NCBI GenBank assembly: GCA_029582165.1
Contig: CM055872.1
Span: 50,735,195 to 50,799,194, forward strand
DNA from: Portulaca oleracea
Taxonomy: Eukaryota > Streptophyta > Magnoliopsida > Caryophyllales > Portulacaceae
Length of the DNA: 64,000 nucleotides
Direction of reading: 5' to 3'
Shown here: in pieces, positions 1-64,000 of the stretch
Layout of the letters: each line of letters begins with the position of its first letter
Numbering within the stretch: position 1 is the stretch's first letter
The notes under the pieces: model-generated
What the model saw: the letters and a program-made list of their open reading frames with translations, nothing else
Database searches by the model: none
What the model was told of the DNA's origin: nothing
Program-made: the position numbers and the translations under genes

Positions 1-1228
1 GTTGTTTTGATTCCTTCATGCGTGTATGGTTTTATAAGAAGATCATTCATCTCGCTTGTCACCCTTTCTTGGACAAACCGCAAAATTTCGTCTGCTTCTG
101 CTGATTCATCAGATGTGAATAGTTCTCCATAGTAATCCAGAAATAATTTTTCAAAGTCGTCCTCCGAGGTATAAACATTTCCTTCCGAGTCCTCCAGCCG
201 GGAAATAGTGTTTGTTTTTCTTCGGGTCGTGGCTTTTTGGTGAAACCATCTTGAGTTTCGATCTCTATATGTCAAATAATCTCTTTTCGCCCTTTGCCAC
301 CACATTACCTCTTCTTGCTTTATGAAATCTTTCGGCTTGTCCAAGTGTTTCTATCTCTCCTTAATATTAATGGCCTTCTCCAGTTTTTCCTGTGTCTATT
401 TGATTTTCTTATGAACATTGCCAAACGAGCTATATGCCCAGCCTGTGAGGGCTTGTCTAAAGGTGTCTAGCTTTTCAATGCATTTTCTGCTAGACATTTT
501 CGTGTCTTGATTTCCCCAGACATCCTTTACAAGCTGCTCGCACCCATCCTCCGCAGTCCATATGTTCTCAAAGAGAAAGCGTCTCCTTGGATTTTTGTTC
601 GTTTGCCTTCGACTGTTTATTTCCAACTTAATCGCGAGGTGATCAGAGATGTCCTCATCCATGTGTGTAACTTCCGCGTTGGGGAAAAGATCACTCCAGT
701 CCGCATTGGCCATAAACCTATCCAACCTCTCTTCCACTGAGTCTCCATTCTCCCTTTTGTTCCACCAAGTGAAATCATACCCCTTGTAACCCAGATCAAA
801 TAGTTCACATTGGCCGAAAGTTTCTTGGAAAGTGTTTAACACATGATGTGGCTTTGGGGGTCCCCCCCTCTTCTCAAGGTTGTAAAATATTTCATTAATA
901 TCTCCCCCAATCAACCACGGCAGGCTGGAATGATGGTACAAATCTTCTATAAGTTTGCACGTCAGAAATTTTTCTTGGGACTGCGCCCACCCGCACACTC
1001 CAGTAAATCTCCACTTCATCGGGCCTAGCCCTCCCTCGATCTCCATATCTATATGATGTTGGGAGTAAGAGAGCGGTGAGGCTATCACTTCCTTGCTCCA
1101 AAAGAGAGCCAGGCCTCCTGATCTCTCCGTGCTATAAACACTAATGCAAAAATATCTCTCCATCTTTCTTTTCAGATTCCCAGGCTCCTCTGAAGATCTC
1201 TTGGTCTCCGAGAGAAAAACAATAGTTG
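1..1228 (-). pseudogene. LINE (L1-type) ORF2 fragment: AP endonuclease and pre-RT linker
   Basis: Read on the minus strand, 1228 down to 396 is open and encodes an L1-type apurinic endonuclease. The landmarks appear in order: FLSETK (catalytic Glu region), GGLALFW, GGDINEI (the usual GDFNE motif), DLGYKGYDFTWWNKR, EERLDR and SDHLAI. The same frame runs on through two nonsense codons (394-396 and 351-353) into the linker that precedes reverse transcriptase (LEDSEGN, YYGELF). The window edge cuts it before the RT domain. At the other side coding similarity ends at about 1228, so the first ~30 residues of the endonuclease are missing; AT-rich Helitron-like DNA begins there. It is a dead fragment. 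It could be the ORF2 partner of the RRM-type ORF1 family seen at 36337-38333, but nothing links them directly. Confidence 0.85.
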
Positions 1229-1229
1229 G

Positions 1230-2196
1230 ATGTTTATATTATTTTGCTTATTGTTAATTTCCAATTATTTCAATTTATTTTATTTGTATATCATTTTGCT
1301 AATTGTTAATGTGCATATACTTTGCCTTATTTCGAATTCCGTATACCATACTATTAAAAATTTAATTAGATTACTATATCAATAATTATATTCCCATACC
1401 ACATATGATGGAGTCTTATTTATAGTCATAAGCTCTACAAAATGAGTATGTCAAACAAAAAATTCCTTAGTGTATTCATTTCGATGGGTAAAAGACACTA
1501 TAGTTTCTTATTTACACCATTTTACCGAATATTGATATCGAAAGTTATTACCATGTTCCTAATTTGATGTGAATTACAAAATATACAGAAACTATACTTA
1601 ACGTGTTATTAGCCAACTTACGTCATCAGTATATACGATGTTTATTCGGATTCTTGGAAGATGAGAGGAGACTATTTATCACGAAGAACGGAAAAATTCT
1701 GAGAAATGCGACAAGTCTCTCTCGCAAGTTCAGAATCACGACTCATCAAGCAGTAGTATCTCAACAGATGATTGTTCTGCCCTCAAAGTTATAAATTTAT
1801 CATCTTATCTAGAAGACAATTACCTACTACTTTGAATAAATTTATCCCAATTTCGAATGTGCTAGTCGCTCAACTTGAATTGTTCGGTTTGCATTTTTAT
1901 TTATTTGGATGAATTATTATTTGAACAAGTTATTATGGTACTTACCATGCATGGTATCTTTTTATTTGATCATGTCATTTCTATTTTGTTCTTTCTAATT
2001 TCGGATTAGTTTTTTTAATTAAAATTTAATTTTGTGTATGTTTCATTTGAACAATTTATTATTATATGTTTTCTCTTGGCAATATATGTTTTGTTCTTTT
2101 CCAATTTGTATGTAAGTTTATTGTTTAATTTTCCTTTTTTCAATTTATAAATCTCTTTTGGTAATACATCGTGCATCGCACGGGTTTAAGACTAAT
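1230..2196 (+). mobile_element. Helitron-like non-autonomous element (3' end defined)
   Basis: An AT-rich segment interrupts the LINE fragment and ends in a Helitron-type 3' terminus. A short GC-rich hairpin (CGTGC-ATC-GCACG, 2170-2182) is followed 9 nt later by CTAAT (2192-2196), fitting the CTRRT rule. A relative lies near 54541-55103 with the same hairpin and end. Both carry a short related ORF (here 1603-1794, there 54618-54812) sharing RRLFI, KN.K and a C-terminal LPSKL. No Rep/helicase gene is present. The 5' TC end was not located, and the base after CTAAT is A rather than the usual T, so the assignment is moderate. Confidence 0.5.
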
Positions 2197-2345
2197 ATAA
2201 TAGTAAATTCAATCACTCTCTTGTTCCGTGAACAGAATGTAATATAACAATAAATCCTATCATTGTCTTGTTTTCCTTTCCAATAATCTATATACATGTT
2301 TAAAACAAAACTCTCTAATGGGAGATGTTTCCATGTGTCATCATT

Positions 2346-2704
2346 CAAAAAATTACTTAGAGGTACCCTAACTTTTGAAGAAACAATTTTTTGGTACCCT
2401 AACTTTTCAAAACTAATTTTTGGGTACCCTTACTTTAATGATTAGAAATTAATAGATGAATTTATGGCGAAACTCCGATTGATTCAAATAATTTTCGTCC
2501 ACAAAAACAAACGGCATTTTCGTCCACAAAAACATTTAATCATTTTCCCACCTAAAACTTACCGGTAAATTCAAATCATTGGCCGAAAAGTCACCTAATT
2601 ATTTCTAATTCTAAAAGTTAGGGTACCCCAAAATTAGTTTTTAAAAGTTGGGGTACCGGAAAAACATTTAACCAAAAGTCAGGGTACCCCTAAGTAATTT
2701 TTTG
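2346..2704. mobile_element. MULE-type MITE, 359 bp
   Basis: The left end CAAAAAATTACTTAGAGG and the right end (CCCCTAAGTAATTTTTTG) form ~30-bp nearly perfect terminal inverted repeats that continue with GGTACCC and ACTTTTG. A perfect 9-bp target duplication, GTCATCATT, sits at 2337-2345 and 2705-2713, which is the Mutator-superfamily signature. There is no coding sequence. The termini resemble those of the 767-bp element at 33290-34056. Confidence 0.88.
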
Positions 2705-2713
2705 GTCATCATT

Positions 2714-3770
2714 AGAAATTTCAAACAAAAATCATAATTAATAACCATATCGTACATATAGGTATAAATATTTAATTTACTGTTCATTAGCTTTTTTAAA
2801 AAAAAATATTCATTTATCTTTCTTCCACCAAATTTACTATTACTTACAAATCCCATATAAAAATAGATAAGGTAAATACCATACAAAAATCCCCAATAGG
2901 GACAGTCATGGTCGTAACCAGTTAGATCACACCTGTGACAAGTTACCCTTACTTCTTGAGCACTTCTACCCCTAGCACCACCACTCTGGTCCTCCTTTGT
3001 TATTCGTGTCGAGAACAAAGGATGTCTATCTAGAGGACATCCGGGCCCATCCATTGGATGACCATGGCCGTCTTTTCCAGGCCCAGGTCAAAGCAACACT
3101 GGACCTCCAAGGACCTCCGTGTAAGGACCCCGGGATACAAAAATTCAAAGAGACTGAGTCCCAAGATTTTTCCAATATTGATAGTTTACCACTTCCACAA
3201 CAAAAAAAAAAAGCTTGCTAGTCGCTACTAACTACTCCAAAGAATGATTTGGTGATCTTACCAGATATTGAGAGTTCAAAAAGAACGCACACACCCAAGT
3301 TTGTTTACATATTACAGCTAGCCACAAACTAACAAGTCTAATGTTTTATAAGATAAAATGCAGCATAATCACCAGTAGCATCATACACACAAATTCTCTT
3401 CAACTATATCCTCATTCCAATTAGTGGCAATTTACTCCCTAATAATAAAGTTGGGCACATTAACATTATTGAAGGCAACTACTTTTAATTTACAATAATA
3501 CCTACTTTTAGTTTAAACAAAACCACATCAATAGATCACCGTCGCTTCAAACTATTTAAGAGTTAAGCCCTATACAAAAACCACACATCACAATAAACCC
3601 ACAAAAATCAACAAGGAACCAGAGAAACCAAACTATAACCAACAACAAAACGTACAACAAGAAAATGCAAGATATAATAAGCAAATTCAAAGACATTGAC
3701 AAATCTAAATCGAAAATAAAATAGGCAAAAAGATCGAATTCAAAGAAATGTTGTGAAACAGAGAACTTAC
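2714..3770. other. Unassigned stretch with a GC-richer block
   Basis: 2714-2840 and 3200-3770 are AT-rich with no recognisable gene. The block 2850-3200 is GC-richer and open on the minus strand for 128 codons (2668-3054), including an imperfect CCHC-like spacing (CHRCDLTGYDHDC, with Tyr where His is expected). I could not match it to a family. It could hold downstream exons of the candidate gene starting at 3986, or be an old captured fragment. Confidence 0.3.
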
Positions 3771-3986
3771 AAGAAAGTTTAGGGTGTCGTCGAGGAAATT
3801 TGTACTAGAGCTTGAAGAGAGAGAGGTAGAAACCCCAACATGAGTATTGTTGATCCTCGTCGTTGGCAGCAGAGGTTCCAACGAGAAGCGACGGCCGGCG
3901 GTGGCGACTAAAGATGAATGAGCAGCGACAACAAACCCTAGAATAGCAAGAACCCATAAATCAAACTTGAAATTTGAAGAACACAA
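3771..3986 (-). CDS. Candidate first exon of a secreted protein (unrecognised)
   Basis: From the ATG at 3986 the minus strand encodes a short start (MCSSNFKFDL), a hydrophobic stretch (WVLAILGFVVAAHSSLVA) and then a Ser/Thr-rich, polar segment. This has the shape of a cleavable signal peptide followed by a mature N-terminus. A textbook 5' splice site, CTT|GTAAGT, lies at 3771/3770, so the exon would be 216 bp. I do not recognise the family, and no convincing second exon was found in 2714-3700. The outer CACTA starts only ~140 bp upstream of the ATG, so if the gene is real its promoter has been moved 27.6 kb away. It may equally be a pseudogene or chance ORF. Confidence 0.3.
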
Positions 3987-4087
3987 ATGACATTCAAACC
4001 CTTGAATAAATAAGCATCATTGCACATACTTCTTAAATTCACTCAAAAATAAATAAGCATCTTCAATTCTTTAGGAAGTATCTAAGT

Positions 4088-4127
4088 ATAACGTGGTTTC
4101 TTTTTTTTTTTTTTGAAACCAAGTATA
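4088..4127. repeat. Fold-back filler at the left border of the outer CACTA
   Basis: ATAACGTGGTTTC (4088-4100) is repeated exactly at the right border of the CACTA (31715-31727). Between it and the CACTA end lies a T14 run and GAAACCAAGTATA, a near inverted copy of the same 13 bp. The 3-bp duplication ATA (4125-4127 and 31715-31717) is the normal CACTA footprint. The additional inverted copy looks like a repair or abortive-excision scar. Confidence 0.6.
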
Positions 4128-4140
4128 CACTACAACAGAA

Positions 4141-4475
4141 CAGGCATGCGGCGACCGTTTATATCGGTCACTGTTGGCCTCTATCGGTCACTACAGAGGG
4201 CGGGCGACCGATAGCAGCGACCAATACATATCAGTCACTGCATATTCGTCGTTTTCAAACCCAGGCGACCGATAGATATCGGTCACCAAGTTTGCAACCG
4301 ATAAACATTACAGCGACCGATACTATACCGGTCGCCGTGTATCGGCCGCGAAGTTGACGACCGATACGTATCGGCCGCTTTGTATCGGCCGCAAACTTAG
4401 CACTCGATATGGTATCGATCGCTGATTAACGGTCGTTAAATATGACTGTTACTCAACGGTTGATACGTATCGGTC
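4141..4475. repeat. CACTA left subterminal repeats (transposase-binding type)
   Basis: More than ten copies of a short motif, consensus GCGACCGATA or its complement TATCGGTCGC, occur in both orientations and often as adjacent palindromes. Such arrays in En/Spm elements bind the TNPA-type protein. The same motif fills the opposite end at 31385-31700, confirming that the two ends belong to one element. Confidence 0.85.
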
Positions 4476-4588
4476 GTTGATATTAATTTTTTTTTAAAAA
4501 CATATTGCAAGATTGCAGTCGACTGGGTTAAAATGACAATGTATTGGTCGCTATGTTTATGAATTATCAGTCATTGCTATTATTACAT

Positions 4589-4589
<1 letters not shown>

Positions 4590-4644
<55 letters not shown>

Positions 4645-4774
4645 AATTGCATATTTATCCATCTGTCAGTTTCATACATAACATAATTATACACATATAG
4701 CATTGAACATTCATACATAACTTTCATAGATATGTTAAACATTCATACAATACTAACTAAATATACGTTCATAC

Positions 4775-4807
<33 letters not shown>

Positions 4808-4950
4808 GTCAGCTGCATATTTATCCACCTGTCAGTTTCATACATAACATAATTATATATATATATAGCATTGAACATTCATACATAAGTTTCATAGATA
4901 TGTTAAACATTCATACAATACTAACTAAATATACGTACATATACTAACTA
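4590..4950. repeat. (TA)n tracts and a ~165-bp tandem duplication
   Basis: A (TA)n run (about 4592-4641) is followed by a block starting AGTCAATTGCATATTTATCC. A second (TA)n run (about 4779-4808) is followed by a near-identical copy starting AGTCAGCTGCATATTTATCC. The copies share GTCAGTTTCATACATAACAT, AGCATTGAACATTCATACAT and ACTAACTAAATATACG in the same order. It is non-coding and lies between the subterminal repeats and the TNPA-like gene. Confidence 0.85.
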
Positions 4951-4980
4951 AACATTCATAAGTTCAAATGTTTATAAGGT

Positions 4981-7300
4981 TCATGGTTGGGGAGGGAATT
5001 GAGGGGATCTTGATAAGTTTAGATATTGAGATTGGAAAGAAGAACTACCGCCTTGTTGTTGTTGTTGCCAAACTTGTGTCAGTTGGCTTTGAATTTGGGA
5101 GAGGGCGGATGAGTGTGCAGCAACTTGATCCCGAGGAATAGCATCGGTGGACGGGGTTGCGCCGGCATGCCTTGAAGAATAACTACCCTGGGCGGGGGGT
5201 GGAGTATCGTAGAACATCGAGGTCGCACTACCAAGACCATAGACAGCTTGGTCTTTGGGTTTATACCCCCTGCCAATTGGAGGTACAACTCCCTGGCTCC
5301 GGGGAGTTCTCCACAATGCCACGCTCATCACATTTTTGGCGAAAAGTTTCCTGTAGGCATTCATACATAAGTAGCAAAATTGGATGTCAAATAGAATCCC
5401 AAACAAACATAACAGTTCAATGGCCACACGCCGGAGTTCAAACACAATCCCAAACATACATAACAATTCACGGCCACACGTCGGAGTTCAAACACAATCC
5501 CAAACACACAAAACAAATCACGGCCACACACCGGAGTTCAAACACAATCCCAAACACACATAACAAGTTCACGACCACACGTCGGATGTCAATCAAAATC
5601 CCAAACACACATAACAGTTCAACGGCCACACGTCGGAGTTCAAACACAATCCCAAACACACATAACAAGTTCACAGCAACACGTCGGATGTCAAACATAA
5701 TTCCAAACACACATAACAGTTCAACGGCCACACGCCGGAGTTTAAACACAATCCCAAACACACATAACAGTTAAACGGCCACACGCCGGAGTTCAAACAC
5801 AATCTCAAACACACATAACAATTCAACGGCCATACGCCGGAGTTCAAACACAATCCCAAACACAAATAAAAGTTCACAGCCACACGCCGGAGTTCAAACA
5901 CAATACCAAACACACAAGGAAGTTCACGACCACACGTCGGAGTTCAAACACAATCTCAAACACACATAACAGTTCAACGGCCACACGGCGGAGTTCAAAC
6001 ACAATCCCAAACGCACATAACAATTCACGACCACACGTCGGAATTTAAACACAACATCAAACACACATAACAGTTCAACGACCACACGCCGGAGTTCCAA
6101 CACATGCACAAACACAAATAAAAGTTCACGGTCACACGTCGAATGTCAAACACAATCCCAAATACACATAACAGTTCAACGGCCACACGCCGGAGTTCAA
6201 ACACAATACCAAACACACATAACAGTTCAACGACCACACGCCGGAGTTCCAACACATGTACAAACACAAATAAAAGTTCACGGCCACACGCCGGATGTCA
6301 AACACAATCCCAAACACACATAACAGTTCAACGGCCACACGCCGGAGTTCAAACACAATCCCAAACAAGCACCCAAACACAACTAAAAGTTTACGAATAT
6401 GTCTAAAGGAAACTTACATCGAGTGTGGCGACATGTGTGGAACTCCACACCGGATTCCCTGCGGCTTCTCGCCCACAGTGGATATGGGCATGGACATCTG
6501 ACAACTTCAGGAATACCCCATCGGCCATCTAAAAGTGAGAATAGTAAATGCAAACAATCATTTAAAGAGTTCTTACTAGTTAATGTATACATAAAACATT
6601 TATTAATTGTGCTAGTACAGAGTTCACCTTCTTCTTCATATAGGTCGCTGCTGAAATCGAGCCGACATGCATAATGCAATTGGCCGCTTTCTCCGAATTC
6701 CGGTTTGCTTTGGCGGCATTGGACCGTCGAACGAATTCCTGTGTTTGGGATTCCTCCAACAATGCCTCACGGTCCTCTTCGCTCATATGCGGTACAGGGT
6801 CCGTCCTTTTTTTTGTCCGGACCTTGTACCTTTGAATCAGTCGTCCGGTCGCACAACTTCGTGTGTCACCCACTAAACACGTCTCGTGTGAGGTCTTCAT
6901 CCCACACATAATGACGTTGTATAATATAAATTGATTAGTGACTAGTTAAACGACTATTACGTATAAGAAAATCATATTAAAATTTGCATAATTACATACA
7001 CAGAATTCCGCCCACAATTCAGTTTTCTCATCTTTGGACCATTTTGATGTAGGCTTCGGATTCGGGTCGACACGGCTTTGTTGTCCAACAAACTGGGCTA
7101 AACGTGTGTCAGCAAACCTATGCATTCGTTACGAAAAAAACAAATTTGGTTAATAAAACAATTTCTAGATGAATGTACATAGTATTTTATGTGATCATCT
7201 TACCAATCCTCCCCGCTTTCAAGTCTTATCCAGTTGGGGTATTAGGCAGGGTCTACAGGAGCGGCGTTCTGCCAAATGCTATGTGGTTTTCTCCCCCTAA
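4981..7300 (-). pseudogene. TNPA-like CACTA protein (plant transposase, PF03004 type), broken
   Basis: Several minus-strand exons are visible. About 7295-7205 and 7130-7010 (…NPKPTSKWSKDEKTELWAEFC) open the conserved part. 6910-6630 carries the family hallmark FVRRSNAAKANRNSEKA followed by HVGSISAATY. 6530-6411 ends at a GTAAGT donor. 5351-4981, after the acceptor CCTACAG, carries ETFRQKCDERG, then KDQAVYGLGSATSMFYD and a Gln-rich C-terminus. This order matches PF03004 proteins, which bind subterminal repeats and assist TNP2. The intron between the last two exons is filled by a 51-bp minisatellite. A frameshift in the last exon (around 5290) and a stop in the 7200-7300 exon show it is inactive. 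It lies downstream of TNP2, in the same orientation. Confidence 0.7.
5360..6395. repeat. 51-bp minisatellite, about 20 copies
   Basis: Direct tandem copies of a ~51-bp unit, core CCGGAGTTCAAACACAATCC then CAAACACACATAACAGTTCA, with point variation between copies. Because 51 is divisible by three, reading frames remain open on both strands and give 17-residue repeating peptides; these are probably by-products. The array lies in the last intron of the TNPA-like gene. There are no unique spacers, so it is not CRISPR-like. Confidence 0.92.
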
Positions 7301-7510
7301 TACAATAGTTAATACAAGGTAAAATCAAAACACAAGTTACTACCAATATTATATATGAAAAATAACATGTGTAAGAGTAGAATGCATTGGGTTCAACTAA
7401 GTACTTGAAAAATATGAACCAAGGTGTGAATAGAATACATGATAATGACTAGTAATGTATATCACAAATTATTAACTTGTACATGTTAATTGTACGTTTG
7501 TAATTCACTA

Positions 7511-10500
7511 CTCATTTTCCTCTTCATCTTCACTACTAATAATCTCTGTACAAATAGGGTCTAACACATTATCCTCCTCTATTTCCCCATAATGGATTCA
7601 TTAGCATCATCGTTCATGGGTTCTTCATCATTTAACTCTTCAACTAAATCATCTCGATCTTGGATTTGGTCCTCATCAATGCCAAATAGTGTGGGAGGAT
7701 TTTCAGTGCTATCCTCTTGAAATGCGGCATCATCAATGTCGTCAATCGTTGACCTCGACTTTATGATGAGTGTCGCCCACCACTGGTTTCTATCTTGCCT
7801 TGTACTAGGATAACGAGTATGAAACACTTGCATCCCTTGGGATGCCAACACGAATGGTTCATATACTTGATACCGTTTTGTGTGGTTGACATCAATGAGA
7901 TTGTAATGCTCATGTTTATTCAAACCATGGACGAAGTTAAACCAATCAAGTTTGAACAAAACAACTTTGTATCTGCCAAATCTTCCTAAGTATTCCAACT
8001 GAATCACTTCTTGAAGCGTCCCGTAGAAGTCTATGTCATGCATTACTTTGACATATACCCCAGAGTTGGCGTTCGACTTTCCTTGCCGTTGAACTTGGAA
8101 ATTGTAGTTGTTTATGTAGTAATGATTCCACCAATGCACATTTTTGTTAGGACCGTAGGCTAACGCTTGAATAAAGTCATCTGTTTCATTTGAATTGATA
8201 GCCTACACAATATAATTTTATCAAAGTCGTCAACTTTAAGTAGACAACATTACGATAATTGAACTAGAATGTTATTAATTCAATGAAACTTGATCGTTCG
8301 CCTTTCGTTTAAACCATTCAGGGAATTGTTTGCCAAATTTGCTCCACAAATCCCCTATTTGTGTGCGTGGATGTGATAGGCACATTTCTTCTTTAAATTG
8401 CATTTCAAAAACTAATTTAAGGTGTTATATTAAATAGGTAATTAGTTACATAGAACATGTACATACACATAGCGGCGTGCAATCGTACATACCTTTCATA
8501 ATTTTCCAACAACTCGCTATTTGAAAGAACGTATGCATGCGCCGCAACATACTCTTGTTGGTTGAGGAACCTCTTTTGACTAGGGGTGCGCATTATTCGA
8601 TTTTAAATTGAATACAACGAGTACCGATCCGAATTGAACCGGTCCAAACCGAACCGATTTTTATTCGGTTCGGTTTTCGATTTAGACTTTAGCCCTTATT
8701 CGATTTTCGGTTTATTCGGTTCCGGGGAAAAGCCATAAAAATGTATATTATTCGGTTCAAAAACCGAATAAACCGAACATCGAACCAAACCGATTTTATT
8801 CGGTTCGGTTTTCGGTTTGGACTTTACCCCTTATTCGGTTTTCGATTTATTTGGTTCAGTTTTGAATCGATGAACACCCCTACTTTTGACCCTCACTAGG
8901 AGCATACCCAATGTTTGAGGAAAACACATCAGGGAGGGGTTCGTTAACATCGTTAACGTGCTTCACATCACGGCATGCGTTTCTTTTAAGTTCCCTAGAC
9001 TTTGTTGGAACTTCGGGGGAAAAATATGCATCACAGAAGTTTGTTATTTCCTCTGTTAAGTATGCATTGCAGATAGACGATTCTACTCGTGCCTTGTTGC
9101 CCACTTTTTTCTTTAAGTGGTGCAAAAATCTACAACATTTTACAAGTAACAAACATTGATGTTTCCTTAAGATACATAGTTCATATCATATTAACTATGA
9201 AAGATATGTAAGTATATTTGTACCTTTCATAAGGTTATATCCACCTATACAGCACAGGTCCTCCCATTGCTGCTTCTAAGGAAGATGTACTGGAAGGTGT
9301 TCCATGACATTAAAGAAGGCTATCATTTCCAACTTGCATAGGATTTCCGGTATGTTTCTCTCTAACCGGATCATGTCACTCACCTTTACATTAGAAGCAC
9401 ATAAATCTCTGAAGAACTGGCTAAATTCAGTCAATGGTTTCCAAACTTTTTGAGGAAGTAGCTCCCTGGTTGCAATTGGTAACAACTTCTCCATGAAAAC
9501 ATGACAACCATGGCTCTTCAACCCATGCAACTTTAAATTTTTCGAATCGACACATCTGCTCAAATTGCTCGCATAGACATCAGAGAGTTAGAGGCCTTCC
9601 AACCACTCACACAAGGCCTTAATTTCTTCTTTACCCATTTGATAGGAAGCGTTCGGCATAGTTTCAGTGCTAGTCCCATTGTAGTGATGAGTTTCTTGAA
9701 TGTTAAGCCGACGACGCTTGCAATGCGTGGCTTGGTCCCTACGCAAGTTCTTATCGTCCTTCGTCTTCCCTTTAACACTCATGATTGTGCTCAACACTTG
9801 ATCAAATACATTCTTCTCAACATGCATGACATCCAAGTTGTGTCGGATTTTAAGATCTTTCCAAAATGGCAACTCCCAAAATATGTTTCTCTTGTTCTGA
9901 TTGTGAGACTCTAAATACCCATCAACATGGTTATGTTGTTCCGTGGAGCTCGGGAAATCACATACATGATTCCAAATTTGTTCCTCGTTCAATCGAGGGG
10001 GTGGAGGTGAATTTTCTTCCTTATTCTTTGAGAGCTCTTATTTTTTCGAAATGGATGGTTCTCTAGGAGAAATTGTCTATGACAATCCAACCAAGAATGT
10101 TTCCTACCATGTTGTAACCATCTAGCCTTTGTCTTCTACATACAGTATGGACAAGACATTTTCCCCGCCGTGGTCCAACCAGAAAGCATTCCGTATGCCG
10201 GAAAATCGTTGATGGTCCATAACACGGATGCCTTCATTTTAAAATTTTGCTTCTTGGAGACATCATACGTGTCAATTCCAACCTCCCATAATTGTTTCAA
10301 CTCATCGATTAATGGTTGCAAGTAGACATCAAGATTTCCCTTTGGACTTTTAGGCCCAGGAATTAACAGGGTCAGAAACAAGTACTGCTTCTTCATGCAC
10401 AACCAAGGCGGCAAATTATATGGAGTTGCAATCATCGGCCAACATCAATATGTTTGACCGAAATTGCCTAAAGGTGCAAAACCATCTGTGCATAGCCCCA

Positions 10501-11470
10501 ACCGTATGTTCCGAGATTCAGACACAAACTCCTTATAGAGGGCATCGAAATGCTTCCACGCTTCACTATCGCACGGATGAACCATAGTTCCATCTTCACG
10601 TGCATTCATTGAGTGCCACCTCATGTGCTCTGCAGATGTCTTAATTGCATACAATCTTTGCAGCCTCGGCCCGATTGGGAAGTAAATCAATTGCTTGTGT
10701 GCAATGCGTTTCCCACGCAACGTCGTTTTAGCATACCTATCAGCTCCGCAGTGGTTACACTTATCTAAGTCAGCTTTCTCCTTCCAAAACAACACGCACC
10801 CATTAGGACACGCGTCGATTCTCTCATGTGGAAGTTCTAACACACCAAGCAATTTCTTCGCTTGATAGTAGGTGTCTGTCATCTCATTGTCAGGGGGACA
10901 TACATCTTTCATTAAGGATAACAGACTGTCCACGACTTTATTTGGGAGAGTGTACTCAAATTTTATGTTAATCATCCGTGAGACAACCAAGAACAAAGAC
11001 ACATCGCAACCTTCATACAAAGGCTTTTTGGAGGCATCGAGCATTTCTAAGAACTTCTTAGTCCCTTCCTCTGGCTCATCTTCCCTCGTATTATCAACGC
11101 AGCTGAAAGGCATATGGCCCATGGCATCGGTTGTCATTTCTTGCATACTATTGACACCTCTATTACTAGAAGACCCATCAACGACAGTGTTTGAAGTTTG
11201 ACCACTACCCCCGAGAGTCGCATAACTCTCCCCGTGACTTATCCAAACATAATAATTTGGACGAAAGCCGTGTTTGTACAAGTATAGCTTCACAGTATCA
11301 TCGTCAAGGTACTTCAAGTTTTTACAGTTGCTACAAGGACACCTAAGTTTCCCCGAACTACTCCATTGTTTTGCAACAGGTATAAATTCTTCATTCACCC
11401 TACATACGAATTCCACACTAAGATATTCACCATCATGTCTTTCATACATCCATTTTCTACTACTCTCCAT
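7511..11470 (-). pseudogene. TNP2-type CACTA transposase, broken
   Basis: The first exon (11470-10445) starts with the transposase-associated domain (MYERHDGEYLSVEFV; CPCSNCKNL) and enters the Tnp2 domain (CPNGCVLFWKE, CNHCGADRY, MRWH). The frame runs into PYNLPPWLCMKKQY, GPKSPKGNLDVYLQPLIDEL and GKMSCPYCM, and is interrupted by TGA (10445-10447) and TAG (10136-10138). After a frameshift near 10010 come MHVEKNVFDQ and the DUF4218 region (LHGLKSHGCHVFMEKLLP; GPVLYRW; KARVESSICNAYLTEE). The DUF4216 exon (8139-7579; GVYVKVMHDIDFYG, FNFVHGLNKHE, QVFHTRYP) ends in an acidic tail that reaches 7511 after one more frameshift. A hAT MITE (8581-8882) splits one exon. The mostly recoverable frame suggests fairly recent loss. 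The enzyme would have cut and joined the CACTA ends. Confidence 0.88.
8581..8882. mobile_element. hAT-type MITE inside the TNP2 gene, 302 bp
   Basis: The ends are TAGGGGTGCGCAT and ATGAACACCCCTA (inverted), and the 8-bp target duplication CTTTTGAC lies at 8573-8580 and 8883-8890; both are hAT signatures. The interior is built from repeats of ATTCGGTT and its complement AACCGAAT. Joining across the duplication restores the TNP2 frame between PSEGQK and RFLNQQEY, so insertion came after the transposase was coding. Confidence 0.92.
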
Positions 11471-11618
11471 TATGTACTTAGCTGAATATAATATATTATA
11501 TATATATCATTGTAAGGGATTAACTCACAATCAATTAAAGCAAATACATACTTTCCATGAATATAATGTATGTTATTATTTAATGTTAACAACTATTTTA
11601 AGTTTCATTGAAATACAT

Positions 11619-11713
11619 ACTCACCTTTTTTGGAACCAGACAAATAAAGGAGAGTCGATACGACCCATGAAAGTCATTTTCAGCCATAGATTATCAGGTC
11701 ACAAACACAATCT
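11619..11713 (-). repeat. 95-bp segment, left copy (probable TNP2 leader exon)
   Basis: This 95-bp segment recurs at 26959-27053 on the other side of the inner CACTA with a few substitutions. On the minus strand it contains ATGGCTGAAAATGACTTTC and ends in a good 5' splice site (AAAAAAG|GTGAGT), as expected of a first, mostly untranslated exon of the transposase gene whose main coding part starts at 11470. It ends exactly where the inner element's ACTACAAGG terminus starts. Confidence 0.6.
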
Positions 11714-12003
11714 ACTACAAGGAATCATGCCAGTAGCTACATTTATTTCGTAATAATCCTACATGTAGAGGTGTAGCTATAAACTCATGGCTACATCCCT
11801 AGGAGGTGTAGGTATTTTGCGTGTGACTAAATTTAGCTACATGTGAGACCATGTAGGTAATTTTGATACATTTGGCAGGTCTAGCTATTTAATATAATGG
11901 TTGTAGCCTTTTCATAATGGAAATTATTCAAAATAAAAAATTGTTACATGTACTAATTGTAGCTACTAATTTAGTTTTATTTTTTAAACACATGCCTACC
12001 ATT

Positions 12004-12004
12004 C

Positions 12005-12068
<64 letters not shown>

Positions 12069-12093
12069 TCATTATTATTGTTGTTGTTGTTGT

Positions 12094-12142
<49 letters not shown>
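12004..12142. repeat. Microsatellite tail: (ATT)n, (TTG)n, (TA)n
   Basis: (ATT)n from about 12004 to 12068, a short TTG run (12077-12094), then (TA)n to 12142. It sits at the 3' end of the minus-strand LINE at 12143-15085 and is probably the expanded remnant of its A-rich tail. Confidence 0.85.
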
Positions 12143-12146
<4 letters not shown>

Positions 12147-15085
12147 CAGAATTGCAAACTCTTCATTACCAAAGACTTTAAACAAAGTCCATGAGAAAAC
12201 AACAAGCCAAAGGAGGACAAGAGAAAAGACCTATTGAAGTAAAAATTCTATACAGGGGTTGTATTTGGGACTCCTTTTTGCCAAAAATAAAAATCTATGA
12301 ATGATTGTGTACTGTATCTTCTTAGTGGCTTCTCCAACAGTCATCTCCTTATGGTTATCTGGGAATCTTTTGTAATTCCTTGTTTCCCATACAATAGCAA
12401 TGGTCGATGTAGCCAAGGCAGCCATGATGGATTTCAGAAACCACTTTCTCTTCGAATTTTTCCAGTTGGCGAGCCACTGAAACAGAGAGTTAAACCTGAA
12501 GCTCAGCTTCCATTTACTGCAGAAATGTTGTAACGCCTGATTAATGAAGGGGCAAGCTGTGAATAAATGATCTATCGTTTCTTCAAGATGGTTGCATAAG
12601 CAACAAGACACCACAATATTGTTGCCATGCCAAAAACAGGTGACGAGGAGGAGAGCCAACATTCCACACAATATGATATAGAGGCCATTTCTCACAATTT
12701 GAAAATAAGGAGTAATGCATCTTGAAAAAGAAGAGGGGATAAAGGATCACCTTGTCTTAAACCACGTCCTCCTTTAAAATGGCCATGATGTTGACCATTA
12801 AGATTAATGGTGTATGAAGGAGAGGATATGCACATCATAATCCATTGAATGAATCTAGGAGGAAAGAGCAACGCCTTCAGAGCCTCTTCAATGCATTCCC
12901 AATAAATTGAGTCATAAGCCTTCCTCAAATCAATCTTCATGATACATCTTGGGGAAAGCTTAGCTCTATTGTATCCTTGAGCAACTTCTTGACATAAAAG
13001 AATATTCTGCACAATATCTCTCCCCTGCACAAAAGCTCCTTGACTGGGATTGATAATATTAGGTAAAACAGTTTTTAAGCGCTTGCATAACACCTTTGAA
13101 AGGCATTTATAAGCCACATTATAACAAGAAATAGGTCGGAAGTCAACAGGGCTCTCAACATTGATTTTCTTGGGAATCAGAGTAATAACAGTTTCATTGA
13201 TGCTTGTCAAAATAGAACCAGTGTCCAAACACTCCATAATAGCTTCACATAAAAAATCCCCAATAGCATCCCAATTATAGTGATAGAAAGAACTACTGAA
13301 GCCATCCGGACAAGGGGCCTTGATGTGAGAAATAGAGAACATACTATCACGAATTTCAGCTTTAGTAACAGGAACAAGCAGTCTCAACTGTTGTTCAATA
13401 TTCAGCAGATAACCAGAAACCATAACATCATGATTGACATGGATTCTTTCATAGGACTGAACTCCCAACAACTTCTCAAAATAATTGACAACAATAGAAG
13501 CAACCTCCTCATAGCCCTTAACCACAATCCCCTCCTCATTGGATAAAGAATATACATAAGAATCCATCTCCTTCTTTTTCATTTTCCCAAAGAAGACATG
13601 AGAAGGACAATCTCCAAAATTCAACCAAGTCACTTTAGATTGTTGCAAAATGAGCAATTGAGCCGAATCCAAAATCTTCAAGTAGTACTTCCTTTTTCCC
13701 CTTTCCAAGTCTTTGAGAGCAACATTACTTTTATCAGCCATTAAATTCACCTGCACTTCCTCCAGTTCTGATCTACACTTCTCCACCTGCTGATGTAGAT
13801 CATAATAATGACCTTTATGTAATTGTTCAAGTGGACACCTCAAAGAATGAAGGAACTGAATAAACTGGAACATCTTGAAACCACTCCTAGCCTTAGATAA
13901 AGCAGTCATAATAATATCATGATAAAGAATGGAATTCTGCCACATCATACAATACTTAAATGTGTATTTATGCACAGGAGCTCCAGGGAAAGTAACCAAA
14001 ATTGGAGTGTGATCCGACAAGCCAAACGGAAGAAAGGTGGTGTGAACAAACCTACCTTGAAGGTGTCACTCTTCATTACAAAAATCCCTGTCAATTTTAG
14101 ACCATACATGAGAGTTGGTCCATGTGAAAAAATCTCCATTAAAATTCATCTCATGAAGATTATTTGACTGTATGCAATTCTGGAAATCCACCACCTCAAA
14201 AAATTCAACCTGAGTTCCACCAACTCTATCTTCCGCCCTCAAAACTGAATTAAAATCACCCAAAATTAACCAACCATCCTGAATAGTATTGGCTAAGCAA
14301 CCCAAATTTTCCCATAAACACTTCCTTTCATGTAGACTATTAGACCCATACACAAAGGTAACTTGAAACTTGAAGCTATCGGCCAGACTAGTAACACAAA
14401 TATGTATCCATTGTGAATGAATATCCAAAATCTCAACATTATAAACTCTAGGTTTCCAAGCAACCAGAATCCTACATTTACCATCAATATCAGCATTATG
14501 GGCAAAATGCAACCCATTCAACATATGAGAACTCAACTCCACCATTTTTTTTTCCTTTTTTGTTTTAACTTCAAGTAAACCCACAAGGCTTACATGATGT
14601 TTAAGCAAGAATTGACGAATATCAACTTGCTTATTTATTCTACCACAACCTCTAATATTGCAGCTCATAATGTCAACCATAACCATCTGAAATAGACCCT
14701 CCTGCCTTTTGGAATGCTTTTAGAACCTCTCCTGCTTGAATAGTGAGAGGTCTATTTGAGGTTGGAGGTAGGCCTTTAGAGGGCACAGATGGAGTTGGAA
14801 TAGAACGTCTGACATTGCTGGGAATAGGCAATATAGGGTGAACAACTGTTGATGGAGAACCTAAATTCACCACACGAGTTTCACTCAAATTCTTATCTGC
14901 AACCAATTGGGAATCACCTTTGTTCTTTTTGCTTTTCAATTGACATTCACCTACAGCATGCCCAAAATTCTTGCAATACGAACATTTCACAGGTTTCCAA
15001 TCATAAATCACTTTCTGAGAAATAATCAAACCATTATCAGCAAAATGGATAATATCCATAAAATTACCATCAACGTTCATTACTA
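12143..15085 (-). pseudogene. L1-type LINE A: ORF1 end, endonuclease, partial RT, zf-RVT
   Basis: ORF1 end (15080-14673): a CCHC knuckle with CX2CX4HX4C spacing (CSYCKNFGHAVGEC) and a basic/proline-rich tail. ORF2 starts at 14686, overlapping ORF1 by 14 bp. The endonuclease runs from MSCNIRGCG through LVGLLEVKTK, LILGDFNSVL and FFTWTNSHVWSKIDR. One nonsense codon (14066-14068, TGA where the family has Trp) separates it from SDHTPILVTF and the RT (KAPCPDGFSSSFY, FRPISCYNVAYKCLSKVLC, QGAFVQGRDI, KIDLRKAYDSIYW, GLRQGDPLSPLLF). The RT then stops: the catalytic ADD region is deleted, and sequence jumps to the zf-RVT domain (CCLCNHLEETIDHLFTACPF, 12695-12231). It is inactive, 5' truncated, and abuts LINE B. 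Confidence 0.88.
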
Positions 15086-16885
15086 AGCAACCAATCTCTC
15101 CAAATTTCCAATCTCACACCTGAGAGATGAAAGTTGGAGAACACAGAAAGAGCAATATTGATGAAAAAGGGGCATTCAAAGAATATATGGTCATTTGACT
15201 ACCAATCCTTACCACATAAAGCACAACACTTAACCCGCTAAACACCAAATAATTGCATTCTATCTTGGGTTGTCAATCTTCTATTCATAAGCATCCAGAA
15301 AGTGAAGCCAAATTTAGGTATGCTCCATTTGTGCCAAATAAGAGAGTGCCAAGGAACAATCTCTTTATGAGATTTTAAAGAGTCATAACCTTTATGGATT
15401 CGGTACTTGTCATTCGCATCCTTCAAACCCTTGAGTAAAGGTTCAAGATCATCACGGATTTTCAATAATCTCTTCCAGTACCAACTCACATTTTGCTTGA
15501 CTTCACAATTCCAGATATCTTGCTTTTTGAGATAGATATGGTGAATCTACTTCACCCAAAGTGATTCTTTTTCCATCATAATTTGTCATACCAAGTTTCC
15601 CCAAAGCAGCTTCATTCCAAGAATGGGCATCTCTGATATTGAGACCACCCTCTTTCCTAGAAAGACAATAAGTCGACCAAGAAATAGGGGGAGCCTTGTT
15701 TGTTCTCCCACCCCAAAGAAAGATACGGCACATCTTACTAACCTCCTCAATGACACTTGATGGAAGAATAAAAATCTGAGCCCAATAAGTATGAAGCGAC
15801 ATGAGGATACTATTAATAAGTTGTACTCTTCCCGCATAAGAAAGTTTCTTCACTGCCCACCCCTCCAACCGACTAGCCACTTTTGCCAGCAAAGTAGCAC
15901 AATCATGTCGATTCAGACGAGTAGGTTTAACTGGAACGCCTAAATATTTGAAAGGTAAAGACCCACGGCTGAAACCAGTTCTCTCCAATATCAGATTCAC
16001 ATTCTGGTCATCAAACCCTGGAAAAGTTATATCAGATTTGTTCCTGTTTGGCCATAGACCAGAGCATTCAGAGAAGTGAGTAAGTGTAGATAATAGAATG
16101 TCAACACTAATAGGGTCACCATTACAAAAGAGAAGCAAATCATCGACAAAACAGAGATGAGTGAGAGAAAGAGGCTTACAAAATCGATGAAATTTGAAGT
16201 CAGTACTCCGAGAAGCCTCTTTTAAAGCCCTTCCCAAATAATCCATTACAAGCACAAACAAAATAGGAGAAATAGAATCTCCTTGCCGAAGACCACGTTC
16301 GCTGTGAAAATACCCATAAGTACCTCCATTAAAAGAAACCGAAAACGATGCTGTAGAAACACAAGATATAATCCAATCAACGAATATAACTGGGAATTTG
16401 AGAGCAAGCAATAAATTCTCCAGAAAAGTCCAATCCACCGTGTCATAGGCTTTTTGGATGTCAACTTTGATAAGACAACTAGGTTTCACACCCTTCCAAT
16501 TATAAAAGCGAACCAAGTCTTCAGCAATAAGAATATTGTGCATAATAGATCTACCAGAAACAAAAGCGGCTTGTTCTTCACTCACCAAGAAGGATAGAAC
16601 ATATCTCAACCGTTCACAAAGAATTTTTGTGATGACCTTGTAGATTACATTACAACATGAAATAGGCCTCAAATCAGTCACCCTTTCTGGATGAGTAACT
16701 TTTGGGATCATAGTGAGTAGAGTAGAATTAATCTCCTTCAATATCAAACCAGTTTCAAAGAAATAGATTCACAGCCTTGATTACATCATTCCCCACAATG
16801 TTCCAAGATTTCTTGAAAAAAGTAACATTGAAACCATACGGCCCGGGGCTGCGATCACCATCCATGGCAAAAATAACATAATGAA
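15086..16885 (-). pseudogene. L1-type LINE B: reverse transcriptase and zf-RVT, 5' truncated
   Basis: Similarity begins at about 16885 with the RT N-terminus (DGDRSPGPYGFNVTFFKKSW). A frameshift near 16755 leads into a 414-codon frame (16747-15503) with LRPISCCNVIYKVITKILC, AAFVSGRSIMHNILIAEDL, IKVDIQKAYDTVDWTF, RGLRQGDSISPILF and FVDDLLLF (the catalytic A/YADD box is FVDD). It continues to KYLGVP, GRVQLINSIL and FLWGG. A second frameshift near 15530 precedes the zf-RVT part (15489-15238, then CCALCGKDW). Its 3' end is lost where LINE A joins it at about 15085, so LINE A probably inserted into LINE B. It is inactive. Confidence 0.87.
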
Positions 16886-16892
16886 TTTCTTT

Positions 16893-16894
16893 AC

Positions 16895-16950
<56 letters not shown>
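16893..16950. repeat. (TA)n microsatellite
   Basis: Almost pure TA dinucleotides, mirrored by another TA run at 17461-17495 on the other side of the MITE. The MITE appears to have inserted into a single TA tract. Confidence 0.9.
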
Positions 16951-16953
<3 letters not shown>

Positions 16954-17457
16954 ATAATTGGATTCTAATAATCCCTACTTTCACCAATTGGACAATGGTG
17001 GGCCAATCTTTCATTTGTATTACGGTGGTCAAAAAAATTGGATTGTAGTGGGATATTTTCAAGGGAATCATAGATTTTGTGTTGCATTTGATTCAAAACT
17101 TAGTATAACACTTCTGATGATTTTTAATAAATTTCTGAGATTTCTCCCAAATATTTTTCATTTTTTACTATTTTTACGATTTTTTCACTTTTATTATTTT
17201 TAAAAATCATAATAATTATTCAGTCTCAAAAATAATTTAAAAATGTTTTAAACTACAATTTATTAACTTTCTAGTGAAGCGAAAAAACAATAACAATATA
17301 GTATAGGAATGAAATAAATAAGAAGAATGTGGAGGTGGATTTGGATTTGGTACCACTACAATCCAATTTTTTTTTTTGGACCACCAGAATATAAAGTGAA
17401 AGTACGGTCCACCATTGTCCAATTGGTGAAAGTAGGGATTATTAGAATCCAATTATC

Positions 17458-17459
<2 letters not shown>
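16951..17459. mobile_element. MULE-like MITE, ~509 bp, in a TA tract
   Basis: The left arm GGATAATTGGATTCTAATAA TCC and the right arm GGATTATTAGAATCCAATTA TCC are inverted copies. Pairing continues through CCCTACTTTCACCAATTGG and GACAATGGTGG for over 100 bp. A target duplication cannot be seen because both flanks are TA repeats. The same family recurs at 56387-56919. Confidence 0.8.
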
Positions 17460-17495
<36 letters not shown>

Positions 17496-17498
<3 letters not shown>

Positions 17499-19060
17499 TA
17501 TATATATGAAAAAGATTATATAGAAACACCTTCATTGTGATTAAGCTAATAATTTTTTTTTATTATTTTCAAGATATTGATAAAAGAAATAATACATCAT
17601 TAAATTACATATAGTTCACAAAATATTTAAAAAAACTTGTTTGCTCATTAGGCTAAGTTGAACACTCTGACTAATACTAATAACGCAATGCATAATTATA
17701 CATACTCTAGTCATACTTAAAATGTATTCTACAAAATATACGATATTGTTCATTCTTTTCCTTGAGCTCAACACATAGTGTGTCATCTCTTAGTTTGCTT
17801 GATCATTGTGTCCACTTGGAGAGGCTATATTTTGATTGGCGTCGCCTGATTGACCAAAGCTTGCAAATTTCCTTTGTAACAGCTATGAACTCTGAAATAA
17901 AAGGAACAAGTTACTACCATCATCAACCAACTACCGCATAAAATGCTTACAGATTCTCACCATTCATTTGCAGTTATGACCGTAGAAAAATTGATTGTGC
18001 AAGGCAAAGTCTAGTCTAAATGAAACTAAACAGGGAGGACCTGACTGATTTTGAAGTTATGAAGGCTCTAATTGTTACCTAGGTCATCTAGCATTAATTC
18101 AACAATTAAAGGTAGACAGAAGCCTTCACAGAGATAGTCAAACTTATCAAACTAACATTCATACATATTTCTTATCTAAACTACTTTAGCCTAGAAGTCA
18201 GCCTAGTCAAACCAAGTGCATTAGAACTCCCATCAACTTTATCAAGCCATCAACATAAACCAAGTTATGAAGACTCTGATTATTCTCCAGTACCAGAGAA
18301 ACGCTTCCTCCAAATCTGAACTAACACAAATACATGAACATTTGGCTAAACAAAGCATAAACGAGCACCGCAAAATTGTAAATCAATCTAAAAAAGAGGA
18401 AAGAAACCCTAACCCCAACTCAGAGGCCATACTCACCAAAAATAGCAACAAAATTGGGAAGGAAGACAACCATATGGTGGATATCTACGACAATTGCAAT
18501 TTCGGCAACGATTTTCAGGTTGGTAGTGATTCCATCTATTGAGAAGACTAAGAGCCAGATCTGAAGATGAGGGGAGATGGACAATCGCAGAGGGTAGATT
18601 GAAGGAGGATGATTTTGGTGGCATGATGGCGGCGTATGAGGAGTTTAAGAACGGTAGGGATAGGTGGGAGAGTGAGGGAGGGAATAGGTCAAAAGTGAGG
18701 AAGGGGGGAATATAGAGTGGGTGGTGGCTGACTGGTTATTAACATAAAACTAGGGTTCAATTGCTAATTTGGAGGGAAAATTTTGGACAAAATATAGCCA
18801 AAATTTCTGTTAGACACTTGAAGAGGGAAAATTTTGGAAATTTTAAGTTGAAAATTTGAAATATGTTTTAATAATTTGAGAGGTCAAATTTGGAAGTGAA
18901 ATAAAAGTGTATCAAATAAATAAGAGTAATAACTTAATAATTTTAATAAAAACTATTTAATATTTTTTCATTTTTATTTAAAGTAATAAAAATAAAGCAT
19001 ATATAAATTTTATTTATGCATAAAAATGATTTGGTCACTCTTGTCTTATGCTTAACTTAA
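17496..19060. other. Non-coding or captured sequence in the nested CACTA
   Basis: No gene family recognised. On the minus strand a possible terminal exon ends at 17891, following a good acceptor (TTTTATTTCAG). A GC-richer block at 18520-18720 has 5'-UTR-like composition, with a minus-strand ATG near 18624. These may be the ends of a captured host-gene fragment. The rest is AT-rich. Confidence 0.3.
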
Positions 19061-20090
19061 TGGAGAATTGCATTAGGGAGGATGTGATTTAAAAGTTGTA
19101 TTCAGTGAGTTGGACTTGAGTCGGCAAAATTTTGTCCCACCCAAATTACTGGAATTGTCTGACCCAAAAAATGTCAAGTCTGGACATAAATTTTTCGTCC
19201 GAATTCTGATATTGACCGAATTGACCGAATATTTGGACATAAAATTTCTCTTTTTTCTATTGTCCGAACTCGATTTTAGCTTCGTCAAAATTGTCTGAAT
19301 CTGACTTTAGCTTTGTTCAAATTGTCCGACCTGGTTCGACCCGAAATAAAACTGGGTCCGGACATAAATTTTCCGTCCAAATTTTGACATTGTCCGAATT
19401 TGTCCCGACCTGAATCCGAATTTTTTCCAGCGCTATCGATGTGCAAGCGTTGGCCTTCTAGTGTATATTGGGTGTTTAGGTTGGAGTGCAAATTCAGACA
19501 ACTAACTTTCATGCTGCTTGATCATTTTTTAACATACATCCACACGATCTAAAAGCAACCTAACTTGATTTGTAGCTAAACCTGACTCTAGGTTTATTTG
19601 AACAACGCCTAAACTCAACTTTCACATGATACAAGTCTGACTTGTAACAAACAAAACTCTAATTAATGTGATCCTTAATTACTTGACTAGTGTCGATTCA
19701 TACATGTGATTCGATCACTTTAATTTCGACAAAGTTACATATATACATTTATCCAATTTTTAATTTTAGCATAACTTATACGCATAAAAGTGGACTCGTG
19801 TCATCAACGTCACTAAAAAATAAAGGATTCAATTAATTGACATAACCAATGAATGATAGGTAGACATTATAGGACTGTATGTCCGAATATGTCTGAAGTT
19901 GAATTTGGCACAAATTTTCGACAACCCCATTTTCATAATTCATACCCAAACCTAACCCAACTTTAAATCTGAACATGATCGAATAGTCCAAATTTGAAAT
20001 TTGGAAAAAAAAATTGATGAGTCCGGTCTAAATAAATCGGATCGGTCAAATTCGAGTTGCACAGACATTTCCCAATGCTAATTAAACCTG
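19061..20090. other. Repetitive block with many GTCCGAA/GTCCGGA motifs
   Basis: 19100-19440 repeats short words such as TTGTCCGA, GGACATAAATTTT, CGTCCGAAT and CCGACCTG in loosely spaced direct copies; 19860-20060 has weaker echoes. No ends or target duplication could be defined. It looks like an old degenerate MITE or satellite-like sequence. Confidence 0.4.
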
Positions 20091-22949
20091 ATATTTCTTT
20101 CCCATCCATCAATATTCTTTAATATTAAATATACTATGATGCCTGTAAAATTGATTGGGAAGGTAAGGTATGATAAAATTATTTTTGGATAAAGTTTGGT
20201 AAATTTAGATAAATTTGGGTAAATGTAGGTAAGTTTTATGAATTGTGAGAATTGTATATTTGGGGAGGTTTGAGGAAATTTGGGTAGATTTAGGTAACTA
20301 ATAGTTACCTACAACTTATCAATGAAGTTTACAGATTACCTGGAAGAGATTACTTGATTATCATATTCAGTCTTAATTTAACTTATGGGTAAAAATTTAG
20401 TTAGATTTACAATTAAAAAAACTCACACGTAATGGATTAAAAATTTAATTTTAATGGTCTATCTACTAGGTTCCAAAAAAAATAATTGAAAATAATAATA
20501 TGGAAAGTTGTACCAATTTATTTTTTATCCATTGCCCCCAAATTAGATAAATTCAACAAAAACTTTAAAATCTTCATTTTCCCACCCAAACCACACAACT
20601 TAATTAATGATTTTTTTTTCCAAACTAGTCTTGCCAGCGCGTGCACGCGCTGACCCGACAATGATAACTATTAATTATCAGTGCTAAGTAGTCTTAATTA
20701 TTGAAAAATGTTTGGTTATCTAACAAATTAGATGAACTTTTTCCATAGGTGAAATACTAAGATGGTATTAATTACATATCCAATGCAACCAACAGCCCAA
20801 AGGAAAAAAAATCCCAACAGGGGTGGTTCAATATAACCAACAACCCAAAGGAAAAAAAATCCCAATAGGGGTAATTTCAATTGCCTTGACCGAGATTGAG
20901 TTCTTGCTACTTGCTTCACAAACTACCTAAATATAGGCAGAAACACTGAACCAACTACCACTTAACAGAGTTTACTTGAAATCGACCCATCAAACACTCA
21001 TTTACAAGCATTTGAAGTCTTCTTATAAATCACACAAAGTCGATGTACGACACAAGCTTTTCGTATGGATCAATAACACCTTTTAAGGTTGCTGACATTT
21101 GATGGAAGAGACCTGCTAAGTGAATTTCGGTCAAACTGTCTATTAAGAAACAATGAAACCAACTAAATAAACTACAATTTTCAACATCGTCAAAAAATTT
21201 GTAAGATTTTGAAGGACCATAGGAGAGAAGAATACTTACATAACTTCCGATGTCTTCGCCGGATCAAGCCTGATAGCTTATTGTTATCCATCAACCTACC
21301 CAGCAAACCGTATTTTCATAAAACTTACTGGACAACATATAGTGCTTTTAGTAATTAGGCAATCATGACATTAAGTATCCTCTTCAATATGAATTAGAGT
21401 CATGTGACTGGACAGTGAACAATCAACAAAACATTAGGAAATAACTACGGGTACTACCACGACCCAATGAGATTTAACCCTATGTCATTTTGAGTCAGAA
21501 AAAAAAAATAAAAAGAAAGGAAATAACGCATTTGGGGGGGGGGGTTTAAAGGAGATAGTGAGATGGCATACAAGTGTTTGCTCTTTGATTGAGTTTAAGA
21601 GTGGCGGTTTATCTCTCAGACTCAACTCAAGAGGCCCTAAACCTAAACAGATACTTACATTAACAAAATAAAGCCTTCTTCTTTATAGGGTACTCAAGTG
21701 AAATCTAATATTTTAGGGGCAAGATGTTACATCAACAATCATCAGTTTCATACATGTAGAAATTTACCTCACAAAACAAACAGAAATAAGTTCCAGCCAA
21801 AAGATTCCAATCATAGTGCATTATCACTAAAATAGAGGCATGACAGAACACTTGCACTCAATGTTCAGATAACTTCACAATTAATAATTGCAGTCAACCA
21901 CCGGGGTTTAGAGATTATAGACCTTGATATACCCATAAGAAATTTGCCTAAATTTTGGCTAAACTTGGTGACCCGACTTGTCGCTGCGTCCTAATCCACC
22001 TTCTTTATCCTCCCTTGATAGATAATTTGCATTTTGGCAATGAGAGTGTCTTGTAATACCAATTTAGGGCGAGGTTATGTTTAGTAAGATCAAAAAACAA
22101 TGCAATATTTACCCTTGGACTACAAGAAAGCACCAAAGCAAATTATGTATGCCATCAAGATTTAATGTCAGGAAATTTACATGTTAATATTGGAACCATC
22201 TTACTCTAAAACAGTGTAAAATAAACGAGAATGAAAATCCAGGAGTCCATGTGAAAACAAAAGGTCCATTGCAACTCGGTGTACAAAAGCACAGTCAGAA
22301 AGTTAAAAAGCAAGATGTTTAAAAAGAATTTTGAGTGTTGAACCCAACACCACCTCCCACACTGATGCAATCTTCACCAAGAAAGCCTGGTTAGTTTATG
22401 TGAAAGTATAAAGTTGTCACAAACTAAGGTGAACAAAATAAGTAGACAGAAACAATGGACAAAAATGAGAGACAAACATAGTTTCACTCAGCTATCAAGG
22501 TTTGTGCTTGACTAATCTTGGAGAATTTGATACAAAAAACTGTTGGTTGACCAATTAATTAGATCCATGTTGGTTTATGACCAATAGTACAGGAATCAAA
22601 TATCACTTCCACAATATAAGTTAAGTAAGCCAACACATGAGAAACAACACCCCTTCCCCCCTCTTCTCCCCAAAATCATCAAAGATTTGGAAGTATGAAA
22701 GATCTCCTGATAGGATGAAGGGATGAAACATACTACAATATACATACCAAATATAATGCAGGACATGAGGACAAACCCCAATTATAAATATTATATTTTC
22801 AATTTTTCATTTTGCTCTTTTTTTTAAAGGGGGTGTGTAGGACAGTGAGGCAAAACCAATGATAGCTGGAAATTCATACCACAAACTGGAGCTAGTAAAC
22901 AAACTTATAACAAGATTGTAACGGCTGTAGAAATCGAAACTAAGCATAC
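20091..22949. other. AT-rich, intron-like sequence without a recognised gene
   Basis: Contains a 46-bp-scale direct duplication at about 20775-20870 (CCAAAGGAAAAAAAATCCCAA twice) and a G11 run at 21534-21544. Short splice-like signals occur on the minus strand, but no exon could be assigned. It probably belongs to the same captured gene material as the exon-like pieces at 22950-25855. Confidence 0.3.
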
Positions 22950-23144
22950 CCTCATTTGAATGCAGCTTGTTGAAGTTCAGCTTCAATGTGAGGCTATAAG
23001 TATCTTTGGCATGATCAAGAATTTGCACAATTGTTCCATGCACAACTTTTATAGCCTCTATGGCACCTGCAAGCAACCCTCCAACAAACATTGCTTCAGG
23101 AGGTGTTGTTGATATGATTATGGAAACAACAATATAGGTCAAAC
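22950..23144 (-). pseudogene. Exon-like fragment of an unrecognised host gene
   Basis: A 195-bp minus-strand block is bounded by an acceptor (ATTTTGCAG at 23145) and a donor (G|GTATGC at 22949) and is open throughout. It encodes a hydrophobic stretch (TYIVVSIIISTTPPEAMFVG) followed by AGAIEAIKVVHGTIVQILDH and a polar end. The splice signals and length divisible by three suggest a real exon copied from a host gene. I do not recognise the family. Confidence 0.45.
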
Positions 23145-25014
23145 CTGCAAAATAATAGCAAGCCACATGACACAAGCAGGCTCGAATTGAGCAATATATA
23201 CAGATTTCATAGAGTACACCTAGTAAGTCAATTAATAGCCAAGATTTGTTCATCGCAATTGTACAGTGTGTAATGTTAATTGTCAGAAAAGCAAAAAGCA
23301 CCAGACAAAGGCATTACATAAACATTGAATCTCACATTGTCAGGTAATCCAAATCAACTCTTTGACCAAGGCTATAAATAACTCATACATGAGCGGCAAG
23401 AACTTTTAAAAAAAAACAAGAATAGAATGGATACAACAATAAAGCAAAGAAGCAAATATGAAAAAACAAATCACACTAACCATGGTAAACAAGTCTCATA
23501 ATCAGTAAAGCCATTATGATAAACCACCAAAGGGTTAACACCTAGTCTGACAAGAGATTAAAACTTCAAGTGACTTGAGGTGGAGTATTCTGGGTGATAT
23601 CACTTTTGTTTAATTCAGGGCATCATAAACTTGAACCAATGCCAAATAAAGATTATTTTTATATGAAAGGTGACCAAGTGCCATTATGTAGGATCCAAAT
23701 AATCAAAATCAGAACCCACCAATAGCTCTGTAAAACCCAATGTACCATTTAAGTCACACCCAATGGTAACTTTAATCATGTTGACAAAACCAGTCAACCA
23801 ATAATTTTACAGATGGTCTAAACAGAGAATTCGGCAACAATCATGCTAAAGATTTATATTTAAGATACAAAAAGAGGACACTGATCAACCAATTCATAAA
23901 CAATGCGAGCAAATATGGGGTGGTTAATAGTTGCATCCACTGGACTAACAAGAAATAAAACCAAATAAATCGAGAGAGATTAAATTGAGATGATTTGGGC
24001 ATTTTCATAGAAGAAGTGAGGAAAAAATATAAAATAAAGAGAAAATACTAAACATAGAATACTTGGAATATTTAAGCAATATCCGCTACGAATCATGGTA
24101 CTACGTGTCACGTATAACAATAATGGGTCCAAAAAAAGGATTGCCAATGTAGGGAAATGAAAGGCGCAAGGATAACATTATTTTTTATGTCGGTAGTTTA
24201 ATTTAGATAGTTTTAAAAAAAATTATTATGTTTTCAACTTAATTAAGGTGTGTTTGGTGCAAAGGAAAATGACAACGAGGGTCACTAAAATTCTATAATA
24301 AGAGCATAGCAACCTTTGAATAAACAGTTTAAAGCTTACAATTATATTCCATGATTCAAAGAGCTTCATATTCGAAAGCTGTTGAGACACTTTTCATAGA
24401 TGTGTCGTGAAAGATCAAGCAAGGAAGATGTGTAGCTGCACTTATGTAACTGTTTTTGCTGTGATGTACTATAGTATATGTGTACACTACAATTCTATTA
24501 TTTTAAAAATGGACAACCTGATATTGGGAACAGGAAAAAAACATGCTGCAATATAAATAATTGGAAATTGGAGCTCAACAGATTGAAAAATTATGTAGTA
24601 GTTATATATCGAACCGTGTTCATACTTGATATACTGGTAGTAAATCATATGTTAATAGGGGTTGACTAAGTACTTGATGTTTGGACGGTCAACTTCCTCA
24701 AAAAAAAATTATTTCAAATATGCTCTGTAAAATATCAATTATTGTCAAAATCAAGTTCATCCAAAAAGCCATCTGCAATAGCATTCAACCATTGATGGTT
24801 TGATAGCAAACAAGATGACTTAAATCATACTACTATTCTAAACACGACGACAAAAAAACACACCAATATACAACCTAATCGAAATTAAATGGATTTTAAA
24901 CCTTTATGTGGCCACAAAATGCATCAAGGGGAAAGAATTTTGCATATAACTATTTAAATAAACAACAAAGCCAGAGATAAGAAACCATAAATGTGAGACA
25001 GAAGCATGAATTAC

Positions 25015-25103
25015 CTGCAATTATCGGTAGCTAGATACTCTTGAGTATCATATCCATAGTTACCCCTCACTTGGGTTGACACATGACTTTCGTCACCAGT
25101 GCG
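25015..25103 (-). pseudogene. Receptor-like kinase activation-loop exon fragment
   Basis: Bounded on the minus strand by an acceptor (TTTTTATCAG at 25104) and a donor (TGCAG|GTAATT at 25014). The 89-bp block reads GDESHVSTQVRGNYGYDTQEY. Plant receptor-like (cytoplasmic) kinases have a highly conserved activation segment of the form GD-x-THVSTRVMGTYGY-x-APEY. Here APE is replaced by TQE and other positions have drifted, so this is a decayed copy of one exon. The remaining kinase domain is absent. Confidence 0.6.
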
Positions 25104-25760
25104 CTGATAAAAAATGGAGAAAGTTGCAGTGTTTAGAATGTTGATGCCTGATCAAATGTATAACTTGAAATATCATGAGCCTCCTTCTCTGAAGTTTGTT
25201 CTCCAAATCTCATATGGAGACATTCACTGAATCTTCCTCAGGTTATTTATTACATTCAGCAAACTATGAGGAAATCTATTGCACAACAATTACAAGCACC
25301 AACATTGTAAACATTAAGCCATAAAACTACCAAAACATCATATATAACTAAAGGTACAATCTTGAATTCAAATAGCGTTTCATTTTCTAATACTTGTTAT
25401 GCCACTTACAATTTGGCATTGAATCATCGTTAGCTCCCTGTATCGTGAACATACATAGGCATTGAATCATCGATAGCTCCCTGTATCGTGAAGATACATA
25501 GGCATTGAATCATTGATAGCACCTCATATCCAGATCATATATGGGCAAGTACCATGGAAAATAAAGTTCAATTTTCGATCAATTCAAGTTTGAAAAACCT
25601 CAGAATGAATCAGTAATGGACCAAAAATACAGAATTTCCATGAAACATGAATCACAAGAGTGGAAACTCAAATCTTTAGCAAGCAAACTGAAGTTGTTCA
25701 AACAAATTGAATCAAATTAAAGGTAAGGCATTAACAGAGAAATAGGAACAAGGAAATTAC

Positions 25761-25855
25761 CTGAGAATAACTGAACAAATGAAGGGAGTAGCGTAAAGAT
25801 TATCCAGCTTGATAGCAGGCAAACATGCAACCATGTCCATGAAATTCTTGTCTAA
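25761..25855 (-). pseudogene. TFIIH subunit TFB2 (p52/GTF2H4) exon fragment
   Basis: The minus strand reads KNFMDMVACLPAIKLDNLYA then PFICSVILR, ending inside the Arg codon at a 5' splice site (AG|GTAATT at 25760). This closely resembles the N-terminus of plant TFB2, a core subunit of TFIIH (transcription initiation and nucleotide excision repair), whose N-terminal region reads NFMDMVASLPAMKLDKLY with F-I-C and LR following. Only this exon is present, and the next TFB2 exon (SLPPLAKKY) was not found downstream. It is a captured fragment, not a working gene. Confidence 0.65.
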
Positions 25856-26958
25856 TCAACGAGGATGGAATTAGAGCTAGCTATATCCCCACAACTTGAC
25901 CCTACTATTATTCAAAGTCTCCATCAAATTGCATGTTTGTTGGATTATAATATCATCATGTCATGCTCATGCCTAAACCAAACTCCAAGCAAATATTCTC
26001 ATATTAGATTAAAAAAAATTACTTCAAAAGAAGAATTTGAGATAAATTAAATTCTATGAGACATTAATGTAATGGAAGATTTCAACTTTGCAAAGAAAAC
26101 AAAAGGGGGTACCTGACAATTTTGAATATCCCGTTATATTTTTCAAAATTTGTTCAAGGGATGGAAAAATCAAAGAAACAGACACTGAAATAGTGCTCTT
26201 CCCTCGATTTCGTAAATGGCAACCGTCGTCACCGTCTTTGGACTATTTTTCGGAGCAACAAAGATGTGGAAAACAAATCACCAGGCTGAAAGATTCAGGG
26301 TTAAGAGGGGCAACAATTGAAACTGGAGATGTGGGGGGCAACTGAAACCGTAACAATCGATTACTATAAATGAATCAGAACCAACAAAACAAGAAGAAGA
26401 TATACAGGTGTAGAGAGGAATGCAATTGAAGAAGGAGAAGTGAGGGAAAGACAGGAGAGCGGAGAGCGAATTCCGTATTACTCCCATGCAGTGCATTGAC
26501 ATTCTGAAGATTTGAGACTCATTTCAATTTTCTGACACTTGTACTCAAACGTGTTAAAAAAGAAATGTATATGTGCATGTAATCTACACTGAGCTTGCAT
26601 CAACAACTTAAAAGAAGGAAAGACCCAATTTTGCAAGCAAGTTTGACAAAGTCCAAATACAAAAGCAAGGGGTAAATCTGTAAATCGAAATTGGGACAAT
26701 ATACTTCCTTATTCACTTTTAATAATGGTATACATTTAAGAATTCATCTACCGCACAAATGTAGCAAATCAAAATAAGACTACTTTTTGGAAATGGTTAC
26801 ACCTTTAAGGTGTATCAAACAATTAATATACCTTTTAAATGTAGCTAACCTTGACAAGTGAGGTTTTTGCTTCCACCTTTGAAGGAGGTGTAGCTAAATT
26901 CGTGTAGCTACTGGAACCAATCCTTGTAGTATTAAAAAGACTTTCATGAGTCGTACCG

Positions 26959-27053
26959 ACTCACCTTTTTGGGAACCAGACAAACAAAAGAGAGTCGATA
27001 CAACCCATGAAAGTCATTTTCAGTCATAGATTATCAGGTCACAAACACAATCT
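26959..27053 (-). repeat. 95-bp segment, right copy, with an adjoining 24-bp inverted copy
   Basis: A copy of 11619-11713 with a few substitutions and the same length. Just before it, 26939-26962 (GACTTTCATGAGTCGTACCG ACTC) is an inverted copy, 21 of 24 matches, of 26992-27015 within the segment. The two can form a stem with a ~29-nt loop. The left copy lacks this inverted partner. Confidence 0.75.
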
Positions 27054-27254
27054 CCTTGGACACTAACCAGATTCAAACTCAACCTCTTTTCATGACATCG
27101 ACAACTAAGATACTAAAACTATAAATAAATTAACATACTTACTACTCTAAACTACCATGACAAATAATCTATATTATTATGTAACAACTGGTTGTTGAGT
27201 ACTTAAGTTAGTAAATGGATGTGACATATTATTAATAATTAATGTCTTCATTTG

Positions 27255-27700
27255 AAGTTATGAGTAGTTAAGTTAGTAATTAGGTTGGATTAGCAAAAAA
27301 TTTACGCTACCGACTTCAGAGGTTAACTTAATTAAAGTCGTGTCTTTAAATGTAAATTCAGCGTTGTTGTGATCAACAAGTTGTCGAAATTATATATACA
27401 TGTCATCATGTGCTTGTGAGGTAAGAGTTGTCAATGACTGTGCATTTAACATCCCAATCACTTATAAAACGAACACCAAGAACTCAACCTTCGTTTTATA
27501 TGTGATTGAGATGCAAAATGCACAGTCATCGACAATTCTTGCCTCACAAGCACATGATGACATGTACATATAATTCCAACAACTTGTTGATCAAAGCATG
27601 GCTGAATTTACATTTAAATATACGACTTTAATTAAGTTAACCAACGAAGTTGGAAGTCGTGTAAATTTTTTCCTAACCAAACATAACTAACTCTCTTACT
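27255..27700. repeat. Long hairpin 1 of the array
   Basis: An inverted repeat with arms of roughly 200 bp centred near 27481. Paired segments include AGCAAAAAATTTACG with its complement near 27660, GATCAACAAGTTGTCG with its complement near 27570, and GTCATCATGTGCTTGTGAGG with CCTCACAAGCACATGATGAC. The loop is about 16 nt. Arms are imperfect but extensively matched. It carries no ORF of note. Confidence 0.88.
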
Positions 27701-27744
27701 AATAACAACCAAAATCATCCAAACTCAACATCTTTTTATTTGCT

Positions 27745-28250
27745 AATTTATGTCTTCATTTGGAGTTATGAGTAATTAAGTTAGCAATTAGGTTGGATTA
27801 GCAACAAGTTTACGCTACCAATTTCGTTGGATAACTTAATTAAAGGCTAGTCTCTAAATGCCAATTCAGCCTTGTTGTGATCAACAAGTTGTCGGAGTTA
27901 TACGTACGGGTGATCAACCGATTGTGACGTAGCAAATGTTGATCGTTCTGCATTGAGCATCCCAACCACCCATAAAATGAACACCCAAGAAATCAAGATT
28001 GAGTTCTTTGGTGTTCATTTTAAAAGTGGTTGGGATGCTAAATACACAACGATCGACATTTGGTATGTCACAAGCGGTTGATCACCCATACATATAACTC
28101 CGACAACTTGTTAATCACAACAAGGTTGAATTGGCATTTAGAGACCTGCCTTTAATTAAGTTATCCAACAAAGTTGGCAGTCGCGTAAATTCATTCCTAA
28201 TCAAACATAATAACTAACTCACATACTAATAACTACCAAAATCATCCAAA
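27745..28250. repeat. Long hairpin 2 of the array
   Basis: Centred near 27998. It shares with hairpin 1 the outer framework (TTAGCAATTAGGTTGGATTAGCAACA, GTGATCAACAAGTTGTCGG; flank CCAAAATCATCCAAACTC). The inner stem is different (GGGTGATCAACCGATTGTGA and, on the other arm, TCACAAGCGGTTGATCACCC). The loop region AAGAAATCAAGATTGAG is close to that of hairpin 3. Confidence 0.88.
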
Positions 28251-28369
28251 CTCGACACTTTTTTATGACATCTACAACTAAGCTACTTAAATGGTTGTTG
28301 AGTACTTACGTAGCAACTTGTTGTTGATTACGTAAATGGACATGACATAATTATTTACAATTTATGTCT

Positions 28370-30445
28370 TCATTTGGAGTTATGAGTAACTAAGTTAGCA
28401 ATTAGGTTGGGTTAGCAACAGATTTACGCTACCAAATTTATAGGCTTACTTAATTAAATGGACGTCTTCAAGCAACAGATTCATACCTGTTATGGGGAAC
28501 AATCTGTCAAAGTTTTACAAATAGGTCATCATGGGCTTGCGACGTATGAACGCTGGTCCTGATGCATTTAGTTTCGCAAAATTTTTTGAGATAAACTCGC
28601 AAGAAATCAAGATTTGATTTCCTGGGTGTTTATCCCATAACGTCTTCCTAAACTGAATGCGTCACGACCAGCATTCATACGTCGCAAACACATGATGACC
28701 TATTTATAAAGGGAAATTGGATTCTAATAATACGAACTTTTGGCCATATAAGACTTAATAATACGAACTTTCGATTTGGTTCTGAATAATATGAACATTG
28801 ACCCCCTGTTGCCCCCAATAACACGCCACCGAGTTAAGATTAACTTAACTCGGGGCAATCCTAGCTGGCAGCCGGAGGGGTTTAGCCTTTGTATTTTGAC
28901 CAAGCCATGTCATATGTTGACTTAAAAAAAAATGCCAGCTCACCCACCACTCCTCCTCCTCTTCTTCTTCTCACGCCTCCCCCCCCCGGCACCCCCACCC
29001 TCACCTGCTTGCCTTCTCTCAGCCACCCCATCATTCTTTCCGACCACCTACTCACCAGAAACCTCATTTACCTCCTTTACCCCATCTCAAACCCAGTCTG
29101 AGTGGTAGCTATTGTTTATACTCCCGCCTCTTACCATTCCCCCTTCCATTTTCTCTCTCTACAACCACGCCGAGAACATGAATCACTCCACCGGAAACTC
29201 GCCGGAAAAAATGTCGGAGATCAGCAGCGGTCTTCTTCCATTTTCGTTTTATATGTTGGTAAAGGGTTATGATTTGTAGTTTTTGAATGTGAATAATTTT
29301 GTTCTACGAAATTTGTGTTTCTTCCGCAAAAATGTGAATAATTTCATCATACTGGATTTGTGTTTGGGAAAGAAGATTCGGAATCATTGGAAGTTCTGTT
29401 GTTTTGTGGGTGGTTTACTGAACCAATTTGGAAAATCACCCTAAAGCTGGTGAATTTTAGGAGATTTTTCATGTGTTTGGTTTGCTTATTATGCCAAAGC
29501 TACAAACTTTAAACAACAACTGATTATTAGATGGGATTTGTAGTTTTGGAATGTGTACTAATTTTATTATATGGGATTTTTGTTTCTTCCCCATGAATTT
29601 GAGTAATTTCATCATACTGGATTTGTCGAACAAAAGATTTGCAAAAGCACCCTAAAACTGATGAACTTTGGGAGATTCCTCAGTTGTTCGGTTTGTTCAT
29701 TGCTTTACATGCCATATCACAAACTCTAAACAATAGCTGAACTGTACATTTGGAAGAGATGCTTGTGATATATAGTTATCATTGTTATTATAAACAATAC
29801 CATCAATCCCAAAAACTTAGCTGTTAACTCCAGCAAGAATTATTTGTTGACAGACAAAGTTCTTTTCAGGAGCTTTGGATTGAATGTAGAGAGAGAAGGA
29901 AGAAGACCGCCGCTGATTTCCGACATTTTTTCCGGTGAGTAGGTGGCCGGAAAGAATGGTGGGGTGGCTGAGAGAAGGTAAGCAGGTGGGGGTGGGGGTG
30001 GGGGTGGGGGGGAGGCGTGAGAAGAAGAAGAAGAAGAAGAAGAGGAGGAGTGGTGGGTGAGCTGACATTTTTTTTAAGTCAACATATGACATGGCTTGGT
30101 CAAAATACAAAGGCTAAACCCCTCCGGCTGCCAGCTAGGATCGCCACCGAGTTAAGTTAATCTTAACTCGGTGGCGTGTTATTGAGGGCAACAGGGGGTC
30201 AATGTTCATATTATTCATAACCAAATCGAAAGTTCGTATTATTAAGTCTTATATGGCCAAAAGTTCGTATTATTAGAATCCAATTTCCCATTTATAAAAC
30301 TATCACAGATTGTTCCCCATAACAAGTATGAATCTGCTGTTTCAAGACGTCCCTTTAATTAAGTTAGCATACGAAGTTAACAGTCGCGTAACATTGTTCC
30401 TAACCAAACATAATTGCTAACTCACTTACTAATAACAACCAAAAT
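28370..30445. repeat. Long hairpin 3 of the array, right arm split by a MULE
   Basis: Centred near 28605. Left arm 28370-28595; right arm 28615-28710 plus 30299-30445, separated by the 1,579-bp MULE at 28711-30289. The framework matches the other hairpins (GGTTAGCAACAGATTTACGC; final flank CCAAAATCATCCAAATT). The inner stem is again unique (GGGCTTGCGACGTATGAACG pairing with CATTCATACGTCGCAAACAC). Confidence 0.85.
28711..30289. mobile_element. MULE with ~350-bp terminal inverted repeats
   Basis: The ends GGGAAATTGGATTCTAATAA and its inverse are flanked by a perfect 9-bp duplication, ATTTATAAA (28702-28710 and 30290-30298). The inverted repeats extend about 350 bp each (28711-29060 and 29940-30289) and include a C-rich (CACCCCCACC) tract. 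A further matched piece, CGCCGGAAAAAATGTCGGAG, occurs around 29202 and inverted near 29930. There is no transposase. The interior (29100-29900) is AT-rich and unrecognised. A 70-codon + frame at 28889-29101 is a product of the TIR. Confidence 0.92.
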
Positions 30446-31384
30446 CATCCAAATTAACTCAACCATTCCTAAGCTAATATAAATGAAAACTTAACCTACT
30501 GCTCAACCCATAACATTACACGTAAGATATTAACGTTTTCCATGTCGTAGCTTCAAATGAATTTGAAGCGTGCGAAAACAACATTTCAAAGACTGAGGAT
30601 AATAATCCCCAATTTTTCAATATGTTGTTTAGCGATGAACTCCAATGAATTTCATGGAAAAAGGTACTTATCGGCAATGTTTTATTTGATTTCAAGTTGG
30701 GATGATATTCTCTATAATGTCGATGTTCGCCTACACTTTAATAAAACGTACTTTTTTTTAGGTTTTGTTCATCAAATAATCCTAGTAGCTTCCCTTGCAT
30801 AAGGTTTTTATCAACCATAAACCCTAAATTACTCAAATAAATTACTCAAATTCAACAACATATATGAATTTTATAATTAAAAATCAACAAATTCAACAAC
30901 ATATACTCTTACTTTAATAACAACAATATTCTAACTTTAATTTCAAGCCCTAACAACCTAATACTATAATAAACTCTTAACATTCATAATTCACCCTAAA
31001 AATTTACATTCAAAACACTATTCTAAATTGAATTTCAAACCCTAAACTTGACTAACATTAAACACTACCCTAAATTTGAATTTCAAACAATAACTACACT
31101 ACAATTACTCATATAAATTACTCAAATACAACAACAGATATGAATTTTACAATTAAAAATCAATAATTTCACTACAAAAATAAATTAGGGGAGTCACATT
31201 GGTGGTTGCCGGAGATGTTGGCTTCCGTGGTTCCCGGAGATGTGGGCACGGTGGTCGCCGGTTTCCGTAGTGTCGGACGGCGTCGATGGTGGTGGTCGGA
31301 GTGAAGGTGGTTGGGCCGGTGGTTGGGGTCGGCGAGCGAGATAGAGAGAGAGCGAGGAGGCAACCGGTATCGATTACATTCTGC
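30446..31384. other. Right internal region of the outer CACTA
   Basis: AT-rich, with no convincing gene. 31170-31370 is GC-richer and open on the minus strand in two overlapping frames, without family similarity. As the TNP2/TNPA genes read leftward, their promoter is expected here or in the adjacent subterminal repeats, but no clear TATA or start site could be chosen. Confidence 0.4.
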
Positions 31385-31700
31385 CCCGTTGTGTCATTAA
31401 AAAGGGCCAGCGATCGATAGCTAGCGACCGATAGCGTATCGATCGCTGGCTCAGCGACCGATACATTGTCAACGGAAATAAATATGACCGTTGTTGTTTT
31501 TAATGAGCTCAGCGACCGATACTCTGTGACAGATACGGTATCGGTCGCTGGCTCGGCGACTGATAACTCGAATGTTGCGACCGATACCATATCGGTCGCT
31601 AAACAGTGACCAATACGCTATCGGTCACTGCCTATCGGTCGCCCGTGTCGATAGGAGCGACCGATACATATCGGTCACCTAAGTCGGTCGCCGCAAGCGT
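31385..31700. repeat. CACTA right subterminal repeats
   Basis: More than a dozen copies of AGCGACCGATA or TATCGGTCGCT in both orientations, several as palindromes (ACCGATAC…GTATCGGT), mirroring the left end. The array stops just before the terminal GCGTTTCATGTTGTAGTG. Confidence 0.87.
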
Positions 31701-31717
31701 TTCATGTTGTAGTGATA

Positions 31718-33280
31718 ACGTGGTTTCAGTTCAAGGTTAACATTATTACCAAGGCTAGACACATTAAAACATGAAGGTATTGTTGAACGGGGAGGATAAA
31801 AAAAATCTCATTTAGAGGTTTTTGGTTTCCTTCCGCTCTAGCCAATTTATCAGGTTCAGGTTCAATTCTAATGAGTCTTCTACTTTAAGGTCTTCTAATC
31901 CAAACAATCATGCAATGTCCAACACCTACAATCCAATTTTTATTTTTTTTATTTTTTCTTAAGAAACTAGAAAGCAAATAAAAGTGGTCTAAACTCTAAA
32001 CTAACTAATCAATTAAGTAAAAACAAAGAAGACAAATAAAAAAATCTAAACAAACAGACACTAGATAATAAACTTGCTAAATAAAATTGGGTAAATTGAA
32101 TACTAACCGTCCTTGGCAACGACACCAAAAACTTGTTGATTCTGATATATTGACTGCAAGCATACGGTGTCCACTGTAGTGTAGTCTGGCAAATACGGAT
32201 CATTTTTACAAAGACTGTAGTATCAAACTTTAAGAAATAATTATCAAACTAATCAAAACTAGATTGACAACTCAAACTAATGTAATTATAGACTAAAAAA
32301 ACTAATAAATGAAAATAAACTATTACCAAATACTAAACAAATAAAACAAAACTAGACTCAGTTAATTTAATGAGATCCCTAAAACCTAATTAGATTAGTT
32401 AATTATAGGCAAATTCAACTAGAATTTAACTACTAACTGCAATCTGCCTACTGCCACTTTGATTTATAACTTGTTTGACCTAATTGACCAACTCATTAAG
32501 GGCATCATAGTGACCAAGACCAACAATTACATTATAATCTTGTTAGCAAGCAGGCCAAATGTCATTAACAAAAAGCTAAACCTTCAAATTATAAAAAAAA
32601 TATAAGAGAAAAAACATAATCAAATGTAATCCTACTAAATTGAAGAATATGCAAGCAGTACACCAAAAACAAAGTAATAAGTTGATAACCTTTCTTCTAG
32701 TGCAAAACATACCCTCAAAGCTCTAAGAGTGAATCAGTCATAACAAAGGTAAAATTGAAGATGTCTCGCTAAAATTGCAATACTTTTTTTGAAAAAGTAG
32801 AAAAAATGAGAAAGACGATAGATGAAACAAAAAATAGAATGATAGCAACCTCTGGCCCCTTGATTTCACAGGGAAGAAGGACCCATAAGAACAATAGCCA
32901 AAATGAACGAGAATAAATACTTGCTGGAGGGATGAAACACAGAAAAGAATTCAATCTTAAAAATTTTAGTACAAGAGAAAATGAAAGCTGAAAAAAATTG
33001 AATATGTCTACCATCCTCCTACTCATCTATTGATACAAAATTTAGCCCCTACCTAACTACTAATACTCCACCAAATCTGGGTTGTTTCAGATTTTTTCCG
33101 TTGCTCTGGTCTCATGATCTACAGTACATGCTCTGTCGAGATGACGATCGTTAACTGATGCAGCTATCCTGTCATAGTTAATGATCGTCCTTATGAGGAC
33201 GTTTGTGAGTATAAGAAACGCAAATTTTGTTGCGATTTGATCTGGATGAACATAATGTGCAAGTTGGCCTATAGAGATGG
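31718..33280 (-). mobile_element. Degenerate Athila/Tat-like retrotransposon remnant
   Basis: 32110-32127 (TCCTTGGCAACGACACCA) matches the plant tRNA-Asp 3' end used as primer by Athila/Tat elements (TCCCCGGCAACGGCGCCA) at 14 of 18 positions. All four differences are C-to-T or G-to-A. The sequence to its left (31940-32100) resembles in composition the leader next to the primer site of the intact element at 52320-52450. Sequence to its right would be the 5' LTR of a minus-strand copy. No coding sequence or second LTR was found. 32200-33280 is otherwise AT-rich and unassigned. Confidence 0.4.
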
Positions 33281-33289
33281 GTTTGGTTG

Positions 33290-34056
33290 CAAAAAATGAC
33301 TTTGAGGTCCCACTTATTTTGTGGTATCTATTACCAGGGCCCTATAATTTTAAAACTAATTATGAGGTCCCCATATTTACTTGGTATCTAATTTTTTGAG
33401 CTAATTTTAGTGATGGGCATGAATTTTCAGATGAGTCTTTTGGCGGGAAACTTTAAAGATTAAATTCTTTTCAAATTTGCCCTTTGCTTATTTATTTTCA
33501 TTTAGAGTTTTAGGCTTGTTCTTTTGTCAAGTTGGTTCTAACTCTTCTAACTTATCATAACTTATCCCAACCTAACACAATTCCCCAAAAAATATCCACT
33601 CTAAAAACACAATTCCCCAAAAAAAAAATAACTTATTCTAACTTATTATAACTTATCCATACCTAATTTTATAACTTGAAAATAATTCATTCAAAGAACG
33701 GGGACTCATTCTACTTCTTTTTCCCCTCTTTCCTCAGAATCCCTCCCCTTCACCGCTCTAGACGTTTGCTACTGGACGTACAACCAATTATTGTAAAAGA
33801 TAAGCCTTCAAAAATATATCATCATCAATCTCCGGAACTCTCAAACTAAATTCAAATTGGAAAAAAAAAAAGTTGAGTCAGTGCCGAAACTTATACGGAC
33901 ATGTTCGTCATTTAATTACTCCAGAGATGAAATTAGTTTAATTCGACCAAAAAATTTGATACCAAATAAATATGGGGACCTCATAATTAGTTTTAAAATT
34001 ATAGGGCCCTGATAATAGATAACATAAAATAAGAGGGACCTCATAGTCATTTTTTG
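33290..34056. mobile_element. MULE-type MITE, 767 bp
   Basis: Inverted arms start CAAAAAATGACTTTGAGGTC (left) and CAAAAAATGACTATGAGGTC (right, inverted). They stay paired for over 100 bp through GGGCCCTATAATTTTAAAAC and AATTATGAGGTCCCCATATT. A perfect 9-bp duplication, GTTTGGTTG, lies at 33281-33289 and 34057-34065. There is no ORF. The termini are related to the MITE at 2346-2704. Confidence 0.92.
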
Positions 34057-34065
34057 GTTTGGTTG

Positions 34066-34576
34066 TGATGTTTATCTTGATGATGATGATGGATGATGAT
34101 CTGGGGGGAGGGTTGTGATTTAATGAGTGAAATGGGATGACAGAGTGAGGTCAGGGAGTAGGTCACACGAGCCATTTGGGATAGGGTTTTAATTGTATCT
34201 TTCTTTTTTCTTACTTTTAGTCTAAATTAAATAAAAACAATGGCCCAATTCTATTAAAGATTATATCAAAACATAACTTTGAACATTTTTCTTCAATTTT
34301 TCCAACTTTTTTTTCAACCTACGAAATCCAAATAAATTATATAAAAGTTCGAATTTAATATTTATTTTAAGATAAAGTAAGTATAGTAGTATACACAAAA
34401 TACCATAATTTTTGCTTCAACCCAAGTCACAACTTTGACCTTCTTGGGTCATACTTTTGACCTTCTTGGGATCTACAGTTCGCGACTCTCTCTCTTTCTT
34501 TTTCTTTTGTTTTCTTTTCCCTTTTACGGTTTTACCCCTCCCTACATAAATACATGTAAGACCTCATTTTGAATTA
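34066..34576. other. Unassigned AT-rich stretch
   Basis: No gene or element boundary seen. It contains a pyrimidine-rich tract (34480-34530, TCTCTCTCTTTCTTTTTC) and a near-duplicate phrase (TTTGACCTTCTTGGG twice at 34434-34470). Confidence 0.4.
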
Positions 34577-34579
34577 TTA

Positions 34580-35382
34580 GGCTATCAGCAATGGTGTCCA
34601 AAAACACCAAGAATGGAGGAGAGAGAATAGGAGAAAAAAAAGGAAAAATAAAAAACAGCCATACCCAGGAACGCTGCAACGTTCTCGAACGCAGGAGAGA
34701 GAAAGAGGGGAGAAAAAAGGAAAAAATTGGGGAAAAAATGGAGCGTGTGGCACAAATGTGGAGATTGCAGTAAGGTGCGTGGGCCAAAATGCTGGAGGAA
34801 ACGTGGAGTGCCTCAGCTGGCGGGCCCCACTACTTGATGCTTTCCTTGTTTTTTGTTTTATTTCCTTTTTTTTCCCTTTCTTCCGATTTATTTTCCCTCC
34901 TTTCTTTCTTTTTTTTTTGTTTTCTTTTCCTTTACTTCTTTCTTCCTTTCTTATGTTTTTCAACAGATAAAATAATTTTGATAATTAATTTTGTAAAATA
35001 TTTTATAAATATTTTATTTGAATTTGTTTTAAATTTTAATTAATGTTTTATCTTTAATGTTTTTTAAATAATTTTTAGCCAAAATTAATTAACTTAAAAC
35101 TAATTACTTTTAAAAATCTAATGTTATATTTATATATTATGAGAATTTCAAAATTAATTGTAATTTTAGAAATACTTGTATGATAAATTTTTGGTAATAT
35201 TTTTTATATCTAATGGGTATGTTTTTTTTTTTCCATTCTCTCTCCTCCATTCTTTACTTCATTCTTCAACTCATTTTCTACCATTAACAATACTCATTCT
35301 CCACCACCCATTAAAATAATATTAAATCTACTATTCATGTACTTGGCATTCTCCATTTTGGAGAATGCCATTGTGAATAGCC
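34580..35382. mobile_element. PIF/Harbinger-type MITE, 803 bp
   Basis: The left end GGCTATCAGCAATGG and the right end CCATTGTGAATAGCC are inverted copies, flanked by the 3-bp duplication TTA (34577-34579 and 35383-35385) typical of PIF/Harbinger. The interior is low-complexity (GA-rich, then T-rich, then AT-rich) and non-coding. Frames on both strands across 34580-34970 come from this skewed composition. Confidence 0.8.
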
Positions 35383-36336
35383 TTATACACTTAGAACATT
35401 GGGAGCTTAGCTTCAAAAACCTCTCCATTAAAGAGTTCTTAAACAAAAATGCCACTTAAATATCTATTTTAGACAAAAATGTCAATAATTTTCAAAAACT
35501 GTCATTATTGTCATTCAATTTTTCCAAATAGTAAAACATATCACTGAAATTTACAATAACAGGTTGGGAACCACTTAAAATATTGTTTGGATAAAAAATG
35601 TCACTCAACTTTCTAAGAAAGTCAAAAATGTCACTAAACTTTCCATAAAATTCAAAAATTCCAAATATCACTAGCTTTCATTTATTTAAAATAATATAAA
35701 AATATTCAAGTTTCAACTGGACAGTCGCTAGAAAATAAAATTTTCGTTTATAAATCATGTAATTGCAAATTATTTTTTTTACGATTAAGATTTTATATAG
35801 TAATTGGAGGGCGTAGTGGGATAATGAGATTGAATACTTGCTTGAGAAAGGAAGATGATGATGGATGACAATCAATATATATTTTTTTTAATATAATTAG
35901 CGGTTATTTAGCCAAATTTATTCAATCAAACAAAGCATTGTACAACCTAACCCACATTGAAAAATTGGGCTGAAAAAACCATGTGCCTTCATGAGAAAAT
36001 GCACACAAAATATCATGCCACAATTACCCCAAAAACCTACTAATGGAAAAATGATAAAAAAAGATTCCCACATTAAATTATTGTTTCCAGCTTCCTAAAA
36101 CCCATCACATGCATGTCTTTCCTTCTACAAAGGCTATCACTAGCCTTATACATTGTTGCTTTTGCGTCACCTTTCTTTTGACCCACTACCCGTTTTTCCT
36201 TTCCTTTCTTCTACCTTTTACTTTAATATTATTTAGCACTGTACGTACTCCATAGCTCCATCCTCTCAACCTTCTCCCCCTTTTCACACATTTCCAGCCA
36301 AACATTCAAACACTTGATATCAACCATATTGGGATG
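35383..36336. other. Unassigned AT-rich stretch
   Basis: 35430-35660 contains several loosely repeated phrases (AAAAATGTCACT, AAACTTTCNNAAAA), which suggests a decayed MITE. No ends were found. The remainder has no recognisable content. Confidence 0.35.
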
Positions 36337-38333
36337 TCATTGATATGCTTTTTTGCTTTCATAAATCCAATATCCTACCCAAATTTGATGTGTTCCTTTT
36401 CTTGATATGGTTGCAATTAGTCTTCCATCTTCTGCTCTGTCCCAATACATGGTCCTCAATTTTCCAGTTTCAAATGGAAGGGATGCCTCTTGCTTTAACG
36501 TTTTTCTTATTCTTCCTTTTTCTATCTTTCTTTGATGACAACTTGGCTTCAAAGTACTCAACAGCAGTGATATCATTGATGTGTTCCTCTGCTTTCATAA
36601 ACCCGCTATCCTGCCCAAATTTGATTACTTTTGCAGCAATAATTCTCCTTGTATTTGTCAGAACATCCTCACTTGAAATTTGATCGATTTCTTCATCCTC
36701 TTCGTAAGATACTTGGGTTGCTTTTACTTCATTTGTCTCTCCCATTCCCAGCAATAACGTCTCATTATTGACTTCGAAAACCACTTGTTAGGACTCATCT
36801 TGCTAGATCAAGTGTTCTGCTGGAAACCTTTCAAATTCTGTAATGACCATTAACCTTGCTGATTCAGGGTCATTAATAACGGGAATCTCGGCCAAAGTCT
36901 GCCCAATTTCAATAGAGTTTTCTCCTTCTTTTTCCATGTGTTCCTATGTGGTCTTCTTGAGACATGATAATGTCCCTCCACTCTTGCATTCCCAAAGCTC
37001 TCACTAGTTGCTCTTTTAAAGCACTTGTCTATTCATCTAACCTTCAAACTTTCTCCAAAAAGCCACTATCGGAAAACTGCTCTAGGATGGCGGTTGAGTT
37101 GGTATCCGAAGGAAGTTGTACTGAATGAGACCTTACGTCTTCTCTCCTTGCACTAGCAGCCCCTGTCATTTATAAAGTTTTAACTGGTGTTTCCCGATTT
37201 ACTGCCATCTCATTGTTGCTCCTCCTCTCAAGATTCCCATCTATTGAATTTTCATCATCGTTTGCTACTTCATTCTCACTTCAATCATCAATAATTCCTG
37301 TCGTATCCATACTTTGCCTTGATGGAATGAATTGAGACTAAAACTCTCTGATGAACACTTTATAGGAACAATCCAGGATATCTAAAATGACTTCACCATC
37401 TATTTTCCTTAATATATCAGTCAAAATGAGGCCTTTCATTGCTTCAAACTGATCTGTTGATCTTATGTTTGTTCCAAGTGACATAAACTTCCCCTAAGGT
37501 CGTGTACATTTCTCATAATTCTCCCAACACCATCCATGGGGGGGAACTCCAGTGATATCCACCCAAACTCTTCTAGTCTCCGCTATTTCATACATAGACA
37601 ATTTTCGGATGTCAACGAACCAGTCAGTCAGCTCCTTTGGATCTAACAAATTCTCCTCCAATTCTTCAATAGATGGGAGGGTGATGATCAATTTTACACC
37701 ACTTAACGTTGTGATCTTCGATACAGGACTAACATTATGCATCACTAATGACAAAAGCGACACTAGGTCTCTGGGTTCCTAACTAGTACAAACAATGCTC
37801 CGGCTCAGCCACTCTTGAAATTCTTCATTTGTCTCTCCTCTTATGCGAGTCCCATTGTTATCTGTTTCCAGCACATTCCCTGGACTTGGTTTCTTCTTGA
37901 CCCACATCTGTATACTGTTTCCAAAGTATTCCTTTCTCCTTGCCCACTCCACTACAATTCTCCTCCCTCTTATCACTTTTTTATTCATCTGTTGAAGACC
38001 TCTGACCACATCTTCTTGTCTCCAAAAATGAACAAAACCATAATTTGGTTTGTCTCCTCTCTTCGCCATAATGAAATTAGCCTTGACCCTTCCACATCTC
38101 TCAAACACACCCCTCAAACCATATTTATCAATGTTTTTGGGCAGATTTCCTACAAAAATAAAGACTTTGTTACTACTACTCCAATTACTTCTTCCTGACC
38201 TCCAGTCTTCACCCCCATTTTCTCTCCCTTGCTCCCTCCCCCACTCTCTCTCTCTATCTTGACATCTATTTTTTAAAGGCATATCTATATATAATACTAA
38301 TAATAGTGTACGTGGACCCCACCAAATACTCAA
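36337..38333 (-). pseudogene. LINE ORF1 with RRM and DUF4283-like regions (BNR-type)
   Basis: The minus strand from 38333 encodes an RRM: KVFIFVGNLPKNIDKYGLRG (RNP2 region), YGFVHFWRQEDVV (RNP1 region) and RGRRIVVEWAR. After a stop (37779-37781) the same frame continues with SKITTLSGVKLIITLPSIEE, RRVWVDITGVPPHGWCWENY and, past another stop (37494-37496), GKFMSLGTNIRSTDQFEA, the DUF4283-like pattern of plant L1 ORF1. Further stops follow. The acidic/basic end lies at 36784-36470. RRM-type ORF1 proteins define the BNR-like L1 subclade described from beet. No ORF2 follows, so the copy is truncated. Confidence 0.75.
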
Positions 38334-38690
38334 ACAGGATTGATTTGCGGAAGAGTGACCAATCAGAAAGTAGTAATTTCATTTCAATCCCACTAAATTC
38401 CCGCCCTCCAAATTTTTTTTTATTTAAAAGCCCCCCAGTTTACACAACCGCTTCCCCCTAGAAGAAAGTTAAATTCATTTCAATCCCAAATTAAACTCAT
38501 CCTTTAATTCAATGAACGACCTCTTAAATTTTCGCATTCAACCTACGATTCTCGAAGATGCAACCAACTTATTAGTATAATGGTTCACGGAAACACTTGC
38601 ACATACCACGACTATACAACTTCCTAATTAACTGCAAGTGAACGTCAATAACTACAACACCAACTTAACTAGTGTCCTGTGTAACGTGGT
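38334..38690. other. LINE leader or flanking sequence
   Basis: No coding content. The part next to the RRM frame may be the LINE 5' UTR; the boundary was not found. Confidence 0.3.
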
Positions 38691-38691
38691 T

Positions 38692-40295
38692 TTTTGTACC
38701 CCGGTTTTTATATTGTTCTCTCGAGGAGCTAGGGGCCTTGGCTAAGAAACTCGGTCTAAGGTCGGGTCAAGATCGCTAAGGTAAGGTAATGGGTTGAAAG
38801 AGGATCACAAAGCGAGAAAATAAACTAAGGTCAGTCAAGGTGAAACAATGGGTTTCGGGGGCTTTTCGGGATGTAAATGGGAACAAGGAGATAGGTTTTG
38901 CAACAAGAGAGCAAGAAGGAAGAAAATCAAGTGGCAATTCCGTTAGAAAATACCCGCCGGGCTTCCTCTTTCGAGGATAGTCCGGATTAACTTCCCCAAA
39001 GTCCACCACGGGCCCGGAGGGTTAATGAAATAGAATTCCTAGTTAGTCTCTACTCACTCTCGTGAGTAAAGTGCTAACTATCCCAATTCCAACCTTCCAA
39101 TTCAAGTGTTGGATGTGTTCAGGGACTTTCAGACCCAAATACATCCCACTTGAGGGAAGCAATGGAGTGGGAAAAGTGATTTGCCAACTAATTACTCACT
39201 AAAATTGCTAACCCATGCCTAATTACCCATTCACACCCTTAATTACCCCCTAACCCATTAGGGTTCTAGCCACTACCCATCACAACTATGCTAACAACAT
39301 CAACAAAACCAACCCTAGGCATGATTTCTATCATCCAACGACAATCAAAAGACAATCAAAGCAATTAAAGAGCAAGGAAAGCAATTAACAAGAAATTAAA
39401 GCAATTAACAAAGTAGAATAGAGTTAAGGGAAGAAGAAACTTATCAAATGCTGTAGAAGAACAAGGAAGAACAAGGGAAAGGATAATCCAAAGCAATTTC
39501 TCAATTGTTGAATCCTCCAATCTTGAAAACAATCCAAAATACACCAAACCCTAGACTAATCTCTCTCTAATCTCTCCCTAAAACTCCTAATTATAAGGCT
39601 GGAAATAATGTCTAACACTCTCTAAGATTTCCCAAGAAAATCGTCAATAGGGATATATATACAAGGCAAAACAGTTGGGCAAAACGCAACACTTCAAGCC
39701 GAACATGCGCGCAGAAAAATGGGAGACCGTAGGTACGGTCTCTCGCGGTCCAGCAGTGGTAGCGGGCACTACCAGGAGAGTAGCGTGTGCCACCCAGCGA
39801 AAACCCGGAGCTTCGATCGACCGCAGGTGCTGTCCAGATGAGGGTAGCCGAAAGCTTCTTGGCAATTCTGAGCTTCGATCGACCGCAGGCGCGGTCTCCC
39901 AAGACCGCAGGCGCGGTCTTCCTCGGCCCAGCTGAGGTAGCGGGTGCCACGCCAAGGGTGGCGGGGGCTACCCTACTCTTTTCTTCCCTTTGTTCCTTCC
40001 TTATTTCCAAGGCATGTAACGCCCACTACAAGGATCGTAGTGGGTGTTACCCCGCTGATTTGCACCAAATGAAGCGAAACTGGTCCCGGGTTAACTCCGC
40101 CTCGGCTCTCGGTCCGGCTCGGCTCGGGAAATCACCAAAAAGGCTTAAAATGGCCCGTTTTACCTCGTTTTTGTGTAAAACGCAAAAACCTACAAAATAA
40201 CCCAAAACATATTAAAAAACCATGAAAATAAACATGAAACGAGTCAAAAGCCTAAAAATTAAGGCGTTATTTAGACACAAAATTGGGTCTAAACA
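38692..40295 (-). mobile_element. Probable solo LTR, ~1.6 kb
   Basis: On the minus strand the block begins TGTTTAGACCCAATTTTGTG and ends near CGTTACACA. This gives TG…CA ends, with possible 5-bp duplications (CTGTG/CCGTG) one base apart. Its organisation resembles the LTRs of the element at 43595-53480: long leader-like AT-rich part, then a GC-rich region (39680-39990) with repeated GCGGTC, CGACCGCAGG and GGTAGCGGG phrases. There are no internal genes beside it. Exact ends are uncertain. Confidence 0.5.
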
Positions 40296-43194
40296 CCGTG
40301 ATATAAACATCTATATATATAATTATGTATTCAATTAGCTTTTGTTAGTGTCAAAGTTGTAGAATTGAGATTATTTTTGTTCCTGGGCACTGTTTGGTGA
40401 GAACCCTTCTTTAGTTTGAACATAGTTTAAACCAGTTGGTAGTTATAGTATGTCCTCCATTAATGATTCATATTACTCCCAATCTTTCAAATATTCAAGT
40501 TTTGTAGGTAATAAAAACAACAAGTATCTATATATCGAATTTCAATTGCATTTATCAAATATCAATATCAAATATGGTGCAGGAATTGCAGAAATTGCCA
40601 GGTTGCATCGCACCTGTAATCACATGGATTGCCGGTATGTCCCATGTTTATCAAACTTTGTCATTCCCACTCTTTCAAATATTCAACTTTTATACGCAAT
40701 AGAAACATGCTTTACTAAATCGACTTTCAACTGTATTTATCAATTACCATTATCAAATTTAAAAGGTGTAAGAATTGCAGGAATTGCCAAATATCCCCAC
40801 ACTTATAATCGCATTGCTTGCAGGTAAGTTCCTTGTTGTTGGTCAAACTTAAAGAGCTATAATTGTCATTCTTAGGATCATTTTGCATTTATCCAATTTA
40901 GTACTTTCATAATAACAAACTTATCAATATATAGAATCAACTTATTCTACGATAAATCATCCCCATATATCACATGCAATATTGTCAAAATTATTGCTAT
41001 CAAAATATCTTATTTATGTTTAAAGTGATGCTTAATCCTATTTGACTCACAATTTATAACCCATAAATAGTATTACTATAATGCAATTTTATAATTAGAG
41101 CTGAAACCAATAATAATTAACATTGACTCACAATTTATAACCTATGAATAATATTACTATCAATTTAATGTAATTTTAGGATTAGAGCAACATTTATCCA
41201 TATCTAAATCACAATTTTAGGATACTCTCATTCTTGTACATATTGTTGAACAGCTTACTAACCAACAACCTCACTCAATTCCCAACCTATTGATCGCCTC
41301 ATCAAACCACAATCTAGACAGACATACATCCCCAATAGATAACTCATAACTCCCAACATTACATAATTACACACTTGACCCTAAGCTAAAATTGCCCTAA
41401 TCTAATCAACACTCCAACTTGAGAAAGTGACATAAACAATGTAGACTTCAAATAATTCATAATGCAAGACAATCATAAGTTTATGATAGTATGCAAACTT
41501 GCAACAACAAAAAAGGTGCTAAAAAAAATTATGATCCAATAAATTTTGAGTTACCTACAAAGAGGCTAAATCAAGCATGCATAACATCAAAGTTTCTTAT
41601 CCAATACCAAGATCTACCTATCTAAGTAAGAAACACAAACACAATTGAAACAATACATGTCCAGATGTAATAAGCTTACAATCCACCACAATCAAACCGA
41701 CCTAATATAATAATATTTTAGCACCTAATAACTAAAATCATAAATCCTAAAAAGCACAAAAACAATCAGACCGAAATTCATACCACTATACCCAAACTTG
41801 AGATAGGGAGAGCCAAGTACACGCCAAAGGTGTACTACATGTCTAAAAATTTAGTTAGTTTCTCTGAAAAGAGATTGATAGCTTACTTTGAATAGGAAAA
41901 AAACAACAGAATTGTGTATATTAACAATGGAAAAAAATCAAATGATAAGATTGGTATCAATTATCCCCAAAATAAAAAATTATTGAAAGAAATATGAGTT
42001 TAAATACACTAAGTCTTACAGATATACAAATTCATGACAAATAGAGTCACAATAACTATAACAGAGTCATACCTGTCGACAATGGAACCAAAACTCACCA
42101 CGACCATCTTCAACTTTTCCATATCTGCGTCATGCACCAAGATGCAATCGGAAAGAGGGACTCATGTAAACTTCAATCGGTATTGTAAAGAACAAAATAC
42201 GAACTGATATACAAAGATCAAGAGATAAATAAAGATTGAATTTATGGATCTGAAAATATCAGAAAGCAAATCGAAATATTGAAATTATTTCATGAAAAAA
42301 CCAACAAAAAACCACCGATTGATCGACAGAAACAGAAATGCACTTTAGTCTACAAAGAAATATTGGATAATCAGTTCTTCATATCTAGACTGAGAGTTAG
42401 AAATCTTAAGCGGATAAAAAAACAACCCCAAACCCTACATGCGTGTATTATATATACAACAAGAAAGGAAGTCAAACGGACAACAAATTCAAAGGAGTCG
42501 CACACAGTAAGGTCTGAAAACGCACCAATCAAGAGACAATGACGGATCCGAACCCATGAAAAGCCCAGATCAACCTGTAAAATTTCAGATGTGTAAATCA
42601 CAAACTTGGACAGGATAATTAAAATCGAATAAGAAAAAATTGGGGGCTGAGAGAGATTGAGACGTTGAGAGAGAGAGAGAGAGAGAGGGTCGCAATCTCG
42701 CAGATGACGGTGGACACAGAAGGTTTACAGACATTGTGTCTAAACTAGGAAAAAAACATACAAGTGTGTCTGAAAATTTAGGTCAATGGAGGGTTAACTT
42801 CATTTATATATCTAAGGTGTATGCGGTTGTAGGGGTGGATGATTAGGGTTTTCTTTCTTCCCTCTTCATGGGCTGGTTTAGTGTATTTTGGGCTTCTAGG
42901 TTTGATTATTATAATGGGTTATTGACTATAAAGTACGACCCAACTTGCCATTTGACACAAAAGGATGTAGGGGACTGTGAAGTCCCAATTTCTAATTAAC
43001 AGTAGGGCCCAGGATAATGATGTGGCCCTCTCTCTCTTCTCTTTAATTCTTTTATTTGGGTTTTCTCTCTCTTTATTAACCAAAACAGGGGAGGGACGTA
43101 ATCCAACACCAAATTTGCCCCTGTCACAAGTGCAGCAAACTCCTCTGCCTTAAATGAAGAATACCAATAACATGAGTTTTAAAGAGAGTAGAAT
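40296..43194. other. AT-rich intergenic or captured sequence
   Basis: 40480-40640 and 40660-40830 are two diverged tandem copies sharing CTTTCAAATATTCAA, GCAGGAATTGC and a following GG(T)A(A)GT-like phrase. 41043-41100 and 41131-41190 form another direct repeat (TTGACTCACAATTTATAACC). 42640-42700 has a (GA)n tract resembling a 5' UTR. No gene is recognised, although the block next to the transporter fragment may be part of the same captured host DNA. Confidence 0.35.
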
Positions 43195-43435
43195 GTCGAT
43201 TCAGAACAAAGAGAGAGGGAGGTACACCGAAGGTGGCTCTGAGGTAAGTGAAAGCACTGCCGGCAAAGGGGATGTGAGGATGTCGACGACAAACTCAATA
43301 TAGGAGAAGGCGGGGAGAAGGGTGCAAAGTCCGGTGATGGCGTAGGATAAGATGAGGGCAGGACCAGCGTGGTACAAAGAGGCTCTACCGACGGTGACAA
43401 AGACACTGGCATCGACCAAATTGAATATGGAATCA
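43195..43435 (-). pseudogene. Cationic amino acid transporter (CAT) fragment
   Basis: The minus strand reads ASVFVTVGRASLYHAGPALI, LSYAITGLCTLLPAFSYIEF and VVDI. After a 1-nt frameshift near 43280 it gives IPFAGSAFTYLRATFGV. Plant CAT (APC superfamily) proteins have G-x-GIFVLTG, the H/DAGPA-x-x-LSY segment, F-x-YTEFAVEIP and AGG-x-FAYLR in this order, so the fragment covers about transmembrane helices 1-3. The rest of the transporter is missing. It sits 160 bp from the LTR retrotransposon and is a dead copy. Confidence 0.68.
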
Positions 43436-43594
43436 AATTGGAATAGAAATCGCAAGCGCATCTGATAACAGAACATTCCATGGAAGCACAGATTATGATT
43501 CTGGGACTCAATCTCATTATAATCAAGATCTAAACAAGCTCAAGAAACTAGATTTTGAATGCCTAGCAGACTACAACACTGAGAGCAACACCAT

Positions 43595-44604
43595 TGTTTG
43601 GTTGTGGTAATTAGGGTTTAAAAGTAGGGGTAAGTCGTATCCACAGGGATAGTGTGTTAGGTTTTTAGAAAATTGGTTTGGTTTGGGTTTCAAATTGCAG
43701 GAAGCAGTAAATAATTTAAACTAAACTAGTTATGAGTTGAAAACAAGAACAAGAAATCAAAACTTAACTAAAGAAACTAAACTAGGAAACAAGAAAACAA
43801 GAAATTGAAAACAAAACCTAACTACTAGAACAAGAACAAGAAACTAAACAAGAAATCAAAAGCATAATCAAGAAAGCAATTAAAAACCATGGAAGTAAAA
43901 ACTAATTTAATTACTGAATCTAAAGCAAAAAACATTATCCTGAAGGTTTGATCTTTACTTTAATCTTGAATCTTGAATCTTTGAATCACGAATCTTTCTC
44001 CCAAGCAAACAAGAAAGGTGTGATTTGGATTACTAAAACTACTCGAATCCTTACCTGAAGGGAGAATTCGAGGAACCTTAATCCTCCGCTTCACTTAAAA
44101 GTGGAATTTTTGTGGAACTAATACTAATGAAATTCAGAATAGCGAAACAGAAAGTAAGGAACAAGAAAGAACAAGAACTTGAATTAATCTTGAAAGAGAA
44201 TGTAAATTACAATCGCAGAATTGAAAGAAAACTTAAAACTAAAACTGAAACTTAAAGAAACTAAAGAAGAACTAAAAACCAACTACCTCATATAATTTAT
44301 AGAAATCCTAATATATATACTAAAACTTAAGAGGGGAAAAGTAATAAAATATAACAAAACCCTAAACCTAGTCGCCGCCTCTTTATTTCCGGAAATTTCG
44401 ACCGTCGCGGGCGCGGAGCCCATGGTTGCGGGTGCCACACACTTGGTTGATGGGCTTTTGGAGCTTTTAGGCCTTCTTTTCCCTCTTTTCTTTGATTTAA
44501 CCTACAAAACACAAAATCATCATAACTTACTAATAATTAGGGGTATAAAACAAGCAAAAACCCTTTATTAACAGTATCAATTCGACGCGAAATGAGACCG
44601 AACA
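43595..44604 (-). repeat. 3' LTR of the Athila/Tat element
   Basis: Starts TGTTTGGTTGTGG and ends GAGACCGAACA on the + strand, giving short inverted ends (TGTTYGGT/ACCGAACA). It differs from the other LTR by scattered substitutions and a few small indels, for example an extra GAACAA near 43745 and a shorter A-rich stretch near 44230. It contains the minus-strand 61-codon frame also present in the other LTR, which is not a gene. Confidence 0.95.
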
Positions 44605-46859
44605 ACACTCTCACACAAAGGTTTGCTCGCCCCGAGCAAACTAAAACAAAAAAATAAATAAACTAAACTATCCTAACTCATTTTCGTAGGAATCACAGTT
44701 GCATTTAGCAAATGCAACAAGCCCTTTAAACCCCTTGGCAGCCCAAGTGGACGAGGAAGGTCTCGTGAGGGTTTATAGCAACTATACCCACAAAAGCCAA
44801 AGAAAAAGAAGACTCAAATTAATAAGGAAAGACTCAAGAAAGAAAAAGAAGAAATAAAAGAAATAAAAAGGTTAGGGTTAGGGTTACAAATACAACTAAA
44901 CACCCCCTTAGGCTAACCAATCAAACACATCAATCTATCAAGCAAATACCAAGATCCATCTGGAAGAGAACAAAATTAGTGTAAAATAGATAGAATGAAG
45001 TTTTCGAAATTAAGTAGAGAGAACAAGTACTTTAGATGCGAAAAACCGCCAACAGACTTAAGATGAATGCAAATATGTGCGGTTGGTTATAGACGTAGGC
45101 CAGTTAAAAGAGCAAACCTCACTTTAGGATAAAAATTGAACGCTCAAACACTCAAATTTGAATGTGTATGTGGGTTTTTCTCATACTCAGACCAAAAGAA
45201 ACAACCTACCATAGGCTTGGTAAGAATCTCGCTCTCCACTGCTAGTATGCAAATACACAAGTGACAATCAAGAGGACTTTTAGGGTTGTAACGAGGCTTA
45301 GGTTAGGGGAAAGGAGTGGTAATATTTGGACATGAGGAGTTAAAGAGCCATGCTTGGATTTATTTTCAAAATATATTACTCTCAACTCACCTTCTTGCTT
45401 AATTTAAGCAAAGAACTCAATTCTCCCTCATTGATTTCAAACACCTCATGAAATTTTCAGCTGGGTCAAAAGCTTTCAGAACTTTCAATTGAATCTCCCT
45501 AATCACTCTTTTCTTTTGAATTCTTTTTTTCTCATTTTCTTTTTCTTTTTGTTCTATATTTTTTTCTACTTCTATTTTTGGTGGGTGGTCAAGGGAGAAA
45601 AACACAGATATATAAACTTGGCTTCGACCTCAATATATCAAAATAACAACATAACCATTTGGCTAACTGATAATAATTGGGATATGTAATGTGTCCCAAT
45701 TCAATTAAAATCAAAACTACACCCCCAGTATCTGAATTCCATTCACAGCAACACCGAACCAATTTTCACTCCCGAAATAATGAATTCTCACACATCCAAG
45801 CAAGGCAAAGGGTAGGAATTAATAAAGGCCATGACTTGTATTGTCAGGGTTTCATCACAAAAAGAAAGGTAATCAAAAGCTAGGCGGGGCTAAAGAACGG
45901 TAATAATATTATTAGGGAGGCTGTTTGGCTATGTAGTTCAATTAATATAGAAAAGGAATGCCTCAACCATATTGTCACAATATGCAATGCAAAGATGCAG
46001 TCTCAAGCAAGATGCAAAACAAGTTCTAGAGGTGCAACTAGTGGTGGAGTCACTCAGGAAATAAAGGAATTGACAAAAATGATCAATTCATACTTTTTAG
46101 GCTATGTGGACTCACGGGATAGGGCTCATTTAACTAAACCTAGCACAAAGATTTGCGGCACGCATATTTACACTTACTAAGTTAGTCAAAGCAGTTTAAC
46201 ACGCTCTTTATTACTTGACTCAAAATCAGAAGATTTGCAAATTCAGTTTCAAAAACTTTTATGTTCTCAACCAAATTTTTCTAGGTAAAGCAAGACAGAC
46301 TGAAAGTCTAATTGGTTTACAAATCATCATTGAAAGTGTTCTGGACAGACTAAACCTAAAAAAAAAAAATAATAAAACAAAATTGCCAAAAACTAGTAAG
46401 GCACTTGTGCCACCCCACTCCCACACAAAAACTCTACATTATCCTCATTGTGAATAAAGCGACACCACACAAAAGAAAAACAAACAAAAGAAAGAGACTC
46501 AAGCTGGCATGCATGCCTCCCCCACTCTCACACAAAAAAGACTAACAATGTCCTCATTGTAATCAGAAACAGAGATAAGCAAACACCCAAAAGAAAAGAA
46601 AAAGAAAAATACTAAAAGAAAATAAAATAAAATAGGGAAAAGAAAAGGCCAACTCACTAACTGTAATAAGAAGACAAGGAAAGGATATTACCTGGATGGT
46701 TTCTTGCAAAAAGATTCAATCCTTCTCGCTTGACAATGCACGGTTAGGAGAAACACTCAAGAAAATCAAGAATAGAAGGGTTAAATATACAATATATACA
46801 AGAATCTCAACTTACCTTCCTTCAAACACTAGGTGGATCGTGGAATGTGACACATTCCA
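44605..46859 (-). other. Non-coding zone between pol and the 3' LTR
   Basis: About 2.25 kb of A- and pyrimidine-rich sequence without any long frame on the element's strand. Next to the 3' LTR the minus strand reads CTCGGGGCGAGCAAACC, a phrase common in this position in Athila/Tat elements, then GTGTGAGAGTGT, the likely polypurine-tract equivalent. Two near-identical phrases (CACTCYCACACAAAAA.ACT near 46418 and 46522) form a local repeat. Confidence 0.65.
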
Positions 46860-49800
46860 CGTCGGCAGTATCAGGAAACTCTAAGAAAGGCTTCAACCTG
46901 TGCCCATTCACTTTCCACACAGAATTGTTAGATGGGTCCTTGATCTCAACCACTCTTGAAGGGTATAAGTCACAATAAAGGGTCCAGTCCACCTAGATCT
47001 CAACTTTCTAGCAAACAAGTGTAGTCGGGAATCATAAAGGAGTACATTTTGTCCCGGGAAGAAGGTCTTTCGATGAATGATCTTATCATGTAGGATTTTA
47101 GATCTCTCCTTACTCAATCGCCCATTTTCGTAGGCTTCTCTCCTTAACTCCTCAAGCTCACAAAGTGTAAGTCTTCTCACCTCACCAGTTGCTGACAAAT
47201 CAAGGTTAAGGGTTTTTAAAGCCCACCAGGCTCTATGTTCAAGTTCAACCGGTAAATGACAGGGCTTCCCAAAAACAGCTCTATAGGGTGACATCCCAAT
47301 GGGGGTTTTATAGGCCGTTCGGTAGGCCCACAAGGCATCAGTTAACTTAACAGACCAGTCCTTCCAATTCCTAGACACAGTTTTCTCTAAGATCTGTTTA
47401 ATTTGCCTATTGGAGACTTCTGCTTGACCATTAGACTGTGGATGGTAAGCAGTGGTTAACCTATGCTGAACTGAGTACCTCATCTGTAAGGCCTCAAAGG
47501 ATCTATTATTGAAGTGGGTTCCCTGATCACTAATAATGGCTCTAGGCATTCCAAATCTAGTAAAAATGTGTTCCCTAAGGAACTTGGTCACTACCTGAGC
47601 ATCGTTTTTCGTAGTAGGGATAGCCTCTACCCACTTAGACACATAATCAATAGCAAGGAGAATATATTCATTCCCAAAAGAATTAGGGAATGGTCCCATG
47701 AAATCAATACCCCATACATCAAACACATCAACAAAAATCTCAAGTTGTAAGGGCATCATATCTCTCATAGTAATCTTTCCCAAACTTTGGCATCTAGGGC
47801 ACCTTTGGGCATAGTCATGAGCATCTCTAAAAATAGTGGGCCAGTAAAACCCACTCTGTAAGACCTTGTAAGCTGTTTTCTTTCCACTATAATGTCCCCC
47901 ACAAGGTTGGTCGTGGCAAAAAGAGAGGACATCCATAATGGATTCATCAGGAACACATCTCCTAAGTATCTGGTCAGGGAAATACTTAAACAAATAAGGG
48001 TCATCCCATACAAAATTATTCACAATGTGAAGAAACCTGCCCCTGTCATGCTTATTCCAATCACTAGGCATCTCTCCAGTTACCTTAAAGTTCACAATAT
48101 CAGCAAACCAAGGTTCCACTTCCACACTAAAGAGTTGCTCATCAGGAAACTGAGCAGCAATAGGGGTGGTTTTCACAGTATCAGGCACAATCCTAGAAAG
48201 GTGGTCAGCTACAGGATTCTCAGCTCCTTTCCTGTCCCTAATCTCACAGTCAAACTCTTGTAACAACAAGACCCACCTAACTAGCCTAGGTTTGGAATCT
48301 TTCTTTTCCATCAGATACCGAATGGTTGAATGATCAGTATAAACTATGACCTTAGCACCAAGCAAGTAAGGTCTGAATTTCTCAAAGGCATATACAACAG
48401 CTAGAAATTCTTTTTCAGTCACAATGTGATGTAATTGGGCATCATTCAAGGTGTAGCTAGCATAATGAATAACTACAGGTTTCTTATCAATTCTCTTTCC
48501 TAGCACAACACCTACAGCATAATCAGATGCATCACACATAATCTCAAAAGGTTCTCCCCAGATGGGAGGTTTGAGAACAGGAGGGGAAGTAAGGGCATCT
48601 TTAAGTTGATTAAAGGCCCTCATACAATCATCAGAAAAGTGAAAAGGTACCTCCTTAGCTAACAATGAAGACAAGGGCTTAGCAATCTTACTGAAGTCTT
48701 TTATGAATCGCCGGTAAAAACCGGCGTGCCCTAAGAATAAACGGACTTCCTTAACAGAGGTTGGAGGGGATAAATTCTTAACTAAGTCAATCTTGGCCTT
48801 ATCTACCTCAATCCCATCCTTAGAAATCACATGCCCCAAGACAATTCCCTTTTTCACCATAAAGTGACACTTTTCCCAGTTCAGTGTTAAATTCTTTTTC
48901 TGACATCGACTTAGCACACGATTCAGGTTAGCTAGGCAAGCATCGAAGGAGGTTCCAAACACAGAAAAATCATCCATAAAAATTTCCACACATTCCTCCA
49001 CTAAGTCAGAAAATATCGAGATCATGCACCTTTGGAAGATTGCAGGGGCATTACACAAGCCAAAAGGCATCCTTCGAAAAGCAAAGGTGCCAAAAGGACA
49101 AGTGAACGTGGTCTTTTCCTGGTCACAGGGGGCAATAGAAACTTGGGTATAACCAGAATAACCATCTAGAAAACAGTAATACTCATGCCCTACAAGTTTT
49201 TCAAGAATTTGATCCATGAAAGGGAGGGGAAAGTGGTCCTTCCTAGTGGCTTTGTTCAGTCTTCTATAATCAATGCAGACTCGCCAACTAGAAGGGACAC
49301 GAGTAGGAAATAACTCTCCCTGTTCATTCTCAACTACAGTTAAACCAGCCTTCTTAGGGACTACATGGATTGGACTCACCCACTTGCTATCAGAGATTGG
49401 GTAGATAATATCATGGTCTAGCCACTTAAGGATTTCTTTCTTGACTACCTCCTTCATATGTGGGTTTAGTCTCCTAAGGGGATCTCTATGGGCAGCATTC
49501 TCATCTTCTATGAAGATTCGATGCTGAACAATGGAAGGGCTAATCCCCTTAATGTCACCTAATGTCCACCCTAAGGCTCCCTTGTTCTTTCTAAGAATCT
49601 CAACTACTTGGTTTTCCTGGTCCCTACCTAAGTCAGAAGCAATGATTACTAGGTAGGTCTCACTAGGGCCAAGAAAAGCATATTTCAGCTCAGAAGGAAG
49701 GGGTTTCATCTCAAGTGTGGTGGATGAAGGTGGTTCAGGCTCAACTATCTCAGGTTTGGTTTGAGATGCAAATAAAGATTCATATAACACATCACCATCA

Positions 49801-49877
49801 AACACATCAGAATCACACAAAGAATTCAAATCATCAGGATTAATTCCTAGTGCATTCAACTCATCAGCAAAAGACAT
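46860..49877 (-). pseudogene. Pol: reverse transcriptase, RNase H, integrase (nearly intact)
   Basis: One 989-codon frame (49877-46908). RT has [35 protein letters not shown] and the catalytic FMDDFSVFG. RNase H has [28 protein letters not shown] and [11 protein letters not shown]. Integrase has the HHCC finger ([14 protein letters not shown]…CPRCQSLG) and the DDE core ([37 protein letters not shown]). Near 46965 a 1-nt frameshift replaces the proper end; the alternative frame continues [20 protein letters not shown] to about 46860. The N-terminus is also out of frame with the protease. Catalytic residues are present. Function would be copying and integrating the element. Confidence 0.93.
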
Positions 49878-52320
49878 ATCAACACAGTCTCACTATCATC
49901 AACAAAATCACTCGCCCAATTAAGGGTACTCGCCCAATTCCATAGTCAGATTCTCAAAGGTCAATTTCATTCTACCATTCTTACAGTTAATCCAGGCATT
50001 AGAAGTAGCAAGGAAAGGGCGGCCTAGAATAACAGGAATCTCATCTCTAGTACTCTGAATTCTAGCAGTTTCTAGTACTACAAAATCAACAAGAAAAAAC
50101 AAACTCCCCAACCTTAATCAGAACATCTTCCACTACCCCCTTAGGTACTCTAGTGGACCTGTCAGCCAATTGTAATACCATCCTAGTAGGCTTTAGTTCA
50201 CCTAATCCCAGCATCTCATACACATGTAAAGGCAACAAATTCACACTAGCTCCTAGGTCAAGCAATGCCCTTTTTATCAAACTATCACCTATGGTAATAG
50301 AGATAGTGAGGCATCCAGGGTCTTTGTACTTAATAGGCATTTGGTTCGACAGAATAGAACTCACATTCGTGGCTAGGAAAGCCTTCTTGGGCACCTGAGT
50401 GTCCCTTTTGGTAGTATAAATCTCCTTAAGGAAGCGGGCATATGGAGGGATTTGCTGAATAGCATCCAAAAGAGGGATGTTCACCTTAACCTGAGAAAAA
50501 GTCTCCCTAATTTTGTCCAGAAATTTTTGGTCTTTGGTCCCCTTTAACCTCTGAGGGTAAGGTGGAGGGGGTTTGTAGGCCCCTTGAGATGGTGGACTAG
50601 TCAAAGGGTTGGTTTTAGACACAGTTTTGGTGCGAGGAGGCTCAACTGTAACAGTTGGCCTCGCTCCATCTGACTCATCATCAACTGGCTCATCAACAGA
50701 TTCATCAGTCACAGTCTTTTCATTACACACATCAGAAGATTTCAGTTGCACTTTATTATCTATCTCTTTCCCAGAACGAAGAGTAATAACATCATTCAGA
50801 CCTCTAACGTGACTAGGGTCAACAAATGATGAACCTGAAGCTTGCCCATTAGGGTTTGCCTCAGGCTGTGCAGGAAAAGATCCTCTATCTCTATTAGCTA
50901 GCATCATTTGAGTGAATTGATCATTCATTTGTTTTAACACTTTCTCAATATCACTCTTCATGGATTCCTTAACTTCTCCTAGGTCATTCTTTAATTCCCT
51001 AATTTCTCTCTCATTCTTATCCTCATTAGTGTACCCTGGCGGAGGTCGGGTTTGGGCAATCTGGGGTTGGATTGGCGGCCGTCTAGGAGCTTGATAAGCT
51101 GCCTGGGGTGGTGGTCGATTCTGAGGGGGAGGATTTCCTTGGAAACCCCCTCCCTGACTAGGTGGTTTCAACACATTTTGATTCTCGGGGCCATAAGAGA
51201 GTAAGGGGTGCTTGCGCATCCCTTGATGCTGGTAGGGTTGGTACTGGTCAGGCCTATAGTTATGTTGCATAGCATTCACATTTTCAGTACTGGCGGCCAA
51301 TTGTTGAACATAAATAGGACAGGTAGAATAAACATGGTCAACACCTTGGCATATGGCACATGACATAGGTGGTGGGGGCACAAAAGCAGCAGTCTGGTCA
51401 TAAGAGTTAATATGAGCACAGGTTTTAGGTTGTGAAACACCTAATTGTTGTTAGGCTAAGGTTTTAATCATATTTTCAAGAGAAGCAAACCTTGCCTCAT
51501 AACTTGTACTCTCACTCACAGCATGTACACCCCCTAGCATTAGACAATTGAGCACCTAAGGACTCATCTCTAGTGGTTCCCCATTGCATTGTCCTTTCGG
51601 ACATGCTCTATAAGAACTCCCAGGCCTCATCAGCAGTTTTGTCCATGAAACCCCCTTGACATATTGATTCTAGAGTGACTCTGGTATCATGGTCAACACC
51701 CTCGTACACAATTTGACACAGTCGTACCAAGTTAAGACCATGATGAGGGAATTGGGACAACAAGCTTTTGAAACGTTCGAAAGCTTTCCATTAAGGCTCT
51801 CCTACGTCCTGTCTAAATTTTAAAATCGAATTTCTCAGTTGAGTAGCTAACGAGGTTGAAAAAAACCTTTTCATGAACACTTTTAGAAAGTTGTCCCAAG
51901 AATTAATGGACTGAGGTTTGATGTTGTACATCCACCGCTTACGGTGTCCCTCAGAGCAAAAGGTAAGTACTTTAAAAACACATAGTCTAATTGGACTCCT
52001 GGTGGAGTTATCATGCTAATATATTCTTTGTATTCTGCGGTCCATATCAGTGCTAACCAGTTCCCGTGAACAGTGGTAGGTTCTGGGTGTAGTGCTGCCT
52101 AGGGTCAAAGGTCACTCCTGTAGGCAGGTTGGGAAGTACAAAACATGATGGTGGTGGGTCATAAGATGGGTATAACTGGTTATAAAGGGTTACCCTAGGT
52201 GGAGGTGGTGTTTCTCCAGACATCTTTGGTGATTCTACCGAGGGTTCCTCCTTCCTAACCAATCTTTGACTACCAAGACTACGAACCCAAACCTCAGGTT
52301 GATGTACTTTTCGTTTTTTC
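49878..52320 (-). pseudogene. Gag and aspartic protease, frame-broken
   Basis: Gag starts around 52300 (RSLGSQRLVRKEEPSVESPK, then MSGETPPPPRVTLYNQLYP). The capsid part is riddled with stops but retains GGFMDKTADEAWEFL-like sequence near 51640. From 51381 a clean frame has the zinc knuckle CAICQGVDHVYSTC, a Pro/Gln-rich linker, and the protease with RALLDLGASVNLLPLHVYEM. A 1-nt change in an A6 (T6 on the coding strand) run at 50094-50099 shifts the frame to FLVDFVVLETARIQ and VILGRPFLATSNAWI (50111-49920). A further frame change separates this from pol. DLGAS instead of DTGAS is usual in this lineage. Confidence 0.9.
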
Positions 52321-52450
52321 CTTGAAGTCTCAATTTTTTTATTTTTTTAGTTTTATAAATTTTTTTTGGATTTTTGTTTTTGAACTAATCTAAGAAAGCA
52401 GTTAAACTATTCACAAACAAACCAATAACCTAATCTACCAAATAACGTCA

Positions 52451-52468
52451 TCCCCGGCAACGGCGCTA
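52451..52468 (-). other. Primer-binding site (tRNA-Asp)
   Basis: TCCCCGGCAACGGCGCTA on the + strand equals the 3' end of plant tRNA-Asp (…GGCGCCA) with one mismatch. It lies 1 nt inside the 5' LTR, where minus-strand DNA synthesis would start. Confidence 0.92.
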
Positions 52469-52469
52469 T

Positions 52470-53480
52470 TGTTCGGTTGTGGTAATTAGGGTTTAAAAGT
52501 TGGGGTAGTCGTATCCACAGGGATGGTGTGTTAGGTTTTCAGGAAATTGGTTTGGTTTGGGTATCAAATTGCAGGAAGCAGTAAATAATTTAAACTAAAC
52601 TAATTATGAATTGAAAACAAGAAATCAAAACTTAACTAAAGAAACTAAACTAGGAAATAAGAAAACAAGAAATTGAAAACAAAACCTAACTACTAGAAAC
52701 TAAAGAAGAAATCAAAAGAATAATCAAGGAAGCAATTAAAAACCATGGAAGTAAAAACTAAATTAATTACTGAATCTAAAGTAGAAAACATTAACTTGAA
52801 GGTTTGATCTTTACTCTAATCTTGAATCTTGAATCTTTGAATCACGAATCTTTCTCCCGAACAAACAAGAAAGATGTGATTTGGATTACTAAGACTACTC
52901 GAATCCTTACCTGAAGGGAGAATTCGAGGAATCTTAATACTCCGCTTCACTAAAAAGTGGAATTTTTGTGGAACTAATACTAATGAAATTCAGAATAACG
53001 AAATAGAAAGTAAGGAACAAGACAAAACAAGAACTTGAATTAATCTTGAAAGAGAATGTAAATTACAATCGCAGAATTGAAAGAAAACTTAAAGAAACTA
53101 AAGAAAACTTAAAACTAAAACTGAAACTTAAAGAAACTAAAGAAGAACTAAAAACCAACTACTTCCTGTAATTTATAGAAATCCTGATATATATACTAAA
53201 ACTTAATAGGGAAGAAGTGATAAAATATAACAAAACCCTAAACCTAGCAGCCGCCTCTTTATTTCCAGAAATTTCGACCGTCGCGGGCGCGAAGCCCATG
53301 GTTGCAGGTGCCACACACTTGGTTGATGGGCTTTTGGAGCTTTTAGGCCTTCTTTTCCCTCTTTTCTTTGATTTAACCTACAAAACACAAAATCATCATA
53401 ACTTACTAATAATTAGGGGTCTAAAACAAGTAAAAACCCTTTATTAACGATATCAATTCAACTCGAAATGAGACCGAACA
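52470..53480 (-). repeat. 5' LTR of the Athila/Tat element
   Basis: Starts TGTTCGGTTGTGG and ends GAGACCGAACA on the + strand, 1,011 bp, collinear with the other LTR apart from scattered differences. It would hold the element's promoter, but no unambiguous TATA box could be chosen. Confidence 0.95.
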
Positions 53481-53485
53481 ACCAT

Positions 53486-54540
53486 CTTCACAAATGAGCA
53501 AGGGGTAACACAATCCACATCAAGCATTGAAAATCAACATACTTGAAACTCAACTGGTGTAAATACATTTAAATTCTACTCTTTTTAGATCCCCCTAGCT
53601 AAGTGTAATGTCCAACTACTGCACATTGTACCATATCTCCGTGCATAATGCATTGCTCATTGATAAACAAATCTTCCAGGAACTCTTTGACCATAACAAA
53701 AGATATTGTTTGAATGTACATATAATCTTTTCTAAGACTGATCCTCTATAGTTGGGAAAATAAAAGTTGCAAACTTACCACATCTGGATTATGATAATAA
53801 TCCTTGATTGTCCATGGGTCACCTGAATATATCATAGTCATAAGAACCAATAATTACCTATAATTGCTCATCCAAAAATCACCTCTAGAAACATAGAAGG
53901 TATTAGAAGCAATCATTGGTTCCACAAGCAGGGGAAACCTAATTGACATTTTGCCGGGTCTTGAATTTAGGTAATCTATTCATTTGGATCCCAAATTGGA
54001 TATGAAATCAAACACTGAAAACGGTAACTTAAGCTTCGAGTTCATCACTGGCAAAGAAAATTCAATCCAATCGACACCCAAAAACAAAAATAAAATCCAA
54101 GACTAGAAAATTACCAATTTTGCGGAATCAGACTTGGCGGATTCATATGATGATTCAAAACTCTGCGATAGAAACCCTAAACATCTAGAAAATCCACCCT
54201 CTTTCTCCCCATTTTTGTGATATAACAGGGCTAAAACCTTGATCACCTTGGCTGCCGGCAAACTTCGCCGCTCTTGACCGAGTTGACGTCCCTCTGGCAG
54301 TGCCCCGCCAAACCGTCGACCACTTATTCGGCAGCCCCATCACTCATGTGTCATAACAAATTGTTGGTATGTGTAATAATTCTTTGTGTAAAATTGACAT
54401 CGCTAAATTCGTTGGAAAAGATACTATCAGAAAACTATAAAATTATACTTTTTGATAAAATATTATTTGTGAAATCATTAAGTGAAGATGAACCTTGGTA
54501 AATGTGAAAGTCAATTGTATATAGGGATAGAGGGAGTCAT
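53486..54540. other. Unassigned sequence beside the LTR element
   Basis: The continuation of the DNA into which the retrotransposon inserted. 54120-54310 is GC-richer and, on the minus strand, looks like a gene start (pyrimidine-rich with an AAACCCTAA-like phrase), but no protein was recognised. It may be a host-gene piece carried by the Helitron-like element that ends at 55103. Confidence 0.35.
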
Positions 54541-55099
54541 TCATATGTTAATTTTTTAAAATATTTTTGGTTTTTAATACATATGTTGCAGGATAATTAT
54601 AGACACATCTTTTAAGAATGGAAACATCAACCAAGTCACCACATCATGAGCATACACTACATTTATTCAAACACATGGAGGATAAAAGGAGGTTGTTTAT
54701 CATGAAGAATGATAAGACATTAACAACATATGTGACATGCAGGTTCAAAATTGTTGCTCAACAAATAACAATGTTTCAAAATACAATTGTTCTTCTACCC
54801 TCAAAGTTATAAAAACATTATTATTGTCATCTATTATAAGGCCTGACTTTATTGAGCATAGTCCTTGTGCGAGTGTAGTTACTCACCAACTTGAATAAAT
54901 TTATTATGATTCACAACGTTTTGTATTTTTCGCGTTTGAATTGTTGGCCCCGTGTATTTCAACAATTTATCATGATGCCTTTTCATTGGACAATATGATC
55001 AATGTTTTTTTTAATTGTTTCTAATGGTTATTGTTAATTTTTATTTTTAAATTGAAATAACAATTTTATTATACTTTGTGCATCGCACGAGTTTAGGAC

Positions 55100-55103
<4 letters not shown>
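54541..55103 (+). mobile_element. Second Helitron-like 3' end
   Basis: The hairpin GTGC-ATC-GCAC (55078-55088) is followed 10 nt later by CTAAT (55099-55103), as at 2170-2196. The short ORF 54618-54812 (EDKRRLFIMKN…VLLPSKL) is related to 1603-1794. The 5' end was not found, so the element could extend far to the left and include some of the flanking captured DNA. Confidence 0.45.

Positions 55104-55163
<60 letters not shown>
55099..55163. repeat. (AAT)n microsatellite
   Basis: About 20 uninterrupted AAT units starting directly at the Helitron-like CTAAT end. Confidence 0.95.
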
Positions 55164-55470
55164 TCTTGCTTGATTATGGATGAGAGGAAGAGAATAATAA
55201 TCCTTGATTGAAGATAATAATCACAACACTAAAGAAAGATGAACCCGATCTTGGAACACTAATGAGACTAGATATGGACTTGGCTAAAGGAAAATCCACC
55301 ACCAGAAACTAGCAAGCAACCATGAATTTGATAAAGGAAGGAAATCCAACACAAATTCAATAAAGGAGAGTCTTGCAACACCATCATCAACAAATGGATA
55401 AAGTAAACAAAAATTTAGAGAGGTAGGAGAACTTCAAGCCTTTCCAATACATTCATAATCATAATTAACA

Positions 55471-55898
55471 GGATTATTAGATGATAATACACTGAACTTT
55501 AGGGGTATTGGACAATAATGCACTGAACTTTTTTCTTGGACTCTAATACACTGAACTTTGAGGGTATTGGACAATAATGCACTCAGACCAATTCAACTGT
55601 TGGTTGACGCCGTGACTGTCTTACTTTAAGGTGTCGTTTTTCTATTTTTGTTTCCAAAAAAAATATATTAGTCATCCTGCTTATGTGTACTTTCTTACAC
55701 GGAAAATTTTTTTCTGAAAAAAATAGAAAAAACGACACCTCAAAGTATGACAGCCACCGCGTCAACCACCAGCTGAATTAGTTTGAGTGCGTTACTGTCC
55801 AATATCCTCAAAGTTCAGTGTATTAGAGTCTAAGAAAAAAGTTCAGTGCATTATTGTCCAATAACCCAAAAGTTGAGTGTATTATCATCCAATAATCC
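55471..55898. mobile_element. MULE-type MITE, 428 bp
   Basis: Arms of about 200 bp are inverted copies, starting GGATTATTAGATGATAATAC (left) and GGATTATTGGATGATAATAC (right, inverted), with internal direct repeats of AATACACTGAACTTT and AATGCACTGAACTTT. A perfect 9-bp duplication TAATTAACA lies at 55462-55470 and 55899-55907. It is almost a full palindrome and has no gene. Confidence 0.93.
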
Positions 55899-55907
55899 TA
55901 ATTAACA

Positions 55908-56386
55908 AAACGTTTCTTACAAAAGATAACCTTGTGATATGTATATAGAGAGATGAGTAAATAACAAAAACTAAGCCCGGATCAGGCGTGTCCCAAGAGC
56001 GACAATAGGGCGTCGTCGCAGCCGTGACCTCTATTTCTTGTGCAAGCGGCCACTGGACCCGAAGGATGTCACGTGCGTGACACATGATGTCACGGTCATG
56101 ACATAGGCACCTGTCAAAACTGGGTTCGGAGAGGTCGCGGGAATGACCCTTGACGTCATGGTTGTAATTCTATTATGCAGATTTTCTACCGAAGTTCCAA
56201 CGGGCATAACTCCTTCGTTTGGGAGGCTGGTCTATATAGTTTTGATCGACAAACTTGTGAGAATGATCCTGCAATTGATATTAGAGGCATCCCTAATATT
56301 TATGATTTTATTAGTACTAATATATGATAATCTATTTTTATAATAAAAATTATTAAACTTTTTATTTTATATAAAATTTTAATATA
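55908..56386. other. GC-rich block, possibly an LTR fragment
   Basis: 55975-56160 has repeated GTGAC/GTCAC phrases (GATGTCACGTGCGTGACACA, TGATGTCACGGTCATGACAT) and then CCGAAGTTCCAACGGGCATA, composition typical of plant LTR interiors. No ends or genes were found. Confidence 0.35.
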
Positions 56387-56919
56387 GGAAAATTAGATTA
56401 TAATAATCCATACTTTCACCAATTGTATAGCAATAATCTCCACTTTCATTTTGGATCCTAATGGTCTAAAAAAAAGTTGGATTCTTGTGGGACACCACCA
56501 AGAGTATATCCTAAATATCATAGATTTTGAGTTGTATTTGATTCAAAACTTAATATATCACTTTACCACAATTTTTAATGAATTTACAGTGTTTCTCCTT
56601 AATTTTTTCATTTTTTCCATTTTTAGGATTTTTAAGGATTTTTTCACTTTTATTCATTTAAAGAATTTATAATAATTGATCGAATTCTAAAAAAATAATT
56701 TAAAAATTGTTTTAGTAAATACACTTCATTACCTTTTTGGGGGAAAGAATGAAAAAAACAAAAACAATATGGAGCAAGAATAATAAAATAAAAAGAATGT
56801 GGAAATGAATTTAACACCATTACAATCCAGTTTTATTTTTTTTGAACCACCAGAATCTAAAATAAAAGTATAGATTATTACTATACAATCGGTGAAAGTA
56901 GGGATTATTAGAATTATCC
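56387..56919. mobile_element. MULE-like MITE, ~533 bp, decayed
   Basis: The same family as 16951-17459: arms with TAATAATCCATACTTTCACC and, inverted on the right, TAATAATCCCTACTTTCACC. The interior shares TGATTCAAAACTTA and a T-rich tract. The target duplication is no longer recognisable. Confidence 0.7.
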
Positions 56920-57297
56920 GAGGATTTTGTTTCCTACAAAAAAAAAAATCCGTTGAGCAAATTGTGCAATTTATTACGTGCTCCAGATTGTATGATTGTT
57001 CACCCACATGTATTAAATTATTCATCGTAGATATTAGATTGTTCATTCTTATTACAATGATTGTTCACTTATAAATGTATGGAGCACATGCTCCGGATGC
57101 ATGCAATATATATTGAGCAAATTGGGCCAAAAACTTCAAAATAAAAAAATATAAAAAATAAATAATAAAAAGTTTGACAAGAAAAAAGAAAATCGAGGGT
57201 TTAGGATTTGGATGTCCGGCATAATTATTCGTGCGCCAACTGATTTTATATTTGAAGGGGCGCCCAAACGCGGTATTCTCTCCATCACGCTTTCTTA

Positions 57298-57418
57298 CAT
57301 ATAAACAATTAACAATACAAGCATTAGTTGGTTTCACATTCTCATACTGTCCTCGTAAACACATCCCCCAGAGTTTAGATTCAGAAAGAAGAGAGTTAAA
57401 AAAAAAAAACAAACAAAA
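57298..57418 (+). promoter_or_regulatory. PFK core promoter and 5' leader
   Basis: CATATAAAC (57298-57306) is a plausible TATA box about 110 bp before the ATG. Transcription would then start near 57330, giving a leader of roughly 90 nt that ends in an A-rich run just before the ATG (AACAAACAAAAATGG, a good plant start context). Confidence 0.5.
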
Positions 57419-60400
57419 ATGGAGGGTACTAGTTCCAGCAATGGACAGGCACAGGCACATCAGCATATGAAGATTGTGCAAGGGGAATATGGATATATCC
57501 TTGAAGATGTTCCTCATTTGTCCGATTACATCGCTGATCTTCGTGTATGTATCTTTCCCCCAAATTTTTTACAATAGTGACTTGTTCTCAGTTCGATCGA
57601 ATCATTAATCAGGTTGTTTAAATGTCCATTGGTGATCGAGGCAGATCTACGCTGGTTTTTGTTGCCATTGCCATCATTGCCTGTTTGAATCTCATTTTTT
57701 GTGTTCGATTTTAACGAGGAGTTGATCTAGGTCTGAGGGGTACTTTGTTGGAAATGATTTGCAAGTTTGACAGAGCAAAATAAGCACTTAAATAGTAGAA
57801 ATTAGCGTAAAATACTGCAGGGCTACTACAGCGTCGACTGCTTCAAGGGTTAGTTTGGTGTAGTTATGATCGGGAGTTTCTTTAGGAAATCGTAGAAATG
57901 GAGTGTTAAGGTGATGCTGAGCTGGGTGTAGTTCAAGTATCTAGTTTGAAGCAAAAAAATATTTTGGTATGATCTCCGAGGCACGATCTTCTGTAATTCG
58001 AGACATGATCTTGAAAGGAAGAAAAGTGAATTCCTAAGGACATGCATCTAAAGTGGCATGTTCATCTTAAAAGCTTTTGGGAGATGGGAAAGAACTCGTA
58101 AGGGGGAGGGCGAGATAGTAGACCATCAAAATCTGTAAGTTTTGCACAGATTAAACTGATGCAGTTTCTGGCAAATCCCTATGAAAAGATAGCTTACTAC
58201 TCCAAACTGAACCATTGGCCCTGACCTAATTCCTAGATCATGTCTATAGTGGAGAGAACTTTGAACTTGGGGCAAAAAAGATGATCTCATCAAAGTATTA
58301 GCTTACGATGTGCGACCTGTTGTTTAGTCAAATTTTCACTATATGGGATTATGACAATAGTCTACAAGCAAATTAGAATACTTGAAGTAAACAAGATCAA
58401 TTATTCTGCTTTTTGTCAAAATTTGGATCTCGCATGCATATTTTGTGTGACTTAACCTGTTGCCCCATAACTTGGTTTCTGATGAGCTCTATGCCTTCAA
58501 GCAACTGCAATTCCATCCTTTAAAACTAAGACTTGAAGGACTAGCACCCACTCGAGGGATGAAATTACAGAAAGCTATGAAGATGCTTTGTCGACAGATA
58601 AAACTATATTTGAAACCATGCATGAACAAAAACCATCTAAAAGACAAACTTCATATCAAACAGATTGGGCGAATGTTTTTAGAATCCTAACCTGTTTGTA
58701 AGCCTAGAGGATTAATTTTCAGTTGGTTGATTCATTAACATGAATTTTGAGGATTTGTAAGGACTACCTAGAGTAGTAAACACCCCCTTAAGCTTTTGGT
58801 ATTCTTGTTGAGAAATTGTTACGAAGACAACAAAGGAGTTGTAAGCTGAACAATTTTCTTACAAAAGCAAAATTTGTTATATTGGTGATTTCTTTTTGGT
58901 ATTTGATAATCTTTATCTTTATTCATATAAGTATCTTCAATGTAATAATTTGGAATATGATTAAGTTTCAACATGTCGACATATGGATCAGTGGAATAGT
59001 TTGGGCTGCTGTGATAGCCATTGAAAGACCAACAACTTCACCCTGTGTGAGTCCCACTTTTGTAGGGTCTAGGGAGATCCAAATGTAACCGACCTTACCT
59101 CTAGACATATTCCTGCATGCAGAGAGACAAAGCCATTGAATGTCCAACACATTCAAAAAATCAACAACGCTTTCATATTTTTCTAGATTGTGGAAATAAG
59201 TTGGGTGAGCTATTTGTAAAAAATTGCTGAGAGAGGTGCCACACATTTCTAACAATTGACTAGAAGGGGACCACATCTTTAAAGAACTGGCTGCTGGGTG
59301 ATTCTCCGACCATTTTGACTGAATTCGGGTGATGTATATATGAAAAGACAGAAATACCCCTATGTTTTATCAAACAATTGCTGGGAGGTGCCATATATTT
59401 CTAAAAACTGACTGGATGGGGACAACTTTATCACATTTCATCTCTGCACTTTCTCTCTCCTCCTCCAAATATTAATACAACTCAACCTATCAAAACCATA
59501 AACAAACTCATCTTCTTCTTCGTTCGTCCACCACACGACCACCACCACTACCAACAGTCTAACCACCACCAACACCTCCACCACTTTAGCACTCAGTCAT
59601 CACCGAGAACAACAATGGCCATAACCACCCATCAGCCTCCATTTTTACATCCCAAATATCACCAGAAAAAGCCACTCCAGCCACCCAAAAACACCTATAA
59701 CCACCCGAATTCAATCCTGAACCATCCCCGTTTCTCCTCTATTTCGCGGGACCAGACCCGCAGCTGCCGCCGAGGCCGCTGCCAGCGACCTATGTTGACT
59801 GACAACCAAACCCACGACAACCAAACGCCGCATCTTACGCCCTTCCTCCTTCTCTCTCCTTGCTTGCTTGATATTAGGTCTTGATGGGTTGAGTTAAGAC
59901 CCGAAAACAAAAAAGACAGATTGAGAAATTGACATGCTGATGGAATGAAAAAAGGGATTTGTGCTTGGTTGTATCAAACTTAGATTTTGGTTTGATTTAA
60001 AATAGTTGTGGTGGTTCTCGGTGGTGGCTGAGTGCCGAATTGAGTGATGGTGGTGTTGTTGGCGGTTGGACTGGTGGCTGTGCTGGTGGTCGGATGGTGG
60101 ACGAATGAAGAAGAAGGAGAAGAAATGAGTTTGTTTATGGTTTTGATGGGTTGAGTTGTATTGATATTTGGGGGAGGAGAGAGTGCAGAGAAGAGGTGTG
60201 AAAAAAGTGGTCCCCGTACAGTCAGTTTTTAGAAATGTATGGCACCTCCCAGCAATTGTTTGATAAAACATAGGGGTATTTCTGTCTTTTCATATTAAGA
60301 TTGAGTGAAATAAATACCGCGCTCTGCGTCTATTTCATTATAATCATCACGTAGTAAATCAATACGTCGTCAGAATTCAGTCAAAATGGTCGGAAAATTA

Positions 60401-61865
60401 CCCAACAGCCAGTTCTTTGAAGATGTGATCCCCTTCGAGTGCATTAAAAAAATGTGGTCCCCTTCTAGTCAGCTAGAAATGTATGGCACCTCCTAACAAT
60501 TTTTTGGAGCTATTTGGGGGAAAGGAATGAGTTGAATGTTATGGCTAATAACTCTGTAATTGAAAGATGTTGTAGGGAATGGAAGCTGGTGGTCGTTAAA
60601 TTGTTGTACTGGTTGGAGCACTATGATGTAACTCTAAGTGTTGCAACAACTTTATTTGTCTCTTCACTTCTTCCTTTTTTTTTTATTTAAATGTTCCTCG
60701 ATTGCCATTATCCAATCTTTGTGTCTTTTGTCATAGTTTTGGTGTTCTTCTCTTGCTTTTGGCCTTACTCATACTTTCTTGATCAGCAATATGTGGAAAA
60801 TGCTGCTGCATGTTTGTAGAGTTATTATGTTTGATCATTTACTCAAAGATTAACAGCTCCCTTGTAATCTTTACAAGGACCTTTCCCTTTTGCTGTGGAA
60901 TTCGTTATAGAAATGCACTAAAAAATGATGAAAAGAAAATGGGATATATTATCTTGTTTTTTGGAGAAAATTGTGGGCATTTGACAATTGATCCTATGAA
61001 CTATCGAATATAGAATGGGAGTATGTTCATGCTTATCGCTTTATCTTCATTTCATTAAGTTTGTTTGAATAATCTATGTTTGTTTTTTGGATTTAATATT
61101 AAATACAGTAATTCAGTCTTCTTTCATGTTTCTTTTATGCAGACCTACCAAAATCCTTTGCAAGATAATCCTGCCTATGCAGTTGTTAAGTAAGTTGATT
61201 TTTATGGATAATGTGACTGTACCCGGGAACCTTAACAGGGATTTTATCATTTGGATTTCTCTTGGTGGTATTTTAATGCTGAGCTTGTGGAGAAATAAAA
61301 ATACAACTCTATTTTTGCTATTCTTTCAGGCAATATTTTGTTGACATGGATGATACAGTGACACAAAAGGTGATCCCCTCGCACCATTTTGTTTATTTTG
61401 TCTTTTAGCCTAAGACAGTAGGTTCTAGGTGTGTTTTACAAGGTTCCTATCATACAGACGTAGACCTAATTAACATGAGGTCTTTCAAGCTATTAAATTA
61501 TTTAGAATACATTGGAGTCTAGGGATTCAAGAGATACTAACTCTCCATTTCCTTTTTTTTTTTGTTTTCAGATTGTTGTTCACAAGGATAGCCAAAGAGG
61601 AATACATTTCCGGCGGGCTGGCCCAAGAGAAAAGGTTCTTTTTCTGTGTGTGTTGCTGTCTTACATGTAATCATTTTAAATCTGTTGTGTATGTCCTTTC
61701 TAACTATAATCTTATTTCATAGCCCAGGTTTACTTTGAAGCTGGTGAAGTCAATGCATGCATTGTGACTTGTGGAGGTCTTTGTCCAGGCCTTAACACTG
61801 TAATTAGAGAAATTGTCTGTGGGCTTTACAACATGTATGGTGTCCGCAGAGTTATTGGCATTGAT
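57419..61865 (+). CDS. PFK: ATP-dependent 6-phosphofructokinase, exons 1-5 (3' part beyond window)
   Basis: Exons: 57419-57544, 61143-61189, 61330-61369, 61572-61634 and 61728-61865, all with GT/AG borders and consistent phases (138 codons so far). The protein reads [46 protein letters not shown], then [20 protein letters not shown] and [18 protein letters not shown] is the phosphofructokinase nucleotide-binding glycine motif. The pattern matches plant ATP-PFKs of the PFK3/6/7 cytosolic group rather than PPi-dependent PFP. No transit peptide precedes the conserved part. The enzyme phosphorylates fructose-6-phosphate to fructose-1,6-bisphosphate in glycolysis. The next exon (expected to start near GGYRGF) was not found before 64000, so intron 5 exceeds 2.1 kb. 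All visible exons are intact. Confidence 0.93.
57545..61142 (+). other. PFK intron 1 (3.6 kb)
   Basis: Donor CGT|GTATGT and acceptor TTATGCAG. The T-rich composition is typical of a plant intron. It contains the long-TIR MULE at 59216-60506 and otherwise no recognised gene; the short ORFs in 58460-59090 and 60810-61340 have no family similarity. Confidence 0.8.
59216..60506. mobile_element. Long-TIR MULE in PFK intron 1, 1.29 kb
   Basis: Flanked by a perfect 9-bp duplication GAGCTATTT (59207-59215 and 60507-60515). The left end reads GTAAAAAATTGCTGAGAG and the right end, inverted, CAAAAAATTGTTAGGAG. The arms stay paired for about 400 bp (AAAGAACTGGCTG; GACCATTTTGACTGAATTC; AGACAGAAATACCCCTATG). 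The right arm has an extra ~75 bp near 60300-60370. Within each arm the terminal motif occurs twice (TTGCTGGGAGGTGCCAT again at 59378). There is no transposase; the centre (59600-60080) has unrelated short frames. Confidence 0.92.
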
Positions 61866-64000
61866 GTAAGTATTATGTGGTTGGTATTTACTTAATGCAA
61901 ATTCTAGGTTACCCATTTTACTATGACTAATATGTGATACTGTGATGACTTCTACTACGAATGTGACTAATTATTAGTCACCTCTAGATTCATAAATAGT
62001 CACCACAAAGTTATAGATCTTACGATAAATTTATAGTGGGATGATCTTACACAAGACTTATTGTTACTTTAAAGGCGATGACTCAGGATATTATATAAAA
62101 AGTATGTGCTTCATTAGCTCATCGTTCTTGTTAGAGTTGGCTAATAGGTTAGGTCGTGCCATGTTTTTGTTGATTTTAACCGGTTGAAAACTGTATGGTA
62201 CCTAACGTGTTTAACAAATGAGTTGAGAATTGAACCGTTTACCATTTAACTATTAAACGGGTTGACCTTATTTTGACCCATTTACCTGCTTGACCAAACA
62301 TGTTAAAAACAGGTTACCCATTTACCTATCAACCTATTTATACAAAACAACCATTATGCAGATTCGTAACACATTATGCTTCAACATAACACAGAATAAA
62401 ATAAAATAAAAAAAATTTGAGCATTAATAGATCATAATGCATCCTGGCTCCTTAAAGAATAACCTGGACAATGAAACAAGAGAAGGCTGACTTGTATCCT
62501 CAAAATTTTCAATATTGTAACCTGTTGGGAACTGTATTAGGGAATTGTTCCTGGTGCCTGATTCTATTTAAACAGAATATGAAAAATTACTTGCAAAAAA
62601 TAACAAAACCAGAACAGTTTCATGTCGAAAGCGAACCTCTTGCTCAGAGTAAAAATCACAACCTACCTCACATTTGGATTTTCACAAAAACTTTACTTGT
62701 TAGGCCCAAGTTTTTGACACATGCAAGACATACAGTGGAATCTATTCTACCCGTAAGACCTGGACTTCCACACGTTCATAGCCACATATGGACTTGAACC
62801 AAAGCAACCACACACCAACTCACCACTAGCGTCAAACAAACTGTCACACATCAACAAAGTTTGAAAGAATAAGCTTTTCCGCCTCAGGGTCATTGCTCCT
62901 GAGCAAGCAAATTAGAGACAATTACAAACCTAGTTTGTCAACTTAGAAGACTCTAGTCAACCTCAATTAAATGCAGTTCAGTTAACGAGACTTAAAAAAC
63001 TAGAGGGATGAATCCTTTATTAATAACCCAACAACCATCTTTGTAGGGAAGGAAAAGATAAGGAATGCGATTGTATTTGATCACGTTTAGGAAGCTAAGA
63101 TAGTTTTCCAAACATGATAGTCAAGACTATTTTTCTTATCTTTTAACCAATATAATAGTTTAGAAAATATTTTCTCCTACTGAATATATGGAAAGGATCA
63201 CCTTACCCATATATTCGGTTGCTATTACATTTCATCACTTGCTTATGAAAACCAAACTGATCATAGGAGTACTCTCAAAACCTGTTCTTTAGAACACTGT
63301 TCCTCACATGTGTTCCATGACATGCTCACAAACACCTTCAAGATTGACTATTCTTATGACCTTCTAATTAGCATATTGACGAGTCCAAAAAACAATAATT
63401 CTATCCTCAGACATGACTCACCAGACTGTTGTTCTCAGACTTCACTTGATTTTCTTGATCAGTCAACACGAGCGTCTTCAAGTAACAGTAATCGAGTAAA
63501 TGGGTAGACCCATTAACCAATTTAAGTAAATGAGCTATATAGGTTTTTTTCACACCAAGAATTTCAACTTGAACCTAACCCATTTAATTAAACATGTGTA
63601 TTGTGTCAACCCATTTCACTAAATGTGTTGAAAATTTATACCCAAACTGCCTAATATTGTGTTCGAGTCTGTAATCATGGGTCAACTTTTTCCTGCTCTC
63701 ATTCTTGTTCTGTGTTACCTTCCTGTTCCTTATATCAAATTGGAAACCACTGCTTAGCAGGCCAAATGGTTTGTGAAAAAAAGCTGAACATCTAGAAGTA
63801 TCATGCCGACTAACTTTCGGAGAAATAACCATGGTTGGAATCTTGAATTTCTATCTGGTTGCCAAATTTTCAATGTTCTCCATGTTGGATTTGGACAAAA
63901 TAATAATTCATTAAACATAGATTTATGAAGCTTATTTCTTGCTAGTGTTCTCACGAACCATTTTTGTTGCTTGGTTGAAGTATATCTTTCAATGTTCTAC
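61866..64000 (+). other. PFK intron 5 (open at window end)
   Basis: Starts GTAAGTATT. 62140-62340 and 63490-63640 hold related phrases in opposite orientation (GACCCATTTACC, AACCCATTTNA, AAACATGT), suggesting an old hAT-like MITE of about 1.5 kb whose ends I could not fix. The short + frame at 62471-62797 and the minus frames near 63600-63950 have no family similarity. Confidence 0.55.

Follow-up and report, generated by a model that had tools for sequence, protein, structure and literature searches.

Tandem long hairpins matching one host gene in a clade of CACTA transposons of Portulaca oleracea

Results

The window, that is, the whole stretch of 64,000 nucleotides of Portulaca oleracea DNA analyzed here, contains an outer transposon with nested insertions that carries an array of long hairpins (Table 1). 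The termini of this element are bordered by a 3-bp target duplication, and its open reading frames (ORFs) contain the domains of a tnp2-type transposase (PF02992 and PF13963, with PF13952), as in CACTA (En/Spm) elements. Motifs of the GCGACCGATA type, seen by eye and uncounted, recur at the right end and also at the left end. The transposase ORFs lie to the left of the array on the minus strand, which confirms an earlier description of the array as located inside the outer CACTA and upstream of the transposase genes.

Table 1. Features of the outer element and of the hairpin array (positions in the window)
Feature	Position	Strand	Remarks
Outer CACTA carrying the array	4128..31714		TIR CACTACAACA...TGTTGTAGTG; TSD ATA at 4125-4127 and 31715-31717; nested insertions
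ORF with DUF4216 (PF13952)	7579..8202	-	probably belongs to the transposase gene region of the element
First transposase ORF	10445..11506	-	encodes Transpos_assoc (PF13963) and the beginning of Transposase_21 (PF02992); points away from the array
H0 remnant	11625..11716		corresponds to H0 positions 543-634 of locus L023
Second H0 remnant	26934..27065		right-arm piece 26965-27065 and small left-arm piece from 26934 (left piece by eye)
Hairpin unit H1	27236..27730		arms 27307-27473/27490-27656 and outer collar; arms from L042 codons ~355-429
Hairpin unit H2	27744..28260		arms 27815-27996/27999-28180 and collar; arms from L042 codons 364-430
Spacer between H2 and H3	28261..28358		87-99% identity in 20/20 sibling loci
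Hairpin unit H3	28359..30453		split by insertion 28711-30289
MULE-like insertion within H3	28711..30289 (~1.6 kb)		long TIRs; 9-bp TSD ATTTATAAA, read by eye, at 28702-28710 and 30290-30298
Right subterminal region	31391..31714		GCGACCGATA-type motifs repeated in both orientations; by eye, uncounted

An inverted-repeat search of the window showed that the arms of H1 and H2 were 87% and 88% complementary, with centers at 27481.5 and 27997.5, respectively. In H3, the inner arms (28514-28610/28614-28710, center 28612) were 82% complementary and the outer arms (28434-28525/30287-30378) 85%, the latter being separated by an insertion that we, like the preliminary description, take to be a MULE. The predicted RNA folds of units 27236-27743 (H1) and 27744-28260 (H2) had energies of -246.7 kcal/mol (z -26) and -291.7 kcal/mol (z -33), respectively, each reached by 0 of 100 shuffles. 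With the arms located and both folds beating all shuffles, the three tandem imperfect hairpins reported previously are real, and the outer framework and flanks that they were said to share were also borne out. The hairpins are as claimed, but the pairing is longer than the reported arms of about 200 bp, reaching 220–238 positions per arm in H1–H3-type units when the outer collar is included. This collar, about 56 bp long and CACTA-specific, encloses the gene-derived part of H1–H3. The array had no Rfam match in the 87 kb scanned (the window and loci L009, L023, and L031), in which the sole match was snoR71 at 51735-51841 of the window.

The 1.13-Gb genome was searched for the array; the search gave 1521 first-look candidates, and scoring 40 of these yielded at least 179 matches. 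The sibling set consisted of 20 loci of 10 kb from the top of that list, out of the 39 scored places outside the window. Further copies of the array were found in these sibling CACTA elements: H2 and H3 were present in 20/20 loci, partly as an effect of choosing loci from the top of the match list. H1 was present in nine siblings (shortened in two), reduced to a remnant in four, and absent from seven. In siblings, another hairpin, H0, separates the transposase from H1/H2 and has a length of 516–657 bp and 85–94% Watson–Crick pairing; it was near-complete in 11 loci, partial in three, and without a match in six. In the window, H0 was destroyed by a nested insertion and only two remnants are left; the described three-hairpin array thus does comprise three hairpins, but it is incomplete. 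One locus on contig C19 carries a run of H0 hairpins. L031, a locus of another type that was one of eight picked from 150 scored Transpos_assoc matches, has two H0-type hairpins and one H2-type hairpin. The cassette, carried by a single clade of CACTA elements, has two to four long hairpins in tandem and lies between the start of the transposase and the right end.

Its position bears on the idea that the palindromes are protein-binding or structural DNA used in transposition, like enlarged subterminal repeats. The soybean elements Tgmt* and TgmR* are similar in having non-coding DNA rich in inverted repeats near an element end (PMC2613891, PMC4219821), and Tgmt* is described as having 14 subterminal stem-loops, built on 17-bp motifs and confined to the terminal 159 and 732 bp (PMC2613891). 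The retention of H2 and H3 in L025, a deletion derivative with both ends, agrees with such a role. In contrast to the Tgmt* stem-loops, the palindromes here are about 500–660 bp long and largely host-gene sequence, and the cassette ends 1.2–1.8 kb inside the right end (measured in the window and in five loci with a right TIR, out of 14 searched). The arms consist of gene fragments whose number varies, and the CACTA element seems, by eye, to have subterminal motif arrays of its own. Moreover, the array had no match in the other seven, more distant CACTA loci within 3 kb upstream of the Transpos_assoc domain; an inverted-repeat test there gave nothing in five of them and only short repeats (≤82 bp) in two. 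We consider this DNA-level role highly improbable.

Both H0 arms contain an open frame, which we took to resemble plant NO VEIN-like proteins. The genome has two genes with a NOV_C domain (L040 and L041), and NO VEIN itself was rejected as the source, H0 having no protein-level match in either gene and DNA matches at chance level only. When a NO VEIN exon was used as the query, distant paralogues were obtained, among them L042 on contig C12, which has an uninterrupted frame of 1626 amino acids. The 5′ and 3′ arms of the L019 H0 were 87.7% (342 bp, E 7e-123) and 87.1% (317 bp) identical to L042, respectively. In tblastn at E 1e-3, the 1626-aa ORF matched 61/66 hairpin units and 0/66 reversed controls. 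The matches covered 11/11 H0, 10/10 H1, 21/21 H2, 16/21 H3, and 3/3 L031 units; the remaining five of the 21 H3 units had no match at this threshold.

The hairpins matched two separate places in the L042 protein. The H0 arms of L019, L012, and L023 (three units) were 85–88% identical to coding sequence (CDS) positions 4031–4374 (codons 1344–1458), and the H0-type hairpins of L031 were 78–84% identical to the same segment. Both arms of the H1–H3 consensus were 66–70% identical to CDS 1090–1291 (codons 364–430), with alignment scores of 107–132 on both strands against shuffle maxima of 39–49. Thus, both arms are homologous to one host gene, and a single strand is predicted to fold back stably (H1 and H2 compared with shuffles; 11 units folded without shuffles). 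In a genome search in which 11/11 first-look candidates were scored, no paralogue closer to L042 than 34% amino-acid identity was found; therefore, L042 or a lost close relative is the source. Judged by these alignments, all hairpin types found are inverted copies of parts of a single host gene, L042, an inverted-duplication origin like that proposed for young MIRNA genes.

The NO VEIN-like name of L042 is a weak assignment. L042 matched the NO VEIN exon over 52 aa only (48%, E 4e-4), and a second locus, L043, matched the same exon over 106 aa at 32%; L042 and L043 were 38% identical. Pfam found nothing on L042 and only a chance match below the cutoff on the H0 peptide, and searches with this peptide gave no scored match in public proteins and none in PDB. 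A search for HATPase_c_3 gave seven matches. The possibility that H0 is a translated ORF was rejected, since synonymous, replacement, and stop variants in 26 arms numbered 50, 99, and 6, against expectations of 42.0, 107.7, and 5.3, respectively.

H0 and H1–H3 diverge from L042 by about 13% and 32%, respectively (identities of about 87% vs 68%), whereas L042 and L043 show the same conservation in both source segments (42% each). Given this unequal divergence of hairpins from equally conserved segments, two captures are the simplest reading, which suggests that one gene was captured twice, at different times, by one transposon clade. Alternatively, H1–H3 may have changed faster or may come from a lost paralogue.

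The two groups also differed in short matches to L042. All 11 H0 units contained 21-mers with up to two mismatches to the gene (1963/6239 21-mers, 17 of them exact). For H1, H2, and H3, such 21-mers numbered 56/4667, 97/10424, and 36/10245 and occurred in 6/10, 16/21, and 5/21 units, respectively, and none of the 52 H1–H3 units had an exact 21-mer match. Reversed controls gave 1/6239 for H0 and 0, 0, and 0 for H1, H2, and H3; for comparison, reversed H1 units had three 21-mers of this kind when set against L040, the NO VEIN locus, with its introns. The best 21-mers of the window H1, H2, and H3 and of the L010 H2 all fell within CDS 1243–1271 of L042. The window lacks an intact H0, the hairpin type with the most target identity.

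Arm pairing was analyzed over 237 pairs in 13 aligned units (H1, H2, H3, and the Hc hairpin of L031) out of the 66. Changes on both sides were found in 76 of the 237 pairs, compared with 55.1 (sd 3.9) in shuffles, none of 500 reaching the observed value, and 12–18 in slid controls. Covariation cells numbered 234 vs 92.6 in shuffles; in one of the five covariation measures, further pair types, no increase was seen (148 vs 144.0, reached by 119/500 shuffles). Such two-sided changes that keep pairing are expected of structured RNA under selection, and recopying of the arms at the DNA level would give the same pattern; selection on RNA and replication recopying (PMC8794818) both predict them. Two-sided change involved 71 of 181 pairs of the inner helix, which is roughly the gene-derived part, and 5 of 56 pairs of the outer collar, several mismatches of which are common to all units.

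Wobble-compatible and incompatible transitions were compared because they might tell selection on RNA from recopying. The consensus mismatches of H1, H2, and H3 comprised 1, 2, and 4 G.U(+) against 5, 9, and 5 A.C(+), respectively. After by-eye removal of shared positions, wobble-compatible and incompatible mismatches numbered about 7 vs 14, and low-frequency variants were near balance (37:35, 51:54, and 39:52 for H1, H2, and H3). No significant excess of wobble-compatible mismatches was thus found on either strand in the H1–H3 consensus or the low-frequency variants. A G.U asymmetry that looked suggestive per copy was discarded because it disappeared among the low-frequency variants and was no longer significant after the shared positions had been removed by eye.

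Under self-regulation, the hairpins would lie in the 5′ leader or an intron of the transposase transcript and would restrict transposase or silence their own family; Mu killer of maize offers a comparison. The cassette lies immediately upstream of where the transposase begins, and in folds without shuffles the transposase-sense strand was predicted to fold better in 6/7 H1–H3 units. The four H0 units, however, were divided two each way, and arms that match a host gene, together with hairpins free of extra methylation-type decay (see below), also speak against self-regulation, which we regard as unlikely.

The covariation with no significant wobble bias and its concentration in the inner helix are also what passive capture would produce. 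Here, gene fragments would have become palindromes by replication template switching and their arms would have been recopied, so that the hairpins hitchhike without a function. CACTA elements are described as commonly carrying gene fragments (PMC8978399, PMC8195511), and template switching is described as able to make and keep hairpins (PMC8794818). The decay after insertion looks neutral, as this explanation would have it. On the other hand, two separate segments of one gene, at different divergence, each became hairpins, and H1–H3 are still self-complementary (89–93% Watson–Crick pairing in the consensus) despite differing from L042 by about one third. Passive capture is further opposed by the occurrence of the cassette in two subfamilies and by its partial retention in L025. 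We consider passive capture with template switching the main rival to an action on L042, possible but doubtful.

The cassette was compared between the two CACTA subfamilies, A and B, in three A–B pairs. The transposase differed by 24–38% (200-column windows) and the 2.4-kb cassette by 6–16%, the latter value being hardly above the difference within subfamilies. The border of similarity was sharp on the transposase side; on the right, two of the three pairs had it close to where H3 ends, and the remaining pair had it farther right. In L031, an A-type transposase exon (91–94%) is combined with the most divergent H2-type hairpin (84–86% to both A and B).

Decay after insertion was compared between hairpins and the adjoining transposase, a rough comparison, as the sets differ in copy number (3–8 vs 4–5). 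Singleton transversions per 1000 base-copies were 13.2 and 11.5 in hairpins vs 8.2 and 9.5 in the transposase; singleton C>T changes were 51.8 and 54.3 vs 61.3 and 68.3 at CG sites and were also lower in hairpins at CHG sites. CHH C>T changes per 1000 base-copies in A and B were 23.1 and 16.5 in hairpins and 23.0 and 24.5 in the transposase. The raised CHH C>T decay expected of an siRNA source under RdDM was thus not seen over the hairpins relative to the adjoining transposase. Purifying selection as the cause of about 90% cassette identity (transposase 62–76%) was rejected, because singletons accumulated in the hairpins about as fast as in the transposase CDS and because of the pattern in L031. 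Exchange is preferred over constraint for the same two reasons, the similar decay rates and the mismatch between transposase and hairpin in L031, and the data fit movement of the cassette between CACTA subfamilies by exchange. Hairpin cassettes may therefore be swapped as modules between subfamilies.

Discussion

The most likely mechanism, in our view, is that the cassette acts on the host gene L042, an evenly balanced judgment made from DNA sequence. The cassette would be transcribed into hairpin RNAs, these would be diced to small RNAs of 21–24 nt, and the small RNAs would lower L042 expression to the advantage of the element, as miR820 does with OsDRM2. The likeness is drawn because a transposon-borne hairpin copies a gene of its host. 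The preliminary description had raised an action on host genes; the identity of the hairpins as inverted pieces of L042 lends this strong sequence support, but footprints of RNA-level selection and extra methylation were not found. Observations counted against a silencing role are the neutral-like decay of the hairpins, the lack of extra CHH C>T, the lack of a significant wobble signal, and the small number of H1–H3 21-mers, as well as the one covariation measure that was not raised, the loss of H0 from the window, the weak NO VEIN-like assignment of L042, and the fact that CACTA elements often capture fragments of genes with no known function for them.

Transposons that apparently fight their host with RNA silencing are, to our knowledge, few, miR820/OsDRM2 being the model. 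A multi-copy cassette derived from one host gene would offer a concrete candidate gene for transposon control. A bolder version of the action on L042 is that the cassette is an exchangeable RNAi battery directed against the host: a single-copy NO VEIN-like gene would have been captured twice, made into tandem hairpins, and spread between subfamilies. If so, L042 would be an unrecognized restraint on these transposons, engaged in an arms race with them. This version is plausible but tentative, with the balance somewhat against it.

The miR820 precursor in rice CACTA elements is probably derived from an OsDRM2 fragment and targets OsDRM2 (PMC3459959); as far as that account goes, the shared features are a CACTA-borne fold-back RNA, a probable origin from a host gene fragment, and action on that gene. 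In contrast to the single miRNA precursor, the present cassette, known from its DNA, has several tandem long hairpins (about 220–320 pairs in well-kept units) from two parts of a gene; the putative target is NO VEIN-like rather than a DNA methyltransferase, and the cassette appears to move between subfamilies. Among the open-access papers listed, subscription journals being mostly outside the search, we found neither a report of an array of hairpins in a CACTA element nor one of hairpins made from a NO VEIN-like gene, the nearest case being miR820.

Host gene fragments are also carried by Tgm-Express1, Tpn1, and Jozin (PMC2613891, PMC8195511, PMC8978399), whereas those of the present cassette come from a single gene, as inverted duplicates repeated in tandem. 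Hairpins as such are not rare in CACTA elements, since they were predicted in 32.52% of those annotated in maize (PMC10760457). Unlike the present ones, the maize hairpins are on the scale of miRNA precursors and biased to terminal repeats, and the portion of the paper concerned with them describes no tandem host-gene hairpins. Long inverted repeats described in rice (PMC7649420) and for a soybean aquaporin (PMC3534067) are probable sources of small RNAs, but they are presented as single host loci, in contrast to a mobile, multi-copy cassette. The case of TART-A and nxf2 in Drosophila, in which a transposon is reported to target the host silencing machinery (PMC7785250), is comparable in that respect but concerns a telomeric element of an insect and the piRNA machinery.

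Host gene matched by the hairpins

The best-matching 21-mers of window hairpins H1, H2, and H3 and of H2 from a further genomic locus, L010, all fell on a single stretch of the coding sequence (1243–1271) of L042, the NO VEIN-like hairpin source gene, and this convergence marks the stretch as a candidate small-RNA target site. The NO VEIN and sacsin genes are each paired across different contigs (L040, L041, C13:31381366, and C21:29651798), with an exon identity of 98% for the NO VEIN pair, which suggests an ancient genome doubling. Unlike these genes, L042 was without such a partner in the genome search.

In the alignments of the window and sibling loci, C>T changes in CG and CHG contexts amounted to 50–68 per 1000 base-copies versus 7–10 for A>G, and methylation-type decay is strong in both the transposase and the hairpins.

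Copies of hairpin H0 and structure of the outer CACTA

Both ends of the large nested insertion that broke the window H0 resemble TACTACAAGGA, and a matching 3-bp duplication at its ends was not evident on inspection by eye. H0 pieces lie on either flank of this insertion, as if two H0 copies had formerly been present at the site. Locus L037 on contig C19 carried five tandem H0 copies within 4 kb, spaced roughly 850 bp apart from start to start and sharing 93–94% identity, the first copy being cut. Beyond this locus, more H0 frames were found on the same strand as far as 8562642 among the matches listed, and the run may therefore extend over some 20 kb in total.

At least four of the compared loci (L016, L025, L026, and L027) share the tandem repeats that the outer CACTA contains in its left part. 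The deletion derivative at L025 retained H2 and H3, with most of the transposase region gone.

Features located in the window and in the compared loci
Feature	Position	Strand	Details
Tandem repeats, left part of outer CACTA	window 5381–6367		unit ~51 bp
Large nested insertion	window 11717–26933		
LINE-like ORFs in the nested insertion	window 12231–16768	-	RVT_1, Exo_endo_phos; zf-RVT below cutoff
snoR71, plant C/D-box snoRNA	window 51735–51841	+	Rfam RF00097, 45.1 bits
CACTA deletion derivative	L025 1535–7582 (oriented locus)		6 kb; both CACTA ends; flanks AAT/CAT
Tandem H0 hairpin run	L037 1–4001 = G000:C19:8541200–8545200
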